Shown piece after piece: positions 1-64,000 of a DNA stretch of 64,000 nucleotides; position 1 is the first letter of the stretch; each line of letters opens with the position of its first letter. The notes under the pieces were generated by a model. That model was not told the DNA's origin, ran no database searches, and worked only from the letters and a program-made list of their open reading frames with translations. The stretch covers positions 893,001 through 957,000 of the forward strand of contig CP073340.1 in the NCBI GenBank assembly GCA_018141845.1. The letters are read 5' to 3'. The translations under genes and the position numbers were made by a program. This DNA comes from Lachnospiraceae bacterium oral taxon 096. Its GTDB lineage: Bacteria; Bacillota; Clostridia; Lachnospirales; Lachnospiraceae.

Positions 1-1
1 G

Positions 2-196
2 ATGGGACATGAGCATGTCTTACAGATGCATGGATTTTATATTGATTTTGAGAAGATGAAAATTCAATTTGATATGATTGTGGGATTTGAGGCGAAGGAT
101 CGCCATGCGATCTATGATCATGTCAGTCAAGAAATCAAAGAAAAGTATCCAGAATTTGATGTGGAAATTGTAATGGATACAGATTACAGCGATTAA
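2..196 (+). CDS. Cation diffusion facilitator transporter, C-terminal end (partial)
   Basis: Only the last 64 codons lie in the window; the gene begins upstream, so the first ATG is just an internal codon. The tail FDMIVGFEAKDRHAIYD followed by a YPEFDVEIVMDTDYS-type end resembles the cytoplasmic C-terminal domain of cation diffusion facilitator (CDF) efflux proteins, a small ferredoxin-like fold that senses and dimerises around metal. The family exports divalent metals such as Zn, Fe or Mn in exchange for protons. Without the membrane part the metal cannot be guessed. It ends at a strong bidirectional hairpin shared with the convergent gene. Confidence 0.7.
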   Translation: MGHEHVLQMHGFYIDFEKMKIQFDMIVGFEAKDRHAIYDHVSQEIKEKYPEFDVEIVMDTDYSD

Positions 197-209
197 TGAT
201 ATAGAAGAT

Positions 210-253
210 AAAAGGGCGTGAAAAAAATGAATCTTCATTTTTTCACGCCCTTT
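210..253. terminator. Bidirectional intrinsic terminator
   Basis: AAAGGGCGTGAAAAAA is followed by a short loop and its complement TTTTTTCACGCCCTTT. The A-run on one side and T-run on the other let the hairpin stop transcription from both convergent genes (the CDF gene on + and the wall-binding protein on -). Confidence 0.85.
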
Positions 254-272
254 AGAATAAATGGGACATTAA

Positions 273-1160
273 TTAGTAAAGTCCATTTTGTTCGTCTTCA
301 TAGACCTTACTCATATCTTTGGAGAGATATGGATGCTGATCGAATCCACAGCCATATCCCATGGCATCAGCATAACCTGTTTTTCCATCCATTTGAAGTA
401 TGCACCATTGATGTGTCCAAGAATTTGGATTGGCATGTGTCCAGTCGTATCCCATAAAGTCAAGAACTCGTCCTAGTGCTCTTGTTCCTCCTGCACAGGT
501 GGAGACATGGGCAACAAAAACACCATAAGGACTCCGATAATATTTGTTAGCATCAGTTCCGTACTGATTACTGAGAATATATTCTCTGTAAATAATGGAT
601 GCAGCTTTTCTGACTTTGGCTAAATCTGTAGTCAAAGAAGAATCAGAGAGAACTCGGATGGCGATCTTTCGTGCCACATCATCTGCTTGGTTGGCTTGCT
701 CTTTGGAGCAATTCTTGTAATAATCATGTTTGGCAACAACAGCAGCGGCTCTTGCTTCATCTAGCTTAACTTGACCAGTAGAGGATTGTGTATTGCCAGA
801 GAGCCATGCACCATCGGCACCAACCTTGTATCCATCTGGAGTTGTGGTGTTAGTGAGCATTGCACCATTTGAGCCAAGATAGTAATTGCCAATCCAGCGA
901 TTGGCGACCATTTTACCGCTGTCATCTAAGTAGTACCAAGTTCCTCTTAGATCCTTCCAGCCAGTACTCATAAATCCAAGTTGGTCAATATAGTACCAAG
1001 AGCCATTGTCATTTACCCATTCATCCTGAGCAAAGCGGCGACCATTTTGAATATAGCGCCATTTTCCATCGTCCTTGTACCAAGGGCTAGCAGCGAATAC
1101 GCTGGTTGTTGTGGCGATGGTCACAGCTGCTGAAATAAGACATAAAGCTAATTTCCTCAT
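273..1160 (-). CDS. Secreted transglutaminase-like protein with cell-wall-binding repeats
   Basis: The 295-residue product starts with a signal peptide (about residues 1-23, ending VFA-A). Residues 25-120 hold about four aromatic/glycine repeats (DGKWRYI, NGSWYYID, RGTWYYLD, NYYLGSNG) of the choline/cell-wall-binding type that tether proteins to wall polymers. The C-terminal half looks like a transglutaminase/cysteine-protease fold with a Cys222 (STCAGG), His250 (WTHQWC), Asp265 (YADAMG) triad in the right order. The likely role is hydrolysis or cross-linking of wall peptides or surface proteins outside the cell; the substrate is unknown. An AAGGAGG site lies 7 nt before the ATG. It has its own promoter and is divergent from the glycan operon. 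Confidence 0.8.
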   Translation of the reverse strand: MRKLALCLISAAVTIATTTSVFAASPWYKDDGKWRYIQNGRRFAQDEWVNDNGSWYYIDQLGFMSTGWKDLRGTWYYLDDSGKMVANRWIGNYYLGSNGAMLTNTTTPDGYKVGADGAWLSGNTQSSTGQVKLDEARAAAVVAKHDYYKNCSKEQANQADDVARKIAIRVLSDSSLTTDLAKVRKAASIIYREYILSNQYGTDANKYYRSPYGVFVAHVSTCAGGTRALGRVLDFMGYDWTHANPNSWTHQWCILQMDGKTGYADAMGYGCGFDQHPYLSKDMSKVYEDEQNGLY

Positions 1161-1203
1161 AATGGTTTCCTCCTTTTTATTGTATATGTTCTATATTAGC
1201 TTA

Positions 1204-1232
1204 AGAATACTATAATTGCTCAGGGGAGTCAA
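1204..1232 (-). promoter_or_regulatory. Sigma-A promoter for the wall-binding transglutaminase gene
   Basis: On the minus strand TTGACT (1232-1227) is separated by 17 bp from TATTCT (1209-1204), about 40 bp before the ATG at 1160. Spacing and sequence fit a housekeeping promoter. Confidence 0.65.
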
Positions 1233-1337
1233 TAATTTATTAAGAAAAAAGAAAGAAAAAATTAAATAAATTTGAAGAACCCAAAATAGTAAGTGGACTT
1301 TTAAATCTCAGAAGAGCAAAACAATCTCCCGATACGC

Positions 1338-1366
1338 TAGACGAAAGGAAGGATTTAAGCTATACT
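1338..1366 (+). promoter_or_regulatory. Candidate promoter of the surface-glycan operon
   Basis: TAGACG (1338-1343), a 17-bp spacer and TATACT (1361-1366) lie about 70 bp before rfbC. The -35 is imperfect. A second TTGACC at 1386 has only 13 bp before TAAAAT and is less likely. The rest of the 274-bp gap is AT-rich with no gene that I can see. Confidence 0.35.
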
Positions 1367-1434
1367 TAAAAGATAGATTTATGGCTTGACCATAGAAAAT
1401 GGAATAAAATGCAATCAAGAAATAGGAGAAAAGA

Positions 1435-1992
1435 ATGGGTAAGATTACAGTAACGAATTGTGAAATTGATGGACTTTATGTTATCGAGCCAACGGTGTTT
1501 CCAGATGCAAGAGGATACTTTGTGGAAACCTACAATCAGAGAGATTTTGAGGAAGCTGGACTGAATATGAAATTTGTACAGGACAATCAGAGCATGTCTG
1601 TCAAGGGAGTATTGCGTGGGCTACATTTTCAAAAGGAGCATCCACAGGGAAAGCTTGTTCGTGTACTGCGTGGGGAAGTTTTTGATGTGGCTGTAGATTT
1701 GAGAAAACATTCAAAGACATATGGAAAATGGTTTGGCGTGGTGCTTTCGGCAGAAAATAAAAAGCAATTTTATATTTCTGAGGGTTTTGCTCATGGCTTT
1801 TTGGTATTATCCGATGAGGCAGAGTTTGCCTATAAGTGTACAGATTTTTATCATCCAGGCGATGAGGGTGGAATTATTTGGAATGATCCATCTATTGGAA
1901 TTGAATGGCCAATTGCAGAGGGAATGGAAATTAATTTATCAGAAAAAGATACAAAGTGGAATGATTTAGCACATACATTCCATTTTTCATAA
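1435..1992 (+). CDS. rfbC: dTDP-4-dehydrorhamnose 3,5-epimerase
   Basis: The 185-residue product matches RmlC/RfbC in length and motifs: RGYFVETYN, RGLHFQ with the catalytic-type His64, KLVRVLRGEVFDVAVDLR, Tyr134 in AYKCTDFY, and the GIIWNDPSIGIEWP end. The enzyme epimerises C3 and C5 of dTDP-4-keto-6-deoxyglucose on the way to dTDP-L-rhamnose or a related deoxysugar. It is the first gene of the glycan operon, with GGAG 7 nt upstream of the ATG. rfbA, rfbB and rfbD are not in the window and must be elsewhere if rhamnose is made; a C3- or C5-only epimerase variant cannot be excluded. Confidence 0.9.
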   Translation: MGKITVTNCEIDGLYVIEPTVFPDARGYFVETYNQRDFEEAGLNMKFVQDNQSMSVKGVLRGLHFQKEHPQGKLVRVLRGEVFDVAVDLRKHSKTYGKWFGVVLSAENKKQFYISEGFAHGFLVLSDEAEFAYKCTDFYHPGDEGGIIWNDPSIGIEWPIAEGMEINLSEKDTKWNDLAHTFHFS

Positions 1993-2001
1993 GGAGCAAA
2001 G

Positions 2002-2814
2002 ATGAAGAATCTCATTGGACTGTTCAAGGATTTGCAAAAGAATAGAAAATTGATTTGGGAACTGGCAAAGGCAGATTTTAAAAAGCGTTTTGTAGGTTCT
2101 TATTTTGGCATTGTGTGGATGTTTGTGCAACCAGTTGTCACGGTATTTATTTATTTTGCCATCTTTCAGATGGGATTTAAAAGTGTTCCTCCAGTGCCGG
2201 GAGCGCCCTATGTTCTTTGGCTTGTGCCAGGAATTGTACCTTGGTTTTACTTTGCTGAGGCAATGAACACGGGGACAAGTTGCTTGCAGGAGTATGATTA
2301 TCTCGTTAAAAAAGTAGTTTTCAATGTTCAAATTTTGCCAGTAATTAAGTTGATTTCTTGCTTAATTGTGCATGGCATTTTTGTACTCATTATGATAGGA
2401 ATGTATTTTTGCTTTGGTCGTTTACCAAAGGTTACTTGGATACAGCTCATTTATTATACCTTTGCTTTATCCTTATTTGTGCTTGGTTGGACACTCATTA
2501 CGGCATCCATCAATGTATTTTTTAAGGATATGGCACAGATTGTCAGCATTGCCTTGCAATTTGGTATGTGGCTTGTGCCGATTATGTGGGATCCAACAAT
2601 GTTTCAAAATCGACCTGCGTGGTTGGATAGTGTGTTAAAGATCAATCCAATTTATTACATTGTCATGGGATACCGAGATAGTATGCTTCAGGGAAATTGG
2701 TTCTTTGAGCGTCCAATGCTCACCATTTATTTCTGGATTTGGACAATCGTCATGCTCATGATTGGATTGAAAGTATTTCATAAACTGAGACCACATTTAT
2801 CAGATGTATTGTAG
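2002..2814 (+). CDS. Polysaccharide ABC exporter, permease subunit (Wzm/TagG type)
   Basis: The 270-residue protein has the ABC-2 pattern of glycan exporters: an amphipathic N-terminus (LIWELAKADFKKRFVGSYFGIVWMFVQP) followed by about six hydrophobic segments. It would form the membrane channel that moves a finished undecaprenyl-linked glycan to the outer face of the membrane. The gene starts 9 nt after rfbC and ends with a TAG whose G belongs to an in-frame GTG of the next gene, so it is translationally close to the ATPase. Partner choice is clear from the adjacent ATPase. Confidence 0.9.
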   Translation: MKNLIGLFKDLQKNRKLIWELAKADFKKRFVGSYFGIVWMFVQPVVTVFIYFAIFQMGFKSVPPVPGAPYVLWLVPGIVPWFYFAEAMNTGTSCLQEYDYLVKKVVFNVQILPVIKLISCLIVHGIFVLIMIGMYFCFGRLPKVTWIQLIYYTFALSLFVLGWTLITASINVFFKDMAQIVSIALQFGMWLVPIMWDPTMFQNRPAWLDSVLKINPIYYIVMGYRDSMLQGNWFFERPMLTIYFWIWTIVMLMIGLKVFHKLRPHLSDVL

Positions 2815-2831
2815 TGTGGGGGGAGAAAAGG

Positions 2832-4178
2832 ATGCAAAATAATCTTGCGATATCCGTGCAGGATGTCACGAAAGTATATCGACTGTATGACAAGCCGATT
2901 GATCGATTAAAGGAGGCGTTAAGCCCAACCCATAAAGAGTACCACAAGAAGTTCTTTGCACTTGATAAAATTAGTTTTGATGTAGAAAAGGGGACAACTG
3001 TAGGAATTATTGGAACCAATGGTTCAGGAAAGTCAACGATTTTAAAGATTATTACAGGGGTCTTGTCACCAACCACAGGTAAGGTGGAGGTAGATGGAAA
3101 TATTTCTGCACTGCTTGAACTTGGAGCAGGCTTTAATATGGATTACACAGGTATTGAAAATGTATATATGAATGGAACGATGATGGGATTTTCTAAGGAG
3201 CAGATGGACCAAAAGCTCGATGAAATTTTGAATTTTGCAGACATTGGCGATTTTGTCTATCAGCCAGTAAAGACCTATTCATCAGGTATGTTTGTTCGAT
3301 TGGCCTTTGCCCTTGCCATCAATGTCGAACCAGAAATTTTGATTGTCGACGAGGCCTTGAGTGTGGGAGATGTCTTCTTTCAAGCAAAGTGCTACAAGAA
3401 AATTGATGAGATTCGAAAAAAGGGAACCACAGTTTTGATGGTCACTCATGACATGGGAAGTATTATTAAGTACTGTGACAAGGTAGTGTTGCTCAATCGA
3501 GGAGCTTTTGTTGCCGAAGGAGCACCGGGGCATATGGTGGATCTCTATAAAAAAATTCTTGCCAATCGTCTCGACGATGTGGAGAGAGAATTGACAGAAG
3601 AAAAATTTGAAAAGGCGTATACTTTTGGCACAGATGCCGAGCCAAAGAAGGACGATTTCAGTGTAGAGAGTGGAAACTTGATGAAAGAGAAGTTGACACT
3701 CAATCCGAATGTGACCGAGTATGGCGATGGTCGTGCAGAAATCTATGACCTTGGACTTCTTGATGAGAAAGGTGATGTCACCAATATGCTCCTAAAAGGA
3801 GAATACTTTACCATTCGAGAGCGAATTCGCTTCTTTGCAAATATTGAAAATCCTATTTTTACATATACAATAAAAGATAAAAAGGGAATGGATTTGACAG
3901 GAACCAATACCCTCTATGAGGGAAGTGATGTGCATTCTGTCAAAGATGGTGACACCTATGAAGTGGAGTTTCGCCAAAAAATGACTTTGCAGGGTGGGGA
4001 GTATCTACTTTCAATGAGTTGTACAGGGTTTGAAAATGGTACACACACCGTCTACCATCGACTCTATGATGTAGCCAATATTACGGTGATTTCCAATAAA
4101 AATACGGTAGGTGTCTATGATATGGAGCCTGAGGTTACCGTAAATTATTATGAGGGAGGTGCTCATGGAAAAAAGTAG
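2832..4178 (+). CDS. Polysaccharide ABC exporter ATPase with Wzt-type carbohydrate-binding domain
   Basis: The 448-residue ATPase has Walker A GTNGSGKST (61-69), ABC signature YSSGM (from 149) and Walker B ending VDE (172-174). Residues of about 284-440 form an extra C-terminal domain (EYGDGRAEIYDLGLLDEKGD onward) like the Wzt C-terminal domain, which in E. coli O8/O9a recognises the modified non-reducing end of the glycan before export. I choose the ATG at 2832 because GGGGGAG lies 6 nt upstream; an in-frame GTG at 2814 has no such site. The gene overlaps the next by 14 nt. Seen: the extra domain. Inferred: that it reads a terminal cap. Confidence 0.9.
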   Translation: MQNNLAISVQDVTKVYRLYDKPIDRLKEALSPTHKEYHKKFFALDKISFDVEKGTTVGIIGTNGSGKSTILKIITGVLSPTTGKVEVDGNISALLELGAGFNMDYTGIENVYMNGTMMGFSKEQMDQKLDEILNFADIGDFVYQPVKTYSSGMFVRLAFALAINVEPEILIVDEALSVGDVFFQAKCYKKIDEIRKKGTTVLMVTHDMGSIIKYCDKVVLLNRGAFVAEGAPGHMVDLYKKILANRLDDVERELTEEKFEKAYTFGTDAEPKKDDFSVESGNLMKEKLTLNPNVTEYGDGRAEIYDLGLLDEKGDVTNMLLKGEYFTIRERIRFFANIENPIFTYTIKDKKGMDLTGTNTLYEGSDVHSVKDGDTYEVEFRQKMTLQGGEYLLSMSCTGFENGTHTVYHRLYDVANITVISNKNTVGVYDMEPEVTVNYYEGGAHGKK

Positions 4179-7100
4179 CCTTACAGCAGAGGCATTATTA
4201 AAGATTTATGGATCAGATGAAAAGAAACTTTTGACAGAGCATCCAAGTCTTGAAAATCTCTATGCCTTTTCTAATCAAAGAGAGGGTGCAATTGAGTGGA
4301 TTGACTTCCAAAGAGGGAGAAAAGTCCTAGTGATCAATGACCGCTTTGGTGCTGTCGTTGGCAGCCTGTTGAAAAAAGGCTTGGATGTCACCGTCATTGA
4401 TAAGAAACAGGAGAATTTAGATTTTATTTCTGAGCGGTATGATGTCAGTGAGGAACAACTTCATTTTTTTAAGGGGAGCATTGCCGGTTTTAGCAAGAAC
4501 ACACAGTTTGACTATATCATATTGTTTGGAAATGTACATGGTGAGGGGGAGTGTGTAACCGAGCCGTCGACTTTTCGCTCTGTGAACAGATTGTTGGCAG
4601 ATCATGGAAAATTCATTTTTTGTGTGGATAATCGCTTTGGCATTCAATTTTTGGCTGGAACACAATCGAATGAGGAACAATTGAGCAAGTTTGAAATTCG
4701 ACAATTGATGAAGAGTGCAGGGATGAATGAGATGCATTTTTATTATCCCATTTATGATTATCGCCTGCCATTTTCCATCTATTCAGACGATTGTCTTCCA
4801 AAAAAGGGAGAGATTTCTCGCTATCTTCCTGCGTATAATTATCCGAAGTATCTCAATGTGGATATTGCTACCAAGTTTGCTCAATCGGGGGACACGGGAG
4901 ATTTTGTCAATATGGTCAATTCCTTTATTGTCATTGGTGGAAAGCCAGAGCGTGCAATTTTTGTCAAATACAATCGAACCCGTCAGGACGCCCTTCGCAT
5001 TAAGACTGTAATTGAGCGGGATGAACATGGAAAGTTGAGTGTTGTCAAGGCAGCACTGGATGAGGCAGGGAAAAAGCATATTTTGTCTTTTGAAGATAAG
5101 TATGAAAGGCTGAGCAAAGAAGAGACGAGAGTGAGTTATTTAAAGGCTGATATTTCGGCAGATGGAATGTCCGCACGTTTTCCATTTATTATGGGAGAAA
5201 CATTTACGACACTACTTGGGCGAGAAATTAAAGATGGCGAAGTACCTGTGGATAAAATTAATGAGGCACTCAACTGGATTAATGGAAAATCGGGAACCGC
5301 CAATCACGATGCAATTTTTGATAATTTCATTATTGCAAAGAATGGTCTAGTCGGCATTGACTATGAGTGGGTGGAAGACAAGACCTTGGAGAGAAAATAT
5401 ACTTGCTACCGTGCATTGCACGCCTTTTTTGAGAGCTTTAAGCATAGGCTCTATTTGAGAAAAGAATGGGAATTTATGAAACTTTTTGATATTTCCATTG
5501 ATGAAATGAAGCGCTTTGAAAAAGAGGAACAGGAATTTCAAAGCAAAGTTCACGGTGACAATCAAAAGATTTATTTGGATAATTACATTGTCGAGCCAAA
5601 GACAGACAAATTGATGAACCATTTGGTGAGAGAGAGAAATATTGCCATTGGGCAGATGGAAGGTATAAAAAAGATTGTCAAAGAGAGAGATACAACCATT
5701 CGAAAGATGACAGAGGTTAAGCGACTGACGGATAACCATGTCACCAATTTGGAGGCCATTATTGAAAATCTTCGTGCTGAAAATGTGGAGCTCTCGAAGT
5801 TAGTCAATTATTACGGAAATCATCTCTCTTTGATGACAAGAGTAAAGAGAAAGTTGCATAAGAAGATTGATGAAAAATACCCTGAGGGCAGTGAGGGAAG
5901 GAAAAAATTAAAGTATAGAAAGCTTGCCTTTACTCATCCAGGTCAATATTTAAAATTAAAATTGACCAAGAAGGGAAGAAATCTGATTGAAGGCGATTTT
6001 AAGGTCGGGGAGGATTATACAAAGTACGGAAAATTGCAATTTGCTGTGGAAGAAAATCCAAAGGTCAGCATTATTATTCCTGTGTATAATCAGATTCACT
6101 ACACCTATGCCTGCCTGGCCTCTATTCTTGAAAACACAAAGGATGTTACCTATGAAGTCATTATTGCCGATGATGTCTCTACTGATGCGACAAAGGAACT
6201 TGACCGATTTGTGGAGGGAATTGTCATCAGTAGAAATGAGACAAATCAGGGATTTTTAAAAAACTGCAATCAGGCAGCAAAGAAGGCAAAGGGGCAATAT
6301 ATCATGTTTTTAAACAATGACACCAAGGTTCATCCAAGGTGGTTGTCTTCTTTGGTGGAGTTGATTGAATCTGATGAGAGTATTGGAATGGTTGGCTCAA
6401 AACTGGTCTATCCTACGGGGCAGTTACAGGAAGCTGGTGGCATTATTTGGAGTGATGGGTCTGGATGGAATTATGGAAGATTGCAAGATCCTGATGACTG
6501 CGAATACAATTATGTCAAGGATGTCGATTATATTTCGGGGGCAGCCATCCTTTTGAGTTATCATTTGTGGAAGCAAATTGGAGGGTTTGATGAGAGATTT
6601 GCACCCGCCTATTGTGAAGATTCAGATTTAGCTTTTGAGGTGAGAAAGGCGGGATATCGAGTGTGCTATCAGCCAGCTTCTGTGGTCACTCACTTTGAGG
6701 GAATTTCCAATGGAACGGATGTCAATGGAAGTGGACTAAAGCGCTATCAGGTGGAAAATTCAATAAAGTTAAAGGAAAAGTGGGCAAAAGAATTTGCTCT
6801 TCAATATGAAAATATTGGAACACCTGATCCATTCCGTGCGAGGGAGAGAAGCAAGGGGAAAAAGATTATTCTCTTTGTTGATCACTATGTGCCAACTTAT
6901 GACAAGGATGCAGGTTCAAAGACGACATTCCAGTACTTAAAGATGTTGGTCAAGAAGGGCTATATTGTCAAGTTTTTAGGAGATAATTTTGCACACGAAG
7001 AACCATATACGAGCACATTGGAGCAAATGGGCATTGAGGTTTTATATGGTTCAAAGATGGCAGGAGATATTTGGGGGTGGATTGAAAGGCATCAGCATGA

Positions 7101-7962
7101 TCTTCATTTGGTGTATTTGAACCGCCCACATATTGCTACAAAGTATATTGATTTTATCAAGGAGCACACAGATTTAAAGGTAGTTTACTATGGTCACGAC
7201 TTGCACTTTTTGAGAGAGTACAGGGAGTATCAGTTGACAGGAGATCCAAAGTTACTTGAGTCAAGTGAATATTGGAAGAGTATTGAGTTTATGCTAATGG
7301 AAAAAGCCGATATGAGCTATTATCCGTCTGAGGTCGAGGTCGAATGTATTCATGACATTGACCCTGAAATTAAGGTCAAGGCCATTACAGCCTATGTCTA
7401 TGACGAGTTTATTGACCATTGCGATAAAAACTATGAGGAGAATGAGGGACTTTTGTTTGTTGGTGGTTTTGCCCATCCACCAAATGCAGATGCTGTACTT
7501 TGGTTTGTGAATGAAATTTTCCCATTGATTCGAGAAAAATTAAAGGTTAATTTCTATATTGTGGGTTCAAAGGCCAGTGATGAAATTAAGGCCCTACACA
7601 ACCCAGAGCAGGGCATTATTTTTAAGGGATTTGTCACAGATGAGGAATTAGAAAATTTGTATCAAAAGAATCGCCTCGTTGTTGTACCTCTTCGCTATGG
7701 TGCAGGAGTCAAGGGAAAAGTCATTGAAGCACTTCACAATGGAAGCGCCATTGTGACGACTTCGACGGGTGCAGAAGGTATTCCCTATGCACAGCGGATT
7801 ATGGAAGTGGTGGATGATCCAGAAGAATTTGCAAATACGGTTGTCTCTCTATATCAGGATATTCGTCGTCTACAAAAGATGAGTCAGACAGCCCTTGACT
7901 ATATCAAGGAGCAAAACAGTGTGGATGCTGCATGGTCTGTAATTTCGGAGGAATTTGAATAG
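4165..7962 (+). CDS. Multimodular methyltransferase / kinase-like / coiled-coil / double glycosyltransferase
   Basis: The 1265-residue protein has five parts. Residues 50-270 look like a class I methyltransferase (VLVINDRFG from 54, VTVIDKK with Asp79, DYIILFGN from 116). Residues 260-480 look kinase-like: Lys267 in FVKYN, Asp382 and Asn387 spaced as in the HxDxxxxN loop, and Asp399-x-Glu401 in GIDYEW. Residues 483-556 are charged and heptad-like, probably coiled coil. Residues 630-890 are a GT2 domain (KVSIIIPVYN, FLNNDTK, CEDSDLAFE). Residues 899-1265 are a GT4-type domain (FVGGFAHPPNADAV). WsaE of Geobacillus pairs a methyltransferase with two rhamnosyltransferases; WbdD of E. coli O9a has methyltransferase, kinase and coiled coil in this order. 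GGAGG 7 nt upstream favours the ATG at 4165. The kinase assignment is my inference. Confidence 0.8.
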   Translation: MEKSSLTAEALLKIYGSDEKKLLTEHPSLENLYAFSNQREGAIEWIDFQRGRKVLVINDRFGAVVGSLLKKGLDVTVIDKKQENLDFISERYDVSEEQLHFFKGSIAGFSKNTQFDYIILFGNVHGEGECVTEPSTFRSVNRLLADHGKFIFCVDNRFGIQFLAGTQSNEEQLSKFEIRQLMKSAGMNEMHFYYPIYDYRLPFSIYSDDCLPKKGEISRYLPAYNYPKYLNVDIATKFAQSGDTGDFVNMVNSFIVIGGKPERAIFVKYNRTRQDALRIKTVIERDEHGKLSVVKAALDEAGKKHILSFEDKYERLSKEETRVSYLKADISADGMSARFPFIMGETFTTLLGREIKDGEVPVDKINEALNWINGKSGTANHDAIFDNFIIAKNGLVGIDYEWVEDKTLERKYTCYRALHAFFESFKHRLYLRKEWEFMKLFDISIDEMKRFEKEEQEFQSKVHGDNQKIYLDNYIVEPKTDKLMNHLVRERNIAIGQMEGIKKIVKERDTTIRKMTEVKRLTDNHVTNLEAIIENLRAENVELSKLVNYYGNHLSLMTRVKRKLHKKIDEKYPEGSEGRKKLKYRKLAFTHPGQYLKLKLTKKGRNLIEGDFKVGEDYTKYGKLQFAVEENPKVSIIIPVYNQIHYTYACLASILENTKDVTYEVIIADDVSTDATKELDRFVEGIVISRNETNQGFLKNCNQAAKKAKGQYIMFLNNDTKVHPRWLSSLVELIESDESIGMVGSKLVYPTGQLQEAGGIIWSDGSGWNYGRLQDPDDCEYNYVKDVDYISGAAILLSYHLWKQIGGFDERFAPAYCEDSDLAFEVRKAGYRVCYQPASVVTHFEGISNGTDVNGSGLKRYQVENSIKLKEKWAKEFALQYENIGTPDPFRARERSKGKKIILFVDHYVPTYDKDAGSKTTFQYLKMLVKKGYIVKFLGDNFAHEEPYTSTLEQMGIEVLYGSKMAGDIWGWIERHQHDLHLVYLNRPHIATKYIDFIKEHTDLKVVYYGHDLHFLREYREYQLTGDPKLLESSEYWKSIEFMLMEKADMSYYPSEVEVECIHDIDPEIKVKAITAYVYDEFIDHCDKNYEENEGLLFVGGFAHPPNADAVLWFVNEIFPLIREKLKVNFYIVGSKASDEIKALHNPEQGIIFKGFVTDEELENLYQKNRLVVVPLRYGAGVKGKVIEALHNGSAIVTTSTGAEGIPYAQRIMEVVDDPEEFANTVVSLYQDIRRLQKMSQTALDYIKEQNSVDAAWSVISEEFE

Positions 7963-9086
7963 TGCGTGAAAAGTTAAAGAGTATTGCACCTTATGGCATT
8001 CTTTTATTTTTACTCTACTTGGCTATTAAGTATGTGGATGTATTGATGAAATTTGTGGGGGGAGCAATCAAGATTGCTTCTCCCCTCATTATAGGAATTG
8101 CCATGGCCTATGTCTTTAATATTTTAATGAGTTTTTATGAGGGCAAGTTGTTAAAGAGAATAAAAAAGGGCAAGCGGGTGATGGCCATTATTTTGACTTT
8201 GGTCACGCTTTTGCTGATCATTGCTCTTTTGCTGGGGATGATTTTACCTCAAGTTCAGCAGGCCATCACTAGACTTGTCGTGCAAATTCCCGATCTATAT
8301 GATGGATTATTGACATGGGCACAGAAATATCAAGACACCGAAATCTATCGCTATGTGATGCAGGAATGGATTAAGGAACCTGTAAATGAAAATCAACTCT
8401 CACAGATGCTCATGCAGGGATTGGAATGGTTAAAAGGTGGTGCGGCAAGCAATGCGATGAGTGCCATTGGTGTTGTGGGCTACACTTTGGGAAAGACGAT
8501 TAGTATTTTTATGGCTTTGATCTTTGCACTCTACATTCTGTCCTCAAAGGAAAAAATATTTCAGAATATAGAATTGTTGGCAAGTCGATTGATTCGACCA
8601 AGGGTAAAAAGCAATTTGGAGCATGTGATTAAAGTGGTTGATGCAAGTTTTCACAGCTTTATTGTGGGGCAGTGCACAGAGGCTGTGATTCTGGGTGTAT
8701 TGTGCACGCTGGGAATGTTGATTTTTCGCTTTCCCTATGCGGTAATGATTGGCGTAGTAGTTGGTGTGACCGCAATTATTCCTGTCTTTGGTGCATATAT
8801 TGGGATGATTTTTGGCTTTTTAATGATTTTTACAGAGAGTCCACTGCGTGCTATTGGATTTTTTATCTATTTGCAGATATTACAGCAAATCGAAAATCAA
8901 TTCATTTATCCTAGGGTTGTCGGAAAGTCTATTGGATTGCCGGGAATTTGGGTTTTTGCATCAGTAATTTTGGGCAGTGGATTATTTGGAGTTTCAGGAA
9001 TTTTATATTTTATTCCGCTCACTGCGGCCGCATATCAACTAGTACGAGAATGGATTGCGAGGACACCTAAGCGGAAGGATGAATAA
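7962..9086 (+). CDS. AI-2E family membrane transporter
   Basis: The 374-residue polytopic protein shows the AI-2E/PerM pattern: paired N-terminal hydrophobic segments (IASPLIIGIAMAYVF), a soluble stretch with LPQVQQAITRLVVQIPDL, and a C-terminal core with VVGVTAIIPVFGAYIG and QIENQFIYPRVVGKSIGLP. Family members are linked to export of signals or ions and to Na/H exchange. It starts at a GTG whose G is the last base of the previous stop codon, with GGAGG 10 nt before, so it is translationally coupled to the large glycosyltransferase. Its place inside a glycan operon is unusual; a role in glycan or lipid-carrier movement is possible but unsupported. Confidence 0.85.
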   Translation: MREKLKSIAPYGILLFLLYLAIKYVDVLMKFVGGAIKIASPLIIGIAMAYVFNILMSFYEGKLLKRIKKGKRVMAIILTLVTLLLIIALLLGMILPQVQQAITRLVVQIPDLYDGLLTWAQKYQDTEIYRYVMQEWIKEPVNENQLSQMLMQGLEWLKGGAASNAMSAIGVVGYTLGKTISIFMALIFALYILSSKEKIFQNIELLASRLIRPRVKSNLEHVIKVVDASFHSFIVGQCTEAVILGVLCTLGMLIFRFPYAVMIGVVVGVTAIIPVFGAYIGMIFGFLMIFTESPLRAIGFFIYLQILQQIENQFIYPRVVGKSIGLPGIWVFASVILGSGLFGVSGILYFIPLTAAAYQLVREWIARTPKRKDE

Positions 9087-9097
9087 GGAGAAAGAGT

Positions 9098-10180
9098 ATG
9101 GTAATTCGATCAAAGGCACCACTTCGCATTAGTTTTGGTGGTGGTGGAACAGATGTCGCACCATTTTGCGAAGAGGAAGGCGGAGCCATTATTGGTTCAA
9201 CAATTAATAAGTATGCCTATTGTTCCATTGTTCCACGAGATGACAATCAGATTATCGTTCATTCCTTGGACTTTGATATGACCGTAAAGTATAATACAAA
9301 TGAAAACTTTGTCTATGATGGAAAATTGGATTTGGTCAAGGCTGCACTCAAGGCAATGAAGATTAAAAAAGGCTGCGAAGTATATTTGCAGTGTGATGCG
9401 CCACCGGGATCGGGGCTAGGCACAAGTTCTACCGTAATGGTTGCCCTTTTGACGGCCATGGCCAAGTGGCAGGGAAAGGATCTTGATCAATATGCGATGG
9501 CCGATTTGGCTTTTCAGGTGGAAAGAGAAGATCTTCGTATTTCAGGTGGCTATCAAGATCAATATGCGGCGACATTTGGTGGATTTAATTTTATTGAATT
9601 TCATGGAAGAAATAATGTTGTGGTCAATCCATTGCGCATTAAGCGGGAAATTATCAATGAATTGCAGTACAATCTCTTGATGTGCTATACAGGAAAAGTC
9701 CATGTATCGGCGAATATTATTGATGATCAAGTTAAGAACTTTAAGAAAAAGGATCCTTTTGAGGCAATGTGTGAGGTCAAGGCTCTGGCCTATGCGATGA
9801 AGGACGAACTTTTAAAAGGCAATCTCTACAGCTTTGGAAAACTTCTCGACTACAGTTGGGAGAGCAAAAAGCGAATGAGCGACAAAATTTCCAATCCAGA
9901 AATTGATGCACTCTATCGAAAGGCTAAGGAAGAGGGAGCCATTGGTGGAAAGCTTTTGGGCGCTGGCGGTGGAGGTTTTTTACTTATCTTTTGTCCATAT
10001 AATGTGCGTCACAAGGTGGCGGCAAGCCTAGAGAAAATGGGCGGTCAGATTATGGATTGGAATTTTGAATTGCGTGGTGCACAGAGTTGGATCACAAATG
10101 AAGATCGATGGGATTACAAGGAGGTGAATGTGCACACAGCAAGAAAGGCCTATTGTTTTGATGTGAAAAGGGAGGAATAA
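9098..10180 (+). CDS. hddA: D-glycero-alpha-D-manno-heptose 7-phosphate kinase (GHMP family)
   Basis: The 360-residue protein opens with SKAPLRISFGGGGTDVAPF, the hallmark of the HddA/fucokinase-like GHMP branch, and has the ATP-binding loop PPGSGLGTSS and the late glycine motif GGKLLGAGGGGF. It would phosphorylate D-glycero-D-manno-heptose 7-phosphate to the 1,7-bisphosphate for GDP-heptose synthesis. The partner isomerase gmhA follows after one base, which strongly supports heptose rather than fucose as substrate. The later enzymes, bisphosphate phosphatase (gmhB) and guanylyltransferase (hddC), are not in this window. Confidence 0.85.
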   Translation: MVIRSKAPLRISFGGGGTDVAPFCEEEGGAIIGSTINKYAYCSIVPRDDNQIIVHSLDFDMTVKYNTNENFVYDGKLDLVKAALKAMKIKKGCEVYLQCDAPPGSGLGTSSTVMVALLTAMAKWQGKDLDQYAMADLAFQVEREDLRISGGYQDQYAATFGGFNFIEFHGRNNVVVNPLRIKREIINELQYNLLMCYTGKVHVSANIIDDQVKNFKKKDPFEAMCEVKALAYAMKDELLKGNLYSFGKLLDYSWESKKRMSDKISNPEIDALYRKAKEEGAIGGKLLGAGGGGFLLIFCPYNVRHKVAASLEKMGGQIMDWNFELRGAQSWITNEDRWDYKEVNVHTARKAYCFDVKREE

Positions 10181-10181
10181 A

Positions 10182-10811
10182 ATGGACTATATTGCACAGT
10201 TAATAGAGCGCTACCCAGTGCTTGCTTCTGTCGAAAATGAAATTCGCACAGCATATCAAGTGCTGGAAAGGGCATATACAAATCACAAAAAACTTCTTGT
10301 GGGTGGCAATGGCGGAAGTTGTGCAGATGCAGAGCATATTGTGGGGGAGTTGATGAAGGGGTTTGTCAAGAAGAGAGAAATTCCAAAGACGATGCAGGAG
10401 AGACTTCTTGGATTAGATCAAGAACTTGGCAAACAGCTAGCCAATGGACTTCAATCCTCATTGCGTGCCATTGCAATTACAGGGCATGCGGGACTTTCTA
10501 CAGCATTTGCCAATGATGTAGATCCAGAAATGACCTATGCACAGCAAGTCAATGGATATGGTGATGAAGGGGATGTCCTACTTGCCATTTCGACATCAGG
10601 AAATTCCAAGAATTTGATTTATGCGGCACTGACAGCTAGGGCAAAGGATATGCCTGTGGTTTTGCTCAGTGGAAAAGATGGGGGAAAACTTCGAGCTATT
10701 GCCGATGTCAGTATTGTTGTCCCTAATCAAAAGACTTATCAAATTCAGGAACTACATTTGCCAATTTATCATGCACTCTGTTTACAGTTGGAAGATAAAT
10801 TTTTTAAGTAG
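10182..10811 (+). CDS. gmhA: Sedoheptulose 7-phosphate isomerase (SIS domain)
   Basis: The 209-residue protein has the SIS fold signature GGNGGSCADAEHIVGELMKGF of GmhA and the STSGNSKNLIYA phosphate-binding loop. It converts sedoheptulose 7-phosphate to D-glycero-D-manno-heptose 7-phosphate, the first committed step of heptose synthesis. GGAGG stands 6 nt upstream of the ATG and the gene is one base from hddA, so both are made together. In Gram-positives this route feeds GDP-heptose into S-layer or capsular glycans, as in Aneurinibacillus. The stretch KKREIPKTMQERLLGLDQEL between motifs is the usual GmhA insertion. Confidence 0.9.
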   Translation: MDYIAQLIERYPVLASVENEIRTAYQVLERAYTNHKKLLVGGNGGSCADAEHIVGELMKGFVKKREIPKTMQERLLGLDQELGKQLANGLQSSLRAIAITGHAGLSTAFANDVDPEMTYAQQVNGYGDEGDVLLAISTSGNSKNLIYAALTARAKDMPVVLLSGKDGGKLRAIADVSIVVPNQKTYQIQELHLPIYHALCLQLEDKFFK

Positions 10812-10819
10812 GTGATGTG

Positions 10820-11599
10820 ATGAAACATACATTTGCAATTTGTGCCTACAAGGCATCACCTTACTTAGAAGCATGTATTCGGTCTCTTCTTGCACAGACT
10901 GTGCCGTCGGACATTATTCTTTGTACTTCCACACCAAATGATTATATCTATCAAGTGGCCGATAAGTATCAGATTGATGTCTATGTCAATGAGGCGGGTG
11001 GAAATATTAGTGCGGATTGGAATTTTGCCTATGAAAAATCGATGACAGAATTGGTGACCATCGCCCATCAAGATGATTTATATTTAAAGGATTACACACA
11101 AACTTTATTAAGTATGTATGAGAAATACCCAGATATGAGTCTATTTACAGCGGCCTCTGTGACATTGAAGAAGGGAAAGCTCATTAGTTTTGGCAGTGTA
11201 GAAATTGTAAAAAAACTTTTGCGTCTTCCGTTGCGATTTCGCAATCAGGCGGATAAGACAGGGATAAAGATGTTGGCTCTGCGTTTTGGCAATCCTGTAA
11301 TTTGTCCAAGTTGTGCCTACAATAAGAAACTTTGTGGAGAAAATCTATTTATTTCTGATTATAGTTTTGTGCTCGACTGGGAGGTATTGATTAAATTGGC
11401 AAAAAAACCAGGACGCTTTGTGTTAGTAGAAAAGCCAATGATTATGTACCGTGTCCACGATGGGGCAGAGACAAAGGCCGCCATTGTGGATCACCGCAGA
11501 GAGAAGGAGGAGGCAGAAATATTTGATCAGCTCCTACCAAAGCCAATTTCTGCCATAGTAAAAAAAATGTATAGGAGATCCTATGGAGCGTATTCATAA
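10820..11599 (+). CDS. Family 2-like glycosyltransferase
   Basis: The product has about 259 residues. It starts HTFAICAYKASPYLEACIRSLLAQTV, the nucleotide-sugar binding start of a GT-A glycosyltransferase, and carries IAHQDDLYLKDY, where HQDD fits the DxD metal-binding position. No membrane segment is obvious, so it should act on the cytoplasmic face on lipid-linked glycan. Donor and acceptor are unknown. A GTG precedes the ATG directly; I choose the ATG, with a modest AGGTG ribosome site. The 3' end overlaps the next gene by 17 nt. Confidence 0.8.
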   Translation: MKHTFAICAYKASPYLEACIRSLLAQTVPSDIILCTSTPNDYIYQVADKYQIDVYVNEAGGNISADWNFAYEKSMTELVTIAHQDDLYLKDYTQTLLSMYEKYPDMSLFTAASVTLKKGKLISFGSVEIVKKLLRLPLRFRNQADKTGIKMLALRFGNPVICPSCAYNKKLCGENLFISDYSFVLDWEVLIKLAKKPGRFVLVEKPMIMYRVHDGAETKAAIVDHRREKEEAEIFDQLLPKPISAIVKKMYRRSYGAYS

Positions 11600-13808
11600 T
11601 CAAAGAGGGTGGATATCTCTGCTCTCTATTTCTGCAATTGCTTTTACATTGGTGGGGGCATATTTTGTGTTTGATGGAAACTTAGGTTTTATAGAGCGGT
11701 TATATGATCAAGCAAGCATAAATATGCTGGTTGAACTTGTGCTGCTCTTTATTTGTTTGGAGCTATGCCTGTTTTTCTTACCAGGGTCAGGAAAAATTTA
11801 TGGCGTGACATTTGTGGTTATGGTGGTATTGTGGTTACATCAGGCACTTCTTCCAATTCTGACTGCAGGATTATATTTTTTTGGACTGGTGGTTATCGGA
11901 GAGGATATTCTTTTATTTTATAGAAAAGAGGAAGGGTGGAAGACCTCGAGTGGGATGCTTCGCATTTCCCATGACTTTTTGGTGGGGAGTGTTTTGTATA
12001 TTCTCTTTATTTGTGTGATTTCCTTATTTGGAATTGGAGAATATCGAGTGATTCGCATTTGCACTCTTGGAATTATTGTTGTTGCCATTTTATTTTATCT
12101 CTTGTTTTCCAATGCCCGCATTACGCCAATTCATTTTGTCAATGTATTAGAAGATAGGGAGAGGGAGTTTTTATATCGTCATCGTTTCCTCTTTTATTTT
12201 TGGATTGGCTTTATCTTGGTGATTTTATTATTGCAGGCGGGGAGAATGAATATTGCACTTGATTATGACAGTTTGCACTATGGTCTGCGCACGAAATTTA
12301 TTTTAAATAATGGGCGTGGCATCTATGAAAAATTGGGGTTTGCCAATGATGTCTATGTCTATCCCAAAGGACAGGAAATCTTGTTGATGCCACTCAATTA
12401 TGATATTAGTTATGGTTTTGTTCTTGCCTTTTCTGTAATTTTATGTGTGGCCGTTCTTGCAATGATTTATGATATTGTCAAAAAGGAATGTGGAATGATG
12501 GCGGGAATGTTGGCCATGACGATTGCGGCAAGTATTCCGGGGATTACCAATATGAGTGTTTCTGCAAAGACAGATATTGCGACATTATTTGTTCAATTGA
12601 TTTTTGTCAGCGACATTCTTGAGCATTTAAAGGAAGAAAAGAAAAAAATGAATGGACGGCATTTGATTTGGGCAGGAACTGCACTTCTCTTTTCTCTTGT
12701 CCTAAAGCCAACAAGTATATTTTTTTCTGGCACAATCTTTTTGGTCACCATCATTTATTTACTCTGTACAAAAACATTTTGTCTAAAGGAAAAAACGGGT
12801 ATTTGGCTATTTGGGCTTCCTACCTTTTTGGCTGTAGTTTTGGTATGGCTTCGCACATTTTGGCTCACAGGCTTTCCCATTACTTCTATTTTTGGGAGCT
12901 TGTGGGAAAAGATGGGAATGCAGGTCAAATATCCATTTGTCACAGCAAAACTTCCATCGAGTAAAGGAGCACAGGAGGGAGTCAGTGCGACAGTACAATA
13001 TTTGCATCGGCTCTTTGGGCTATTTATCGCTCCGATGGGCGATGATATGCGCCACATTCTCATTGCGGCTCCGACTGCTTTGTTTGGTATGATGGTTTTG
13101 ATTTTGTTGTTGACTTTGCTGAAAAAAAGAAGAACGAAAGAGGAGGGGTATTTGACCATTCTCTTTTTGGCTCTCCTTGTGGCAAGTTTATATGCACTCA
13201 AAAATTTGTATCAGGTGGATGGAAATTACTTTGTTCTACTGTATGCTGTTGTGATTATTCTCTTTGTGGAGCGTCTATTTCCTGTGCTTTTTGATGGAAG
13301 ATCAATTCAGATATTGAATGTGGGACTTGTTCCAGCATTTGTTTTTTCAGTGATATTGTGCAGTATTACGAATTGGGCTGGAAGTTTTGGAATGACACCA
13401 GTGACGAGAACATCTTATGGTTTTTTTGATCACAGAAAGCAAAGAATTGAGGCGACAAAAAAGAGCAATGATTATAACATATATCAATTATTGTCTACAT
13501 CGCCAAGAACAAGAATGCTTTCGATTGCTGAACAGCCGGATGGTCTTTTGTTTCCTTGCAGTGTGATGAGTTACACAGACATTGAGGGAAGTGGCGGAAA
13601 TCCAGGTGTAGTGTCAAGATTAAAGTTTTTTAAGGAGTATTTGGAATGGGCACAGATAGACTATGTCTATGTGACCGACAGCTTTTTAAAGGATCATTCA
13701 AGGGCTTCCGATATTGTGGGATATATGAGGGAAGATGGAAGTTTAAAGAGTGTTATTCATGAGGGAAATAAAACCTTGTATCAATACATTCCAGGAACAA
13801 TAGAGTAG
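11583..13808 (+). CDS. Large polytopic membrane protein, probable GT-C glycosyltransferase
   Basis: The 741-residue protein has many hydrophobic segments over its first 600 residues and a soluble C-terminal tail. After about the sixth segment the outward-facing sequence MNIALDYDSLHYGLRTKFI holds acidic residues where GT-C enzymes place their catalytic Asp/Glu. GT-C enzymes use polyprenyl-phosphate sugars outside the membrane. The operon makes such a donor through the dolichol-phosphate-mannose-synthase-like gene at 21061, which supports this role. I do not recognise a named family. The start overlaps the previous gene and has AGGAG 7 nt upstream. Confidence 0.6.
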   Translation: MERIHNQRGWISLLSISAIAFTLVGAYFVFDGNLGFIERLYDQASINMLVELVLLFICLELCLFFLPGSGKIYGVTFVVMVVLWLHQALLPILTAGLYFFGLVVIGEDILLFYRKEEGWKTSSGMLRISHDFLVGSVLYILFICVISLFGIGEYRVIRICTLGIIVVAILFYLLFSNARITPIHFVNVLEDREREFLYRHRFLFYFWIGFILVILLLQAGRMNIALDYDSLHYGLRTKFILNNGRGIYEKLGFANDVYVYPKGQEILLMPLNYDISYGFVLAFSVILCVAVLAMIYDIVKKECGMMAGMLAMTIAASIPGITNMSVSAKTDIATLFVQLIFVSDILEHLKEEKKKMNGRHLIWAGTALLFSLVLKPTSIFFSGTIFLVTIIYLLCTKTFCLKEKTGIWLFGLPTFLAVVLVWLRTFWLTGFPITSIFGSLWEKMGMQVKYPFVTAKLPSSKGAQEGVSATVQYLHRLFGLFIAPMGDDMRHILIAAPTALFGMMVLILLLTLLKKRRTKEEGYLTILFLALLVASLYALKNLYQVDGNYFVLLYAVVIILFVERLFPVLFDGRSIQILNVGLVPAFVFSVILCSITNWAGSFGMTPVTRTSYGFFDHRKQRIEATKKSNDYNIYQLLSTSPRTRMLSIAEQPDGLLFPCSVMSYTDIEGSGGNPGVVSRLKFFKEYLEWAQIDYVYVTDSFLKDHSRASDIVGYMREDGSLKSVIHEGNKTLYQYIPGTIE

Positions 13809-13816
13809 GAGAGTTT

Positions 13817-15658
13817 ATGTTTGAAAAATTAACACTCAAGGAAAAATATAATATTTTGATTCAAGTGGCCATTGTCGGCAGCTTTGTCGGCATTGGATTC
13901 TTGGTCAATCACGCATTGCGTATTTCTGGATTATATATGGATGACTTATATATGTGGTCAACCTACGGCGAACAGAGCTTTTTGGAATATGTCTTTCCTG
14001 TTGGATCAACGAGATTTCGACCAGTGTATTGGTTTGTGGCCTGGATTGAACTGGGGATTATTCGCTATCACATTACATGGATTGTACCAATCAATATTCT
14101 CATTGCAGCAGCAACAGCATATTTTATTTATCTCTTTGCAAAAGAAATTAGTCAAATGCCTTGGGTTGCTTATGGAATGGGCGTGATGTTTTTGGTTTCT
14201 CGTTTTGCGTATTATAATATTGGTCAATTATTGGGACTGATGGAGGCGATGGGAATTATTTTTTCTCTGCTTATTGCCCATTTTTTGTATCAATATATTT
14301 GCTATGAGAGAAATGCAAGATATTATGTGGCATTGCTTTTTTATATTTTGATTTGTTTTACTCACGAGCGCTATATTGTGCTTTTACCTGTATTTTTTCT
14401 TGCCATTTTGGCAAGGAGAACAAAGGATTTATTTGCCTGTGTAAGTGCGATTTTGGCGAGTGCAGGAATTATTGTTCTTCGAACATTGACGACAGGAAAG
14501 GTTGTGCCAGCAGGAACGGGGGGCACCTATGTCACAGACACATTTAGTGTAAAGAGTATGTTCGGTTCTGTACTGGACGAGATTTTGTATATGTTTGGTG
14601 TCAATGCTGGACCAGAGCATCTCAATGGAATGACCTGGGCACAAACTCCGCTTCCAATAAAAATCCTTGTCTATATAGGAGGAGTGGTAGCAATTTTTAT
14701 TGTGTACAAGTTTATTCGCAGCCTCTATGTTCTTCACAGCAAAAAGAGAAAAATTGATACCATTATCTGGCTCACTGTATTTTTTATTTTCTTTATTGGA
14801 GGAACCATCCTTTCATCGGCGGTGACCATTCGTGTAGAAATGCGCTGGATTTATGCCCCTTATGTCTTTATGTTACTTCTTGTGTCATTGATGATGGGAA
14901 CTTGGAAGAGAGCAAAAGAGATTCGAATGCAGGAGAAAGTTTTAATTCAATATTTACCTCTTGCGACAGTTACTTTGTGGATGATTTTGATGATTCCTGT
15001 GGAGCTCTATGGTCGAACAAAGTACGATAGAATTTATCTCTTCCCAAATCAAAAGCGATATAATTCTCTGGCTGATGAGACCTATTGGAAATATGGCGAT
15101 GATATCTTTGGAAAAGAAATCTATATTATTGGCAATAGCTATAAGATGAGTGATTTTACAGCAAAAACCTTCTTTAAAGTGTATGACCGAAAGAGAAAAG
15201 CGGAAGGAACAGTGGTCAAGCATATTTCATCAGTCAAAGAGCTTGGACAAATTCGCTCGAATATGATTGTGCTCAAGGAAGATCCTGCACACAATGTATT
15301 TAGTGATGTCACAGATGCCTATCGAGATTTAAAATGTGAAATTGTCAAGGGATATTATCGAGATGGTTGGATGGAGCAGGAGGCAAAGATCAATGTGATG
15401 ACAGGAGCCAATGGCCAAATTGATTTAGAGTTTATGTATCCTGGAGTACTTGATGGAAAGCAAAATATTACGATTTCTGTGGATGGCAAGGAGCCAGAAA
15501 CTTTTGATATGGAAAATAATATTGAAAATAAGAGCTACAAAGTCAATCCTTATTCCATTGTGACACTTCAATTTGACAATGACTTTGTTTATCCCGATGC
15601 GAAGCAACAGAGGGGAGAACTTCCATTAAGTGTGATTATGAATGTGACAACGAGCTAG
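13817..15658 (+). CDS. Polytopic membrane protein with extracytoplasmic C-terminal domain, possible GT-C
   Basis: The 613-residue protein has about ten hydrophobic segments up to residue 400, then a soluble region of roughly 200 residues ending in a beta-rich stretch (FMYPGVLDGKQNITISVDGKEPETF). After the first segment the loop GLYMDDLYMWSTYGEQSF contains an Asp pair at the usual GT-C catalytic site, and RFRPVYW follows. I infer a membrane glycosyltransferase or glycan-modifying enzyme with a carbohydrate-contacting tail. It starts 8 nt after the previous gene with AGGAG upstream. No named family is recognised. Confidence 0.55.
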   Translation: MFEKLTLKEKYNILIQVAIVGSFVGIGFLVNHALRISGLYMDDLYMWSTYGEQSFLEYVFPVGSTRFRPVYWFVAWIELGIIRYHITWIVPINILIAAATAYFIYLFAKEISQMPWVAYGMGVMFLVSRFAYYNIGQLLGLMEAMGIIFSLLIAHFLYQYICYERNARYYVALLFYILICFTHERYIVLLPVFFLAILARRTKDLFACVSAILASAGIIVLRTLTTGKVVPAGTGGTYVTDTFSVKSMFGSVLDEILYMFGVNAGPEHLNGMTWAQTPLPIKILVYIGGVVAIFIVYKFIRSLYVLHSKKRKIDTIIWLTVFFIFFIGGTILSSAVTIRVEMRWIYAPYVFMLLLVSLMMGTWKRAKEIRMQEKVLIQYLPLATVTLWMILMIPVELYGRTKYDRIYLFPNQKRYNSLADETYWKYGDDIFGKEIYIIGNSYKMSDFTAKTFFKVYDRKRKAEGTVVKHISSVKELGQIRSNMIVLKEDPAHNVFSDVTDAYRDLKCEIVKGYYRDGWMEQEAKINVMTGANGQIDLEFMYPGVLDGKQNITISVDGKEPETFDMENNIENKSYKVNPYSIVTLQFDNDFVYPDAKQQRGELPLSVIMNVTTS

Positions 15659-15701
15659 GGCTTTACCTATACAAATGAAGGAGAAAGTGATAGACTAAGC
15701 G

Positions 15702-17006
15702 ATGGGAAGAAAGATATTTTACATCATTTGCCCGATTTTTGGATTTTTATTTGTGATGGCCTACATTCGTGCAGCAACAGTGGATGTCATCTATACAGAT
15801 TATGTGCGCTTGATTCATTCCTATTTACCCAATGTGTGGAGTTTTGAGCCATATACGCATGCGGATGTCTTGACGAGAATGCCAATTAGCTATATTGAGC
15901 GTATGATTAATGTTGGTATTTTTGGGTATAGCACGACATTTGATATGCTCTTGGGAGCATTTTGCTTATTTTTGGCGAGTGTGACATTGGCAAAGTATTG
16001 TGCAGATTGGAAGATTTTTGGCGGATGGTTCTTGGCCATTGTGATTTTATTTTTCTCACTCAACAAGTGGGAGATGTTAACCAATGGAAGTGGGTGGGTG
16101 CATTTTGCTGCGTTTGCCTGCTTCTTTCGGCACTACTATGTATTTGACAAAAAGAGGCATTCTAAGGAACTTATCTTTTGGCCGATTTTTACAATATTGT
16201 TGGTTGCAGGTCCATATTGTGCAGTCTATGCGGGGACAATGCTTTTGGCCAATTTCTACCTCATTGTGAAAGAAAAAAAGGTAAGTCGGCAAAATATCTA
16301 TGAAATTTTGGCCATTTTTATTCCTCTTTTGCTCTTTATGTATTCGAGAGCTCACTCGGTGGAAGAGCATGCTGGGGCGACAACGATGAGTATGGGCGAA
16401 GTAATGAAAAAAGAGCCATTTTTGTTTGTGCGTCTGCTGATCAAATCCTTTGCTTCTATGGTTGTTTCAGGCGAATATGCAAAGGATCATCACCTTTCGA
16501 ATTTATTTTTATTTGCTCTTGGGCTGGCTGTAATGGGGGCTTATCTCTATGCACTCTATCTGAATATTGCCTATAAATTATATGAAAAGACCGTGTTTCC
16601 AATGCTTTTATTGATTTCAGGTGGGATGAATCACTTGTTGATTGCAATTTCAAGATGGATTTTTTTGAAAGAGGATTATGGGATGAGTTCTCGCTACGCT
16701 TTGCAATTTCAAGTGGGCGTTGTAGGCATTTTGTTGACTTTTGCTTTTGCTAAAAGGGCAGCTAGAAGGATAGGTGTGGTCTTTTGCCTTTTATTTGTGG
16801 GTGGAAATTTACTTGTCAATGCAGATGAAGTAAAAAAGGCAGATAGCCGAAAGCAGTATTTTATAGAGAGAAGAGAATTAGGTTTACATTTTGAACAAGC
16901 AAGTGATCAGGAATTAAAGGAAAAGTTCCAATATCGCAGTCCACAAAAGACAAGAGAGGCCCTGCGTCTTTTGAAGGAGCAACACTTGAATATATTTAGA
17001 AATTGA
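15702..17006 (+). CDS. Polytopic membrane protein of the glycan operon, possible GT-C
   Basis: The 434-residue protein has about ten hydrophobic segments. The first outward loop reads VDVIYTDYVRLIHSYLPNVW, with acidic residues placed as in GT-C enzymes and in the two genes before it. The only good ribosome site, AAGGAG at 15678-15683, lies 18 nt before this ATG, which is long; no better in-frame start is visible, so translation may be weak or coupled. It is the third such membrane protein in a row. A function in assembling or decorating the glycan outside the membrane is inferred from position only. Confidence 0.5.
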   Translation: MGRKIFYIICPIFGFLFVMAYIRAATVDVIYTDYVRLIHSYLPNVWSFEPYTHADVLTRMPISYIERMINVGIFGYSTTFDMLLGAFCLFLASVTLAKYCADWKIFGGWFLAIVILFFSLNKWEMLTNGSGWVHFAAFACFFRHYYVFDKKRHSKELIFWPIFTILLVAGPYCAVYAGTMLLANFYLIVKEKKVSRQNIYEILAIFIPLLLFMYSRAHSVEEHAGATTMSMGEVMKKEPFLFVRLLIKSFASMVVSGEYAKDHHLSNLFLFALGLAVMGAYLYALYLNIAYKLYEKTVFPMLLLISGGMNHLLIAISRWIFLKEDYGMSSRYALQFQVGVVGILLTFAFAKRAARRIGVVFCLLFVGGNLLVNADEVKKADSRKQYFIERRELGLHFEQASDQELKEKFQYRSPQKTREALRLLKEQHLNIFRN

Positions 17007-17021
17007 TGGAGGTTAATCAAA

Positions 17022-17801
17022 ATGAAGGTAGTTATCCTTGCTGGCGGTTTTGGAACAAGAATTACGGAAGAGAGTCATTTGAAACCAAAACCAATGATCG
17101 AAATTGGAGAACAGCCAATTTTATGGCATATTATGAAGTACTACTCACAGTTTGGTTTCAATGATTTTGTCATTTGTCTGGGGTACAAGCAATATGTTGT
17201 AAAGGAGTATTTTGCAGATTATTTTTTGCACACCTCAGATATTACATTTGATCTTGCCAATAATAAGATGGAAGTTCACAACAACTACGCAGAACCTTGG
17301 AAGGTGACCTTGGTGGATACAGGATTACATACAATGACGGGGGGAAGAATTAAGCGAATTCAAAATCACATCAAGGATGAGCCGTTTATGCTCACCTATG
17401 GCGATGGACTGAGCAATGTGGATTTAAAAAAGCTTCTTGAATTTCATCAGTCCCATGGCAAGATTGGAACATTGACAACCGTCAATATTGGTCAGGCCAA
17501 GGGGGTATTGACCATTGACGAGAGTAATACCATTCGTTCATTTAGAGAAAAGAATGAAAATGATGGAGCCATTATTAATGGTGGCTTTATGGTGATGAAT
17601 CCTGAAATTTTTGACTATATTGAGGGAGACAGCACTGTGTTTGAGAAAGAACCGCTACAAAAACTTGCACAGGACGGCCAGTTGATGAGCTTTTATCACG
17701 ATGGCTTCTGGCAATGTATGGATACGCAGCGGGAGAAGATGAAACTAGAGAAACTTTGGGAGACAAAGAAAGCACCGTGGAAGGTATGGGACAATGCTTG
17801 A
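17022..17801 (+). CDS. rfbF: Glucose-1-phosphate cytidylyltransferase
   Basis: The 259-residue nucleotidyltransferase begins MKVVILAGGFGTRITEES and has KPKPMIEIGEQPILWHIMKYY, the pattern of RfbF/AscA. It makes CDP-glucose from CTP and glucose 1-phosphate, the entry to CDP-3,6-dideoxyhexoses. The next two genes are the following two pathway steps in order. It overlaps rfbG by 8 nt. GGAGG lies upstream at normal distance. Confidence 0.92.
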   Translation: MKVVILAGGFGTRITEESHLKPKPMIEIGEQPILWHIMKYYSQFGFNDFVICLGYKQYVVKEYFADYFLHTSDITFDLANNKMEVHNNYAEPWKVTLVDTGLHTMTGGRIKRIQNHIKDEPFMLTYGDGLSNVDLKKLLEFHQSHGKIGTLTTVNIGQAKGVLTIDESNTIRSFREKNENDGAIINGGFMVMNPEIFDYIEGDSTVFEKEPLQKLAQDGQLMSFYHDGFWQCMDTQREKMKLEKLWETKKAPWKVWDNA

Positions 17802-18840
17802 TTTTTATAGAGATAAAAGAATTTTAGTGACAGGGCATACAGGCTTTAAAGGAGCGTGGTTGAGTAAAATTTTAGTTAAAGCAGGAGCTAAGGTTGTAGG
17901 CTATGCACTAAAGCCACCGACAGAGCCAAGTTTATTTGAAATTTTAAATTTAGAAAAAGAGATGGTATCAATTGAGGGGGATGTGCGGGACCTTCGCCAT
18001 TTAAAGGAGGTCTTTGACAAATATCAGCCAGAACTCGTCATTCATATGGCGGCACAGCCTATTGTTCGTGCCTCCTATGAAGATCCAGTTTATACCTATG
18101 AGACCAATGTGATGGGAACAGTGAATCTTTTAGAATGTGTCCGACAGACAGATAGTGTCAAGAGTGTTTTAAATGTGACAACCGATAAGGTCTATGAAAA
18201 TAGGGAGTTGACAAGGGGATATGTCGAGGAAGACTTTTTGGATGGCTATGATCCTTATTCTAATTCAAAGTCCTGCTCAGAGCTGGTGACCCATAGCTAT
18301 ATTAAGAGTTTCTTTCAAGATAGAGACATTGCGGTATCCACAGCAAGAGCGGGAAATGTCATTGGCGGTGGAGATTTTGCACCCGACCGAGTGATTCCTG
18401 ATTGTGCGAGGGCAGCGTTAGAGGGGCGGGAGATGTCTATTCGAAATCCAAAGTCCATTCGCCCATATCAGCATGTACTTGAGCCACTCTATGTCTACTT
18501 GACAATTTTGGAGCGACAATATGAGGACCACAGCCTTGCAGGATATTACAATGTTGGGCCAGATGATGCCGACTGCGTCAATACAGGACATTTGGTTGAA
18601 CTGTTTCAAAAGTATTGGGGGGAGGGATTCTTTTATCAAAATCGCCCAGATGGTGGTCCACATGAAGCTGGCTTTTTAAAGTTAAATTGTGATAAATTAA
18701 AGCGAGTATTCGGATGGCAGCCGACAAGAGGAATTGAAGATGCCATTGAATGGACAGTGGATTGGTTTAGAGCCTATGGAGCTGGAGAAGATATGGAGCA
18801 AATCACGAGTGAGCAAATTGCTCGCTGGTATGAAAAATGA
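17794..18840 (+). CDS. rfbG: CDP-glucose 4,6-dehydratase
   Basis: The 348-residue short-chain dehydrogenase-type enzyme has the NAD loop TGHTGFKGAWL near the N-terminus and the catalytic YSNSK within DPYSNSKSCSELV. It converts CDP-glucose to CDP-4-keto-6-deoxyglucose. Length and motifs match RfbG/DdhB. The 5' end overlaps rfbF and the 3' end is 18 nt from the chosen start of rfbH, so the three are co-translated. Confidence 0.92.
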   Translation: MLDFYRDKRILVTGHTGFKGAWLSKILVKAGAKVVGYALKPPTEPSLFEILNLEKEMVSIEGDVRDLRHLKEVFDKYQPELVIHMAAQPIVRASYEDPVYTYETNVMGTVNLLECVRQTDSVKSVLNVTTDKVYENRELTRGYVEEDFLDGYDPYSNSKSCSELVTHSYIKSFFQDRDIAVSTARAGNVIGGGDFAPDRVIPDCARAALEGREMSIRNPKSIRPYQHVLEPLYVYLTILERQYEDHSLAGYYNVGPDDADCVNTGHLVELFQKYWGEGFFYQNRPDGGPHEAGFLKLNCDKLKRVFGWQPTRGIEDAIEWTVDWFRAYGAGEDMEQITSEQIARWYEK

Positions 18841-18858
18841 TAGAAAATGAGGAATGAT

Positions 18859-20199
18859 ATGTTTGAAGGAATGAATGAAGCTAAGGCCAGAGAAGAAATC
18901 TTGGCCATGGTGAAGGAATATTGCAATAATTACCACAATCAAAAGAAGACATTTGAGGAGGGAGATCGCATCAACTATGCTTCTCGTGTCTATGATGCCA
19001 AGGAGATGGAAAACTTAGTGGATTCTGCCTTGGACTTTTGGTTGACAGCAGGAAGATATGCCGATCAATTTGAAAAGGAGTTTGCAAAGTATTTAAAGGT
19101 GAAGTATGTTTCCCTCGTCAATTCGGGTTCAAGTGCCAATCTCTTGGCTTTTATGGCTTTGACCTCTCCATTGCTCAAGGAGCGTCAAATTCGCCCAGGA
19201 GATGAAGTAATTACTGTGGCCTGTGGTTTTCCGACGACAGTGACTCCTGTGATTCAATATGGTGCAGTGCCTGTATTTGTGGATGTGACCATTCCGCAGT
19301 ACAATATTGATATAGAGATGCTGGAAAAGGCGTATTCACAAAAGACAAAAGCAGTAATGATTGCACATACCTTGGGCAATCCATTTGACCTTGAGTATGT
19401 CAAGGCATTTTGTGACAGACACAATTTATGGCTTGTAGAAGACAATTGTGATGCACTGGGCAGTACCTATACCATTGATGGCCAGACAAAACTGACAGGA
19501 ACCATTGGCGATATTGGAACTTCTAGTTTTTATCCACCACATCATATGACGATGGGAGAGGGCGGTGCAGTCTACACAGATGATCCACTGTTACATCGCA
19601 TTGTGCGTTCTTTTAGAGACTGGGGAAGAGATTGTATCTGTGCATCTGGACAAGACAATTTATGTGGACATCGCTTTGACAAGCAATATGGAGAATTGCC
19701 TCTAGGGTATGATCACAAGTATGTCTATTCCCACTTTGGATATAATTTAAAGGCGACAGAAATGCAGGCCGCTGTGGGATGTGCACAGCTTGAGAAGTTT
19801 CCAAGCTTTGTTGAGAGAAGAAAACATAATTTTGCTCGTTTAAAGAATGCCCTCTTACCTGCAAGTGATTTTTTGATTTTGCCTGAGCCAGCAAAAAATT
19901 CCGATCCAAGTTGGTTTGGATTTTTAATTACTTGTAAAGAAGGTGTGGACAGAAACAGGCTTGTACAGTATGTGGAGAAAAAGGGTGTACAGACAAGAAT
20001 GCTCTTTGCAGGAAATTTGACGAAGCATCCTTGCTTTGATCAAATGCGACAGGAAAATCGAGGCTATCGTGTAGTTGGAGATCTTGCACAGACAGATCGC
20101 ATTATGAATAATACTTTCTGGGTGGGGGTTTACCCAGGAATGAGCGATGAGATGATTGACTACATGGCAAAGACCATTATTGAGGGTGCAAGACAATAG
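18859..20199 (+). CDS. rfbH: CDP-4-keto-6-deoxyglucose 3-dehydrase (E1)
   Basis: The 446-residue enzyme belongs to the PLP aminotransferase fold but has histidines at 228-229 (YPPHHMTMGEGG) where aminotransferases keep the PLP lysine. This is the mark of E1, which dehydrates C3 with PMP and an iron-sulfur cluster. C259-x-C261-x7-C269 fits the last three cluster ligands of E1, and Cys197 is a candidate for the first. I choose ATG 18859 with GAGGA 5 nt upstream over ATG 18847, which lacks a site. The reductase partner E3 (AscD/DdhD) is not in the window. Confidence 0.9.
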   Translation: MFEGMNEAKAREEILAMVKEYCNNYHNQKKTFEEGDRINYASRVYDAKEMENLVDSALDFWLTAGRYADQFEKEFAKYLKVKYVSLVNSGSSANLLAFMALTSPLLKERQIRPGDEVITVACGFPTTVTPVIQYGAVPVFVDVTIPQYNIDIEMLEKAYSQKTKAVMIAHTLGNPFDLEYVKAFCDRHNLWLVEDNCDALGSTYTIDGQTKLTGTIGDIGTSSFYPPHHMTMGEGGAVYTDDPLLHRIVRSFRDWGRDCICASGQDNLCGHRFDKQYGELPLGYDHKYVYSHFGYNLKATEMQAAVGCAQLEKFPSFVERRKHNFARLKNALLPASDFLILPEPAKNSDPSWFGFLITCKEGVDRNRLVQYVEKKGVQTRMLFAGNLTKHPCFDQMRQENRGYRVVGDLAQTDRIMNNTFWVGVYPGMSDEMIDYMAKTIIEGARQ

Positions 20200-20222
20200 T
20201 AAATGCAAAGGGGAAGTGTGAG

Positions 20223-21068
20223 ATGGAGAATCAATATGGACTTTTAAAATTACAGGAAGCAAATCTTTCAATTTTAAAGGAGATTGACCGAGTATGTACC
20301 AAGTATAAAATTTCATATTTCTTGGATTCGGGCACACTTCTTGGAGCAATACGCCATGGGGGCTTTATTCCCTGGGATGATGATGTAGACATTGCGATGA
20401 CAAGGAGCAACTACGAGGCCTTTCAAAAGGTGGCAAAGAGAGAACTAAAAGATGGTATGGCGTTGCTTGTACCAACTGAGTTTGATGAAGGGAAAAGGTT
20501 TTTCGACTTTACACCGAGAGTAATCTATCAAAAGAGCAGGCGACGCAAAGAAGATACAGAGTCTGCCTTTTACGGGGAAAAACTCAATCATTTGTGGGTG
20601 GATATTTTTATTCTCGATGCTCTTCCAGATAAGAGATGGCAAGCTAAATTTGTGTTAGGAGCACAGAAGCTTCTCTACCTTTTTTCTATGGGGCACAGGA
20701 GAGAAATTGTATTAAGGAAGTATCCAATTGCATATCGACCAGTGATTTTTTTATTTTCTGGTGTAATTGGAAAAATATTGCCGATGCCATTCATTTTTAA
20801 GTTACAGTACCATTTGTCTTTGCTTTCTAATAAAAAGAAGACAAGGCGTCTTTATTACAGTAATTACCAACCTGATTTTATTGATATTACCTTGCAGAGA
20901 GAATGGGTGTCGACATTGGTCAATATTAAATTTGAAGATACGGAGCTTTCTGTACCTGATCACTATGAGGAAATATTGAGAGCTGTCTATGGCGACTATA
21001 TGAAAATGCCGCCAAAAAATCAGAGAAAACCAACTCATGGCAGTACAGAAATAGAAATTTATGGATAA
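20223..21068 (+). CDS. LicD family phosphotransferase
   Basis: The 281-residue protein carries the LicD core SGTLLGAIRHGGFIPWDDDVDIAM, a nucleotidyltransferase-like fold whose WDDDVD binds metal. Family members attach phosphocholine or other phosphodiester-linked groups to surface glycans at the cytoplasmic side. No choline uptake or activation genes are nearby, so the group transferred is unknown. It starts 23 nt after rfbH and overlaps the next gene by 8 nt. It is most likely the enzyme that adds a phosphate-linked decoration to this glycan. Confidence 0.88.
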   Translation: MENQYGLLKLQEANLSILKEIDRVCTKYKISYFLDSGTLLGAIRHGGFIPWDDDVDIAMTRSNYEAFQKVAKRELKDGMALLVPTEFDEGKRFFDFTPRVIYQKSRRRKEDTESAFYGEKLNHLWVDIFILDALPDKRWQAKFVLGAQKLLYLFSMGHRREIVLRKYPIAYRPVIFLFSGVIGKILPMPFIFKLQYHLSLLSNKKKTRRLYYSNYQPDFIDITLQREWVSTLVNIKFEDTELSVPDHYEEILRAVYGDYMKMPPKNQRKPTHGSTEIEIYG

Positions 21069-22008
21069 GAAAAAAATCATTTCCCTCGTTGTTTCAGTTT
21101 ACAACGAGGAGGCGGCATTGGAAAGATTCTATGCAGTGACGAAGAAAGTATTGGATGGCCTCTCTTGGGATTATGAAATATTGTTTATCAATGATGGCAG
21201 TGTCGATTGTAGCAGGGAGATTATTGATAAAATTGCGGCGACGGACAAAAAGGTCAGAGCCATTCATTTTTCAAGAAATTTTGGGCATGAGGCAGCAATG
21301 ATTGCGGGCATTGACTATGCAAGAGGGGATGCCTTAGTGTGTATGGATGCAGATTTACAGCATCCACCAAGTTGCTTACCAGAGATGGTTCGGCATTTTG
21401 ATGAGGGCATGGATGTGATCAATATGGTGCGTATGAGCAATAAGTCAGCAGGAAAGGTAAAGAATATCACTTCTTCGGCCTTTTATGCCTTCATTAATAT
21501 GATTAGTGATGCCAATCTAGTAAAGAATGCATCCGATTTTTTTGGTATTTCAAATCGAGCAGCTAATGTGCTGCGAAAAAATTACCGAGAAAAAATTCGC
21601 TTTTTGCGAGGATATGTACAAAATTTGGGATTTCACAAGATGAACATGGAGTATGTGGCGGCCGATCGAGTGGCGGGTGAGAGCAAATATTCGATTAAAA
21701 AGCTTTTTCGCTTTTCAATGAATACTATAATGTGCTTTTCAGATTTTCCACTTCGCCTGGGCATTTATGCGGGGCTGTTTGCCGCATTACTTGGCGTATT
21801 GATGACCATTTACACTATTGTTTCGTGGAAACAGGTAGGTACACCGAGTGGATATGCAACCACAATTGTGTTAATTTGTTTTATGTTTGCAGTATTATTT
21901 TTATTGGTCGGCATTATTGGGCAATATATTGCCATATTATTTAGTGAGTTAAAGGATCGACCAATTTATATTGTAGAAGATTGTATCAATTTTCAAGATC
22001 AAGAATAA
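21061..22008 (+). CDS. Polyprenyl-phosphate glycosyltransferase (GtrB/DPM1 type)
   Basis: The 315-residue protein has a GT2 domain (LVVSVYNEEAALERFY, INDGSVD, MDADLQHPP) and two C-terminal hydrophobic segments (about residues 235-260 and 270-295). This is the layout of GtrB/ArnC-type enzymes that move a sugar from a nucleotide donor to undecaprenyl phosphate. The lipid-linked sugar would then feed GT-C enzymes outside the membrane, for which the three big membrane proteins upstream are candidates. It is the last gene of the glycan operon. Confidence 0.88.
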   Translation: MDKKKIISLVVSVYNEEAALERFYAVTKKVLDGLSWDYEILFINDGSVDCSREIIDKIAATDKKVRAIHFSRNFGHEAAMIAGIDYARGDALVCMDADLQHPPSCLPEMVRHFDEGMDVINMVRMSNKSAGKVKNITSSAFYAFINMISDANLVKNASDFFGISNRAANVLRKNYREKIRFLRGYVQNLGFHKMNMEYVAADRVAGESKYSIKKLFRFSMNTIMCFSDFPLRLGIYAGLFAALLGVLMTIYTIVSWKQVGTPSGYATTIVLICFMFAVLFLLVGIIGQYIAILFSELKDRPIYIVEDCINFQDQE

Positions 22009-22043
22009 TCTTTTTTGCACTGTGCACGGAGGGAGTGACAGTG

Positions 22044-22271
22044 ATGAAAACATTTGAGGCAATCGCAATCAGAATTTCTAATTTGAGCATAGAGCGTGAT
22101 ATCACGCTCTATGAACTATCTAAAGTCAGTGGCGTGGCTCAGACCACGATCAAGGACATTGTCTATGGGAGATCAAAAAATCCTGGTATCAAGAACATCG
22201 AAAGAATTGCCAATGGATTTGGAATGAGTGTGCGTGATTTTTTTGATGATGATCTTTTTATTTCCAAGTAA
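22044..22271 (+). CDS. Small XRE-family helix-turn-helix regulator
   Basis: The 75-residue protein is a bare XRE DNA-binding domain: ISNLSIERDITLYELSKVSG, then VAQTTIKDIVYGRSKNP as turn and recognition helix, then IKNIERIANGFGMSVRDFF. There is no sensor domain. GGAGGGAG lies about 8 nt before the ATG at 22044; a longer frame that starts inside the previous gene is not needed. It lies between the glycan operon and a secreted-protein group and could control either. Its coding sequence contains a perfect 26-bp palindrome (see separate entry). Confidence 0.85.
   Translation: MKTFEAIAIRISNLSIERDITLYELSKVSGVAQTTIKDIVYGRSKNPGIKNIERIANGFGMSVRDFFDDDLFISK
22088..22113. repeat. Perfect 26-bp palindrome inside the XRE gene
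   Basis: Half-site CATAGAGCGTGAT (22088-22100) is followed directly by its exact reverse complement ATCACGCTCTATG (22101-22113). It falls on codons 15-24 of the regulator. It may be a DNA site for the dimeric regulator itself or a strong hairpin early in the mRNA. Direct observation for the symmetry; role inferred. Confidence 0.8.
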
Positions 22272-22349
22272 AATAAGAATATGAGTGAATAGTGCGGTGC
22301 AAGAAAAGATTGAAGATTTTCTGAAGTTTTTGAGTAAGTGCTATAAAAA

Positions 22350-22370
22350 ATAGAAGATTTCTATTATAAT
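22350..22370 (+). promoter_or_regulatory. Candidate -10 region with overlapping inverted repeat
   Basis: ATAGAA-GAT-TTCTAT (22350-22364) is a perfect 6-3-6 inverted repeat abutting TATAAT at 22365-22370, about 44 bp before the lipoprotein start. No convincing -35 lies 17 bp upstream, so an activator or the nearby XRE protein might act here. Outer bases ATAGA/TCTAT are shared with the 26-bp palindrome. Confidence 0.35.
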
Positions 22371-22413
22371 GGCAAAAGCGTATATTATCAAAGATATGTG
22401 GAGGACTTTTGGA

Positions 22414-23052
22414 ATGAGAAAAATACATATTTTGACATTGTCCATATTCTGTATAATGGCAACGGGGTGCAGTGCGATGCAAAAAGCAGAGACCACTGTG
22501 GCCGTTACAACGAGTGCTGCAGAAAAGAGCACAGCAGCTACAAAAGAGAAAGCAGTAGAAACAACAAGTGCAACTGTTCCAGAGACAGACCCTTCGGGTA
22601 ATAAGATAGGGGAAACTTCAGCACCAACACCGAATGGAGGAGTAAATCCAGATTTTAGCAAGCAGACCAATGTCAATATTGACTGGGATCAGGTAAAGTC
22701 AGATACGGAGGATACCTTGAATAAAGATGATTATCCATTGGGATATTATCTGGATTATGCTGTTCATGAGGACACAAAGACCATTGAGCTGATTTGGCCA
22801 CTTCTAAGGGAGGCAACGGTCAAAGATGCAGTACAATATGGAAGGGCATATATCAAAGCATTTAATGATGCTGCGAGAGTTCAGGATTTTTCTATTGCCC
22901 CATCCTCAGATACCAGCTATGGTGGACTTTGGGATAAATATACGATTAAATTGCAGGTATATAAAAATCAAGATATTATGAATCCAGAAAATTACTATGT
23001 GGATCAAACCATACCTGCAGGAAGTAATGAGAAGGTACAAGCAAAGAAATAG
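22414..23052 (+). CDS. Putative lipoprotein of unknown function
   Basis: The product has about 212 residues. It begins MRKIHILTLSIFCIMATGCSAM, a lipoprotein signal with lipobox ATGC, so the mature protein is lipid-anchored outside the membrane at that cysteine. A Thr/Ala/Glu-rich linker (about residues 25-70) leads to a folded region with VNIDWDQVKSDTEDTL and YYLDYAVHEDTKTIELIWPL. I do not recognise the family. The ATG at 22414 has GGAGG 9 nt upstream. The next gene, a secreted metallo-beta-lactamase-fold protein, follows after 12 nt, so the two probably act together at the cell surface. Confidence 0.75.
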   Translation: MRKIHILTLSIFCIMATGCSAMQKAETTVAVTTSAAEKSTAATKEKAVETTSATVPETDPSGNKIGETSAPTPNGGVNPDFSKQTNVNIDWDQVKSDTEDTLNKDDYPLGYYLDYAVHEDTKTIELIWPLLREATVKDAVQYGRAYIKAFNDAARVQDFSIAPSSDTSYGGLWDKYTIKLQVYKNQDIMNPENYYVDQTIPAGSNEKVQAKK

Positions 23053-23064
23053 GAGATTAGAAAG

Positions 23065-23985
23065 ATGAAATTAAAGAAGTTATTGGCAGTGGCATTGACT
23101 GTAGTGGCTGTGAGCGCATTATCATTCCCAGTGTTTGCACAGGGTTATGTCGCAGCAGGTCCAGGGGCAGGAAGATTTGGTGGCGATGAGATGATGATGT
23201 TGTCCAATCAAACCGATAGTCAGATGATGAGTTATGTGATTACCACAAGAAAGGGCGATCTCATTGTCATTGATGGTGGGGTTCCAGGTGATGCACCCCA
23301 TCTTCGAGATGTCATCAATAAAAAGGGTGGACATGTCAAGGCTTGGTTTATTAGCCATCCCCACAGTGACCATGTTGGAGCTTTGACACAAATGCTTGAA
23401 GAGGGACTCAATGGCATTACCATTGATGCCGTCTACTACAATTATACAGACATTAGTTTCTACAAGAAGAATGAGGCATACCGTGCGGATATGGTACAAA
23501 GGTCAGCGAATGCATTGACCAAACTTGACCCATCAGCTCTTCGAATGACACATAAAGGTCAAGAAATTGATATTGATGATATTAAAGTCAAGGTATTAAA
23601 TGACCCATATTTATTTGAAAATAATGCCATCAATAATTCTTCTGTGGCCTATCGCTTCCAGATGGGATTAAAGCGAGTGCTCTTCCTTGGCGATATGGGA
23701 CCAGAGGCAGGTGAAAAGTTATTGAGCGATGTCGGGGCAGGAGAGTTAAAGGCCGACTATGTGCAAATGGCTCATCATGGCGAATATGGTGTCAATAAGG
23801 ATGTCTATCAGGCGATTGCACCAAGTGTTGCCCTTTGGAACGCACCAGAATGGCTCTATGATGACAATAATGGTGGCGGAGTTGGAAGTGGTCCTTGGGG
23901 AACATTGGAGACCCGTCAGTGGATGAAGGACTTGGGGGTAAAGGAGAACTTTGTCATTAAGGATGGAGATCAAATTATTAAATAA
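23065..23985 (+). CDS. Secreted metallo-beta-lactamase-fold hydrolase
   Basis: The 306-residue protein has a signal peptide (MKLKKLLAVALTVVAVSAL, cleavage near VFA-Q at about 25) and the metal-binding motif SHPHSDHVG. Later ligands fit FLGDMGPEAG and MAHHGEYG. The fold is that of ComEC-like or phosphodiesterase-like members rather than true beta-lactamases. The substrate is unknown; a phosphodiester or lactone outside the cell is plausible. It is the second gene of the group begun by the lipoprotein and is 12 nt from the next gene. Confidence 0.85.
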   Translation: MKLKKLLAVALTVVAVSALSFPVFAQGYVAAGPGAGRFGGDEMMMLSNQTDSQMMSYVITTRKGDLIVIDGGVPGDAPHLRDVINKKGGHVKAWFISHPHSDHVGALTQMLEEGLNGITIDAVYYNYTDISFYKKNEAYRADMVQRSANALTKLDPSALRMTHKGQEIDIDDIKVKVLNDPYLFENNAINNSSVAYRFQMGLKRVLFLGDMGPEAGEKLLSDVGAGELKADYVQMAHHGEYGVNKDVYQAIAPSVALWNAPEWLYDDNNGGGVGSGPWGTLETRQWMKDLGVKENFVIKDGDQIIK

Positions 23986-23997
23986 TGGGAAAAAGAG

Positions 23998-24702
23998 ATG
24001 TTAATCAGTTGGTATGTATGTCTGTTTATACTCTATAGTTTTTTGGGATGGATTTATGAGACATTGTTTTGCATTATCACAAGTCGACACTGGTCCAATC
24101 GAGGCTTTTTGTATGGACCGATTTGTCCGATTTATGGAGCAGGTGTTGTGCTGTTGACTTTGTTGGTTCGCTTTGCACATCACCGAGGGATGACATTGAG
24201 TGCAGTCAGCATTTTTATGGTTTCTGTGATTGGAAGTGCTCTATTGGAGTATGTAACAAGCTATGTGCTGGAAGAGGTCTTTCATGCGACATGGTGGGAT
24301 TACAGTCATCTTCCACTCAATTTCAATGGAAGGATTAGTCTATTTACTAGTCTTGGCTTTGGAGTTGGGGGAATTTTCGTTTATTATTTCTTAATACCAT
24401 TTGCGGAACACATACTCAATGCCCTTCATCCACTGGGGGTGGAGGGGATGTCCCTAGTGTTTGTGGGAATTTTTTCAGCTGATTTGACATTGACGATTAC
24501 TGCACTGGTTGACTTTAATGAAAAACTGATGTATGTGGAAGATAGTTTCAATAAGAATATGGAATTGATTATAGAAAATGCAATCAGGAGTATGAATCAT
24601 CTGAGAAGAGGTTCATTGGCTAGAATACGCTTGTTTCGGTATCGGAATAAAACCATATCCGATAATATTCGAAATATTTTGGAGCGTGTAAAGCGAAATT
24701 GA
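23998..24702 (+). CDS. CmpB-family membrane protein (putative ABC transporter permease)
   Basis: The 234-residue protein has about five hydrophobic segments and the signature of the CmpB family: LYSFLGWIYETLFC, NRGFLYGPICPIYGAG, and SALLEYVTSYVLEEVFHATWWDYS. The family is common in Clostridia and is labelled a putative permease, but its real function is not established. The C-terminal 50 residues are soluble and charged. It is 12 nt downstream of the secreted hydrolase and has a weak ribosome site (AAAAAGAG), suggesting coupled translation. Confidence 0.8.
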   Translation: MLISWYVCLFILYSFLGWIYETLFCIITSRHWSNRGFLYGPICPIYGAGVVLLTLLVRFAHHRGMTLSAVSIFMVSVIGSALLEYVTSYVLEEVFHATWWDYSHLPLNFNGRISLFTSLGFGVGGIFVYYFLIPFAEHILNALHPLGVEGMSLVFVGIFSADLTLTITALVDFNEKLMYVEDSFNKNMELIIENAIRSMNHLRRGSLARIRLFRYRNKTISDNIRNILERVKRN

Positions 24703-24769
24703 GTGAGAACTGATTATTGCTATTCTGTGATGAGTGTGATATTATAAACAATATCTAAAATATTTGTGA

Positions 24770-24810
24770 ACACTTTAGGAAGAGAAAAAGGGAGTCTGTT
24801 CCTAAGGTGT
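24770..24810 (+). promoter_or_regulatory. Leader hairpin before the citrate transporter gene
   Basis: ACACTTTAGGAA (24770-24781) pairs with TTCCTAAGGTGT (24799-24810), one G-U pair included, across a 17-nt loop. It ends 42 nt before the transporter ATG and is followed by a T-rich stretch (TTGCTGTGTTTTTG). It could be an attenuator or an mRNA-stabilising structure; it matches no riboswitch class I recognise. Confidence 0.4.
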
Positions 24811-24852
24811 TTGCTGTGTTTTTGGAAACGACTTAAGAGATTGGAGGTTATT

Positions 24853-26205
24853 ATGGCAGACAATAACGAAAAGACCGGTCTTTGGCTGGGGGGAATGCCA
24901 TGGTTACAGGCAATTGTTGCTATTATTTTATGTGCAATTCCAATGTATTTTGGGTTTGCTACAGGAACATTGCTGGGCATCTTGGCTAGCTGTATAGCAT
25001 TAGCTGTTGTATTTAACGAGATCGGTGAGCGTGTTCCAATCTGGAATACTTACATCGGTGGTGGTCTTTTGGCTACATTCTTTGGTGTTGCGATTATGAA
25101 GCAATTTAACTTGATTCCAGAAAAGGTATTGACAAATATCACTATATGGATTTCAGGTGACAATATTCCAGTAGATGGAATTGATAAGGGAATCCCTTCA
25201 ATCGGTACAAACTTCCTTGAGGTATTTATTGTACTTTTGATTGTAGGATCTGTACTTGCACTGGAGAGAGATATTCTTCTTCGCTCATTTGCAGGATATG
25301 TTCCAGCCATTCTTGGAGGACTCTTTGTAGCAATGCTTTTTGGTATTGTGTGTGGAGCAATTTTCGGCATTAAGCCAGCAGATACTATTATCAAGTACAC
25401 ACTTCCAATTATGGGTGGTGGAAATGGTGCGGGTGCCGTTCCACTGAGTCAGATTTATGAACAAATTACAGGAGATTCCGCAGCAAATTATTATTCATTT
25501 GCAATTATTGTTTTGACCATTGCTAACCTCTTCTGTATTATTGCTTCAGCTGGCTTAAATGCCCTTGGTCAGAGGATTCCAGCTTTGACTGGTGATAAGA
25601 AGACTTTGATCAGAAAGGGTGGCACCATTACTCGTGACGATACAAAGGTAAAAGTGACAACTGATGATTTGATGGGGGCTGTGCTATTAGCATGTGCTTG
25701 CTATAGCTTTGGTCTTTTGATGTCAAAGAGAATTCTTCCAAAGATTCTTGGTGCACCAATTCATCAGTATGCGTACATGATCGTATTTGTTGTTATTCTT
25801 GCCGCAAGTGGTCTCATTCCAGCAAGTGTTCGTGCAGGTGCAAAGAGATTGCAGGCCTTTATGTCTGGTGGTATGGCCATCGTCATTATGGTTGGTATGG
25901 GTGCTGACTTTAATATTGGCGAGTTGTTTAGAGCAGTTGCTCCACAAAACATCATTATGGCATTGATTATCGTCATTGGTGCGATCATTGGTTCAGGATT
26001 TGTTGGCTACTTGGTAGGTTTCTATCCAATTGATGCAGCAATTACTGCAGGTCTTTGCATGGCCAACAGAGGTGGTTCAGGTGACCTTGCTTGTCTTGGT
26101 GCCGCTGACCGTATGGAGCTGATGGCTTATTCACAGCTTTCATCAAGACTTGGTGGAGGAATTGTATTGATTGTTGGATCATTCATTTTCTCATTCTTCT
26201 TATAA
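24853..26205 (+). CDS. 2-hydroxycarboxylate (citrate) transporter, 2HCT family
   Basis: The 450-residue polytopic protein has both reentrant-loop signatures of the 2HCT family: GGGNGAGAVPLSQIY in the first half and NRGGSGDLACLGAADRMEL in the second. Members (CitS, CitP, CimH) import citrate or malate with Na+ or H+, or exchange citrate for lactate or acetate. Citrate lyase genes just downstream point to citrate. I choose ATG 24853 with TTGGAGG 6 nt upstream; an in-frame extension to 24766 would cross the leader hairpin and has no site. A terminator follows, so the lyase genes may depend on readthrough. Confidence 0.9.
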   Translation: MADNNEKTGLWLGGMPWLQAIVAIILCAIPMYFGFATGTLLGILASCIALAVVFNEIGERVPIWNTYIGGGLLATFFGVAIMKQFNLIPEKVLTNITIWISGDNIPVDGIDKGIPSIGTNFLEVFIVLLIVGSVLALERDILLRSFAGYVPAILGGLFVAMLFGIVCGAIFGIKPADTIIKYTLPIMGGGNGAGAVPLSQIYEQITGDSAANYYSFAIIVLTIANLFCIIASAGLNALGQRIPALTGDKKTLIRKGGTITRDDTKVKVTTDDLMGAVLLACACYSFGLLMSKRILPKILGAPIHQYAYMIVFVVILAASGLIPASVRAGAKRLQAFMSGGMAIVIMVGMGADFNIGELFRAVAPQNIIMALIIVIGAIIGSGFVGYLVGFYPIDAAITAGLCMANRGGSGDLACLGAADRMELMAYSQLSSRLGGGIVLIVGSFIFSFFL

Positions 26206-26227
26206 TTTTTAATTTAAGAAAAATTTT

Positions 26228-26266
26228 GAAAAGAACGCTTATCCCTGAGCGTTCTTTTCTTCTATT
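26228..26266 (+). terminator. Intrinsic terminator after the citrate transporter gene
   Basis: GAAAAGAACGCT pairs with AGCGTTCTTTTC around an 8-nt loop, followed by TTCTATTTATTTA. It is only 20 bp before the next start and may act as a partial terminator within the citrate region. Confidence 0.75.
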
Positions 26267-26285
26267 TATTTAGTGAGGAGGCTCT

Positions 26286-27086
26286 ATGGTAGCTTATTTT
26301 AAATGGATCAATAATTTGGCAATGGCAATCGGTGCAATTCTTGGAGGAGCATTGATTGCTATTTTATATAAAGGACAGATTTTGGGTTCGGATTTCACAA
26401 AAGGTGTATATTTTGCACTAGGTGTAATTGTCGGTGTCATCATTGGTCGAACAGTTTCGTCCATTTATGCGAACAAACGACTTCAAAAAATTTACGCTTT
26501 GTTGTATACTGAATGTGACCCCGAGCGATTTATTAAGGAATTCACGTCATTAAATGAGCGAGTACCAAAGGATATTGCAGAATATATGGTGGGTAGAGCT
26601 CATCTAGCTTTTGCTTGGGAGGCATTGGGAGACTTTGATAAGGCGCTTGAGATGGTCGGAAATATTGACCCGACAGAATTAAAACTTCATATGTTAAATA
26701 CATCATCATTGATCACCAATCGAAGAGTGACACTGTATATTCTGATGGGAGATTATGAAAAAGCCAAGGAACAGGTAGAGGCATTGAAGGCACTAGAAGA
26801 AGTTGCAAAAAAGCGTTCGACTACATTGGCGAAGAACTTGGAGCAATGCATCAGGCTAAACAATGCACGCATTGCTGCGGCGACAGAAGAAAATACAGAT
26901 GTTGCCTATCTGGAAGAGGAGATTGCATTGGCTGGAAATGCTATTTACAAGAAGGAAATTCAATTGGCTCTTGCCCAATTCTTTGAGAGAACTGGACAGG
27001 AACAAAGGGCAGCCGCTCTGTTTGTAGATATCTTGAAGGATAAGAGGGGATTGTATACAGAGAGAGTTGCACAGGGAAAAAAGTAA
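26286..27086 (+). CDS. Membrane-anchored TPR-like protein of unknown function
   Basis: The 266-residue protein has two N-terminal hydrophobic segments (about residues 9-27 and 42-60) and a cytoplasmic helical region. The helices are paired in a tetratricopeptide-like pattern, for example AHLAFAWEALGDFDKALEMV and LYILMGDYEKAKEQVEALKALEEVA, then LALAQFFERTGQEQRAAALF. I do not recognise a named family. It is preceded by GAGGAGG and lies between the citrate transporter and citD, 29 nt before citD. A scaffold role for the lyase complex at the membrane is possible but only suggested by position. Confidence 0.65.
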   Translation: MVAYFKWINNLAMAIGAILGGALIAILYKGQILGSDFTKGVYFALGVIVGVIIGRTVSSIYANKRLQKIYALLYTECDPERFIKEFTSLNERVPKDIAEYMVGRAHLAFAWEALGDFDKALEMVGNIDPTELKLHMLNTSSLITNRRVTLYILMGDYEKAKEQVEALKALEEVAKKRSTTLAKNLEQCIRLNNARIAAATEENTDVAYLEEEIALAGNAIYKKEIQLALAQFFERTGQEQRAAALFVDILKDKRGLYTERVAQGKK

Positions 27087-27115
27087 AAAGCCTATGTACA
27101 TGTAAGGAGGAAGAA

Positions 27116-27415
27116 ATGGAAATTAAGAAACCTGCTACTGCAGGCACACTAGAATCTAGTGACTGCATGGTAACTGTTGAGCCAGGCAATGGTAAGATTG
27201 AGTTTTCTCTGGAGAGTGTAGTTGCTCACCAATTTGGAAATCAGATGAGAAAGGTGACATTGGAGACATTGGCCAATCTCGGTGTGGACAATGTGAAGAT
27301 TTCTATTGTAGACAAGGGCGCTCTTGATTGCACATTGAAGGCAAGAGTGGAGTGTGCTGTATTCCGTTCAGTTGATCAGACTGACAATCTACCATGGGGA
27401 GGAGCAATCAAATGA
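27116..27415 (+). CDS. citD: Citrate lyase acyl carrier protein (gamma subunit)
   Basis: The 99-residue protein matches CitD in length and start: KKPATAGTLESSDC, where Ser14 is the position that carries the phosphoribosyl-dephospho-CoA prosthetic group. The region SVVAHQFGNQMRKVTLETL is also typical. As carrier subunit it holds the acetyl thioester while citE and citF products cycle citrate to acetate and oxaloacetate. AAGGAGG precedes the ATG. The stop codon overlaps the citE start (ATGA). The prosthetic-group enzymes CitG and CitX and the ligase CitC are not in the window. Confidence 0.93.
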   Translation: MEIKKPATAGTLESSDCMVTVEPGNGKIEFSLESVVAHQFGNQMRKVTLETLANLGVDNVKISIVDKGALDCTLKARVECAVFRSVDQTDNLPWGGAIK

Positions 27416-28314
27416 TAAATCCAAATAAAAAGCGTCTCAGAAGAAGTATGATGTTCTTGAATGCACAGAAGCCATCATTAATTAAGGATCCATATATTTA
27501 CAAGGCTGATTCTTTAATGCTTGACCTCGAGGATGCAGTTGCAGCAAACCAAAAGGATTCTGCACGATTTTCACTCTATCATGCATTGACAACCATCGAC
27601 TACAGAGGAAGTGAGAAGGTTGTTCGTATCAATGGTTTAGACACTGATCTTTGGAAGGAAGATATTCGTTGTTGTGTAGCGGGTGGTGCAGAAGTTATTC
27701 GTATCCCAAAGACCGAAGATGCTGGAATGGTAAAGGCTGTGGAAGATGAGATTATTAAGGCCGAGAAAGAGTTTCATCGCCCTGAAGGTTTTACTTTAAT
27801 TATGTCGGCACTTGAATCAGCAAAAGGTGTTATGAATGCCTATGAAGTTTGCACATCTTCAGAGAGAATGATTGGTGTTGCTCTTTCGGGTGGTGATTAT
27901 ACAAAGGATTTGCAGACAAGAATTACAGGTACTGGCGTAGAGCTTATGGGAGCTAGACAGCATATGATTATTGCTGCAAGAGCAGCAGGTGTACAGTGCT
28001 TTGATACAGTTTGGACAAATCTTGATGATATGGAGGGATTTAAAAATGATGTACAGACCATCTTTATGATGGGATTTGATGGAAAGTCATGTATCAACCC
28101 TCGTCAGATTGATGTTGTACACAAGATCTTTACGCCAACACAAAAGGATATTATCTTTGCAGAGAAGGTAATCAAGGAGATTGATTCAAAGAAGGCTTTA
28201 GGTATCGGTGTATTTACAGTAGATGGCAAGATGATCGATATCGCATTTTATGATGGTGCAGTGAGAACGATTAATATGGCAAAGGCTGCTGGTGTATACA
28301 AGGGGGATTTATAA
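27412..28314 (+). CDS. citE: Citrate lyase beta subunit (citryl-ACP lyase)
   Basis: The 300-residue TIM-barrel enzyme has the CitE pattern: LRRSMMFLNAQKPSLIKDP, DSLMLDLEDAVAANQKDSAR, RINGLDTDLW, and MGFDGKSCINPRQIDVVH. It splits citryl-ACP into oxaloacetate and acetyl-ACP with Mg2+. ATG 27412 is chosen because GGGAGG is 9 nt upstream and the ATGA overlap with citD is the standard arrangement. citF follows one base later, so the three subunits are co-translated. Confidence 0.93.
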   Translation: MINPNKKRLRRSMMFLNAQKPSLIKDPYIYKADSLMLDLEDAVAANQKDSARFSLYHALTTIDYRGSEKVVRINGLDTDLWKEDIRCCVAGGAEVIRIPKTEDAGMVKAVEDEIIKAEKEFHRPEGFTLIMSALESAKGVMNAYEVCTSSERMIGVALSGGDYTKDLQTRITGTGVELMGARQHMIIAARAAGVQCFDTVWTNLDDMEGFKNDVQTIFMMGFDGKSCINPRQIDVVHKIFTPTQKDIIFAEKVIKEIDSKKALGIGVFTVDGKMIDIAFYDGAVRTINMAKAAGVYKGDL

Positions 28315-28315
28315 A

Positions 28316-29879
28316 ATGATTAATGCAGTAGGTAGAGATATTCCTGAGGAGATCTTAAAGCAGACAGGTAAAGATGTATTCAAAGGTTCACATACATTTG
28401 ACGGACATGAGTTTAAGAAGGATGGTCCAAAGGCAAAGTGTGTGATCAATTCTAATGGCTCTAAGTTGGTTGATAGCATCGCTGAAGTCTTGAAAAAATG
28501 TGAGATTAAGGACGGCATGACGATCAGTTTCCACCATCACTTTAGAAATGGTGATAAAGTCTTAAATATGGTGATGGAGGAGATTCACAAGATGGGAATC
28601 AAGGACTTGACTATTTGTGCAAGTTCACTTGGTTCACAGAATGATCCCATCGTCTATATGATTGAGGATGGAACAATTACCAATATCCAGTCATCTGGTG
28701 TTCGTGGTGGCATTGGAGAGGCCATTTCAAATGGTAAGTTGAAGGGTCTTGCCATTATGCGTTCTCACGGTGGTAGAGTTCGTGCCATTGAGAGCGGTGA
28801 AACTCATGTCAATATCGCATTTGTTGGAGCACCAACGGCAGATGAGTATGGTAACCTAAATGCCAATGGTGGAAAGGCAAATTGTGGTGTACTTTCTTAC
28901 TCCGCAGTAGATGCTCAATTTGCAGATCGTGTGGTGGCAATTACGGACACTTTAGTTCCATTTCCAAATTTGCCAGCACAGATCACACAGACCTATGTAG
29001 ATTATGTTGTGGTCGTAGATGAGATTGGTGATCCAAAAAAGATTGCCACAGGTGCGGCAAAGCCAACCACAGATCAGAGAAAGTTATTGATGGCAAAGTA
29101 TTGTACTGATTTTGTTGTATGCACACCTTACTTTAAGGAGGGATTTTCTTATCAGACAGGTGTCGGCGGTGCTTCGATTGCTTCTACTATTTCTCTTGCA
29201 GAGGTAATGAGAGAGCGAGGAATTCATATGAGCTTTGGTGTCGGTGGCTTGACAAAGCCAATGTGTGATCTTCTCGATGAGGGACTTGCAAGATGTCTTG
29301 TCGATACACAGGATTTTGATGAGGATGCGATCACCAATATTCAGACGAATCGCAATCACTACTATATTACTGCTGGTGAGTATGCTAACCCATTTAACAA
29401 GGGGGGCCTATGTCAACAAGCTTGATTTTGTCATTCTTGCTGCGTTAGAAGTGGATACAAAGTTTAATTGCAATGTAGTTGTTGGATCAGATGGTGTGAT
29501 TACTGGTGCACAGGGCGGACATCCAGATACAGCTGCTGGTGCAAAATGTACCATTGTGATTGCTCCAATTTTGCAGGGCAGAATTCCAACTATTTGTACA
29601 GATGTTACAACGGTTACAACTCCAGGTGAGGATGTCGATGTTGTTGTCACTGATTATGGTATTGCCATCAATCCAAAGAGACAGGATCTTATTGAAGCAA
29701 CAAAGGATTCGGGTCTTCCATTTAAGACAATTGAGGAACTTAGAGATATTGCCTATTCTATTTCTGGAGAGCCTGAAAAAGTTCAATTTGGTGATAGAGT
29801 TGTTGGCATTATTGAGGCAAGAGATGGAAGCATTATGGATGTTGTTCGTCAGATTAAGCCTTTTCAATTTGAAGACTAA
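28316..29879 (+). pseudogene. citF: Citrate lyase alpha subunit, interrupted by a frameshift
   Basis: The first frame (28316-29425) reads as CitF from MINAVGRDIPEEIL to EYANPFNKG, then runs into a TGA. The next frame continues the family at once with AYVNKLDFVILAALEVDTKF to the natural end at 29879. Removing one G from the run of six at 29401-29406 restores an open frame of about 520 residues, the usual CitF length. CitF is the acetyl-ACP:citrate CoA-transferase-type subunit that starts the cycle. Both halves look well conserved, so a sequencing error or a very recent mutation is as likely as real loss. Programmed shifting would have to be +1. Confidence 0.88.
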
Positions 29880-29896
29880 GATTGCATAAATAAAAG

Positions 29897-29930
29897 AGCC
29901 CAGACTGGTTGAGGCCAGCTGGGTTTTTTT
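29897..29930 (+). terminator. Intrinsic terminator of the citrate lyase operon
   Basis: GCCCAGACTGG and CCAGCTGGGT form a stem around a short loop, followed by TTTTTTT. It is 20 bp before the trkA start. Confidence 0.85.
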
Positions 29931-29949
29931 GCATATAAGGGGAGGGCAT

Positions 29950-31311
29950 ATGAAGATAATCGTCGTTGGCTGCGGAAAAATTGGAAGAAAGATTACAGAG
30001 CAGCTGAGCTTTGAGGGGCATGATGTTGTAGTAATTGATAGCAACAATGCTGTGGTACAGGATGTTTCAGATGATTTTGATGTTATGGGTGTGGTGGGCA
30101 ATGGTGCAAGTTACTCTGTGCAGATGGAGGCGGGCATTGAGGAGGCCAATCTCTTAATTGCAGCAACAGATTCCGATGAAGTGAATTTACTCTGTTGTAT
30201 GATTGCAAAGAAGGCAGGTAATTGTTCTACCATTGCCAGAGTAAGAAACCCAGTGTATAGTAGTGAGATTGATTTTATTAAGGAGGAACTTGGTCTTGCA
30301 ATGACTATCAATCCTGAGTTTGCTGCAGCACAGGAAATTGCTAGAATTTTGCGTTTTCCTTCCGCCATTAAAATCGATACTTTTTCAAAGGGAAGAATTG
30401 AGATTTTGGAATTTAAGGTGCCAAATGGATCAATTTTAGAAAATGAGACATTGATTGAAGTGGCCAAGAAGACGACAAATGATATCTTGGTCTGCACGGT
30501 AAAGAGAGGGGATAAAGTTCGGATACCAAATGGAAATTTTGTCCTGCGTGCAGGCGATATGATTGGCATCGTGGCATCGCCAGAGAATTCAAAGCTTTTT
30601 TTCAAAAAAGTCGGATTGGATACTCATCAAGTGAAGGACACGATGATTATTGGCGGAGGATCCATTGCCTATTATCTTGCACAGCAATTGATAAAAATGG
30701 GTATTGGCATTAAAATTGTGGAAAAGGATTTAAAGCGATGTGAGACGCTCAGCGAAAAGTTGCCAAGTGCAGTGATTATCAATGGAGATGCAACAGATGA
30801 AAATATTCTGATTGAGGAGGGCATTGATACCTGCAATTCCTTCGTTTCATTGACAGGTATTGATGAATCTAATGTGTTTTTAAGTCTATTTGCCAAGAGC
30901 CGAAATAAGGCAAAGACAATAACTAAAATCAATCGAATTTCCTTTGGAACGGTGATCAAAGGGCTGGAACTTGACAGTGTTATTTCACCAAAGATCATTA
31001 CTTCTGAGCGCATTGTGCGCTATGTTCGTGCAATGCAAAATGGTATCGGCAGCAATGTGGAGACATTGTATCGAATTGTGGATAATCAGGTGGAGGCATT
31101 GGAATTTAAAATTCACAGCGATGCATCTGTAGTGGGGGTTGCTCTTGAGGACTTGAACCTAAAAGATAATGTGTTGATTGCCTGCATCAATCATCATGGT
31201 GTCATTACTATTCCAAATGGTAAGAGCGTCATTGGGGTTGGTGATACCGTCATTGTGGTGACAACGCATACAGGACTCAAAGACATTCGGGATATCTTAA
31301 AGGAGGCATAG
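29950..31311 (+). CDS. trkA: Trk potassium uptake regulatory protein TrkA
   Basis: The 453-residue protein has two RCK units: NAD-binding loops VGCGKIGRKI near the N-terminus and IGGGSIAYYL near residue 237, each followed by an RCK-C domain. TrkA sits on the cytoplasmic side of TrkH and gates it by nucleotide binding. I choose ATG 29950 with GGGGAGGG just upstream; the in-frame ATG at 29929 lies in the terminator T-run. trkH follows after one base. Confidence 0.93.
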   Translation: MKIIVVGCGKIGRKITEQLSFEGHDVVVIDSNNAVVQDVSDDFDVMGVVGNGASYSVQMEAGIEEANLLIAATDSDEVNLLCCMIAKKAGNCSTIARVRNPVYSSEIDFIKEELGLAMTINPEFAAAQEIARILRFPSAIKIDTFSKGRIEILEFKVPNGSILENETLIEVAKKTTNDILVCTVKRGDKVRIPNGNFVLRAGDMIGIVASPENSKLFFKKVGLDTHQVKDTMIIGGGSIAYYLAQQLIKMGIGIKIVEKDLKRCETLSEKLPSAVIINGDATDENILIEEGIDTCNSFVSLTGIDESNVFLSLFAKSRNKAKTITKINRISFGTVIKGLELDSVISPKIITSERIVRYVRAMQNGIGSNVETLYRIVDNQVEALEFKIHSDASVVGVALEDLNLKDNVLIACINHHGVITIPNGKSVIGVGDTVIVVTTHTGLKDIRDILKEA

Positions 31312-31312
31312 C

Positions 31313-32767
31313 GTGAATTATTCAATTATTGTCTATATTCTTGGGTGGATTTTAAAATTGGAGGGAGCATTTATGCTACTGCCATGCATTGTTGCCGTGA
31401 TTTATCGAGAAAAGGCGGGATTTTCGTTTTTGTTTGTCGCAGCGATTTGCCTTGCCCTTGGTTTTGCAACAAGTATAAAGAGACCGAAAAATCCAAATAT
31501 GTTTGCACGTGAGGGATTTGTCACGGTGGCACTCAGTTGGATTGTGCTCAGTGCTTTTGGTGCCTTACCGTTTGTCATCAATGGAGATATTCCGAATTAC
31601 ATCGATGCAATGTTTGAGATGGTTTCTGGATTTACTACGACAGGTGCAAGTATCTTGCATGAAGTTGAGGTGCTCAATAAATGTAGTCTGTTTTGGAGAA
31701 GTTTTTCTCACTGGATTGGTGGAATGGGTGTGATTGTGTTTATGCTTGCAATTTTGCCAATGACCAATGGCTCAACCATGCACTTGATGCGTGCGGAGAG
31801 CCCAGGACCAAGTGTAGGAAAATTAGTTCCTAAGATTAGAGATACCGCCCTAATCTTATATAAGATTTATTTGGTGATGACGGTCATTGAATTTATTTGT
31901 CTGGTGACTGCCCGTATGCCAGTGTTTGATTCGATGCTAATCACTTTTGGATCAGCAGGAACAGGTGGTTTTGGTATTAAAAATGATAGTATAGGAAGTT
32001 ACTCCACGCTTCAGCAGTCGATAGTCACCATTTCTATGATTTTATTTGGTGTTAACTTTAATGCCTACTACTACTTACTTGGAAAGCACAAAAAAGATGC
32101 ATTCAAAATGGAAGAAGTTCGTTGGTACTTTATCATTATTGCGGCATCAATTATTGTCATTTCCATCAATATTCGAAATTATTTTGATAGCTTTTTTATG
32201 GCCTTTCATCAGGCTGCCTTTCAAGTGGGATCAATTATTACAACGACAGGATATGGAACAACGGATTTTGACTTGTGGCCGCAGCTTTCGAGATCAATCT
32301 TAGTGATTCTCATGTTTATTGGAGCCTGTGCAGGAAGTACAGGTGGAGGATTGAAGGTTTCAAGACTATTAATTTTATTTAAGTCAGTAAAACAGGATAT
32401 GCTCAAATTTGTCCATCCAAGAAGTGTCAAGGTGATGCGATTTGACGGAAAGGCCGTGGACAAGGAATTGATTCGTGGTGTGAGTGCATTTTTTGTGACT
32501 TATATCTTAATCTTTGGCATTTCAGCAATGGTGATCAGCCTAGATGGCAATGATCTTGTCACAAATTTTACTGCAGTGGCGGCAACATTTAATAATATTG
32601 GACCAGGTCTGGCTATGGTCGGTCCAACAGCAAACTTTGATGTCTTCTCCTATTTCTCAAAAATTATTTTAATTTTTGATATGCTGGCTGGAAGACTGGA
32701 GCTGTATCCAATTTTAATTTTATTTGTTCCAAGCATTTGGAAGAGAAGTCGAAATCATAAGGAATAG
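31313..32767 (+). CDS. trkH: Trk potassium uptake channel subunit TrkH
   Basis: The 484-residue polytopic protein has the repeated pore loops of the TrkH/KtrB family: SGFTTTGASIL, GSAGTGGFGI, ITTTGYGTTDFDLWP and FNNIGPGLAMVGP. It forms the K+ path and pairs with TrkA. The start is a GTG at 31313 with AAGGAGG 6 nt upstream. ATG alternatives lie deeper, inside the first membrane segment. Confidence 0.93.
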   Translation: MNYSIIVYILGWILKLEGAFMLLPCIVAVIYREKAGFSFLFVAAICLALGFATSIKRPKNPNMFAREGFVTVALSWIVLSAFGALPFVINGDIPNYIDAMFEMVSGFTTTGASILHEVEVLNKCSLFWRSFSHWIGGMGVIVFMLAILPMTNGSTMHLMRAESPGPSVGKLVPKIRDTALILYKIYLVMTVIEFICLVTARMPVFDSMLITFGSAGTGGFGIKNDSIGSYSTLQQSIVTISMILFGVNFNAYYYLLGKHKKDAFKMEEVRWYFIIIAASIIVISINIRNYFDSFFMAFHQAAFQVGSIITTTGYGTTDFDLWPQLSRSILVILMFIGACAGSTGGGLKVSRLLILFKSVKQDMLKFVHPRSVKVMRFDGKAVDKELIRGVSAFFVTYILIFGISAMVISLDGNDLVTNFTAVAATFNNIGPGLAMVGPTANFDVFSYFSKIILIFDMLAGRLELYPILILFVPSIWKRSRNHKE

Positions 32768-32773
32768 ATAGGG

Positions 32774-32815
32774 GAGGTTTCTCAGGTTAATACTTGAGAG
32801 GCCTTCCTTTATTTT
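32774..32815 (+). terminator. Probable terminator after trkH
   Basis: GGAGGTTTCTCAGG and CTTGAGAGGCCTTCC pair imperfectly around a TTAATA loop, followed by TTTATTTTA. The rest of the gap to the next gene (32816-33043) is AT-rich leader sequence with a promoter near its end. Confidence 0.6.
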
Positions 32816-32999
32816 AGGCAAAATGACCTTGATAAAAAATGGTGTAATTATGATACCAGCAAAGAAATTGTAATGATTATTAAAATAATGATTGAGAATT
32901 ACAACATAAAAAGACAGATAATAATACAAATAAATCCGTTATTTTTTGTGAATATAGGATTGTCTTATTATAATCAATGCTTTTTTATGTGCTCGTTTA

Positions 33000-33008
33000 T
33001 GTTATAAT
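33000..33008 (+). promoter_or_regulatory. Extended -10 promoter of the molybdenum operon
   Basis: TGTTATAAT is a consensus extended -10 element 35 bp before the first gene of the operon. No strong -35 is visible at the right distance. I see no match to the molybdenum-cofactor riboswitch. Confidence 0.5.
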
Positions 33009-33043
33009 AAAATTCAATGAGATTGATGGAAAGGATTTACTTT

Positions 33044-34078
33044 ATGAAGTTAATTGAAACAATTCATGCTGTGGGACAGGTATTATGCCAAGATATGACA
33101 CAAATTATCCCAGGTGAATTTAAGGGCGCACGCTTTAAAAAGGGACATATTGTGACAGAAGAAGACATACCTGTACTCTTGTCTATGGGCAAGGAGCATC
33201 TCTATGTGTGGGAAAAGGATGAAAATCTCTATCATGAGGATGAAGCAGCAGAAATTTTGTATGAGATTTGTGCCAGTGAATTTATGGATAAATCCGAGGT
33301 CCGCGAGGGAAAGATTGAGGCAAGAGCACAGATTGATGGGCTTTTAAAGTTAGATAAGAAATTGTTAAAAGAAGTCAATTCCTTTGGAGAGATGATGATT
33401 GCGACAAGATATAACAATCTTCCTGTAAAAAAGGGAGAGAAGCTGTGTGGAACGAGAATTATTCCTCTTGTGATTGAAAAAGAGAAGATGCACAGAGTCG
33501 TAGAGCTTGTCGCAGGGAGAAAAATACTTCGCCTGTTGCCATATAAAAAATTCAAAGTTGGTCTAGTGACTACAGGAAATGAAGTTTTTCAGGGCTTGAT
33601 TGAGGATAAGTTTGGACCAGTGATTCGAAGAAAAGTTTCGGAATATGGTTCAACAGTGATAAGACAGATTATTGTCGATGATAATTCAGATCACACCAAG
33701 GAGGCCGTCGAGGAATTAATTGATGAAGGTGTCGATATGGTACTTTGTAGTGGTGGAATGAGTGTTGACCCAGATGATCGGACTCCACTAGCTATTCAAA
33801 GTACAGGGGCAAGAATTGTTAGCTATGGTTCGCCCGTACTTCCAGGGGCGATGTTTTTATTGTCCTATTTAAAAAAGGGAGAGAAGACGATTCCTATTCT
33901 TGGCTTGCCAGGATGTGTGATGTATTCGAGAAGAACGATTTTTGATTTGGTGTTGCCTAGAATTTTGGCTGAAGATGAAATTTTAGCAGAGGAACTGGCT
34001 GAACTTGGTGAAGGCGGACTGTGTATGAATTGTGATGTCTGCACTTATCCACATTGTGAATTTGGAAAGGGGTGGTGA
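33044..34078 (+). CDS. MoeA-like molybdopterin-binding protein
   Basis: The 344-residue protein starts [21 protein letters not shown], like the short clostridial MoeA relatives, and has the MoCF-binding domain with [11 protein letters not shown] and [19 protein letters not shown]. It would bind molybdopterin for metal insertion or adenylate handling. It is shorter than classic MoeA (about 400) and ends with a Cys/His-rich tail [15 protein letters not shown] that may bind metal. ATG 33044 fits AAAGGA 9 nt upstream better than the in-frame ATG at 33017. moaC follows after one base. Confidence 0.85.
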
Positions 34079-34079
34079 T

Positions 34080-34550
34080 GTGGCATTAAATCATTTTGAC
34101 AATGAGGGAAGAGCAATTATGGTCGATGTTGGTGCAAAGGATGATACAGAGCGCATTGCCGTCACCCATGGCTTTATTTCAATGAATCGAGAGGTCTTTG
34201 AAGTTGTCAAAAGTGGAAGTGCAAAGAAGGGAGATGTGCTTGGTGTGGCAAGGGTGGCTGGAATTATGGCCGTCAAAAAAACAGCAGATCTCATTCCTCT
34301 TTGTCATACTTTGCTATTAAATCATTCCAGCATAGAATTTGATTTAGATGAAAAAAAGTGTCAGATTGAGGCAATTTGTACCGTCAAAACCAAGGGAAAG
34401 ACGGGCGTGGAGATGGAGGCCTTGACAGGAACAAGTGTGGCACTTTTGACCATCTATGATATGTGCAAGGCCATGGACAGAGGAATGGTCATTTCTGGGA
34501 TTGAGTTATTAAAGAAGGATGGTGGGAAGAGCGGTCTCTATGAGAGATAG
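34080..34550 (+). CDS. moaC: Cyclic pyranopterin monophosphate synthase
   Basis: The 156-residue protein has the MoaC signatures [37 protein letters not shown] and [23 protein letters not shown]. It turns the MoaA product into cyclic pyranopterin monophosphate. Family members begin just before the NHFD stretch, so I choose the GTG at 34080, which has GGAAAGGGG about 8 nt upstream. Its 3' end overlaps moaA by 11 nt. Confidence 0.92.
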
Positions 34551-35502
34551 ATTTCAAAGAGAAATTGATTATATTCGTATTTCTGTGACAGATAAATGCA
34601 ATTTTCGCTGTCGCTATTGTATGCCAGAAGAAGGGGTAGAGACAATTCCGCACAGCGAAGTTCTTAGTTTTGAAGAGATTGTGCGAGTGGTTTCGGTGTT
34701 GAGTGAACTTGGCATAAAGAAGGTAAAGATTACAGGGGGAGAGCCTCTTGTTCGAAGGGATATTTGCACATTGATTCAAAAGATTGCCAAAATTTCAGGT
34801 ATTGAAGATATTACGCTGACAACCAATGGATTTTTGTTGGGAGAGATGGCAGAACAATTAAAGAGAGCAGGAATTCGTACCATTAATGTCAGCGTTGACA
34901 CCCTAAACCGAAGGGAATTTGCGGATATTTGCAGAAGAGATGGGCTTGATCAAGTGTTAGATAGTATTGAAAGGGCAAAAAACTTGGGATTAGAGATTCG
35001 TATCAATACGACGGTGAGTGAGGAGAGCAATTTAGAAGAATTGTTTGAATTACTTGAATATTTTGTAAATCGGGATATACCCGTGCGATTTATTGAGTTG
35101 ATGCCGATTGGGTGCGGGCATGGCAGCAGAGTAAAAAATCAGGATTTACAGAAGATGTTAAAGAAAAGGTATCCTGATTTTGTAAGAAGTAACTTTTCAG
35201 GAAATGGACCAGCTGTCTACTATACTTTTGGCAAAAATAAGAAAGTGGGATTTATTAGTGCAGTGCACAATAAGTTCTGTGAAAGCTGTAATCGCATTCG
35301 CCTAAGTTGTGATGGGAAGATCAAGCCTTGTCTAGCTAGCAGTCTTAGCTATGATATCAAAGCAGTGCTAAGAAGTGGGGGCGATGACAAAAAATTAAAA
35401 GAGTCACTTGAACAGGCCATTTTTTACAAGCCATTGGAGCATCATTTTGGCAAGGAAAAAAGTGGATGTATAAAAAATACAATGAATCAAATCGGAGGTT
35501 AA
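34540..35502 (+). CDS. moaA: GTP 3',8-cyclase (radical SAM)
   Basis: The 320-residue radical SAM enzyme has C20-x3-C24-x2-C27 (CNFRCRYC) for the SAM cluster and C-x2-C-x13-C near the end ([11 protein letters not shown] to PC) for the substrate cluster. It ends in Gly-Gly, the tail known to be needed for activity. It makes the first intermediate of molybdenum cofactor from GTP. ATG 34540 gives the conserved start [26 protein letters not shown] lies upstream. Confidence 0.94.
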
Positions 35503-35503
35503 G

Positions 35504-35938
35504 ATGGGCGAAGTAATGGGAATATGTATCAGTAAAAAGCGAGGTACAGCCAAAGTAGAGGTTGAGGAAGCGAATCTTATCAAAGACTTTGGCATTGAAC
35601 ATGATGCTCATGCGGGAAATTGGCATCGCCAAGTGAGTTTGCTTTCCTTTGAGACAAGAGAGGCATTTAAGGCCCGTGGGGCAGAGATTGATGATGGTGC
35701 ATTTGGTGAAAATATCATTGTCAGTGGCATTGATTTAATCCATCTTCCTGTGGGCACTCAAATAAAATCAGGCGATGTATTGCTTGAGGTCACACAGATT
35801 GGCAAGGAGTGTCATTCACACTGTGAGATTTATCACCGCATGGGTGAGTGCATTATGCCAACTAATGGGATATTTACAAGAGTACTTCATGGTGGAAAAT
35901 TAAAGAAGGGAGATCAAATCAAGGTATGTACAGAGTAG
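35504..35938 (+). CDS. MOSC domain protein
   Basis: The 144-residue protein is a stand-alone MOSC domain: HDAHAGNWHRQVSLLSFET, GAFGENIIVSGIDL, and the cysteine in TQIGKECHSHC that is the proposed sulfur carrier. MOSC domains deliver sulfur to molybdenum cofactor or its enzymes. It follows moaA after one base and overlaps mogA by 13 nt, which ties it to this pathway. Confidence 0.88.
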   Translation: MGEVMGICISKKRGTAKVEVEEANLIKDFGIEHDAHAGNWHRQVSLLSFETREAFKARGAEIDDGAFGENIIVSGIDLIHLPVGTQIKSGDVLLEVTQIGKECHSHCEIYHRMGECIMPTNGIFTRVLHGGKLKKGDQIKVCTE

Positions 35939-36417
35939 GAATTGTCACCTTGAGCGACAAGGGAGCAAGTGGGCAAAGAGAAGATGCATCGGGTCCACTG
36001 ATTAAAGATTTGTTGCCAAAAGATCAATATGAAGTCATCAGGTATGTCTTACTTCCTGACGATAAGGAAGAGTTAAAAAAGGAGTTGATCGATATGGCAG
36101 ATCATCTCAAGTTAGACCTTGTACTTACTACAGGAGGAACAGGATTTTCGCCCAGAGATATTACACCGGAGGCAACAAGAGAAGTTGCTGACCGCTTGGC
36201 TGAGGGCATTGCACAGGCCATTCGAAATTACAGTATGAGTATTACAAAGCGTGCGATGTTATCGAGGGCGACCAGTGTTATTCGAAAGAATACACTCATC
36301 ATTAATATGCCAGGTAGTCCAAAGGCAGTGCGTGAGGAATTGGAGTTTATTTTAGATACTTTACCACATGGACTCGATGTGCTACAGGGAAATGTCAATG
36401 ATTGTGCAAGAAAGTAA
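35926..36417 (+). CDS. mogA: Molybdopterin adenylyltransferase (MogA/MoaB family)
   Basis: The 163-residue protein has VGIVTLSDKGASGQREDASG, LVLTTGGTGFSPRDITPEAT and the NMPGSPKAVREELEFIL end of the MogA/MoaB family. It adenylates molybdopterin before metal insertion by MoeA. Gene order and overlap with the MOSC gene support this. MoaB-type proteins without proven activity share the fold, so the exact name is less certain than the family. Confidence 0.88.
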   Translation: MYRVGIVTLSDKGASGQREDASGPLIKDLLPKDQYEVIRYVLLPDDKEELKKELIDMADHLKLDLVLTTGGTGFSPRDITPEATREVADRLAEGIAQAIRNYSMSITKRAMLSRATSVIRKNTLIINMPGSPKAVREELEFILDTLPHGLDVLQGNVNDCARK

Positions 36418-36436
36418 GGAAGGGAGACAAAAGAAA

Positions 36437-37279
36437 ATGAAAAGATGGAAATTGGTCTTGATAGCAATAGTAGCGGTAGGTGCAACAACCGCTTTGGTGG
36501 CCTGTGCAGGAAAAGCAGGAAAGGACAAGGCTGAAAAGTCAGAAACATCAGCAGCATCGACCAATGCAGGAGCTTCTAATGCGAAGGGGCAGTTGACCTT
36601 GGGAGCAGCGGCATCGCTGGAGAAGGTATTTAGTGATAAAATTATTCCGATGTTTAATGAGAAGTACCCAGACATTAAAGTGACAGGAACTTATGATAGT
36701 TCAGGAAAGATTCAGGCACAAATTGAGGAAGGTGCAAAGATCGATGTTTTCTTTTCAGCAGCTACGAAACAGATGGATGAACTAGATGAGAAGGGCTTAA
36801 TGGATACGGCCTCTATTCATCCAATGCTTGAGAATAAGCTGGTGATGATTGCAGCCAAGGACAAGGCAGAGCAATTTACCAGTTTTGAGCAAATTGCTAA
36901 TGCAAAGAAAGTGGCCATTGGAGATCCAAAGAGTGTGCCAGCGGGAGCCTATGCAAAGGAAGTTTTAGAGAGCATGGAGATTTGGGATGCTGTGCAGGAC
37001 AAATTAAGTCTTGGCAGCAATGTCACCGAAGTGCTCAATTGGGTTGCTGATGGCAGTGCAAGTGTAGGTCTTGTCTATGTAACTGATGCAAAAAAATTGG
37101 CAGATAAGGTTTCCGTAATTGAAGAGGCTCCAGAGGGAACATTAAAGGAAAAAATTGTTTATCCAATTGGTATCGTGAAGAATTCAGATAATGCTGCTGC
37201 TGCAAAAATATTTGTTGACTTCTTGAAGACGGATGCAGTAAAGCAGGTATTTGTAGAAAGTGGATTTACTGTAGAATAG
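36437..37279 (+). CDS. modA: Molybdate ABC transporter substrate-binding lipoprotein
   Basis: The 280-residue protein has a lipoprotein signal ending in the lipobox LVAC and a short Ala/Ser linker. The rest is a periplasmic-binding-protein fold with the ModA pattern GQLTLGAAASLEKVF, GTYDSSGKIQAQIEEGAKIDVFFSA and SVGLVYVTDA. It captures molybdate (or tungstate) outside the cell for modB and modC. ATG 36437 is chosen with AAGGAAGGGAG upstream and gives a proper signal sequence. Confidence 0.93.
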   Translation: MKRWKLVLIAIVAVGATTALVACAGKAGKDKAEKSETSAASTNAGASNAKGQLTLGAAASLEKVFSDKIIPMFNEKYPDIKVTGTYDSSGKIQAQIEEGAKIDVFFSAATKQMDELDEKGLMDTASIHPMLENKLVMIAAKDKAEQFTSFEQIANAKKVAIGDPKSVPAGAYAKEVLESMEIWDAVQDKLSLGSNVTEVLNWVADGSASVGLVYVTDAKKLADKVSVIEEAPEGTLKEKIVYPIGIVKNSDNAAAAKIFVDFLKTDAVKQVFVESGFTVE

Positions 37280-37287
37280 GGGATCGT

Positions 37288-37944
37288 ATGGATTTTCGTC
37301 CGATTTTTGTATCATTAAAAACGGCATCCATTTCTATTGTCTGTACATTCTTTTTGGGAATTGCTTTGGCTGCCTGGGTGACAACCATTCAATCTAAGAA
37401 AAAAAAGGCAATGATCGATGGAATATTGACATTGCCTATGGTTCTGCCACCGACGGTGGCAGGATTTTTTCTTTTATACCTTTTTGGTGCAAAGAGGCCA
37501 ATTGGAAAAATTTTTGAGAAAATATTTGGTATGCCGATTGTATTTTCTTTTGGTGCGACCGTCATTGCAGCTGTGGCCATTTCTCTCCCACTGATGTATC
37601 GCTCAGCAAGGGGGGCAATCGAACAGGTAGACAGAGAAGTAGTTCTTGCAGCACGGACACTGGGACTTTCGGAGCAAATGATTTTTTGGAAAATTATTTT
37701 GCCCATGGCAAGACCAGGCATTTTGTCAGGAGGGATACTTGCCTTTACCAGAGGGCTTGGAGAATTTGGTGCAACCACAATGATTGCGGGAAATATCGCA
37801 GGAAAGACAAGAACTTTGCCTCTGGCGATCTATTCGGCCGTGGCAGCAGGCGATATGAAAGAGGCAGGAGATTATGTCCTAATTTTAGTTGTCTTTTCCT
37901 TTTTTGCCGTGATGTGCATTGATGTCTTGGGAGGAAAGAAGTAA
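37288..37944 (+). CDS. modB: Molybdate ABC transporter permease
   Basis: The 218-residue polytopic protein has the ModB features GILTLPMVLPPTVAGFFLLYL and the cytoplasmic EAA loop AARTLGLSEQMIFWKIILPMARPGIL, which docks on the ATPase. It forms the molybdate channel. It starts 8 nt after modA, and its stop codon overlaps the modC start (TAATG). Confidence 0.94.
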   Translation: MDFRPIFVSLKTASISIVCTFFLGIALAAWVTTIQSKKKKAMIDGILTLPMVLPPTVAGFFLLYLFGAKRPIGKIFEKIFGMPIVFSFGATVIAAVAISLPLMYRSARGAIEQVDREVVLAARTLGLSEQMIFWKIILPMARPGILSGGILAFTRGLGEFGATTMIAGNIAGKTRTLPLAIYSAVAAGDMKEAGDYVLILVVFSFFAVMCIDVLGGKK

Positions 37945-38966
37945 TGGCATTGTTTGTGGATATCACAAAGAAATTGGAACATTTTACATTGCAAGTTCAG
38001 ATGTCGACAAAAAATATAGGTGTGGTGGGGATACTCGGAGCATCGGGATGTGGAAAGAGTATGACACTTCGCTGTATTGCGGGCATTGAAATACCAGACA
38101 GCGGAAAGATTATTTTGAATGGAAGAGTTTTGTATGACAGTGAAAAGAAAATTTGTCTTCCACCACAAAAGAGGAAAGTTGGTTATCTCTTTCAGCAATA
38201 TGCACTATTCCCTCACATGACAGTGAGAGAAAATTTAGAGATTGTCGCCGGGGTCGCAAAGACAGAAAATGAGATTGCAAAATATTTGGCACTACTTCAT
38301 ATTGAAGAAATTGTAGACAGTTATCCCGAAAGATTGTCTGGAGGGCAAAAACAGAGAGTGGCGATGGCAAGAATGCTATTGACAAAACCAGAACTTGTCC
38401 TTCTCGATGAACCATTTTCTGCACTGGATAATTATTTAAAGGAAAGCTTGGAATTAGAGATTATGCAACTATTTCAGAAACTTTCTGTAGAATCTATTAT
38501 GGTGACACACAGTAGGGAGGAAGCTTATCGCATATGCAGTTATCTTTTTGTTTTTGAACGCGGGCAAGTTTCTAGGGAGGGAGAAACGACAGAAGTATTT
38601 CAAGATCCAAAGACCGTGGCAGCAGCAAAATTGACAGGTTGCAAAAATATTTTTTCAATCAAAAAAAAGAGTGAAAAATTTATGGATATTTCTGAAATTA
38701 ATATGTGTTTCAATTTTGTGGGGGACATTCCAAAAGACATCCGTTATGTGGGGATTCGAGCCCATGATTTGTGCTTTAGAGAAGGCGAAGGAGAGAATAA
38801 TTTACTTGTAAAAAGCGTAAAGTTTTTAGAGGATCCCTTTGAGCAAATCGCGATTATCAATGATAAGATATGGTTAAAATGTGCAAAGAGTGAGAATATC
38901 TTGAAAAAGATAGAAGAAGGACAGAGATTGCATTTTCCACCACAGAAGTTGATGCTCCTAAAGTGA
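37944..38966 (+). CDS. modC: Molybdate ABC transporter ATPase
   Basis: The 340-residue ATPase has GASGCGKSMTLRCIAGIE as Walker A, with Met at the usual Ser/Thr position, the signature LSGGQKQRVAMARML and Walker B LVLLDEPFSALD. The last 100 residues form a TOBE-like regulatory domain (VGIRAHDLCF). It powers the ModAB transporter. The Met in Walker A is, to my knowledge, common in clostridial ModC and need not mean loss of function. Last gene of the molybdenum operon. Confidence 0.93.
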   Translation: MALFVDITKKLEHFTLQVQMSTKNIGVVGILGASGCGKSMTLRCIAGIEIPDSGKIILNGRVLYDSEKKICLPPQKRKVGYLFQQYALFPHMTVRENLEIVAGVAKTENEIAKYLALLHIEEIVDSYPERLSGGQKQRVAMARMLLTKPELVLLDEPFSALDNYLKESLELEIMQLFQKLSVESIMVTHSREEAYRICSYLFVFERGQVSREGETTEVFQDPKTVAAAKLTGCKNIFSIKKKSEKFMDISEINMCFNFVGDIPKDIRYVGIRAHDLCFREGEGENNLLVKSVKFLEDPFEQIAIINDKIWLKCAKSENILKKIEEGQRLHFPPQKLMLLK

Positions 38967-38971
38967 TGCTG

Positions 38972-39000
38972 TTGACTTCTTATTTTTCTTATATTAGAAT
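38972..39000 (+). promoter_or_regulatory. Sigma-A promoter of the isocitrate dehydrogenase gene
   Basis: TTGACT (38972-38977), a 17-bp spacer and TAGAAT (38995-39000) lie 43 bp before the start codon. Confidence 0.65.
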
Positions 39001-39042
39001 TCGAAAATAGAGATAAATGGCTAGGTTGTAGAGGAGGAGAAC

Positions 39043-40203
39043 ATGGAGAGTGGATTCGAAAATGCCATAGAGCAATTTAGAGAGTTGCTCAGCGAGCAAT
39101 GTGCAAGGGCAGTGAAGTTGGCCGAGGAAAAAGATGGTGTAGATTTTTCTTCAAAGAAGGAGATTGTGATCGGTGTAGTGGATGGCGATGGCATTGGACC
39201 AGTGATTATGAAAGAAGCAAGAAATCTTTTGCAAGAACTTTTAAGAGATGAAATTGCAAGTGGAAAAGTTCGATTGAAAGATATTGAGGGATTGACTGTA
39301 GAAAATCGCCTAGAAAAGGGGCAATCTATTCCAGATGATGTGCTTGAAGAGTTAAAATCTTGTGATGTGATCTTGAAAGGGCCAACAACAACGCCAAATG
39401 GTGGAACTTTGGAAAGTGCCAATGTGACTTTGAGAAGAGAGCTTGATTTATTTGCGAATGTTCGCCCAGTCTGTGTGCCATCACAGGAAATTGATTGGAT
39501 CTTTTTTAGAGAAAACACAGAGGGAGAGTATGTGCTTGGATCAAGGGGAATTCATGTAGATCTTGGGGATACCAGTCTTTCTATGGACTTTAAGGTGACT
39601 TCAGAATATGGAACAAAAAGAATTGCAAGATCAGCCTTTGAATATGCAAGGCAAAATCATAAAAAGCATGTAGCCATTGTGACGAAGGCCAATATTATGA
39701 AAAAGACGGATGGTGAGTTTTCTCGCATCTGCCATGAGATGGCCAAGGAGTATCCAGAACTTGAAGTTGGAGAGTGGTATGTGGATATTATGACAGCAAA
39801 TCTTCTCAATGAAAATATTCGTAAAAATTTTGAGGTCTTTATATTGCCAAATCTCTATGGAGATATTATTACGGATGAGGCTGCACAGATACAAGGAGGA
39901 GTGGGAACGGCAGGGTCTGCCAATATTGGTTCAAAGTATGCAATGTTTGAGGCCATCCATGGCTCTGCACCGAGAATGGTGGAGGAGGGACTTGCCGACT
40001 ATGCAAACCCTTCCAGCGTCTTTAAGGCCACGGAGATGATGCTTGGCCATATTGGTCTAGAGAAAAAAGCAAAAGTATTGGCAAGAGCATTAAAGATTTG
40101 TGCGGAAGAAGAGAAAAAAGTGGTTGTCGATGGAACAAAAAATGGGGCAACAGCCCATGAATTTGGAACTTATGTATTGGAAACGATAAAAAGAATGGAA
40201 TAG
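39043..40203 (+). CDS. NAD-type isocitrate/isopropylmalate dehydrogenase family enzyme
   Basis: The 386-residue protein belongs to the decarboxylating hydroxyacid dehydrogenase family: VVDGDGIGPVIMKEA, the substrate-loop segment LRRELDLFANVRPV, FFRENTEGEYVLGSRGI, and the NLYGDIITDEAAQIQGGVG metal site. The ENTEGEY motif points to isocitrate rather than isopropylmalate; a true leuB lies at 50667. It would make 2-oxoglutarate for glutamate synthesis. About 45 extra N-terminal residues precede the core. AGGAGGAG stands 6 nt before the ATG; it has its own promoter and terminator. Confidence 0.85.
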   Translation: MESGFENAIEQFRELLSEQCARAVKLAEEKDGVDFSSKKEIVIGVVDGDGIGPVIMKEARNLLQELLRDEIASGKVRLKDIEGLTVENRLEKGQSIPDDVLEELKSCDVILKGPTTTPNGGTLESANVTLRRELDLFANVRPVCVPSQEIDWIFFRENTEGEYVLGSRGIHVDLGDTSLSMDFKVTSEYGTKRIARSAFEYARQNHKKHVAIVTKANIMKKTDGEFSRICHEMAKEYPELEVGEWYVDIMTANLLNENIRKNFEVFILPNLYGDIITDEAAQIQGGVGTAGSANIGSKYAMFEAIHGSAPRMVEEGLADYANPSSVFKATEMMLGHIGLEKKAKVLARALKICAEEEKKVVVDGTKNGATAHEFGTYVLETIKRME

Positions 40204-40217
40204 CATTGGAAAATATA

Positions 40218-40254
40218 GGCTGTAAAAAACTCTGGTTTTTTGCGGCCTTATTTT
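40218..40254 (+). terminator. Terminator after isocitrate dehydrogenase
   Basis: GGCTGTAAAAAAC pairs with GTTTTTTGCGGCC around a TCTG loop, followed by TTATTTT. The stem relies on a few G-U pairs. Confidence 0.65.
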
Positions 40255-40265
40255 GGAGGTAAAAG

Positions 40266-40838
40266 ATGAATGAGAGAATGAAAGAAATTTTGGTAGAGGT
40301 GGAAAAAGATCCAAGAAATCGTGATTATACAGAAAGAGGAATTTATCCCATTGTACAAATAAGTGAAAATGCAAAGATTTTAATTGTTGGTCAAGCTCCA
40401 GGAAGAATTGTAGAGGAGACAAAAATTCCATTTAATGATAAGTCAGGCGACACGCTTCGCTCATGGTTGGGAATGACAAGAGAAGTTTTTTATTCAGAAA
40501 AGATGGCCATTATGCCTATGGATTTTTATTATCCTGGAAAGGGAAAGAGTGGGGATCTTCCGCCAAGGAAGTTTATGGCTGAGTACCACGAGCGACTCTT
40601 GGCGGAAATGAAAACGATTGAGCTGACAATTCTTGTCGGGAAGTATGCACAGGATCATTACCTTGGAAAGAGCAGAAAAAACTTAACAGAGGTGGTCAAA
40701 AACTATCAAGATTATCTGCCAAAGTATTTTCCTATTGTCCATCCAAGTCCATTGAATATTCGTTGGCAGAAGAAAAATCCTTGGTTTATTGAGGAGGTTG
40801 TGCCAAAATTAAAGGAGAAAGTGGAACAAATTCTATAG
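40266..40838 (+). CDS. Uracil-DNA glycosylase family protein
   Basis: The 190-residue protein has the UDG-fold motifs: ILIVGQAPGRIVEET near the N-terminus, LTILVGKYAQDHYLG, and PIVHPSPLNIRWQKKNPWF, where HPSPLN is motif 2. It most likely removes uracil or another damaged base from DNA, or is a UDG-fold protein of unknown substrate. TGGAGG precedes the ATG. Its 3' end overlaps by 6 bp the convergent cysteine desulfurase gene. Confidence 0.85.
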   Translation: MNERMKEILVEVEKDPRNRDYTERGIYPIVQISENAKILIVGQAPGRIVEETKIPFNDKSGDTLRSWLGMTREVFYSEKMAIMPMDFYYPGKGKSGDLPPRKFMAEYHERLLAEMKTIELTILVGKYAQDHYLGKSRKNLTEVVKNYQDYLPKYFPIVHPSPLNIRWQKKNPWFIEEVVPKLKEKVEQIL

Positions 40839-41969
40839 TTTTTTGGTTATTTCGACTAGTTGATCCACGACAAAATTCACTTCTTCAAGTGTATTGGAGG
40901 CATCGAGAGAAAGACGCAAGGAACTGTGGGCAAGCTCATGGGAAAGTCCAAGGGAAAGCAGTACATGAGATGGATCAATAGAACCCGATGCACAGGCTGA
41001 ACCACTCGAAGCACAGATGCCTCTTTGGTCGAGCATAATCAGCAATAGCTCTCCATCTGCATTGGGAATGGTTACATTCACATTGCCTGGAAGACGATGG
41101 GAGAGGGAGCCATTGATGTGAGCATTTGGGATTTCATTCATTAATCGAGAAATCATATGGTCTCTAAGGGCAGTGACCTTCGTGCAATCTTCGCCTAAGT
41201 GGTCAAGACTTTTCTTTGCTGCAGTGGCCATGCCGACAATGGCAGGAAGATTTTCTGTGCCTGCTCGGCGTTTTCTCTCCTGTGCTCCACCTTGAATAAA
41301 GGCCTTTAGTTTAATTCCATTTTTGATATACAAAAAGCCACAGCCCTTTGGCGAATGAAATTTATGACCACTGGCACTGAGCAAATCAATATTCATTTCT
41401 TCCACATCAATGGGAATGTGGGCATAGGCTTGCACGGCATCAGTGTGAAAGAGAATATTGTGCTTTTTTGCAATCGCTCCGATGTCCTTGATGGGTTCGA
41501 TGGTTCCGATTTCATTATTGGCAAACATGACACTGATTAAAATGGTATCTGGGCGAATCGCCGCTTCTAGGCGTTCTAAGGAAATCAAACCATTACTTTC
41601 AGGCTCAAGATAAGTGACCAAAAAGCCCTGCTTTTCTAGCTTTGCACAGGTGTGCAAGATGGCATGGTGCTCAATGGCTGTGGTGATGATGTGTCTTCCC
41701 TCATTTTTTTTAAGTTCACTTATGGCATTTAGTGCCCAGTTATCCGATTCTGTTCCTCCGCTGGTAAAATAGATTTCATTGGTGTGGGCGTTAAGGGTTT
41801 TGGCAATTTCTTCCCTCGCACAAGTCAGTGCCTCCTTGGCCTCTTGACCAAAGGAGTAGATGGAGGAAGGATTGGCATAATAATGATGAAAAAAGGGAAG
41901 CATAGCTTCAATGCTTTCGGGATAGGGCTTTGTAGTTGCGGCATTGTCCATATAAATTATTTTTTGCAT
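40833..41969 (-). CDS. Cysteine desulfurase (NifS/IscS type)
   Basis: The 378-residue PLP enzyme begins IYMDNAATTKPYPESI and has the PLP lysine in SASGHKFHSPKGCGFLYI and the active cysteine region GSACASGS. It takes sulfur from cysteine for iron-sulfur clusters or tRNA thiolation. mnmA, which needs such sulfur, lies nearby but is on the other strand. AGGTGAT precedes the ATG. A second, different cysteine-desulfurase-like gene lies at the end of the window. Confidence 0.92.
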   Translation of the reverse strand: MQKIIYMDNAATTKPYPESIEAMLPFFHHYYANPSSIYSFGQEAKEALTCAREEIAKTLNAHTNEIYFTSGGTESDNWALNAISELKKNEGRHIITTAIEHHAILHTCAKLEKQGFLVTYLEPESNGLISLERLEAAIRPDTILISVMFANNEIGTIEPIKDIGAIAKKHNILFHTDAVQAYAHIPIDVEEMNIDLLSASGHKFHSPKGCGFLYIKNGIKLKAFIQGGAQERKRRAGTENLPAIVGMATAAKKSLDHLGEDCTKVTALRDHMISRLMNEIPNAHINGSLSHRLPGNVNVTIPNADGELLLIMLDQRGICASSGSACASGSIDPSHVLLSLGLSHELAHSSLRLSLDASNTLEEVNFVVDQLVEITKKL

Positions 41970-42001
41970 AATATCACCTCATTTTGTAAACTGTACTAGG
42001 C

Positions 42002-42030
42002 TTGCATTGCCTAACTGTAAAGTATATAAT
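42002..42030 (+). promoter_or_regulatory. Sigma-A promoter for the DUF1189-mnmA genes
   Basis: TTGCAT (42002-42007), 17 bp, then TATAAT (42025-42030), 30 bp before the ATG. It lies in the divergent gap with the cysteine desulfurase gene. Confidence 0.65.
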
Positions 42031-42060
42031 GGACAGGAAACAAAAGAAAGGGTTTAATTT

Positions 42061-43011
42061 ATGAATATTTTTAGAGAGATGTTTCATGCAGTCTTTGATA
42101 TCGATGCTTATCCAAGTTTTGCAAAAAATCGCAGGGGAAAGGTATTTTTGTATGCCCTTGTACTCACCGTGATTTTATTTTGCATTACTTTGGCGAGCAT
42201 TTGGATTTCGTTTCGCCAAGAAGTGGGCGGTGGCATTAGCTGGGCGTATGAAAAATATGTGCCTAATTTTGAATTAAAAGATGGAAAGTTCTCTTTGGCT
42301 TCGCCAGTAAGTGTAGATACACAGGATATCTATTTAAAAATTGATACAGACAGTGATGTGTTTCAAAGTTTAACCACTGCTGATTTAGACCATATTTCTC
42401 AGGAACATGAGGCAGTTGTCATTGCTGATGCGGACAAGATGTATGTATCCAATCAAATGACAAGGACAGAATATGAGTTTAAAAATTCTTCAGCGAATAT
42501 AGACAAGGCGAGCGTAAAACATATTGTGATGATGAGTATTAAAGTGGGTGTTGTCATTGGATTTTTGATTATGCTTGTTTCTTATTTTATTGAGGCACTG
42601 ATCTGTGCTCTTGTTGGGCTGGTTTATGCAAAAATTATTGGAGCAAGAAATCTTCGCTATGGAAAGATTTTTACATTTGCGATTTATGGAGCAACGCTAG
42701 GAAGTATATTGAGTACTTTACTCAAGGCATTTGAGATGGATTTTCCAATGTCGAGCTATGTTTTTGTGCTCATTACCATTTTCTTTATTGAACGTGCCAT
42801 TCGTGCTTGGATGAAGCAAAACACAGTGCCTGAGGAAGAAGTTTTAAACATGGAAGAATGTAATTTTTATGGACTTCCAAAAGAAAGTAACTTGTTTGAA
42901 GGAAAGGAAGAAAAATCAAAAGAAGATCATTATTATGTGCGCAATCAGCCAGATCAGCTTAAATCCAATGATGGTTGGATAGAATCAGATGATGAAAGAG
43001 ATGGGCAATAA
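42061..43011 (+). CDS. DUF1189 family membrane protein
   Basis: The 316-residue protein fits the DUF1189 layout: start MNIFREMFHAVFDIDAYPSFAKNR, a hydrophobic segment at about 27-50, an outward domain of about 110 residues, then about four more hydrophobic segments and a charged cytoplasmic tail rich in Glu, Lys and Asp. The function of the family is not known. It starts with AAAGGG and is followed by mnmA after one base, so the two share a transcript. Confidence 0.8.
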   Translation: MNIFREMFHAVFDIDAYPSFAKNRRGKVFLYALVLTVILFCITLASIWISFRQEVGGGISWAYEKYVPNFELKDGKFSLASPVSVDTQDIYLKIDTDSDVFQSLTTADLDHISQEHEAVVIADADKMYVSNQMTRTEYEFKNSSANIDKASVKHIVMMSIKVGVVIGFLIMLVSYFIEALICALVGLVYAKIIGARNLRYGKIFTFAIYGATLGSILSTLLKAFEMDFPMSSYVFVLITIFFIERAIRAWMKQNTVPEEEVLNMEECNFYGLPKESNLFEGKEEKSKEDHYYVRNQPDQLKSNDGWIESDDERDGQ

Positions 43012-43012
43012 A

Positions 43013-44107
43013 ATGGAAAAAAAGAAAGTTGTGGTGGGAATGTCAGGTGGTGTAGATTCTTCTGTTGCGGCCTATTTACTCAAAGAGGCGGGATATGATG
43101 TGACTGGAGTTACCATGCAGATTTGGCAGGATGAGGATGAGGAACGCCAGCAAGAGAGCGGAGGATGCTGTGGTTTATCTGCAGTAGATGATGCAAGAAG
43201 AGTGGCTGCCAGCATTGGTATTCCCTACTATGTCATGAATTTTAAGGCGGAGTTTAAGGAAAAGGTGATCGACTACTTTGTTGACGAATACTTAAAGGGA
43301 AGAACGCCAAATCCTTGTATTGCCTGCAATCGATATGTCAAATGGGAGTCCTTGCTCAATCGAAGTTTGAGCATTGGGGCAGATTATATTGCCACAGGGC
43401 ATTATGCCAGAATAGAGCATTTGCCCAATGGAAGGTATGCACTAAAAAAGTCAAAGACGGATGCAAAAGATCAGACGTATGCCCTCTATAATCTGACACA
43501 GGAACAGCTTTCCAGGACATTGATGCCTGTTGGAGATTATACAAAGGATGAGATACGAAAGATTGCAGAAAAGATTAGTGCACGCATTGCCAAAAAACCT
43601 GACAGTCAAGAGATTTGCTTTGTTCCCGATCAAGACTATGCTGGTTTTATCGAAAGAGAAACAAATACAAAGTTGAGACCTGGAAATTTTGTCTTTGCCG
43701 ATGGAGAAGTGATTGGACAGCATAGAGGAATTGCCCACTACACAGTTGGACAGAGAAAGGGACTGGGGATTGCTCTTGGCCATCCCATTTTTGTGACAGA
43801 AATTCGACCTAAGACAAATGAGGTTGTGATTGGAGAGGCCGAAGATGTGTGGGGCAATGCCTTAGTGGCTGATCAAGTCAATTGGCAAAGTGTGAGTGGA
43901 ATTCCAGAGGGGGGATGTTTGAATGCCACTGGAAAAATTCGTTATTCCCATAGGGGAGAGGAATGCAGAATAAAAAGTACAGGAGAAAATCAAATTTTAG
44001 TGGAGTTTTTGCATCCTGTGCGTGCAATTACACCTGGACAGGCCATTGTATTTTATGATGATGATGGCTATGTGATGGGAGGAGCAACAATTTTACATAA
44101 AATATAG
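43013..44107 (+). CDS. mnmA: tRNA-specific 2-thiouridylase MnmA
   Basis: The 364-residue protein has the PP-loop VVVGMSGGVDSSVAAYLL, the first active-site cysteine region TPNPCIACNRYVKW and the second in DSQEICFVPDQDY. It thiolates U34 of tRNA Lys, Glu and Gln. The start at ATG 43013 gives the usual beginning MEKKKVVVGMSGG; ribosome sites are poor here, so an ATG at 43001 is also possible and translation is probably coupled to the gene before. tRNA-Gln(TTG), one of its substrates, is encoded in this window. Confidence 0.94.
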   Translation: MEKKKVVVGMSGGVDSSVAAYLLKEAGYDVTGVTMQIWQDEDEERQQESGGCCGLSAVDDARRVAASIGIPYYVMNFKAEFKEKVIDYFVDEYLKGRTPNPCIACNRYVKWESLLNRSLSIGADYIATGHYARIEHLPNGRYALKKSKTDAKDQTYALYNLTQEQLSRTLMPVGDYTKDEIRKIAEKISARIAKKPDSQEICFVPDQDYAGFIERETNTKLRPGNFVFADGEVIGQHRGIAHYTVGQRKGLGIALGHPIFVTEIRPKTNEVVIGEAEDVWGNALVADQVNWQSVSGIPEGGCLNATGKIRYSHRGEECRIKSTGENQILVEFLHPVRAITPGQAIVFYDDDGYVMGGATILHKI

Positions 44108-44123
44108 AGATAGGAGAAATGTG

Positions 44124-45524
44124 ATGAGAAAGAAATCAATGGTAGCACTTGCCTTGGTGGCAACAGTCGTAGCAACTACAGGTTGTGCTGGAAAAAAAGA
44201 AAGTAGTTCAGCAACCACTTCTTCTGCAGTGACAACCACAGCAGAAGAAACAACAAAAAAGCAAGAAGTGAGCACAGCAGAGACGGCCGCTTCGGATACT
44301 GTTCAAAGTCCAAGCTCAGATGCAGCTCAGAATGGGGAGTCCAAAGGAAAGGAAGCGACTTCACAGCAGGAAACAACCAAACAGCAGGCGGCAAATGATA
44401 CAAATACTGCTGATGCTGAACCAGTGCAGGAGGAGGCCGCAGTCAATGAGGATGTAGAAGTCTTGGCAGATATTCCGGATGAAGTTCCATTGGCTGCATT
44501 TACAAAGACAGCAGAGACAGGTTATGTCACGGCAAATCGTGTCAATATTCGTCAACAGCCAAGCCTTTCAGGAAAAAAGATGAGTAGCGTCAATGTAGGA
44601 ACAAAACTTCGCATTACAGGAAAGGCTGATGGTTGGACACAGGTAGAAGTGAATGGAAAGACAGGATATGTCTTTGCAAAGTATATTTCTTCCACTCAAC
44701 CACAGCAGACACAATCACAGCAGGCGGCACCACAAAATGCACAGAATACGCAAAATACAGCAAAAGTCAATGCACAGGGAGACATTGGTCTTGATATGTC
44801 TTGGAAGTATGCGAATCAGTCAGCCATTCACTCAGGAAGTGCAAAGCTCTATAAAGCATCAGCCAATCGAAAGGGCATTACCATTGCGGTAAATGCAGGT
44901 CACGGAACAAAGGGAGGAGAGTCAAAAAAGACCCTCAGCCATCCAGATGGATCTCCAAAGTCCACAGGTGGAACCAATGGAAAGGGTGCTGTAAAGTCAA
45001 TTGCTGTGTCCTCAGGTATGACATTTAATGATGGAACTACAGAGGCAGCAGCGACATTAAAGATGGCACAGGCACTAAAGACAGAGCTATTAAATCGTGG
45101 CTACGATGTAGTGATGATTCGAGATGGTGCCGATGTCCAACTTGACAACATTGCAAGAACGGTTATTGCCAACAACACTTCCAATGCCCATATTGCGTTG
45201 CATTGGGATAGCACAGGCAATGACAAGGGGGCATTTTACATGAAGGTACCAAGCACTCCTTCCTATAAGGCGATGGAGCCAGTGGCTTCTCATTGGAAAC
45301 AGCATGATGCCTTAGGCAGTGCACTTGTCGGTGGATTGAAGGGTGTGGGCGTAAAGATTTTCTCAGGTGGAAGTATGGAAATGGATTTGACACAGACTTC
45401 CTATTCGACCATTCCATCGGTGGATATTGAGCTTGGTGACAAGGCGTCAGATCATTCAGATGCAACCATTCAGAAATTAGCAAAGGGATTGGCTGATGGT
45501 GTCGGAGCATATTTTGGAAAATAA
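44124..45524 (+). CDS. Lipoprotein N-acetylmuramoyl-L-alanine amidase with SH3 domain
   Basis: The 466-residue protein has a lipoprotein signal with lipobox TTGC, a Thr/Ser/Gln-rich linker to about residue 130, and a bacterial SH3 domain (VTANRVNIRQQPSLSGKK to KTGYVFAKYI). A Gln-rich linker leads to an Amidase_3 domain with zinc ligands in NAGHGTKGGES, TTEAAATLKMA and IALHWDSTG and the catalytic Glu in VDIELGDKASDHSD. It cuts the bond between MurNAc and the stem peptide during wall growth or cell separation. ATG 44124 has GGAG 7 nt upstream; a GTG just before is less likely. Confidence 0.9.
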   Translation: MRKKSMVALALVATVVATTGCAGKKESSSATTSSAVTTTAEETTKKQEVSTAETAASDTVQSPSSDAAQNGESKGKEATSQQETTKQQAANDTNTADAEPVQEEAAVNEDVEVLADIPDEVPLAAFTKTAETGYVTANRVNIRQQPSLSGKKMSSVNVGTKLRITGKADGWTQVEVNGKTGYVFAKYISSTQPQQTQSQQAAPQNAQNTQNTAKVNAQGDIGLDMSWKYANQSAIHSGSAKLYKASANRKGITIAVNAGHGTKGGESKKTLSHPDGSPKSTGGTNGKGAVKSIAVSSGMTFNDGTTEAAATLKMAQALKTELLNRGYDVVMIRDGADVQLDNIARTVIANNTSNAHIALHWDSTGNDKGAFYMKVPSTPSYKAMEPVASHWKQHDALGSALVGGLKGVGVKIFSGGSMEMDLTQTSYSTIPSVDIELGDKASDHSDATIQKLAKGLADGVGAYFGK

Positions 45525-45547
45525 GTTCGTTCAGTAGGAAAATATAG

Positions 45548-46309
45548 ATGGTGGTTTTGGGAATGGATTTGGGCTCGACGAGTACGAAGTATGTAGTGAT
45601 GGATGAAAATCAGATTTTGTATAAACATCGCTATCCGACTGGTTGGAGCAGCAAGGAGGCAGCAGATTTTGTAAAGAAGTACCTCAAAGAGCATGGTTTT
45701 GACCCAGAAATTTGCAAATGTGTCTCCACAGGATATGGAAGAATGAATGTGCCCTATGCAGATAAGAAAGTGACGGAAATTACCTGTCACGCCAAGGGAG
45801 CAGAGTATTTATTTCAAAGGACGGATGCTGCTATTATTGACATTGGAGGGCAGGACACAAAGGTGATTGTCTTAGAAGATGGTATGGTCAGAGATTTTGT
45901 GATGAATGATAAATGTTCTGCGGGTACGGGGCGATTTTTAGAGGTAATGGCCAATGCCATGGGCTATGATCCAGCTTCACTTTGCGAATTGGCTAAGCAG
46001 GGAAAAGATGTGAAAATTAGTTCGATGTGTACAGTTTTTGCTGAGTCTGAGGTCATTGGTCTGGCAGGTGCAGGAACACCAAAGGCGGATATTGCCTATG
46101 GCATTGTGGAGTCTATCACAGAAAAAGTAGCGGCACAGTGTCGAAATATTCCGCCTACAGCAGAGGTTTACTTGACTGGTGGGCTATGTGGTTGTCCTTA
46201 TATTTTGGAGTCTTTATCAAAGAAACTAAATACAAAGGTGAGAACCCACGAAGATGCAATGTATGCTGGAGCTATTGGTGCAGCAATATTTGCAGCAAAG
46301 CTAAAATAA
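45548..46309 (+). CDS. 2-hydroxyacyl-CoA dehydratase-type activase (ATP-dependent reductase)
   Basis: The 253-residue protein has the ASKHA ATPase start LGMDLGSTSTKYVV, the IIDIGGQDTKV loop and the two cysteines NDKCSAGTGRF and SSMCTVFAESEV that hold a [4Fe-4S] cluster between subunits of the dimer. Activases of this family use ATP to push an electron into a partner with low-potential clusters. The partner is probably the double-cubane-type protein at 47402. The start has AGGAAAA upstream. A hairpin terminator follows. Confidence 0.9.
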   Translation: MVVLGMDLGSTSTKYVVMDENQILYKHRYPTGWSSKEAADFVKKYLKEHGFDPEICKCVSTGYGRMNVPYADKKVTEITCHAKGAEYLFQRTDAAIIDIGGQDTKVIVLEDGMVRDFVMNDKCSAGTGRFLEVMANAMGYDPASLCELAKQGKDVKISSMCTVFAESEVIGLAGAGTPKADIAYGIVESITEKVAAQCRNIPPTAEVYLTGGLCGCPYILESLSKKLNTKVRTHEDAMYAGAIGAAIFAAKLK

Positions 46310-46322
46310 AGGATGTTCAAGG

Positions 46323-46366
46323 GGAGAACTTTCGAGTGCAAGAGACTGGAAAGTTCTCCTTCTCTT
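46323..46366 (+). terminator. Terminator after the activase gene
   Basis: GGAGAACTTTC (46323-46333) pairs with GAAAGTTCTCC (46349-46359), then TTCTCTTTATT. The opposite side lacks a T-run, so it serves mainly the + strand. Confidence 0.7.
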
Positions 46367-46369
46367 TAT

Positions 46370-47194
46370 TTATGAATTGCTCGCGGTATTTTCTGGCACA
46401 TAGCAACCCTGAAAAAGATCGCGAATTTGTTGCTTCATTGCATCGCTTGTGTAGGCGGCGAGAAGATCCTTTGTCCATGAAGCATCCTTGTTGTCTGAGG
46501 TAACCACAAAGCCGACACCGTAGTCAGTGAGATCCGTGCTTGTACAAACTTCTGTTTTCTGGTCGATGTTGTTGCTAATTTGAAACATTTTGGCAGTGCA
46601 AATAAAATCGACATTTGGCATATTCTGGGTGAGCTGAGCGATATTGGCGGTTGTAAATTGAATGTTTTTTGGATTTTCTGTGATATCAAGTATTGTGGGA
46701 CTTAAGACATCACCTTTTAATTTGATTAGACCTTGTTGCTCAAGGAGTCTAAGGGCACGAGCTAGGTTCGCACTGTCTTCGGGAATACAGGCCTTGGCAT
46801 TTTGTGGAATATCGTTGATGCTGTGATATTTGTCGGAATACATACCAAAGACAGTGTAGTGAATATAGGGTTCAAGCATGACTAAATTTTGTTTTTGGGA
46901 TTGATTGTAGGCATCAATTTCAGGTTGATGTTGATACAAGGAGGCATCAATTTCGCCTTGAATCGTTGCTTGATTCATTGCCAAAGCATCATCTAAAACT
47001 TTGACATTGACTTTGTACCCCATTGACTCTAAATCTTTGATCGCCACGGAGTTATTTACTTCATCATAATTAAAACGTACACATCCAAGGGTTAGATCCC
47101 TTTTTTCTCTATTTTTTGCGTTTCTTTGCCCTAGACCACATCCAATCAGGAGGGAGGCAGAGACAATCCCAAGTAATGCAAATATTTTTTTCAT
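46370..47194 (-). CDS. MetQ/NlpA-family substrate-binding lipoprotein, orphan
   Basis: The 274-residue protein has a lipoprotein signal with lipobox LIGC and a MetQ/NlpA-type binding fold: LTLGCVRFNYDEV, QGEIDASLYQHQPEIDAYN and YSDKYHSINDIPQNAKACIPEDSANLARALRLLEQQGLI. The family binds methionine or related amino acids for the MetNI transporter. No ATPase or permease gene is adjacent, so it must use one encoded elsewhere. TGGAGG precedes the ATG. It lies on the opposite strand between the activase and its likely partner. Confidence 0.85.
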   Translation of the reverse strand: MKKIFALLGIVSASLLIGCGLGQRNAKNREKRDLTLGCVRFNYDEVNNSVAIKDLESMGYKVNVKVLDDALAMNQATIQGEIDASLYQHQPEIDAYNQSQKQNLVMLEPYIHYTVFGMYSDKYHSINDIPQNAKACIPEDSANLARALRLLEQQGLIKLKGDVLSPTILDITENPKNIQFTTANIAQLTQNMPNVDFICTAKMFQISNNIDQKTEVCTSTDLTDYGVGFVVTSDNKDASWTKDLLAAYTSDAMKQQIRDLFQGCYVPENTASNS

Positions 47195-47332
47195 TTATTG
47201 TCCTCCATTGTATATATTTCAAGTATTTACTTATATCATAGCATAAAGTGATGGGGCAAAAAAGGTTATAGATAATTTTAATAATTTTTGTGGTGTATTT
47301 AAAAATATAATAAGCATTTTTAACAAAGGACA

Positions 47333-47360
47333 TTGACGAGAGAGGTGAAAATTATATAAA
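47333..47360 (+). promoter_or_regulatory. Candidate promoter of the double-cubane protein gene
   Basis: TTGACG (47333-47338), a 16-bp spacer and TATAAA (47355-47360), about 42 bp before the ATG. Confidence 0.5.
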
Positions 47361-47401
47361 ATAGTCATAGTTATTCTTTGAGAAAGAGGGAGGAATTGAA
47401 T

Positions 47402-48553
47402 ATGGAGTATCAATTGCCAAAAAATTTTGATGAGTTTTCGGAGACGAGAAAGAAAAGTTTTGTCCGTGCAAAGGAATTTAAGGAGAAGGGAGGAAGACTG
47501 GTTGGTTATCTTTGTACCTATACGCCACTGGAAGTCTTTGATGCTGCGAAAGTCGCTGCAGTTTCTCTGTGTGGAATGAGTGAAGATTCTATTCCTTCAG
47601 CTGAATTAAAGCTTCCAAAGAATTTATGTCCATTAATTAAGTCGACCTATGGATTTGCCTATTCGGATACCTGCCCATATACCTATTTTTCAGATATGGT
47701 GGTGGGGGAGACGACTTGCGATGGAAAGAAAAAGATGTACGAAAAGCTCAACGACATCAAAGAAACCTATGTGCTCAGACTTCCACAGGGAAAGGATCGG
47801 GAATATTTTTGGGATGATTGGCATCACGAGGTCAAGCTCCTTATTAAAAAGCTAGAGGATAAGTATGGTGTTGAGATTACCAATGAGGATTTGAGAAAAG
47901 CGGCGATAAAAAGAAATCATTGGCGCAATGTAATGAATGAGTACTTTGAGTTACAGGCCGCACAGGGATCTCCATTGAAGGGAACGGAGGTTTCGTATAC
48001 CCTGCTTCAAAATACATTTTCTTTTGACTTAGATGAGCAAATTGTGGGGATGGAGGCAGAAATTGCAAAAATCAAGGAGGAAATGAAAAAACATAAGGTA
48101 GATGACCGTGACAAAAAGCGTATTCTGATCACTGGTTGTCCGATCAATGGTGTCATCGACAAAGTCTGCGGTGCAATTGAAGAAAATGGTGGAAAGATTG
48201 TGTGCTATGACAATTGTTCAGGAGAGACAGCCACTAGAAATTTAGTTGATGTGGAGGCTGAGGATATGTCAAGAGCTATTGCCGATCGCTATTTGAAAAT
48301 TCATTGTTCTGTGATGTCTCCAAACACAGACCGAATGGAGGGAACAAAAAAACTGATTGAGCATTATAAGGTAGATGGTGTTGTGGAGGTTGTCTTGCAT
48401 GCCTGCCATACTTACAATGTGGAATCCGACAATATGCGCGAAATGGTACAAAAGCAGGCACATATTCCATATATTAAGTTGGAAACGGATTATTCCAAGG
48501 CCGATACAGGGCAGATTAACACGAGATTGGGTGCATTTATTGAAATGTTGTAA
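47402..48553 (+). CDS. 2-hydroxyacyl-CoA dehydratase family protein, probable double-cubane cluster protein
   Basis: The 383-residue single-subunit protein matches the HgdB/YjiM group, with cysteines in [53 protein letters not shown] and CYDNCSGE. In the characterised double-cubane protein such cysteines hold an [Fe8S9] cluster that reduces small molecules when charged by an activase. A true 2-hydroxyacyl-CoA dehydratase would have two different subunits side by side; only one is here. ATG 47402 has GGGAGG 8 nt upstream. The activase at 45548 is the likely electron donor. Substrate unknown. Confidence 0.82.
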
Positions 48554-48636
48554 AAATTTTATCAATATTCTAAAGTGTTTGTAAAATCAGAAAAATACAT
48601 ACAAAGATAGCGGACAAATTTTGTGCAAAAAGCCCC

Positions 48637-48664
48637 TTGTTAAAAAATAAAAATCCATTATACT
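48637..48664 (+). promoter_or_regulatory. Candidate promoter of cstA
   Basis: TTGTTA (48637-48642), 16 bp, TATACT (48659-48664). About 65 nt of AT-rich leader follow before the ATG. Confidence 0.5.
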
Positions 48665-48729
48665 TTAATTTATAAAGTTTATGAATTATTTATAAATTTG
48701 GGGGGATTTATAAATAGGAGGAGGTTTGC

Positions 48730-50286
48730 ATGTTATTGTTTTTAGTTGGACTGGCAATCCTGATCGTGGGAGGATTTTTCTACGGTAAGTTTTGCGAAAA
48801 AGTATTTGGTCCAGACGATCGAAAGACACCTGCTGTGGCAAAAGCCGATGGTGTAGATTATGTTGTAATGAAGTCTTGGAAAAATCAGTTGATTGAGCTT
48901 TTAAATATCGCTGGTACAGGACCAATTTTTGGACCAATTCAAGGAATCTTGTTTGGACCAATTGCATTTTTGACCATTCCTATTGGTTGTGTGCTTGCAG
49001 GTTCTTTGCATGATTACTTTGTCGGAATGATCTCTATGAGAAATGATGGTGCTCAGGTGCCAAAATTGATGAAGAGATATGCAGGAAAGACAACCAATAA
49101 GATTTATATGGTTGTTATCTGTGTCTTGATGTTATTGACAGGTGTTGTATTTATCTACACTCCTGGAGATTTGATTGTTCATGATATCTTGGGACTTGAT
49201 CCTTCAAAGGCATTGGTCGTTGTCTTCATTGTGTACGCTTGTATCTTAGCTTACTATGTTTTGGCAACACTTTTCCCAATCGATGTGATTATCGGTAAGG
49301 TTTATCCAATTTTTGGTGCATTCTTAATTCTTTCAGCGATTGGTGTATTTATTGGAACATTGGCCGATGGTGGAAAAGCTCTCCATGCCTTTACAACACA
49401 GGCACCAATCCTTGGCGGACTTTTGACCGCACATCCAAGTAAACAGTCCTTTATTCCTGTGTTCTTTGTAACGGTAGCATGTGGTATTCTTTCTGGTTTC
49501 CACGGCTCACAGGCAACATTGATTTCAAGAACAGTAAAGAGCGAGTACGAAGGAAAGAAGACTTTCTTCAATATGATGCTTGTTGAAGGATTTATCGCAA
49601 TGGTTTGGGCAGCAGGTGCAATGGTACTTTTCAATCGACATATTGCCAATCCAGATGCCTACAAGAATGTTATTGGATTTAGTGGTTTGGAAACAGCACC
49701 TACATTGATGGTTGGTATTGTTTCTAAGGAGTTTATGGGTAAACTCGGTGGACTCATTGCCATTATCGGTGTTATTGTACTTCCAATTACTTCAGGTGAT
49801 ACAGCATTCCGTTCTCTTCGCTTGATGATTGCAGAGCAGTTTGGCGTAGATCAAAAGTCAGCAATGAAGAGAGTGACATTGTCCATTATCATCTTTATTC
49901 CAGCAGTTGCTATTTTGATTTATGCAAAGTTAAATGCTAATGGTTTCAATACCTTATGGCAGTACTTTGGATTTACTAACCAGCTCGTAGCGGTATTTGC
50001 ATTGTTGATGATTAGTATTTACTTGAAGGGACATGGAAAGAATTATTATCTTTCATTGCTTCCAGGATGCTTCTATACTTTCATTGTAACTAGTTATATC
50101 TTCCACAGCGAGAAGCTTGGATTTAGACTTGATAAGTTGTTACATATGGACAAGGTAGCCAATGGATATATTGCATCCTATGTCGTGGGTGTGATTGCCA
50201 TTATTCTCTTTGTTGCATTGGTTAATCACTTTGCAAAGACAAGGGAAAAAGAAATTGTAGATGATAACTACAAGGAAGAAGCTTAG
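48730..50286 (+). CDS. cstA: Carbon starvation protein CstA family transporter
   Basis: The 518-residue polytopic protein begins LLFLVGLAILIVGGFFYGKFCEKVF and has the CstA core IAGTGPIFGPIQGILFGPIAFL and GSLHDYFVGMISMRNDG. Family members import peptides or pyruvate when carbon is scarce. It is shorter than E. coli CstA (about 700) but normal for the clostridial form. AGGAGGAGG precedes the ATG. Alone in its unit, with promoter and terminator. Confidence 0.92.
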   Translation: MLLFLVGLAILIVGGFFYGKFCEKVFGPDDRKTPAVAKADGVDYVVMKSWKNQLIELLNIAGTGPIFGPIQGILFGPIAFLTIPIGCVLAGSLHDYFVGMISMRNDGAQVPKLMKRYAGKTTNKIYMVVICVLMLLTGVVFIYTPGDLIVHDILGLDPSKALVVVFIVYACILAYYVLATLFPIDVIIGKVYPIFGAFLILSAIGVFIGTLADGGKALHAFTTQAPILGGLLTAHPSKQSFIPVFFVTVACGILSGFHGSQATLISRTVKSEYEGKKTFFNMMLVEGFIAMVWAAGAMVLFNRHIANPDAYKNVIGFSGLETAPTLMVGIVSKEFMGKLGGLIAIIGVIVLPITSGDTAFRSLRLMIAEQFGVDQKSAMKRVTLSIIIFIPAVAILIYAKLNANGFNTLWQYFGFTNQLVAVFALLMISIYLKGHGKNYYLSLLPGCFYTFIVTSYIFHSEKLGFRLDKLLHMDKVANGYIASYVVGVIAIILFVALVNHFAKTREKEIVDDNYKEEA

Positions 50287-50296
50287 TTCTTCTTTT

Positions 50297-50336
50297 GAGC
50301 TGTCGCACATAGGTTGTGGCAGCTCCTTCTTTTTTA
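50297..50336 (+). terminator. Terminator after cstA
   Basis: GAGCTGTCGCACA pairs with TTGTGGCAGCTC around TAGG, followed by CTTCTTTTTTATT. Confidence 0.85.
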
Positions 50337-50389
50337 TTGAAATTTAAATTTGACTGTGATAAAATGTCAGGGTAGCTAAGAATAAATTT

Positions 50390-50479
50390 GGAAATGTATC
50401 GAAGAGGCCATAACGAGGCGCACTCGAAATGCGTTTGTCCTTTTATAGGGGCACATGGGTTCGAATCCCATCATTTCCG
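50390..50479 (+). tRNA. tRNA-Ser(CGA)
   Basis: A 90-nt class II tRNA. The acceptor stem pairs GGAAATG with CATTTCC, and the anticodon loop CTCGAAA gives anticodon CGA (reads UCG). It has a long variable arm, T-arm ATGGG-TTCGAAT-CCCAT, and discriminator G as expected for serine. No CCA is encoded. A weak promoter candidate, TTGACT with TAGCTA, lies just upstream (50350-50378). Confidence 0.93.
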
Positions 50480-50486
50480 CTGACAG

Positions 50487-50520
50487 GACATAGGCGTTCA
50501 TTTTGCCTGTGTCTTTTTTT
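50487..50520 (+). terminator. Terminator after tRNA-Ser
   Basis: GACATAGGC pairs with GCCTGTGTC around TGTTCATTTT-type loop sequence, followed by seven T. Confidence 0.85.
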
Positions 50521-50584
50521 ATCCGTTGTTATGGGAAATATACAAAAAGACTATGGCTCAATGGGAAAAAGATGGTATGCGAGG

Positions 50585-50613
50585 TTGAAAAATTGGGCAT
50601 TTTGCTATATGAT
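50585..50613 (+). promoter_or_regulatory. Sigma-A promoter of the leuB-ilvD-ilvB genes
   Basis: TTGAAA (50585-50590), a 17-bp spacer and TATGAT (50608-50613), 53 bp before the leuB ATG. The leader is too short for, and does not contain, a T-box. Confidence 0.6.
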
Positions 50614-50666
50614 TACAAGTAAAACAAAAATTATAACAATCGTAGAAAGAAAAGGCTGGTGATAGG

Positions 50667-51752
50667 ATGGAAGCAAAGATTGTATTGATACCTGGAGATG
50701 GTATTGGACCAGAAATTGTGAGAGAGGCAAAAAGAGTTCTCGACCATGTGTCAGAAAAATTTGGTCATCATTTTATATATGAAGAAATTGATATGGGTGG
50801 TTGTTCCATTGATAAATTTGGTGTGCCATTGACAGACGAAGCACTGGCAAAGGCCAAGGCGGCGGATGCAGTACTTCTTGGTGCTGTTGGAGGAAATGTG
50901 GGCAATTCGGCTTGGTATGATGTAGCACCAAATCTTCGTCCAGAGGCGGGGCTACTGAAAATTCGCAAGGAGCTCGGATTATTTGCCAATTTACGACCTG
51001 CTTACTTGTATCAGGAACTTGCACAGGCTTGTCCATTGAGGCCAGAGATTATTGGTGATGGATTTGATATGGTCATTGTGCGAGAGCTCACGGGCGGTCT
51101 CTATTTTGGCGATCGCTGGACAAAGAGCATAAATGGTGTAGAAACAGCCTGTGATACTTTAACTTACAATGAGGAAGAGATTCGTCGCATTGCCATCAAG
51201 GGATTTGAGACGGCAATGAAGAGAAGAAAAAAATTAGTCAGTGTGGACAAGGCAAATGTCTTAGATTCTTCTCGACTTTGGAGAAGGATTGTGGATGAGG
51301 TGGCAAAAGATTACAGGGAAGTGGAAGTTAGCCATATGTTAGTTGACAATTGTGCTATGCAACTTGTCATGAATCCAAAGCAGTTTGATGTCATTTTGAC
51401 TGAAAATATGTTTGGAGACATCTTGTCGGATGAGGCAAGTATGATTACTGGCTCCATCGGAATGCTCTCCAGTGCAAGTCTCAATGAGACAAAATTTGGT
51501 CTCTATGAGCCAAGCCATGGCTCAGCACCAGATATTGCGGGACAAAATATTGCCAATCCTTTGGCAACTATTTTATCAGCAGCAATGCTTCTTCGCTATT
51601 CTTTGGATCTTGATGCAGAGGCCAAGGCGATTGAGGATGCAGTGGCTAAGGCCATTGCAGATGGATATCGCACCGGTGACATTTACACCGAGGGAACAAA
51701 GAAGGTGACAACAGATCAAATGGGAGATGTTGTGATTCAAAATATTAGGTAG
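50667..51752 (+). CDS. leuB: 3-isopropylmalate dehydrogenase
   Basis: The 361-residue enzyme has [18 protein letters not shown], the LeuB substrate motif [34 protein letters not shown] and [17 protein letters not shown]. It oxidises and decarboxylates 3-isopropylmalate in leucine synthesis. leuA, leuC and leuD are not in the window. It heads a branched-chain amino acid unit with ilvD 24 nt downstream. The ribosome site (GGTGATAGG) is modest. Confidence 0.94.
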
Positions 51753-51776
51753 TAGATATAAAAGGGGAAAGAAAAT

Positions 51777-53459
51777 ATGATTAGTGATAAGATGAAAAAG
51801 GGCATGCAACAGAGCCCTAGCCGCTCACTTTTAAAGGCATTGGGAATGACCAATGAGGAGATTCGAAAGCCAATGATTGGTATTGTCAGCTCCTACAATG
51901 AGATTGTTCCAGGACACATGAATATTGACAAGATTGTGGACGCAGTGAGAATGGGAGTTGCAGAGGCAGGAGGTATGCCAGTGGTATTTCCAGCCATTGC
52001 GGTTTGTGATGGCATTTCTATGGGGCATATCGGAATGAAGTACTCTCTTGTGACAAGAGATTTGATTTGTGATTCCACAGAATGTATGGCAATGGCTCAT
52101 CAATTTGATGCTCTTGTTATGATCCCAAATTGTGACAAAAATGTACCAGGTCTTTTGATGGCCGCAGCGAGATTAAATATTCCGACAGTATTTGTCAGTG
52201 GAGGTCCAATGCTCGCTGGAAAAGTCAAGGGGCATAAGAAGTCACTCTCTAGTATGTTTGAAGCTGTGGGGGCCTATGCAGCTGGAAAGATGACAGAGGC
52301 CGATGTTGAAGAGATGGAGAATAAAGTTTGCCCAACATGTGGCTCTTGTTCAGGTATGTACACGGCCAATTCGATGAACTGCTTGACCGAGGTTTTAGGA
52401 ATGGGACTTCGTGGAAATGGTACAATCCCAGCAGTTTATTCGGAGAGACTTCGCCTTGCAAAGCAGGCAGGATATGCAGTGATGGATGTACTAGAAAAGA
52501 ATATTCGTCCAAGGGATATTATGACAGAGGAAGCGTTTAGAAATGCACTTACTATGGATATGGCTCTTGGCTGTTCTACAAATTCTATGCTTCACTTACC
52601 AGCTATTGCCCATGAGGCAGGAGTTAAGTTGGATGTCAATATTGCAAATGAAATCAGTGCAAAGACACCAAATTTATGCCATCTTGCACCAGCTGGTCAC
52701 ACTTATATGGAAGATTTAAATGAAGCAGGTGGAATTTACGCTGTAATGAAGGAGATTTCAAAACTTGGTCTCTTACATCTTGATTGTATGACCGTCACAG
52801 GAAAGACTGTGGGAGAAAATATTGCTCATGCTGTCAACTTAGATCCAGAGGTTATTCGCCCAGTGGAAAATCCATATTCAAAGACAGGTGGAATTGCGGT
52901 GTTGAGAGGAAATATTGCACCAGATTCCTGTGTAGTAAAAAGAAGTGCAGTCGCACCAGAAATGTTGAAGCATTCAGGACCTGCAAGAGTATTTGACTGT
53001 GAGGACGATGCCATTGCAGCGATCAAGGGCGGAAAGATTGTGGATGGTGATGTCGTTGTCATTCGCTACGAGGGACCAAAGGGAGGTCCTGGTATGAGAG
53101 AGATGTTAAATCCTACTTCGGCCATTGCTGGAATGGGACTTGGATCAACGGTTGCTCTTATCACAGATGGACGCTTTTCGGGTGCAAGCCGTGGAGCATC
53201 TATTGGTCATGTGGCACCAGAGGCGGCTGTGGGTGGACCGATTGCATTAATTCAAGAAGGAGATATCATTGACATTGATATCAATGCCAACACAATCAAT
53301 GCAAGAGTTAGCGATGAAGAATTTGCACAGAGAAAAAAGACTTGGAAGCCAAGAATTAATGAGGCAAAGGGATATTTGGCAAGATATCGCCAATTAGTAA
53401 CCAGTGCTCCAGAAGGAGCAATCTTGTCTACAGATTTTTGTACAAAGAGCGAATACTAG
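51777..53459 (+). CDS. ilvD: Dihydroxyacid dehydratase
   Basis: The 560-residue enzyme has the IlvD cluster cysteines in [15 protein letters not shown] and [19 protein letters not shown] and the end motif [21 protein letters not shown]. It makes the 2-oxo acid precursors of valine and isoleucine. AAGGGGAAAG lies upstream of the ATG. ilvB follows 17 nt after the stop. Confidence 0.96.
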
Positions 53460-53476
53460 GAAAGGGGAGGCAAACT

Positions 53477-55171
53477 ATGACACGAAAAAGTGGAGCAGAA
53501 ATTGTCATTGAATGCCTGAAAGAGCAGGGAGTAGATACCGTATTCGGTTATCCGGGCGGTGCAATCTTAAATATTTATGATGCACTCTATAAGCATCAAG
53601 ATGAAATTACACATATTTTAACGAGTCATGAGCAGGGAGCTGCACATGCAGCAGATGGATATGCTAGAGCTACAGGAAAGGTTGGCGTTTGTATGGCAAC
53701 GAGTGGTCCAGGAGCGACTAACTTAGTTACAGGTATTGCAACGGCGTATATGGATTCTATTCCTATGGTAGCCATTACCTGCAATGTGGCAACTTCATTG
53801 CTTGGAAAGGACTCCTTTCAAGAGATCGATATTCTTGGTGTGACAATGCCAATCACAAAGTATAATTTTATTGTCAAGGACGGAAATCAACTGGCCGATG
53901 TAATTCGAAGAGCTTTTCGGATTGCAGCTAGTGGCCGCCCAGGTCCTGTACTTGTGGACATCACAAAGGATGTGACCGCTGGTGAATTTGACTATGAGTA
54001 CAAGGAGCCAGAAAAAATTGTACGAACAGAAAAGAAGGTAGATGGCGATACATTGGAAAAGGCGATTGATATGATGCATCAATCTCGCCAGCCATTTATT
54101 ATTGCAGGTGGCGGATTAATTGCTGCTGATGCATCAGAAGAGATTTGTACCTTTGCTCAAAAATTACAAGCTCCTGTCGCAGAGACATTGATGGGAATGG
54201 GTGCATTTGATGGTGCAAATCCATTGGCAACCGGTATGGTTGGAATGCATGGAACAAAGACAAGTAACTTTGGAATTACCGAGGCTGATTTGGTCATTGC
54301 CATTGGTGTGCGCTTTTCTGACCGTGTTATTGGAAATTCAAAAAAGTTTGCAAGAAATGCCAAGATTATTCATATTGATATTGATGCGGCAGAGATCAAT
54401 AAGAATGTCAAAGTCGATTTGAGTATTGTTGGCGATGCAAAGGAAGTGCTCAGAAGAATCAATGCAAGACTTGATCCGATGAATCATGACGAGTGGATTG
54501 CTCATATCGAGAGAATGAAGGAGATGTATCCTCTTTCTTATGACCGCTCTCGATTGACTGGACCATATATTGTAGAAACGATTGATCGCTTAACTTCTGA
54601 TGATGATATTATTGTCACAGAAGTGGGACAGCATCAGATGTGGGCGGCACAGTACTATAAGTACCGAAAGCCAAGAAGATTATTAACTTCTGGTGGTGCG
54701 GGTACGATGGGCTATGGACTTGGTGCGGCCATTGGTGCAAAGATGGCCTGCAAGGATAAGGTAGTCATCAATATCGCAGGTGATGGATGTTTTCGAATGA
54801 ATATGAATGAGATTGCCACAGCGACAAGGTATCATATACCGGTGGTTCAGGTCATCATCAACAACCATGTGCTGGGTATGGTTCGTCAATGGCAGGATCT
54901 TTTCTATGGAAAACGATTTTCCAATACCATTTTAAATGATGCCGTGGATTTTGTAAAATTGGCAGAGGCCATGGGAGCAAAGGCCTATAGAGTAGTAAAG
55001 AAGGAAGATTTTGAACCAGTGCTTCGAGAAGCGATCGCAATCAATGAACCAGTGGTCATTGATTGTCAAGTGGATTGCGATGATAAGGTATATCCGATGG
55101 TATCACCAGGTGCGGCAATTAAGGACACCTTTGATGCCTCAGATTTAGCTTTAGAAAAAAATAAAAAATAG
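53477..55171 (+). CDS. ilvB: Acetolactate synthase large subunit
   Basis: The 564-residue thiamine-diphosphate enzyme has GYPGGAILNIYDAL, the activating Glu in SHEQGAAHAADGYARATG, and the ThDP motif AGDGCFRMNMNEIATATR. It makes acetolactate or acetohydroxybutyrate for branched-chain amino acids. ATG 53477 has AAAGGGGAGG 6 nt upstream; an in-frame ATG at 53438 lies in ilvD. The regulatory small subunit gene ilvN is not adjacent; serC follows instead. Confidence 0.95.
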   Translation: MTRKSGAEIVIECLKEQGVDTVFGYPGGAILNIYDALYKHQDEITHILTSHEQGAAHAADGYARATGKVGVCMATSGPGATNLVTGIATAYMDSIPMVAITCNVATSLLGKDSFQEIDILGVTMPITKYNFIVKDGNQLADVIRRAFRIAASGRPGPVLVDITKDVTAGEFDYEYKEPEKIVRTEKKVDGDTLEKAIDMMHQSRQPFIIAGGGLIAADASEEICTFAQKLQAPVAETLMGMGAFDGANPLATGMVGMHGTKTSNFGITEADLVIAIGVRFSDRVIGNSKKFARNAKIIHIDIDAAEINKNVKVDLSIVGDAKEVLRRINARLDPMNHDEWIAHIERMKEMYPLSYDRSRLTGPYIVETIDRLTSDDDIIVTEVGQHQMWAAQYYKYRKPRRLLTSGGAGTMGYGLGAAIGAKMACKDKVVINIAGDGCFRMNMNEIATATRYHIPVVQVIINNHVLGMVRQWQDLFYGKRFSNTILNDAVDFVKLAEAMGAKAYRVVKKEDFEPVLREAIAINEPVVIDCQVDCDDKVYPMVSPGAAIKDTFDASDLALEKNKK

Positions 55172-55194
55172 GGAATAAGGAAGGAGCATGGGAA

Positions 55195-56277
55195 ATGGCA
55201 AGAGTGTATAATTTTAGTGCGGGACCAGCCGTATTACCAGAAGAAGTTTTACAAGAAGCAGCACAGGAGATGATGGATTATCAAGGTTCAGGAATGTCTG
55301 TAATGGAGATGAGTCATCGTTCTAAGGTATATGAGGATATTATCAAGGAGGCCGAGGCAGATATTCGTGACTTGATGGGGATTCCATCAAATTACAAAGT
55401 TCTCTTCCTTCAGGGGGGTGGAAACACACAATTTGCGATGATTCCAATGAACTTGATGAAGAATCGAGTTGCCGACTACATTATTACAGGTCAGTGGGCA
55501 AAGAAAGCCTTTAAGGAGGCCCAAATTTATGGAGATGTCAAGGCGGTAGCTTCTAGTGAGGACAAGGTATTTTCTTACATCCCAGATTGCTCTGATTTGC
55601 CGATTCGAGACAATGCCGATTATGTGTATATTTGTGAGAACAATACAATTTATGGTACAAAGTTTAAGACCTTGCCAAACACAAAGGGAAAGACCTTGGT
55701 ATCAGATATCTCTTCCTGCTTTTTATCTGAGCCAATCGATGTGAGCAAGTACGGTCTTGTTTGGGGTGGTGTGCAAAAGAATGTAGGACCAGCAGGCGTG
55801 ACCATTGTCATTATTAGAGAAGATTTAATTACAGAGGACACCTTGCCAGGAACACCAACGATGTTAAAGTATAAAATTCATGCGGACAACAATTCCCTCT
55901 ACAATACACCACCTTGCTACAATATCTATATCTGTGGTAAAGTGTTTAAGTGGATTAAAAAGATGGGTGGGCTTTCAGCTATGAAAGAGCACAATGAGAA
56001 GAAGGCCGCAGTACTCTATGATTTTCTCGACCAGAGTAAGCTCTTTAAGGGAACGGTCAGAAAAGAAGACCGCTCTTTGATGAATGTGCCATTTGTCACT
56101 GGAGATAAGGAATTAGATGCAGAGTTTATTAAGGCGGCTGAGGTAGCTGGATTTGTGAACTTGAAGGGACATCGCACTGTTGGTGGAATGCGTGCAAGTA
56201 TTTATAATGCAATGCCAATCGAAGGTGTGGAGAAGTTAGTTGCTTTTATGAAGGATTTTGAAGCAAAACACGAATAG
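55195..56277 (+). CDS. serC: Phosphoserine aminotransferase
   Basis: The 360-residue PLP enzyme begins RVYNFSAGPAVLPEEVLQEA and has MEMSHRSKVY, FLQGGGNTQFAM and the PLP lysine in WGGVQKNVGPAG. It makes phosphoserine from 3-phosphohydroxypyruvate and glutamate, the second step of serine synthesis. AAGGAAGGAG is about 8 nt upstream. serA, the first step, follows after 15 nt. Confidence 0.96.
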   Translation: MARVYNFSAGPAVLPEEVLQEAAQEMMDYQGSGMSVMEMSHRSKVYEDIIKEAEADIRDLMGIPSNYKVLFLQGGGNTQFAMIPMNLMKNRVADYIITGQWAKKAFKEAQIYGDVKAVASSEDKVFSYIPDCSDLPIRDNADYVYICENNTIYGTKFKTLPNTKGKTLVSDISSCFLSEPIDVSKYGLVWGGVQKNVGPAGVTIVIIREDLITEDTLPGTPTMLKYKIHADNNSLYNTPPCYNIYICGKVFKWIKKMGGLSAMKEHNEKKAAVLYDFLDQSKLFKGTVRKEDRSLMNVPFVTGDKELDAEFIKAAEVAGFVNLKGHRTVGGMRASIYNAMPIEGVEKLVAFMKDFEAKHE

Positions 56278-56292
56278 GATAAGGAGAAGTAA

Positions 56293-57456
56293 ATGAATAA
56301 GATTTATTGTCTCAATGCCATTGCAAAAGTTGGCACAGAAGTGTTTGGTGATCGCTATGCTTTGACAGAGAATATAGATGAAGCAACAGGTATTATGGTG
56401 CGTTCCGCAGCAATGCACGATATGGAATTTTCTAAGAATCTCTTGGCTATTGCCAGAGCAGGTGCAGGTGTGAACAATATTCCACTTGATCGCTGTGCAG
56501 ATGAAGGAATTGTTGTGTTTAATACACCAGGAGCTAATGCCAATGGTGTAAAGGAGCTAGTTCTTTGTGGAATGTTGCTTGCAGCAAGAGATATTGTGGG
56601 TGGCATCGAGTGGATTCAATCCATTAAGGATTCCGAGACGGTGGCAAAGGATACTGAAAAGGGAAAGAAAAACTTTGCAGGAAGTGAGATTCGAGGAAAG
56701 AAATTGGGTGTTATTGGACTGGGGGCAATTGGTTCAGAGGTGGCTAATGCGGCCGCAGCTCTTGGGATGACGGTACTTGGCTATGATCCATTCCTTTCTG
56801 TCAATTCTGCTTGGAGACTCTCAAGAAAGATTCAGCATATTACAGATCTAGAAGAGATCTATAAAAACTGTGATTATATCACTGTGCATGTGCCATTGAC
56901 AGACAAGAATCGTGGAATGATTGGCAAGGATACCATTCCAATGATGAAGGATGGTGTTGTGATTTTAAACTTTGCAAGAGATCTCTTAGTAGATGATGAT
57001 GCAATGGCACAGGCTTTAGCTAGTGGCAAGGTAAAGAGATACATCACAGATTTCCCAAATCCAAAGTCTGCAAATATGAAGGGCTGCATTGCCATCCCTC
57101 ATCTCGGCGCTTCCACTGAGGAGAGCGAGGACAACTGTGCAGTGATGGCTGCTGAGGAGTTGCAAGACTATATTGATAATGGAAATATCAAAAATTCGGT
57201 TAATTATCCAGCCTGTGATATGGGGGTTTGCACAAGTGTGGCCAGAGTGGCGATTCTCCACAAGAATGTGCCAAATATGATTGGACAGATTACTTCAATA
57301 TTGGCGTCCTATAACATTAATATTGAAAATATGACCAATAAGAGTAGAGATACTCATGCCTACACCCTTCTTGATTTTGAGACAGAGGTGACGGAAGAAT
57401 TAAAGGCGGCACTTTCTAATATTGCGGGTGTGTTGAAGGTAAGAGTTGTTAAATAA
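56293..57456 (+). CDS. serA: D-3-phosphoglycerate dehydrogenase
   Basis: The 387-residue enzyme has the substrate-domain ARAGAGVNNIPLDRCADEGI, the NAD loop LGVIGLGAIGSEVANAA, the catalytic His in AIPHLGASTEESEDN and a C-terminal ACT domain (about 320-387, MIGQITSILASYNINIENM). It oxidises 3-phosphoglycerate as the first step of serine synthesis, and the ACT domain suggests feedback by serine. The AAGGAG site upstream is good. The DUF1700 gene follows after 8 nt. Confidence 0.94.
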   Translation: MNKIYCLNAIAKVGTEVFGDRYALTENIDEATGIMVRSAAMHDMEFSKNLLAIARAGAGVNNIPLDRCADEGIVVFNTPGANANGVKELVLCGMLLAARDIVGGIEWIQSIKDSETVAKDTEKGKKNFAGSEIRGKKLGVIGLGAIGSEVANAAAALGMTVLGYDPFLSVNSAWRLSRKIQHITDLEEIYKNCDYITVHVPLTDKNRGMIGKDTIPMMKDGVVILNFARDLLVDDDAMAQALASGKVKRYITDFPNPKSANMKGCIAIPHLGASTEESEDNCAVMAAEELQDYIDNGNIKNSVNYPACDMGVCTSVARVAILHKNVPNMIGQITSILASYNINIENMTNKSRDTHAYTLLDFETEVTEELKAALSNIAGVLKVRVVK

Positions 57457-57464
57457 GGGTGACA

Positions 57465-57926
57465 ATGACAAAGGAAGAATTTTTATATGAGTTAAAGAAG
57501 GAATTGTCTGCTCTTGACTCAGCAGAGGCCATGGCCTACAATCTTCGTTATTATAGCGATTATATTGATGCAGAGATAGCAAAGGGCAGAAGTGAGCAGG
57601 AAGTTTTGGATGAACTTGGCAATCCAAGATGGTTGGTCAACTCGATTAAGGAGTCGGGGGACTACGGAAGAGTTCAAGACATTATAGAGGGTCCACTAGA
57701 AAATGTAAGAAGCAATGATGAAGAAGATAATCAAACAATGCACACAATTCGCATAGAAGGAATGAAGGCAAGAATATTGGGTGTGGCAATACTTGCGATT
57801 TTTTTACTTTTTTTGGTCGCAATCTTTTATATTTTAGGAAAGATTTTTGTATTTCTCCTTCCCGTGCTCATTCCTATTTTACTTATTTGTCTGATTTTTG
57901 GGTTTATGAAGATTTTGGACAGATAA
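57465..57926 (+). CDS. DUF1700 family membrane protein
   Basis: The 153-residue protein begins TKEEFLYELKKELSAL and has the YYSDYIDAE...LGNPRWLVNSIKE pattern of DUF1700, then a C-terminal pair of hydrophobic segments (about 105-150). Related proteins are often encoded with PadR regulators, absent here. Function unknown. I choose ATG 57465 over a GTG 6 nt earlier. It ends the serC-serA unit. Confidence 0.8.
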   Translation: MTKEEFLYELKKELSALDSAEAMAYNLRYYSDYIDAEIAKGRSEQEVLDELGNPRWLVNSIKESGDYGRVQDIIEGPLENVRSNDEEDNQTMHTIRIEGMKARILGVAILAIFLLFLVAIFYILGKIFVFLLPVLIPILLICLIFGFMKILDR

Positions 57927-57937
57927 AAATAAGGAAG

Positions 57938-57985
57938 ACACTTCGCATAAATAGGCGGTTTGCCTAATTGCGAAGTGTTTTTTTT
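57938..57985 (+). terminator. Terminator of the ser operon
   Basis: ACACTTCGCA pairs with TGCGAAGTGT; inside it TAGGC pairs with GCCTA, giving a long stem, then eight T. Confidence 0.9.
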
Positions 57986-58005
57986 GTGAAAATTTAAAAT
58001 TTTCC

Positions 58006-58034
58006 TTGACATATGATTCTAAAGTTCGTATACT
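58006..58034 (+). promoter_or_regulatory. Strong sigma-A promoter of the SH3 protein gene
   Basis: TTGACA (58006-58011), 17 bp, TATACT (58029-58034): near consensus. About 55 nt of leader follow. Confidence 0.75.
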
Positions 58035-58095
58035 TGCATTTGTAACAAATACTTAACATTTAATGGAATTACTTAATGTATTCACTGGAGGACAG

Positions 58096-58440
58096 ATGGT
58101 AAAGAAAATAGTGCGAACAACAGCAACAATTCTTATGATTTTCGCTATTGCATTTACGGGGACACAGAAAATACATGCAGCGACAATAATAAGCAAAAAG
58201 GTACTGCTAAGTAACACATATGAGTTAAAAGTGTTAAGAGATGATGTCCCAGTGAGGACAAATTCTTCACTTACTGCACAGCCAGTAGCAACGATGGGAA
58301 GGGATACAATCTATCCCGTAGTACAGCGTTTAGGTGATGGATGGGTGAAGATTTCGATTAATAATGGGTATGGGTATGTGAGGCTTTCAGACGGAGCAGT
58401 AGTATATGAAAAAGTAGCAAAAAATATTAAACTAGAATAG
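58096..58440 (+). CDS. Secreted SH3-domain protein
   Basis: The 114-residue protein has a signal peptide (MVKKIVRTTATILMIFAIAF, cleavage near IHA-A at about residue 28) and then one bacterial SH3-like domain: LRDDVPVRTNSSLTAQPVATM to GDGWVKISINNGYGYVRLSD. Such domains bind wall peptides. No catalytic part is present, so it may work with the NlpC/P60 protein encoded next. ATG 58096 has TGGAGG 6 nt upstream; an in-frame ATG at 58063 lacks a site. Confidence 0.75.
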   Translation: MVKKIVRTTATILMIFAIAFTGTQKIHAATIISKKVLLSNTYELKVLRDDVPVRTNSSLTAQPVATMGRDTIYPVVQRLGDGWVKISINNGYGYVRLSDGAVVYEKVAKNIKLE

Positions 58441-58487
58441 TAGACTGAAATTGATTAGATTAGGATTTTAAGGGAGAAGGATTGATA

Positions 58488-59282
58488 ATGAATAACAAGG
58501 CAAAGGCAGTAATTACTTTAGTAGCGGCAACATCACTTTCATCTATGGCAGGTATGACTAGCCATGCAAAGGCGAGAGTATATGACACAAATTTAGATGA
58601 TATGAAGTTTGGTGTAGTGGCAACAGCAACACCTGCAAATGCAACACCAGCTACAGATGATACAAAGAAGGCAGAGATAGCAAACACTGCAACAGCTCAG
58701 GTAGAGGCTCCAAAGACAACTGAGGTAAAGGTAGAAGTAAAGAAAGAGGAAGTTGGTCCTGATAAGGCAGCTCAGCAAAAGGCAGAGGCAGAGGCCGCAG
58801 CAAAGAAGGCAGCTGAAGAAGCCGCAGCAAAGAAAGCCGCTGACGAGGCCGCAGCAAAGGAAGCTGCAGCAGAGAAGGCAGAGAAAGCAGCTGAGAAGCA
58901 GAGCGTGGCAGCAAGCAGTGCAAGACAGGCTGTAGCTAATCTCGCTATTTCACTTGCAGGAAGAACAAGATATGTTTATGGCGGTACAAATCCAGCTACA
59001 GGTGTGGATTGCTCAGGCTTTTCACAGTATGTTTTGAGAAGGGCAGCAGGTGTTTCTGTCAGCAGAACATCTTCAGAGCAGTCAACTCAGGGTAGAACAG
59101 TTGGAATTAATGAGGCTCAGCCAGGTGACCTTGTATTCTATGCAAAGGGCGGAAGAATCAACCATGTTGCTGTATATATTGGTGGCGGTAAGGTTGTATC
59201 TGCATCTTCACCAAGATCAGGTGTAAAAATCGTTGCTTGGAACTACAGAAATCCAGTAAAGATTAAGAATGTAATGGGCTAA
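58488..59282 (+). CDS. Secreted NlpC/P60 peptidoglycan endopeptidase
   Basis: The 264-residue protein has a signal peptide (cleavage near SHA-K, about 28), a Pro/Thr/Ala-rich stretch, then a Lys/Glu/Ala-rich helical stalk (about 85-145) built from near-repeats of AAKKAAEEA type. The C-terminal NlpC/P60 domain has the catalytic Cys175 in GVDCSGFSQYV and His226 in INHVAVYIGGG. It cuts stem peptides of the cell wall. The stalk may span the wall. GGGAGAAGG precedes the ATG. It follows the SH3 protein gene by 47 nt, and no own promoter is clear. Confidence 0.9.
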   Translation: MNNKAKAVITLVAATSLSSMAGMTSHAKARVYDTNLDDMKFGVVATATPANATPATDDTKKAEIANTATAQVEAPKTTEVKVEVKKEEVGPDKAAQQKAEAEAAAKKAAEEAAAKKAADEAAAKEAAAEKAEKAAEKQSVAASSARQAVANLAISLAGRTRYVYGGTNPATGVDCSGFSQYVLRRAAGVSVSRTSSEQSTQGRTVGINEAQPGDLVFYAKGGRINHVAVYIGGGKVVSASSPRSGVKIVAWNYRNPVKIKNVMG

Positions 59283-59300
59283 TGCAATAATCAATCAGTC

Positions 59301-59338
59301 AATAAGACAAGTTCTCTGTGGACTTGTCTTATTTTTTG
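59301..59338 (+). terminator. Terminator after the NlpC/P60 gene
   Basis: AATAAGACAAGT pairs perfectly with ACTTGTCTTATT around a 9-nt loop, then TTTTGTTG. Confidence 0.85.
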
Positions 59339-59380
59339 TTGTATTATTTAGTTGAGTAAAATGCAGATGGAGGTTAAGAG

Positions 59381-59926
59381 ATGAAATATGTATTTGCATC
59401 GGATATCCATGGCTCAGCGTACTATACAAAGGCCTTGTTGGAAAAATTTAATGAGAGCAAAGCAGAAAAATTGATTTTGTTGGGGGACCTACTCTACCAC
59501 GGACCAAGAAATGATTTGCCAAAAGATTATGCACCCAAGGAAGTCATTGCAATGCTCAACCCATTAAAGGATAAAATCTATGCTGTGAGGGGAAATTGTG
59601 AGGCGGAAGTGGATCAAATGGTATTAGATTTTCCAGTAATGGCAACATATGCACTCTTGGTGCTCAATGGAGTGACTTTTTATGCCACCCATGGTCATAT
59701 CTACAATCCAGAGAATTTACCTCCAATCAACCCAGGAGAGGCTTTGATCTATGGACATGTACATCTTCCAATTGCAGAGAAGAGAGGAGATATCTATATT
59801 TTAAATCCAGGATCGACCTCAATTCCAAAGGGAGGAAATCCACCTTCCTATGCTGTGCTAGAGGACAAACATTTTCAAATTCTGACATTTGATGGTCAGG
59901 TCATAAAGGAGATTGATTTTGAGTAA
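59381..59926 (+). CDS. yfcE: Metallophosphoesterase, YfcE type
   Basis: The 181-residue protein has the calcineurin-like metal motifs ASDIHGSAYY, LILLGDLLYHGPRNDLP, VRGNCEAE, YATHGHIYNP and YGHVHLPI, and the GSTSIPKGGNPPSYAVLE end. YfcE enzymes hydrolyse phosphodiesters in vitro; the cellular substrate is not known. AGGTTAAGAG lies upstream. It overlaps the next gene by 8 nt. A second, distant relative is at 61658 in the same operon. Confidence 0.9.
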   Translation: MKYVFASDIHGSAYYTKALLEKFNESKAEKLILLGDLLYHGPRNDLPKDYAPKEVIAMLNPLKDKIYAVRGNCEAEVDQMVLDFPVMATYALLVLNGVTFYATHGHIYNPENLPPINPGEALIYGHVHLPIAEKRGDIYILNPGSTSIPKGGNPPSYAVLEDKHFQILTFDGQVIKEIDFE

Positions 59927-61067
59927 AGTATATGAATTGTATGCCCCTTGCCACTTTGGTATGGAGGCGGTATTAAAGAGAGAGATTATTGATATCGGCT
60001 ATGAAATCAGCCGAGTGGAAGATGGTCGAGTGTACTTTATGGGCGATGATGAGGCCATTGCACGCTGTAATCTTTGGCTGAGAACGACGGAACGTGTGAT
60101 GATTAAGATTGCACAATTTCGAGCAACAACCTATGAAGAACTCTTTCAGGGAACAAGAGCTATTCGCTGGCAGGATTATATCCCTCAAAATGGTAAATTT
60201 TGGGTGACGAAGGCAACATCGATTTCATCAAAGCTTTTTTCCCCATCCGACATTCAGTCTGTGATGAAAAAGGCAATGGTAGAAAAATTAAAGACAGTTT
60301 ATCGCACCGATTGGTTTCCTGAGGATGGAGCGTCCTATCCACTGCGTGTCACCATCAATAAGGATATTGTGACCATTGGTCTTGACACGACAGGAGATTC
60401 CTTACACAAGAGAGGCTATCGAACGAATACAGTAAAGGCACCGATTACAGAGACTTTGGCCGCAGCTTTAATTATGTTGACCCCTTGGAATGGGGAGAGA
60501 ATCTTAGTAGATCCATTTTGTGGAAGCGGAACATTTGCCATCGAGGCAGCGATGATCGCTGCAAATATGGCTCCGGGCTTGAATCGTGAATTTTTGTCAC
60601 AGACCTGGGAAAATATTGTGTCAAAAAAGTGTTGGTATGATGCCATTGATGAGGCCAATGAATTGGTTGATCTCGAGGTCGATACGGATATTCAGGGATA
60701 TGACATTGATGCATTTGCTGTAAAGGCAGCAAGAGCAAATGCAGAGAATGCAGGAGTGGAAAATTTAATTCATTTCCAAGAACGAAGTGTGGATAAGCTC
60801 TCTCATCCAAAAAAATACGGATTTATTATTACGAATCCGCCATATGGTGAGAGACTAGAAGAAAAGGAAAATCTTCCTGCAATTTATCAAAGTCTGGGCA
60901 AAAGGTTTAAAGCACTGGATGATTGGTCAATGTATTTGATTACAGCTTGGGAAGACACAGAAAAGGCGATTGGACGAAAGGCAGACAAAAATAGAAAGAT
61001 TTATAATGGAATGATGAAGACCTATTTTTATCAATTTTTAGGTCCAAAGCCGCCAAAGAGAGGATAG
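59919..61067 (+). CDS. THUMP-domain class I SAM RNA methyltransferase (RlmL-like)
   Basis: The 382-residue protein has an N-terminal THUMP-type RNA-binding part (CHFGMEAVLKREI to about 160) and a methyltransferase with VDPFCGSGTFAIEAAMIA as SAM site and the catalytic ITNPPYGERL. This is the layout of the 23S rRNA m2G2445 methyltransferase domain of RlmL and its Gram-positive relatives. The start is a TTG: AAGGAG at 59906-59911 is 7 nt before TTG 59919 but only 1 nt before TTG 59913, so I choose 59919. Confidence 0.9.
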   Translation: MSKVYELYAPCHFGMEAVLKREIIDIGYEISRVEDGRVYFMGDDEAIARCNLWLRTTERVMIKIAQFRATTYEELFQGTRAIRWQDYIPQNGKFWVTKATSISSKLFSPSDIQSVMKKAMVEKLKTVYRTDWFPEDGASYPLRVTINKDIVTIGLDTTGDSLHKRGYRTNTVKAPITETLAAALIMLTPWNGERILVDPFCGSGTFAIEAAMIAANMAPGLNREFLSQTWENIVSKKCWYDAIDEANELVDLEVDTDIQGYDIDAFAVKAARANAENAGVENLIHFQERSVDKLSHPKKYGFIITNPPYGERLEEKENLPAIYQSLGKRFKALDDWSMYLITAWEDTEKAIGRKADKNRKIYNGMMKTYFYQFLGPKPPKRG

Positions 61068-61070
61068 TTT

Positions 61071-61661
61071 ATGCAATTGACATTGGCAACAAAAAATGCA
61101 GGGAAGGTTCGAGAAATTAAAAAGATTTTGCCAGAGTTTGATATTCAAACGATGACGGAAGCGGGTATAGAACTGGATATCGAAGAAAATGGTGAGACAT
61201 TTGAAGAAAATGCATTGATTAAGGCTAGAGCCATCTGGAAGGTCTGTGGTGGTCTTGTGATCGCAGATGACTCAGGTCTTGAGATCGACTATCTTGGTGG
61301 GCAACCTGGGGTTCACTCTTCAAGATTTATGGGAGAGGATACCGATTATATGATAAAAAATAGAGAGTTGATCCATCGCCTAGAGAAAGCAAAAGAGGGA
61401 GAGCGCAAGGCACGCTTTGTTGCAGTAATTGCTTGTATTCTCCCTGATGGGAGGGAATTTACTACTCGTGGAACGATGGAGGGGGAAATTGCAATGGAGC
61501 CTTCGGGCACAGAGGGCTTTGGCTATGATCCCATTCTCTATCTCCCAGATTATGGATGTACAAGTGCACAAATTAGTTTGGAAGAGAAAAATAAGATTAG
61601 TCATCGAGGAAAAGCATTGAAGAAAATGAGAGAGAGATTAAATAGGGAGGGCGTAGTGTGA
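61071..61661 (+). CDS. rdgB: Non-canonical purine NTP pyrophosphatase (ITPase/HAM1)
   Basis: The 196-residue protein has ATKNAGKVREIKKIL, FEENALIKARA, ADDSGLEIDYLGGQPGVHSSRF and EGFGYDPIL, the RdgB/HAM1 set. It removes ITP, dITP and XTP from the nucleotide pool. It starts 3 nt after the methyltransferase gene, and its TGA overlaps the GTG of the next gene. Confidence 0.95.
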   Translation: MQLTLATKNAGKVREIKKILPEFDIQTMTEAGIELDIEENGETFEENALIKARAIWKVCGGLVIADDSGLEIDYLGGQPGVHSSRFMGEDTDYMIKNRELIHRLEKAKEGERKARFVAVIACILPDGREFTTRGTMEGEIAMEPSGTEGFGYDPILYLPDYGCTSAQISLEEKNKISHRGKALKKMRERLNREGVV

Positions 61662-62149
61662 AGATATTAATTGTAAGTGATTCGCACAGAAAAGATGAAA
61701 ATTTATTGCAGGTCATAGAGAGAGAGTCCCCATTAGATATGTTTATTCATTTGGGCGATATTGAAGATGATAGGAGTATGTATGCCTTTGAGGCGGCTGT
61801 GGGAAAAGATTGTGAAGTCCATATGGTACTTGGCAATAATGATTTCTTTCTTGACCTAGAGAGAGAAGAGGAGATTATGATTGGCAAGTACAAGGCTCTC
61901 ATTACCCATGGACATATGTATGGTGTGAGTTTGGGGGCTGACCGACTCTATGATGAGGCCAAGGCTAGAGGGGTAGATATTGCGATGTTTGGGCACACCC
62001 ATCGCCCATATGTGGATGAGGATGATATTACCCTATTAAATCCAGGCAGCATATCTTTTCCTCGCCAAGAGGGACACAGACCTTCCTATTTGATTATGAC
62101 GATTGATGATGAGACACAGAAGGCAAGTTATGAGATTAAATATCTGTGA
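61658..62149 (+). CDS. Metallophosphoesterase, MJ0936/YsnB type
   Basis: The 163-residue protein has VSDSHRKDENLL, FIHLGDIEDD, VLGNNDFF, ITHGHMYGV and FGHTHRPYV, the metal ligands of small MJ0936-type phosphodiesterases. The start is GTG with GGGAGGG 5 nt upstream, in a GTGA overlap with rdgB. In many Firmicutes this gene follows rdgB, so the pairing is conserved; the substrate is unknown. Confidence 0.9.
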   Translation: MKILIVSDSHRKDENLLQVIERESPLDMFIHLGDIEDDRSMYAFEAAVGKDCEVHMVLGNNDFFLDLEREEEIMIGKYKALITHGHMYGVSLGADRLYDEAKARGVDIAMFGHTHRPYVDEDDITLLNPGSISFPRQEGHRPSYLIMTIDDETQKASYEIKYL

Positions 62150-62217
62150 ATGCAAAGCGATGGATTGGAGGAATTTTGGGAGCATTTTAAAAAAATAAAA
62201 TTTTTTTTCAAAAAGCG

Positions 62218-62246
62218 TTGACAATACTAGTGGGTTAGACTATAAT
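62218..62246 (+). promoter_or_regulatory. Perfect-consensus promoter of the tRNA cluster
   Basis: TTGACA, 17 bp, TATAAT: exact sigma-A consensus, fitting a strongly expressed stable-RNA unit. The leader to the first tRNA (62254-62311) contains GTCC-TTGAG-GGAC and AGAAAAC...GTTTTCT inverted repeats. Confidence 0.85.
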
Positions 62247-62311
62247 GATTCTTGTCCTTGAGGGACAGAAAACGAGCAAGGAACGAGCGATGTTTTCTAA
62301 CTCACAAGTAT

Positions 62312-62386
62312 CGGGGTGTGGCTCAGTTTGGCTAGAGTACCTGGTTTGGGACCAGGGGGTCGCAGGTTCGAATCCTGTCACCCCGA
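62312..62386 (+). tRNA. tRNA-Pro(TGG)
   Basis: The acceptor stem pairs CGGGGTG with CACCCCG. The anticodon loop TTTGGGA between CCTGG and CCAGG gives TGG. T-arm GCAGG-TTCGAAT-CCTGT; discriminator A. No CCA is encoded. Confidence 0.96.
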
Positions 62387-62401
62387 TTTATTTTTTATTG
62401 T

Positions 62402-62475
62402 GAGTCTGTAGCTCAGTTGGATAGAGCATCGGCCTTCTAAGCCGAGGGTCGGGGGTTCGAATCCCTCCAGGCTCA
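62402..62475 (+). tRNA. tRNA-Arg(TCT)
   Basis: The acceptor stem pairs GAGTCTG with CAGGCTC (one G-U). The loop CTTCTAA between TCGGC and GCCGA gives anticodon TCT. Discriminator A; no encoded CCA. Confidence 0.96.
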
Positions 62476-62481
62476 TATTTT

Positions 62482-62552
62482 GCAGGTGTGGTTCAATGGT
62501 AGAACATCAGCCTTCCAAGCTGAATACGTGGGTTCGATTCCCATCACCTGCT
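62482..62552 (+). tRNA. tRNA-Gly(TCC)
   Basis: The acceptor stem pairs GCAGGTG with CACCTGC. The loop CTTCCAA between TCAGC and GCTGA gives anticodon TCC. Discriminator T; no encoded CCA. Confidence 0.96.
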
Positions 62553-62556
62553 CTGA

Positions 62557-62582
62557 AGAAACCTAAGAGGTTTCTTTTTTTT
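62557..62582 (+). terminator. Terminator after tRNA-Gly
   Basis: AGAAACCT-AAG-AGGTTTCT followed by seven T. Confidence 0.85.
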
Positions 62583-62602
62583 ATCACAACTAAAAAAACA
62601 AG

Positions 62603-62631
62603 TTGACAGTATTGCTTTGTTATGTTAAAAT
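62603..62631 (+). promoter_or_regulatory. Promoter of tRNA-His
   Basis: TTGACA (62603-62608), 17 bp, TAAAAT (62626-62631), 32 bp before the tRNA. It starts a second unit in the cluster. Confidence 0.75.
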
Positions 62632-62662
62632 CGATTTGTTGAGTTGTAAAAAACAATGATAT

Positions 62663-62737
62663 GGTGGGTATAGCGCAGTTGGTTAGCGCGCCAGATTGTG
62701 GCTCTGGAGGCCATGGGTTCGAATCCCATTATCCACC
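62663..62737 (+). tRNA. tRNA-His(GTG)
   Basis: The loop TTGTGGC between CCAGA and TCTGG gives anticodon GTG. The gene includes the extra G at -1 (62663) paired with discriminator C, the histidine identity mark. T-arm ATGGG-TTCGAAT-CCCAT. No encoded CCA. Confidence 0.96.
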
Positions 62738-62740
62738 CTG

Positions 62741-62770
62741 GACTTCTAATCCATGTTAGGAGTCTTTTTT
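62741..62770 (+). terminator. Terminator between tRNA-His and tRNA-Gln
   Basis: GACTTCTAA pairs with TTAGGAGTC (one G-U) around TCCATG, then TTTTTT. Only 7 bp separate it from tRNA-Gln. Confidence 0.75.
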
Positions 62771-62777
62771 ATAGCGT

Positions 62778-62849
62778 TGGGTCATCGCCAAGCGGTAAGG
62801 CACAGGACTTTGACTCCTGCATTCGCTGGTTCAAATCCAGCTGGCCCAG
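62778..62849 (+). tRNA. tRNA-Gln(TTG)
   Basis: The acceptor stem pairs TGGGTCA with TGGCCCA (one U-G). The loop CTTTGAC between CAGGA and TCCTG gives anticodon TTG. Discriminator G; no encoded CCA. It lies directly after a terminator with no promoter of its own visible, so it probably depends on readthrough. Confidence 0.95.
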
Positions 62850-62862
62850 TGATGAAAAGAGA

Positions 62863-62892
62863 GGAAAGTGCATTCACTTTCTTCTTTTTTTA
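62863..62892 (+). terminator. Terminator after tRNA-Gln
   Basis: GGAAAGTG-CATT-CACTTTCT followed by TCTTTTTTTAT. Confidence 0.8.
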
Positions 62893-62941
62893 TTGATTTT
62901 TTCAAGATGTAAAAAATGAGTAAAAAGAGAGGAAGAGAAAA

Positions 62942-64000
62942 ATGATTTATTTAGATAATGCGGCGACAACATTATATAAGCCACAGGAGGTAATAGATGC
63001 GGTAGTCAATGCTATGCAGCATATGGGCAATTCTTCGAGGGGAACCCATAGTCAGGCGCTGGAGGCTGCGGGAACAGTGTATCACGCTCGTGTGAAGGTG
63101 GCTCAGGAATTTCATTGTGAAGAGGAGAAAGTGATTTTTACACCAAACTCCACAGAAGCATTGAATATGGCCATTCTTGGAAGCTTGCATAGGGGAGATC
63201 ATGTGATTACGACAGATCTTGAGCACAATTCTGTCCTTCGTCCACTGCATCATTTAGAGCAGATGGGCATCATTACACTTTCTTTTGTTCGAGCAGACAA
63301 GAAGGGAAGAATTTGCTATGATGACTTTGAAAAATTGTATCAAGAAAATACAAGAGCTATCGTTTGTACCCATGGATCAAATTTGACAGGAAATTTGATT
63401 GACCTTTCAAGGGTTGGTGAATTTGCGAGGTCACATCAACTTCTCTTTATTGTTGATGCATCACAGACAGCAGGGGTTTTGGATATCGACATGGAAAAAT
63501 GGGGAATTGATCTGTTGTGTTTTACAGGGCATAAATCTTTGATGGGGCCACAGGGAACGGGAGGACTATGTATTCGTGGAGATATTGAAGTTGCACCATT
63601 AAAATTTGGTGGCACAGGAATTGAATCCTATAATCAAAATCAACCCGATCGCTATCCAGCACATCTTGAGGCAGGAACGCTCAATGGACATGGGATTGCG
63701 GGGCTGTTGGCAGCCATTGAATATATTGAAAAAATAGGAAAAGATGTGATTTATCAACATGAGATTGAACTGGCTAGAGCTTTTTATGAGGGAGTGACAA
63801 AAATAAAGGGTGTCACTGTACTGGGAGATTTTTCAACTTGGGATCGAGCACCAGTGGTCGCATTAAATGTTGAGGGCTACGAGTCGGGTGAGGTATCCGA
63901 TTACTTGGCACAGGAGTATACTATTGCGACAAGACCAGGAGCACATTGTGCCCCAAGGATGCACGAAGCACTGGGAACGGTCGAAACAGGTGCCGTTCGC
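62942..64000 (+). CDS. Cysteine desulfurase family protein (class V aminotransferase), 3' end beyond window
   Basis: The frame stays open to the window edge, giving 353 residues so far. It begins MIYLDNAATTLYKPQEVIDA and has FTPNSTEALNMAI, the PLP lysine in FTGHKSLMGPQGTGGL and a cysteine in RPGAHCAPRMHEALGT near the expected active-site loop. The GTGIES and TRPGAHC features resemble the clostridial class V family often encoded near selenium or sulfur genes rather than IscS. It probably releases sulfur or selenium from (seleno)cysteine. AGAGAGGAAGAG precedes the ATG. Only 20-30 residues should be missing. Confidence 0.88.
   Translation, partial: MIYLDNAATTLYKPQEVIDAVVNAMQHMGNSSRGTHSQALEAAGTVYHARVKVAQEFHCEEEKVIFTPNSTEALNMAILGSLHRGDHVITTDLEHNSVLRPLHHLEQMGIITLSFVRADKKGRICYDDFEKLYQENTRAIVCTHGSNLTGNLIDLSRVGEFARSHQLLFIVDASQTAGVLDIDMEKWGIDLLCFTGHKSLMGPQGTGGLCIRGDIEVAPLKFGGTGIESYNQNQPDRYPAHLEAGTLNGHGIAGLLAAIEYIEKIGKDVIYQHEIELARAFYEGVTKIKGVTVLGDFSTWDRAPVVALNVEGYESGEVSDYLAQEYTIATRPGAHCAPRMHEALGTVETGAVR

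Follow-up and report, generated by a model that had tools for sequence, protein, structure and literature searches.

What would a single polypeptide that joins a methyltransferase, a kinase-like domain and two glycosyltransferases do beside the wzm- and wzt-like transporter genes of a Gram-positive bacterium? This question is raised by a locus of Lachnospiraceae bacterium oral taxon 096 (contig CP073340.1), of which a stretch of 64,000 nucleotides, here called the window, was analysed. A preliminary description had proposed a WbdD-like cap-and-ruler module fused to two glycosyltransferases, which polymerises, measures and caps its glycan in one chain. We consider it probable that the encoded protein, P0001, is a Gram-positive chain terminator of the Klebsiella O7 ORF6 methyltransferase-kinase type fused to its polymerase.

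The P0001 gene, its operon and its relatives

P0001 is one open frame on the forward strand, running from an ATG at 4165 to a stop at 7962 and encoding 1265 amino acids, as checked by translation. A GGGAGG ribosome-binding-type sequence lies ahead of this ATG, which falls inside the end of wzt (stop at 4178). Translation could also begin at an in-frame ATG at 4150. On the basis of the frame, the Pfam matches and the ribosome-binding-type sequence, the whole gene (4165..7962) is predicted to encode a polymerase-terminator fusion. Directly after wzm-wzt, its parts follow in the order methyltransferase, kinase-like domain, helical stretch, GT2 and GT4, and the earlier reading of these parts in a single frame is borne out by Pfam and homology. 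Toward the C-terminus, a linker defined from the sequence and the alignment (residues 572-625, 5878..6039) leads to the GT2 glycosyltransferase module (residues 626-890, 6040..6834), in which residues 635-753 match Pfam GT2 (6.5e-26). The GT4-type module (residues 891-1265, 6835..7959) matches Glyco_trans_1_4 at residues 1096-1232 (9e-23).

Upstream on the same strand are an rfbC/rmlC-like gene (1435..1992), named from its translation alone, a wzm-like ABC-2 permease gene (2002..2814; Pfam ABC2_membrane, 4.7e-13) and a wzt-like ATPase gene (2814..4178) with a Wzt_C domain at about 3711-4124 (Pfam, 5.5e-40). This arrangement recurs: a Wzt_C match lies directly upstream of the fused or methyltransferase gene, within about 170 bp, in 20/20 regions, a Wzm match is found in 16/20 relatives' regions and an rfbC/rmlC-like match in 13/20, the one in L067 coinciding with a gene annotated rfbC. 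A methyltransferase and a kinase also lie near wzm-/wzt-type genes in L066 (an O7-type protein of Pseudomonas asturiensis), in L007 and in 8/9 further regions. Elsewhere in the window are a choline-binding-repeat protein gene (273-1160) and, downstream of P0001, a LicD gene (20223-21068). LpxC was not found in the host genome, which has two sortase matches, consistent with the Gram-positive host that had been supposed.

Sampling across the family gave matches in 43/397 genomes, the P0001 genome included, and matches at E <=1e-90 in 39/334 sampled genera, counting its own genus, for which the sample was one genome. Thirty-four of the 42 other matching genomes were classed as fused or split and 8 were left out; none of L039-L065 was classed in its own right, but L039 entered the classification as L093, the two being one gene. 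In 21/34 tree rows the methyltransferase has a gene of its own, and the tree requires 7 changes, or 6 if L096 is left out; L096, counted as split, is read in two frames that overlap, and its sister L009 in one. L024 was counted as fused although its N-terminus has no methyltransferase match. The kinase through GT4, on the other hand, is in one frame in all 33 of 33 complete close relatives. Scans of viral contigs and a tblastn search of P0001 residues 1-600 against plasmids gave nothing useful.

Kinase domain, helical stretch and methyltransferase

The kinase domain comprises residues 262-475 (4948..5589), as delimited by conserved residues, the profile of a related 700-aa family and a match to L066. 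Lys295, Asp382, Asn387, Asp399 and Glu401 are invariant in 34/34 aligned sequences, the last four at the positions given by the preliminary description; this count and the tree exclude L027, whose contig ends inside GT2. In protein-kinase-like order come a core Lys, the catalytic Asp, the Asn and the metal Asp, and 34/34 sequences have all four. No kinase model in Pfam matched P0001, and a PDB search with the profile of the fused and split kinases gave no significant kinase. With the profile of the 700-aa family, protein kinases of the PDB are matched at a best E of 2.7e-4, kinases being 59 of the 60 matches listed, of 127. In three alignments among the matches listed, the Asp and Asn are in register, the conserved Lys is off by one residue and the metal Asp lies outside the coverage. 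AlphaFold models of P0001 residues 1-622 (mean pLDDT 41.8) and of the L007 kinase (pLDDT 49.0) were both poor, and the case for a kinase fold therefore comes from sequence. Foldseek with the L007 model returned kinases in 49 of the best 50 rows, and we give this result little weight because none of these rows reached E 0.001 and their TM-scores were at most 0.33. The reading of the middle domain as a kinase holds as a prediction from conserved residues and profiles.

Directly after the kinase is a predicted long helix or coiled coil (residues 478-571, 5596..5877), recognised from a heptad test, a conserved length and the low-confidence model of mean pLDDT 41.8, which has a single helix across residues 482-571. 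Residues 478-565 contain one proline, and their excess of hydrophobic residues at a/d positions was matched by 3/200 shuffles. Across the family, 18/34 sequences were at <=10/200 shuffles, and the WbdD control was at 0/200. The heptad signal thus appears real but uneven. A conserved RLTDNHVTNL motif lies inside the stretch. The distance from G464 to N524 is 60 in 19/34 sequences (range 53-83) and that from N524 to P573 is 49 in 33/34; as the stalk is short and near-constant, its length variation gives no support for a ruler.

The methyltransferase domain (residues 1-258, 4165..4938) has a weak Methyltransf_25 match under the Pfam cut-off (residues 62-148, 0.0054) and was also defined by the ends of separate-gene homologues and by hhalign to WbdD. 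In split relatives, the match of the methyltransferase gene to P0001 ends at residue 257-262 and the following gene begins near residue 266, so that homology supports this weakly matched part. In an alignment of 47 methyltransferases, the SAM-binding loop of P0001 (residues 54-65, VLVINDRFGAVV, 4324..4359) is degenerate: N58 and R60 occupy the places of the O7-type glycines 91 and 93, two of the three SAM-loop glycines. Position 91 is Gly in 44/47, while the middle glycine, position 93, is Gly in 22/47 and Asp in 20/47, which makes N58 the telling change. The equivalents of O7 Y66 and E112 (Y33 and D79) are kept, and Y28 and Y158 could not be aligned. A plainly dead methyltransferase was considered and rejected, as P0001 retains 30/37 family-conserved columns, equal to L009 with an intact SAM loop.

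Under a rule chosen after viewing the alignment, the loss of at least two of the three glycines, the SAM loop counts as lost in 5/13 fused rows (P0001, L088, L010/L090 and L024) and in 0/22 split ones. The methyltransferases of L010/L090 and L024 look decayed, keeping 22, 21 and 15 of the 37 conserved columns. We predict a weak or inactive methyltransferase in P0001. Methyl capping by P0001 seems doubtful, because the SAM-loop glycines are replaced, and a phosphate cap is a safer prediction than methyl-phosphate.

Proposed mechanism and alternatives

From the observed domains, homology, conserved residues and gene order we infer a mechanism, with its sugars, cap chemistry, step order, ruler role and oligomer. 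The GT2 and GT4 modules would extend a glycan at the membrane, probably of rhamnose and probably on undecaprenyl diphosphate, and the helical stalk would set the distance of the kinase. When the growing non-reducing end reaches the kinase, its terminal sugar would be phosphorylated and growth would stop. The methyltransferase, N-terminal in P0001 and a separate neighbouring protein in many relatives, would then methylate the phosphate, if active. The Wzt C-terminal domain would recognise the capped end, and Wzm-Wzt would export the chain. Of the original idea that one chain polymerises, measures and caps, the methyltransferase-kinase-helix unit fused to a glycosyltransferase pair beside wzm and wzt stands, with polymerising, spacing and capping as its best interpretation; methyl capping is the doubtful part, given N58 and R60.

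We tentatively raise a further possibility, which we hold to be less likely than the fusion reading itself: in Gram-positive systems of this kind, termination may fall to the kinase alone, with phosphate as the export signal and methylation as a loose add-on. Since the methyltransferase is split off in many relatives and the SAM loop is lost in several fused ones, some bacteria would export glycans capped with a bare phosphate. If this is true, Wzt must recognise a bare phosphate cap in some of them; we know of no described system with such a cap.

That P0001 is instead a true member of the WbdD family, a cap-and-ruler module joined to two glycosyltransferases, appears unlikely. Domain order is shared, the Asp-x4-Asn spacing and a later Asp match, Wzt_C is present, and the methyltransferases are related (hhalign 88.9%, at the superfamily level only). 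Against the one WbdD sequence used, however, the P0001-type kinase had no significant BLASTP relation, its HMMER scores with filters off were at the level of the shuffled controls, and hhalign gave a probability of <1%, whereas hhalign did find the methyltransferase. A significant kinase kinship to WbdD is accordingly rejected, and with it the 'WbdD-like' label for the kinase, even though the non-significant alignments place Asp and Asn on those of WbdD. Pfam APH and Pkinase match WbdD, but neither matches P0001 or 11 members of the 700-aa family, and both are absent from the best 25 of 70 Pfam families for the fused and split kinases. The 700-aa family, moreover, strongly matches the O7-type protein, and WbdD and WbdA are separate genes.

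It is improbable that P0001 works as a WsaE-like enzyme, terminating by methylation of a sugar hydroxyl with a middle domain of only structural use. WsaE does combine a methyltransferase with two glycosyltransferases in a Gram-positive cluster of overlapping wzm-wzt-wsaE genes (PMC2943079, in part). A structural role fits poorly with kinase residues that are invariant in 34/34 sequences, and termination by the methyltransferase fits poorly with its separation in 21/34 tree rows and a degenerate SAM loop in 5/13 fused ones. A small chance also falls to a kinase that is active without being a terminator, phosphorylating an internal sugar or making a phosphodiester for later decoration. The LicD and choline-binding-repeat genes of the window would suit such a role, but proximity to Wzt_C transporters and the proven O7 function favour termination. 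An O7-type terminator fused to its polymerase is the reading that we prefer, and under it Asp382 should be an essential residue and bacteria of this kind should carry surface glycans capped with phosphate. Comparing relatives with split and with fused genes offers a natural way to ask which of the activities ends chain growth.

Comparison with known systems

Like WbdD of E. coli O9a, as described in part of PMC3482155, P0001 has the order methyltransferase, kinase and, by prediction, coiled coil, a Wzt_C domain for export and similar kinase motif spacing (WbdD Asp351/Asn356/Asp369). It differs in a kinase that is not significantly related in sequence and in its glycosyltransferase modules, which share P0001's chain, whereas WbdD works beside a polymerase of its own chain, WbdA, which E. 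coli HS encodes in another gene. The likeness to Geobacillus stearothermophilus WsaE, compared by description, is in the Gram-positive host, the N-terminal methyltransferase, the two glycosyltransferase domains and the position after wzm-wzt. As far as the excerpts of PMC2943079 go, WsaE is described with three domains and without a kinase, and its cap is a 2-O-methyl on rhamnose.

K. pneumoniae O7 ORF6 is a methyltransferase–kinase–coiled coil–GT2–GT2 protein that caps with methyl-phosphate; a D441A change abolished its kinase activity, and an Ig-like carbohydrate-binding domain follows the kinase, its essentiality being called unclear (excerpts of PMC11231755). This published architecture overtakes the earlier belief that a kinase-containing fusion had not been described. 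We made the comparison through L066 as a proxy, which has each of the 6 SAM-site residues listed for O7, with identical numbering, and whose Asp443 corresponds to O7 Asp441. Against L066, the profile of the 700-aa family gives a single alignment that spans the methyltransferase, kinase and next domain (215.9 bits, E 9e-63), and P0001 matches it over residues 62-488 (20% identity, E 2.3e-5 in a single comparison). With the fused and split kinase profile, E is 0.0015 and Asp443/Asn448/Asp461/Glu463 are in register. Restricted to the kinase, the profile of the 700-aa family scores no more than 9.8 bits (E 5) on L066, and the link of the kinase to O7 therefore depends on the full-length alignment and on the match at E 0.0015. 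The P0001 GT2 is closer to the second GT2 of L066 (E 3.8e-23) than to the first (9e-6).

By these alignments, P0001 belongs with the Klebsiella O7 ORF6 type. It resembles ORF6 in its methyltransferase, a kinase invisible to Pfam, a predicted helical stalk, two glycosyltransferase modules and a wzm-wzt operon, with homology traced through L066 and the 700-aa family. Unlike ORF6, it lacks an Ig-like domain after the kinase, where the 700-aa relatives have a domain that aligns with L066; its second glycosyltransferase is GT4-type rather than GT2, its host is Gram-positive, its SAM loop is degenerate, and its relatives often carry the methyltransferase as a separate gene. No Gram-positive case of such a terminator was described in the open-access literature among the matches listed (titles and abstract openings), and 'Gram-positive', 'Firmicutes' and 'Clostridi' do not occur in the main text of PMC11231755. 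Klebsiella O7 has already provided proof of this design, and P0001 is its Gram-positive version rather than a new one. What is new is the Gram-positive membership, the methyltransferase often being a separate gene, the constant kinase-GT4 unit and the loss of the SAM loop in some fused members. A way of ending chains that is established for O antigens of Gram-negative bacteria would thus extend to a Gram-positive family, with polymerase and terminator sharing one chain in P0001.

The operon and its host

The preliminary description had read methyltransferase-like, kinase-like, helical, GT2 and GT4 parts in one reading frame, and this holds: the frame at 4165-7962 is intact and encodes 1265 residues. 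A ribosome-binding-type GGGAGG lies upstream, and the frame's start overlaps the 3' end of a wzt-like gene; a wzm-like gene and, by eye from the translation, an rfbC-like gene are also found upstream. The Wzt has a C-terminal Wzt_C domain (Pfam 5.5e-40), and in E. coli O9a the capped chain end is recognised by a domain of this type. Within the protein, Pfam matches are confident for GT2 (residues 635-753) and a GT4-type domain (1096-1232) and below threshold for the methyltransferase (62-148), and no kinase match was found anywhere in it. The host genome, the only one of its genus in the collection searched, is a single 2.24-Mb contig without an LpxC match and with two sortase matches, as expected of a Gram-positive bacterium. 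A fragment-length 16S rRNA match (G000:C1:164987-165479) exists there beside three full copies.

Near the operon are a LicD-family gene (20223-21068, + strand; Pfam 2.7e-37) and a choline-binding-repeat protein gene (273-1160, - strand), from which we suppose that a surface glycan may be decorated with phosphocholine. GHMP-kinase and SIS-domain genes occupy 9098-10811 (heptose-type by eye). At 17022-20199, nucleotidyl transferase and DegT-type genes and, by eye, a dehydratase-like gene resemble, again by eye, a CDP-dideoxysugar set. Three consecutive large proteins at 11583-17006 are membrane-type by eye, one with a sub-threshold PMT_2 match and two without a Pfam match.

Fused and split relatives

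In the host's family, 43 of 397 genomes, including the host's own, match the protein at E up to 1e-90, and 34 of the other 42 were classed as fused or split. Twelve encode methyltransferase, kinase, helix, GT2 and GT4 in one frame as in the window (one of them, L024, was added by hand). In the remaining 22, the methyltransferase is an adjoining gene of 254-332 residues, and the second protein (~980-1120 residues where complete) starts at the equivalent of residue 266. Kinase through GT4 form one frame in all 33 relatives with a complete gene, that of the 34th (L027) running off its contig. A GT2-GT4 tree of 34 sequences, that of the window protein among them, comprises 13 fused and 21 split members and needs seven fused/split changes, at least five of them on well-supported branches, or six when the doubtful L096 is left out. 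In this subfamily, therefore, the methyltransferase can be detached and the link between kinase and polymerase persists. In L096 (G754, 1495-5333), the methyltransferase and kinase-GT parts lie in two overlapping frames, which may be a real split, a frame break or a sequencing error; in L009, a sister that shares its genus code, they form one frame.

Further out, however, the kinase is not bound to the polymerase, and other relatives have it apart from any glycosyltransferase. Twelve loci (L007, L008, L028-L037) encode proteins of 679-698 residues, here the 700-aa family, with a methyltransferase, a kinase and a further C-terminal domain, and within them the GT parts of the window protein find no match; in L007, separate GT genes follow. 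In 20/20 regions the methyltransferase or fused gene is preceded, on the same strand and within ~170 bp, by a Wzt_C match; Wzm (16/20) and RfbC (13/20) matches also occur. Nine more regions, taken from different families within the same class and phylum, have methyltransferase and kinase adjoining or fused, with Wzm and Wzt matches close by in eight and Wzt_C in six (the Wzt match of L118 is partial only). Three of the nine (L115-L117) carry both in proteins of 1260-1555 residues, that of L116 with a GT2 match as well. At L119 (G989), the profile of the 700-aa post-kinase domain matches two neighbouring genes in addition to the kinase gene, and thus this domain may be mobile.

Kinase, methyltransferase and stalk

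The profile of the fused/split family gave few PDB hits, none significant (best E 0.025), comprising coiled coils and one weak phosphotransferase (E 2.7), and thus the kinase assignment of the window protein passes through its relatives. The kinase regions of the 700-aa and fused/split alignments match with an hhalign probability of 99.9%. The 700-aa kinase profile finds STK33 (2.7e-4), then JAK2, PKR, JAK1 and GCN2 (~6e-4 to 2e-2), and kinases make up 59 of the best 60 of 127 PDB rows. Protein kinases carry their catalytic Asp and Asn in an HRDxxxxN motif, and three of the PDB alignments place the family Asp and Asn on these residues; in them the conserved Lys is displaced by one residue, and they do not extend over the metal-binding Asp. 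Lys295, His305, Asn380, Asp382, Asn387, Asp399, Glu401, Trp402 and Arg416 are invariant (34/34), which bears out the earlier choice of Asp382/Asn387 and Asp399-x-Glu401 as kinase residues. AlphaFold models from a three-row alignment were poor; Foldseek on the better one returned mostly kinases among the rows shown, none significant.

Aligned to the O7-type protein described below, the SAM-loop glycine positions are N58, R60 and G62 in the window protein. At least two of the three glycines are lost in 5/13 fused proteins (the window protein, L088, L024 and the near-copies L010 and L090), 0/22 split and 0/11 of the 700-aa kind. In L024 (G178), the SAM-loop stretch is missing from the aligned N-terminal domain and the kinase residues are intact. 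Outside the loop, the methyltransferase domain of the window protein is as conserved as in intact-loop fused relatives, with 30/37 conserved columns kept. We therefore predict, with fair confidence, a phosphate at the chain end, which may or may not carry a methyl.

Around the heptad-like stretch proposed at 483-556, residues 478-565 contain one proline and a heptad signal equalled in 3/200 shuffles, less even across the family (18/34 sequences at ≤10/200). The stalk measures 49 residues from N524 to P573 in 33/34 and 60 from G464 to N524 in 19/34 (range 53 to 83). This near-constant length fits a fixed spacer and neither proves nor excludes a ruler.

Comparison with WbdD and O7 ORF6

The protein had been likened to WbdD, the O9a chain terminator. 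For comparison we used WbdD of E. coli HS, whose cluster is annotated as O9 family and whose serotype we take to be O9. The likeness stands for the methyltransferases, which show superfamily-level kinship (hhalign 88.9%), but not for the kinases, which have no significant relation. Sub-threshold kinase alignments do keep the catalytic residues in register, for which we rate a true WbdD-family module joined to two glycosyltransferases slightly higher, though still as improbable.

A kinase-containing WsaE-like fusion had been thought undescribed, yet such a fusion is published for K. pneumoniae O7 ORF6: a methyltransferase, an annotation-invisible kinase, an Ig-like domain, a coiled coil and two GT2 modules (PMC11231755). 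There, ORF6 acts in vitro on the terminal rhamnose by phosphorylation and partial methylation, and its kinase activity is lost in the D441A variant. A tblastn search of plasmids with a 700-aa relative returned two records: L067 (Citrobacter braakii), matching in the methyltransferase only, and L066 (Pseudomonas asturiensis), our stand-in for the O7 sequence. L066 (1457 aa) directly follows ABC permease and ATPase genes, and has O7 residues Y28, Y66, G91, G93, E112 and Y158 at identical numbers and Asp443 as the counterpart of D441; its two GT2 domains contain the motifs DHDD and NND. The 700-aa profile aligns with it once, from methyltransferase to post-kinase domain (215.9 bits, E 9e-63), and residues 62-488 of the window protein align to L066 at 20% identity (E 2.3e-5). 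The fused/split kinase profile also matches L066, at E 0.0015, with active-site residues in register. From these matches, O7 ORF6 appears a better parent than WbdD, and the window protein is probably best classed as a fusion of an O7-type terminator with its polymerase. The kinase-only 700-aa profile misses L066 (E 5), which lowers our confidence in this O7-type reading.

The analysis establishes domains, homology and gene context; the sugars, chemistry and ruler role in the following scheme are inferred by analogy with O7 and O9a. GT2-GT4 would extend the chain, the kinase at the stalk's far end would add phosphate to the terminal sugar, this phosphate may be methylated by a methyltransferase, and Wzt_C would recognise the chain end before export by Wzm-Wzt. 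Taken as a whole, we regard this scheme as moderately probable. We found no Gram-positive variant of an O7-type terminator in the literature searched. The kind of protein is already known from O7.
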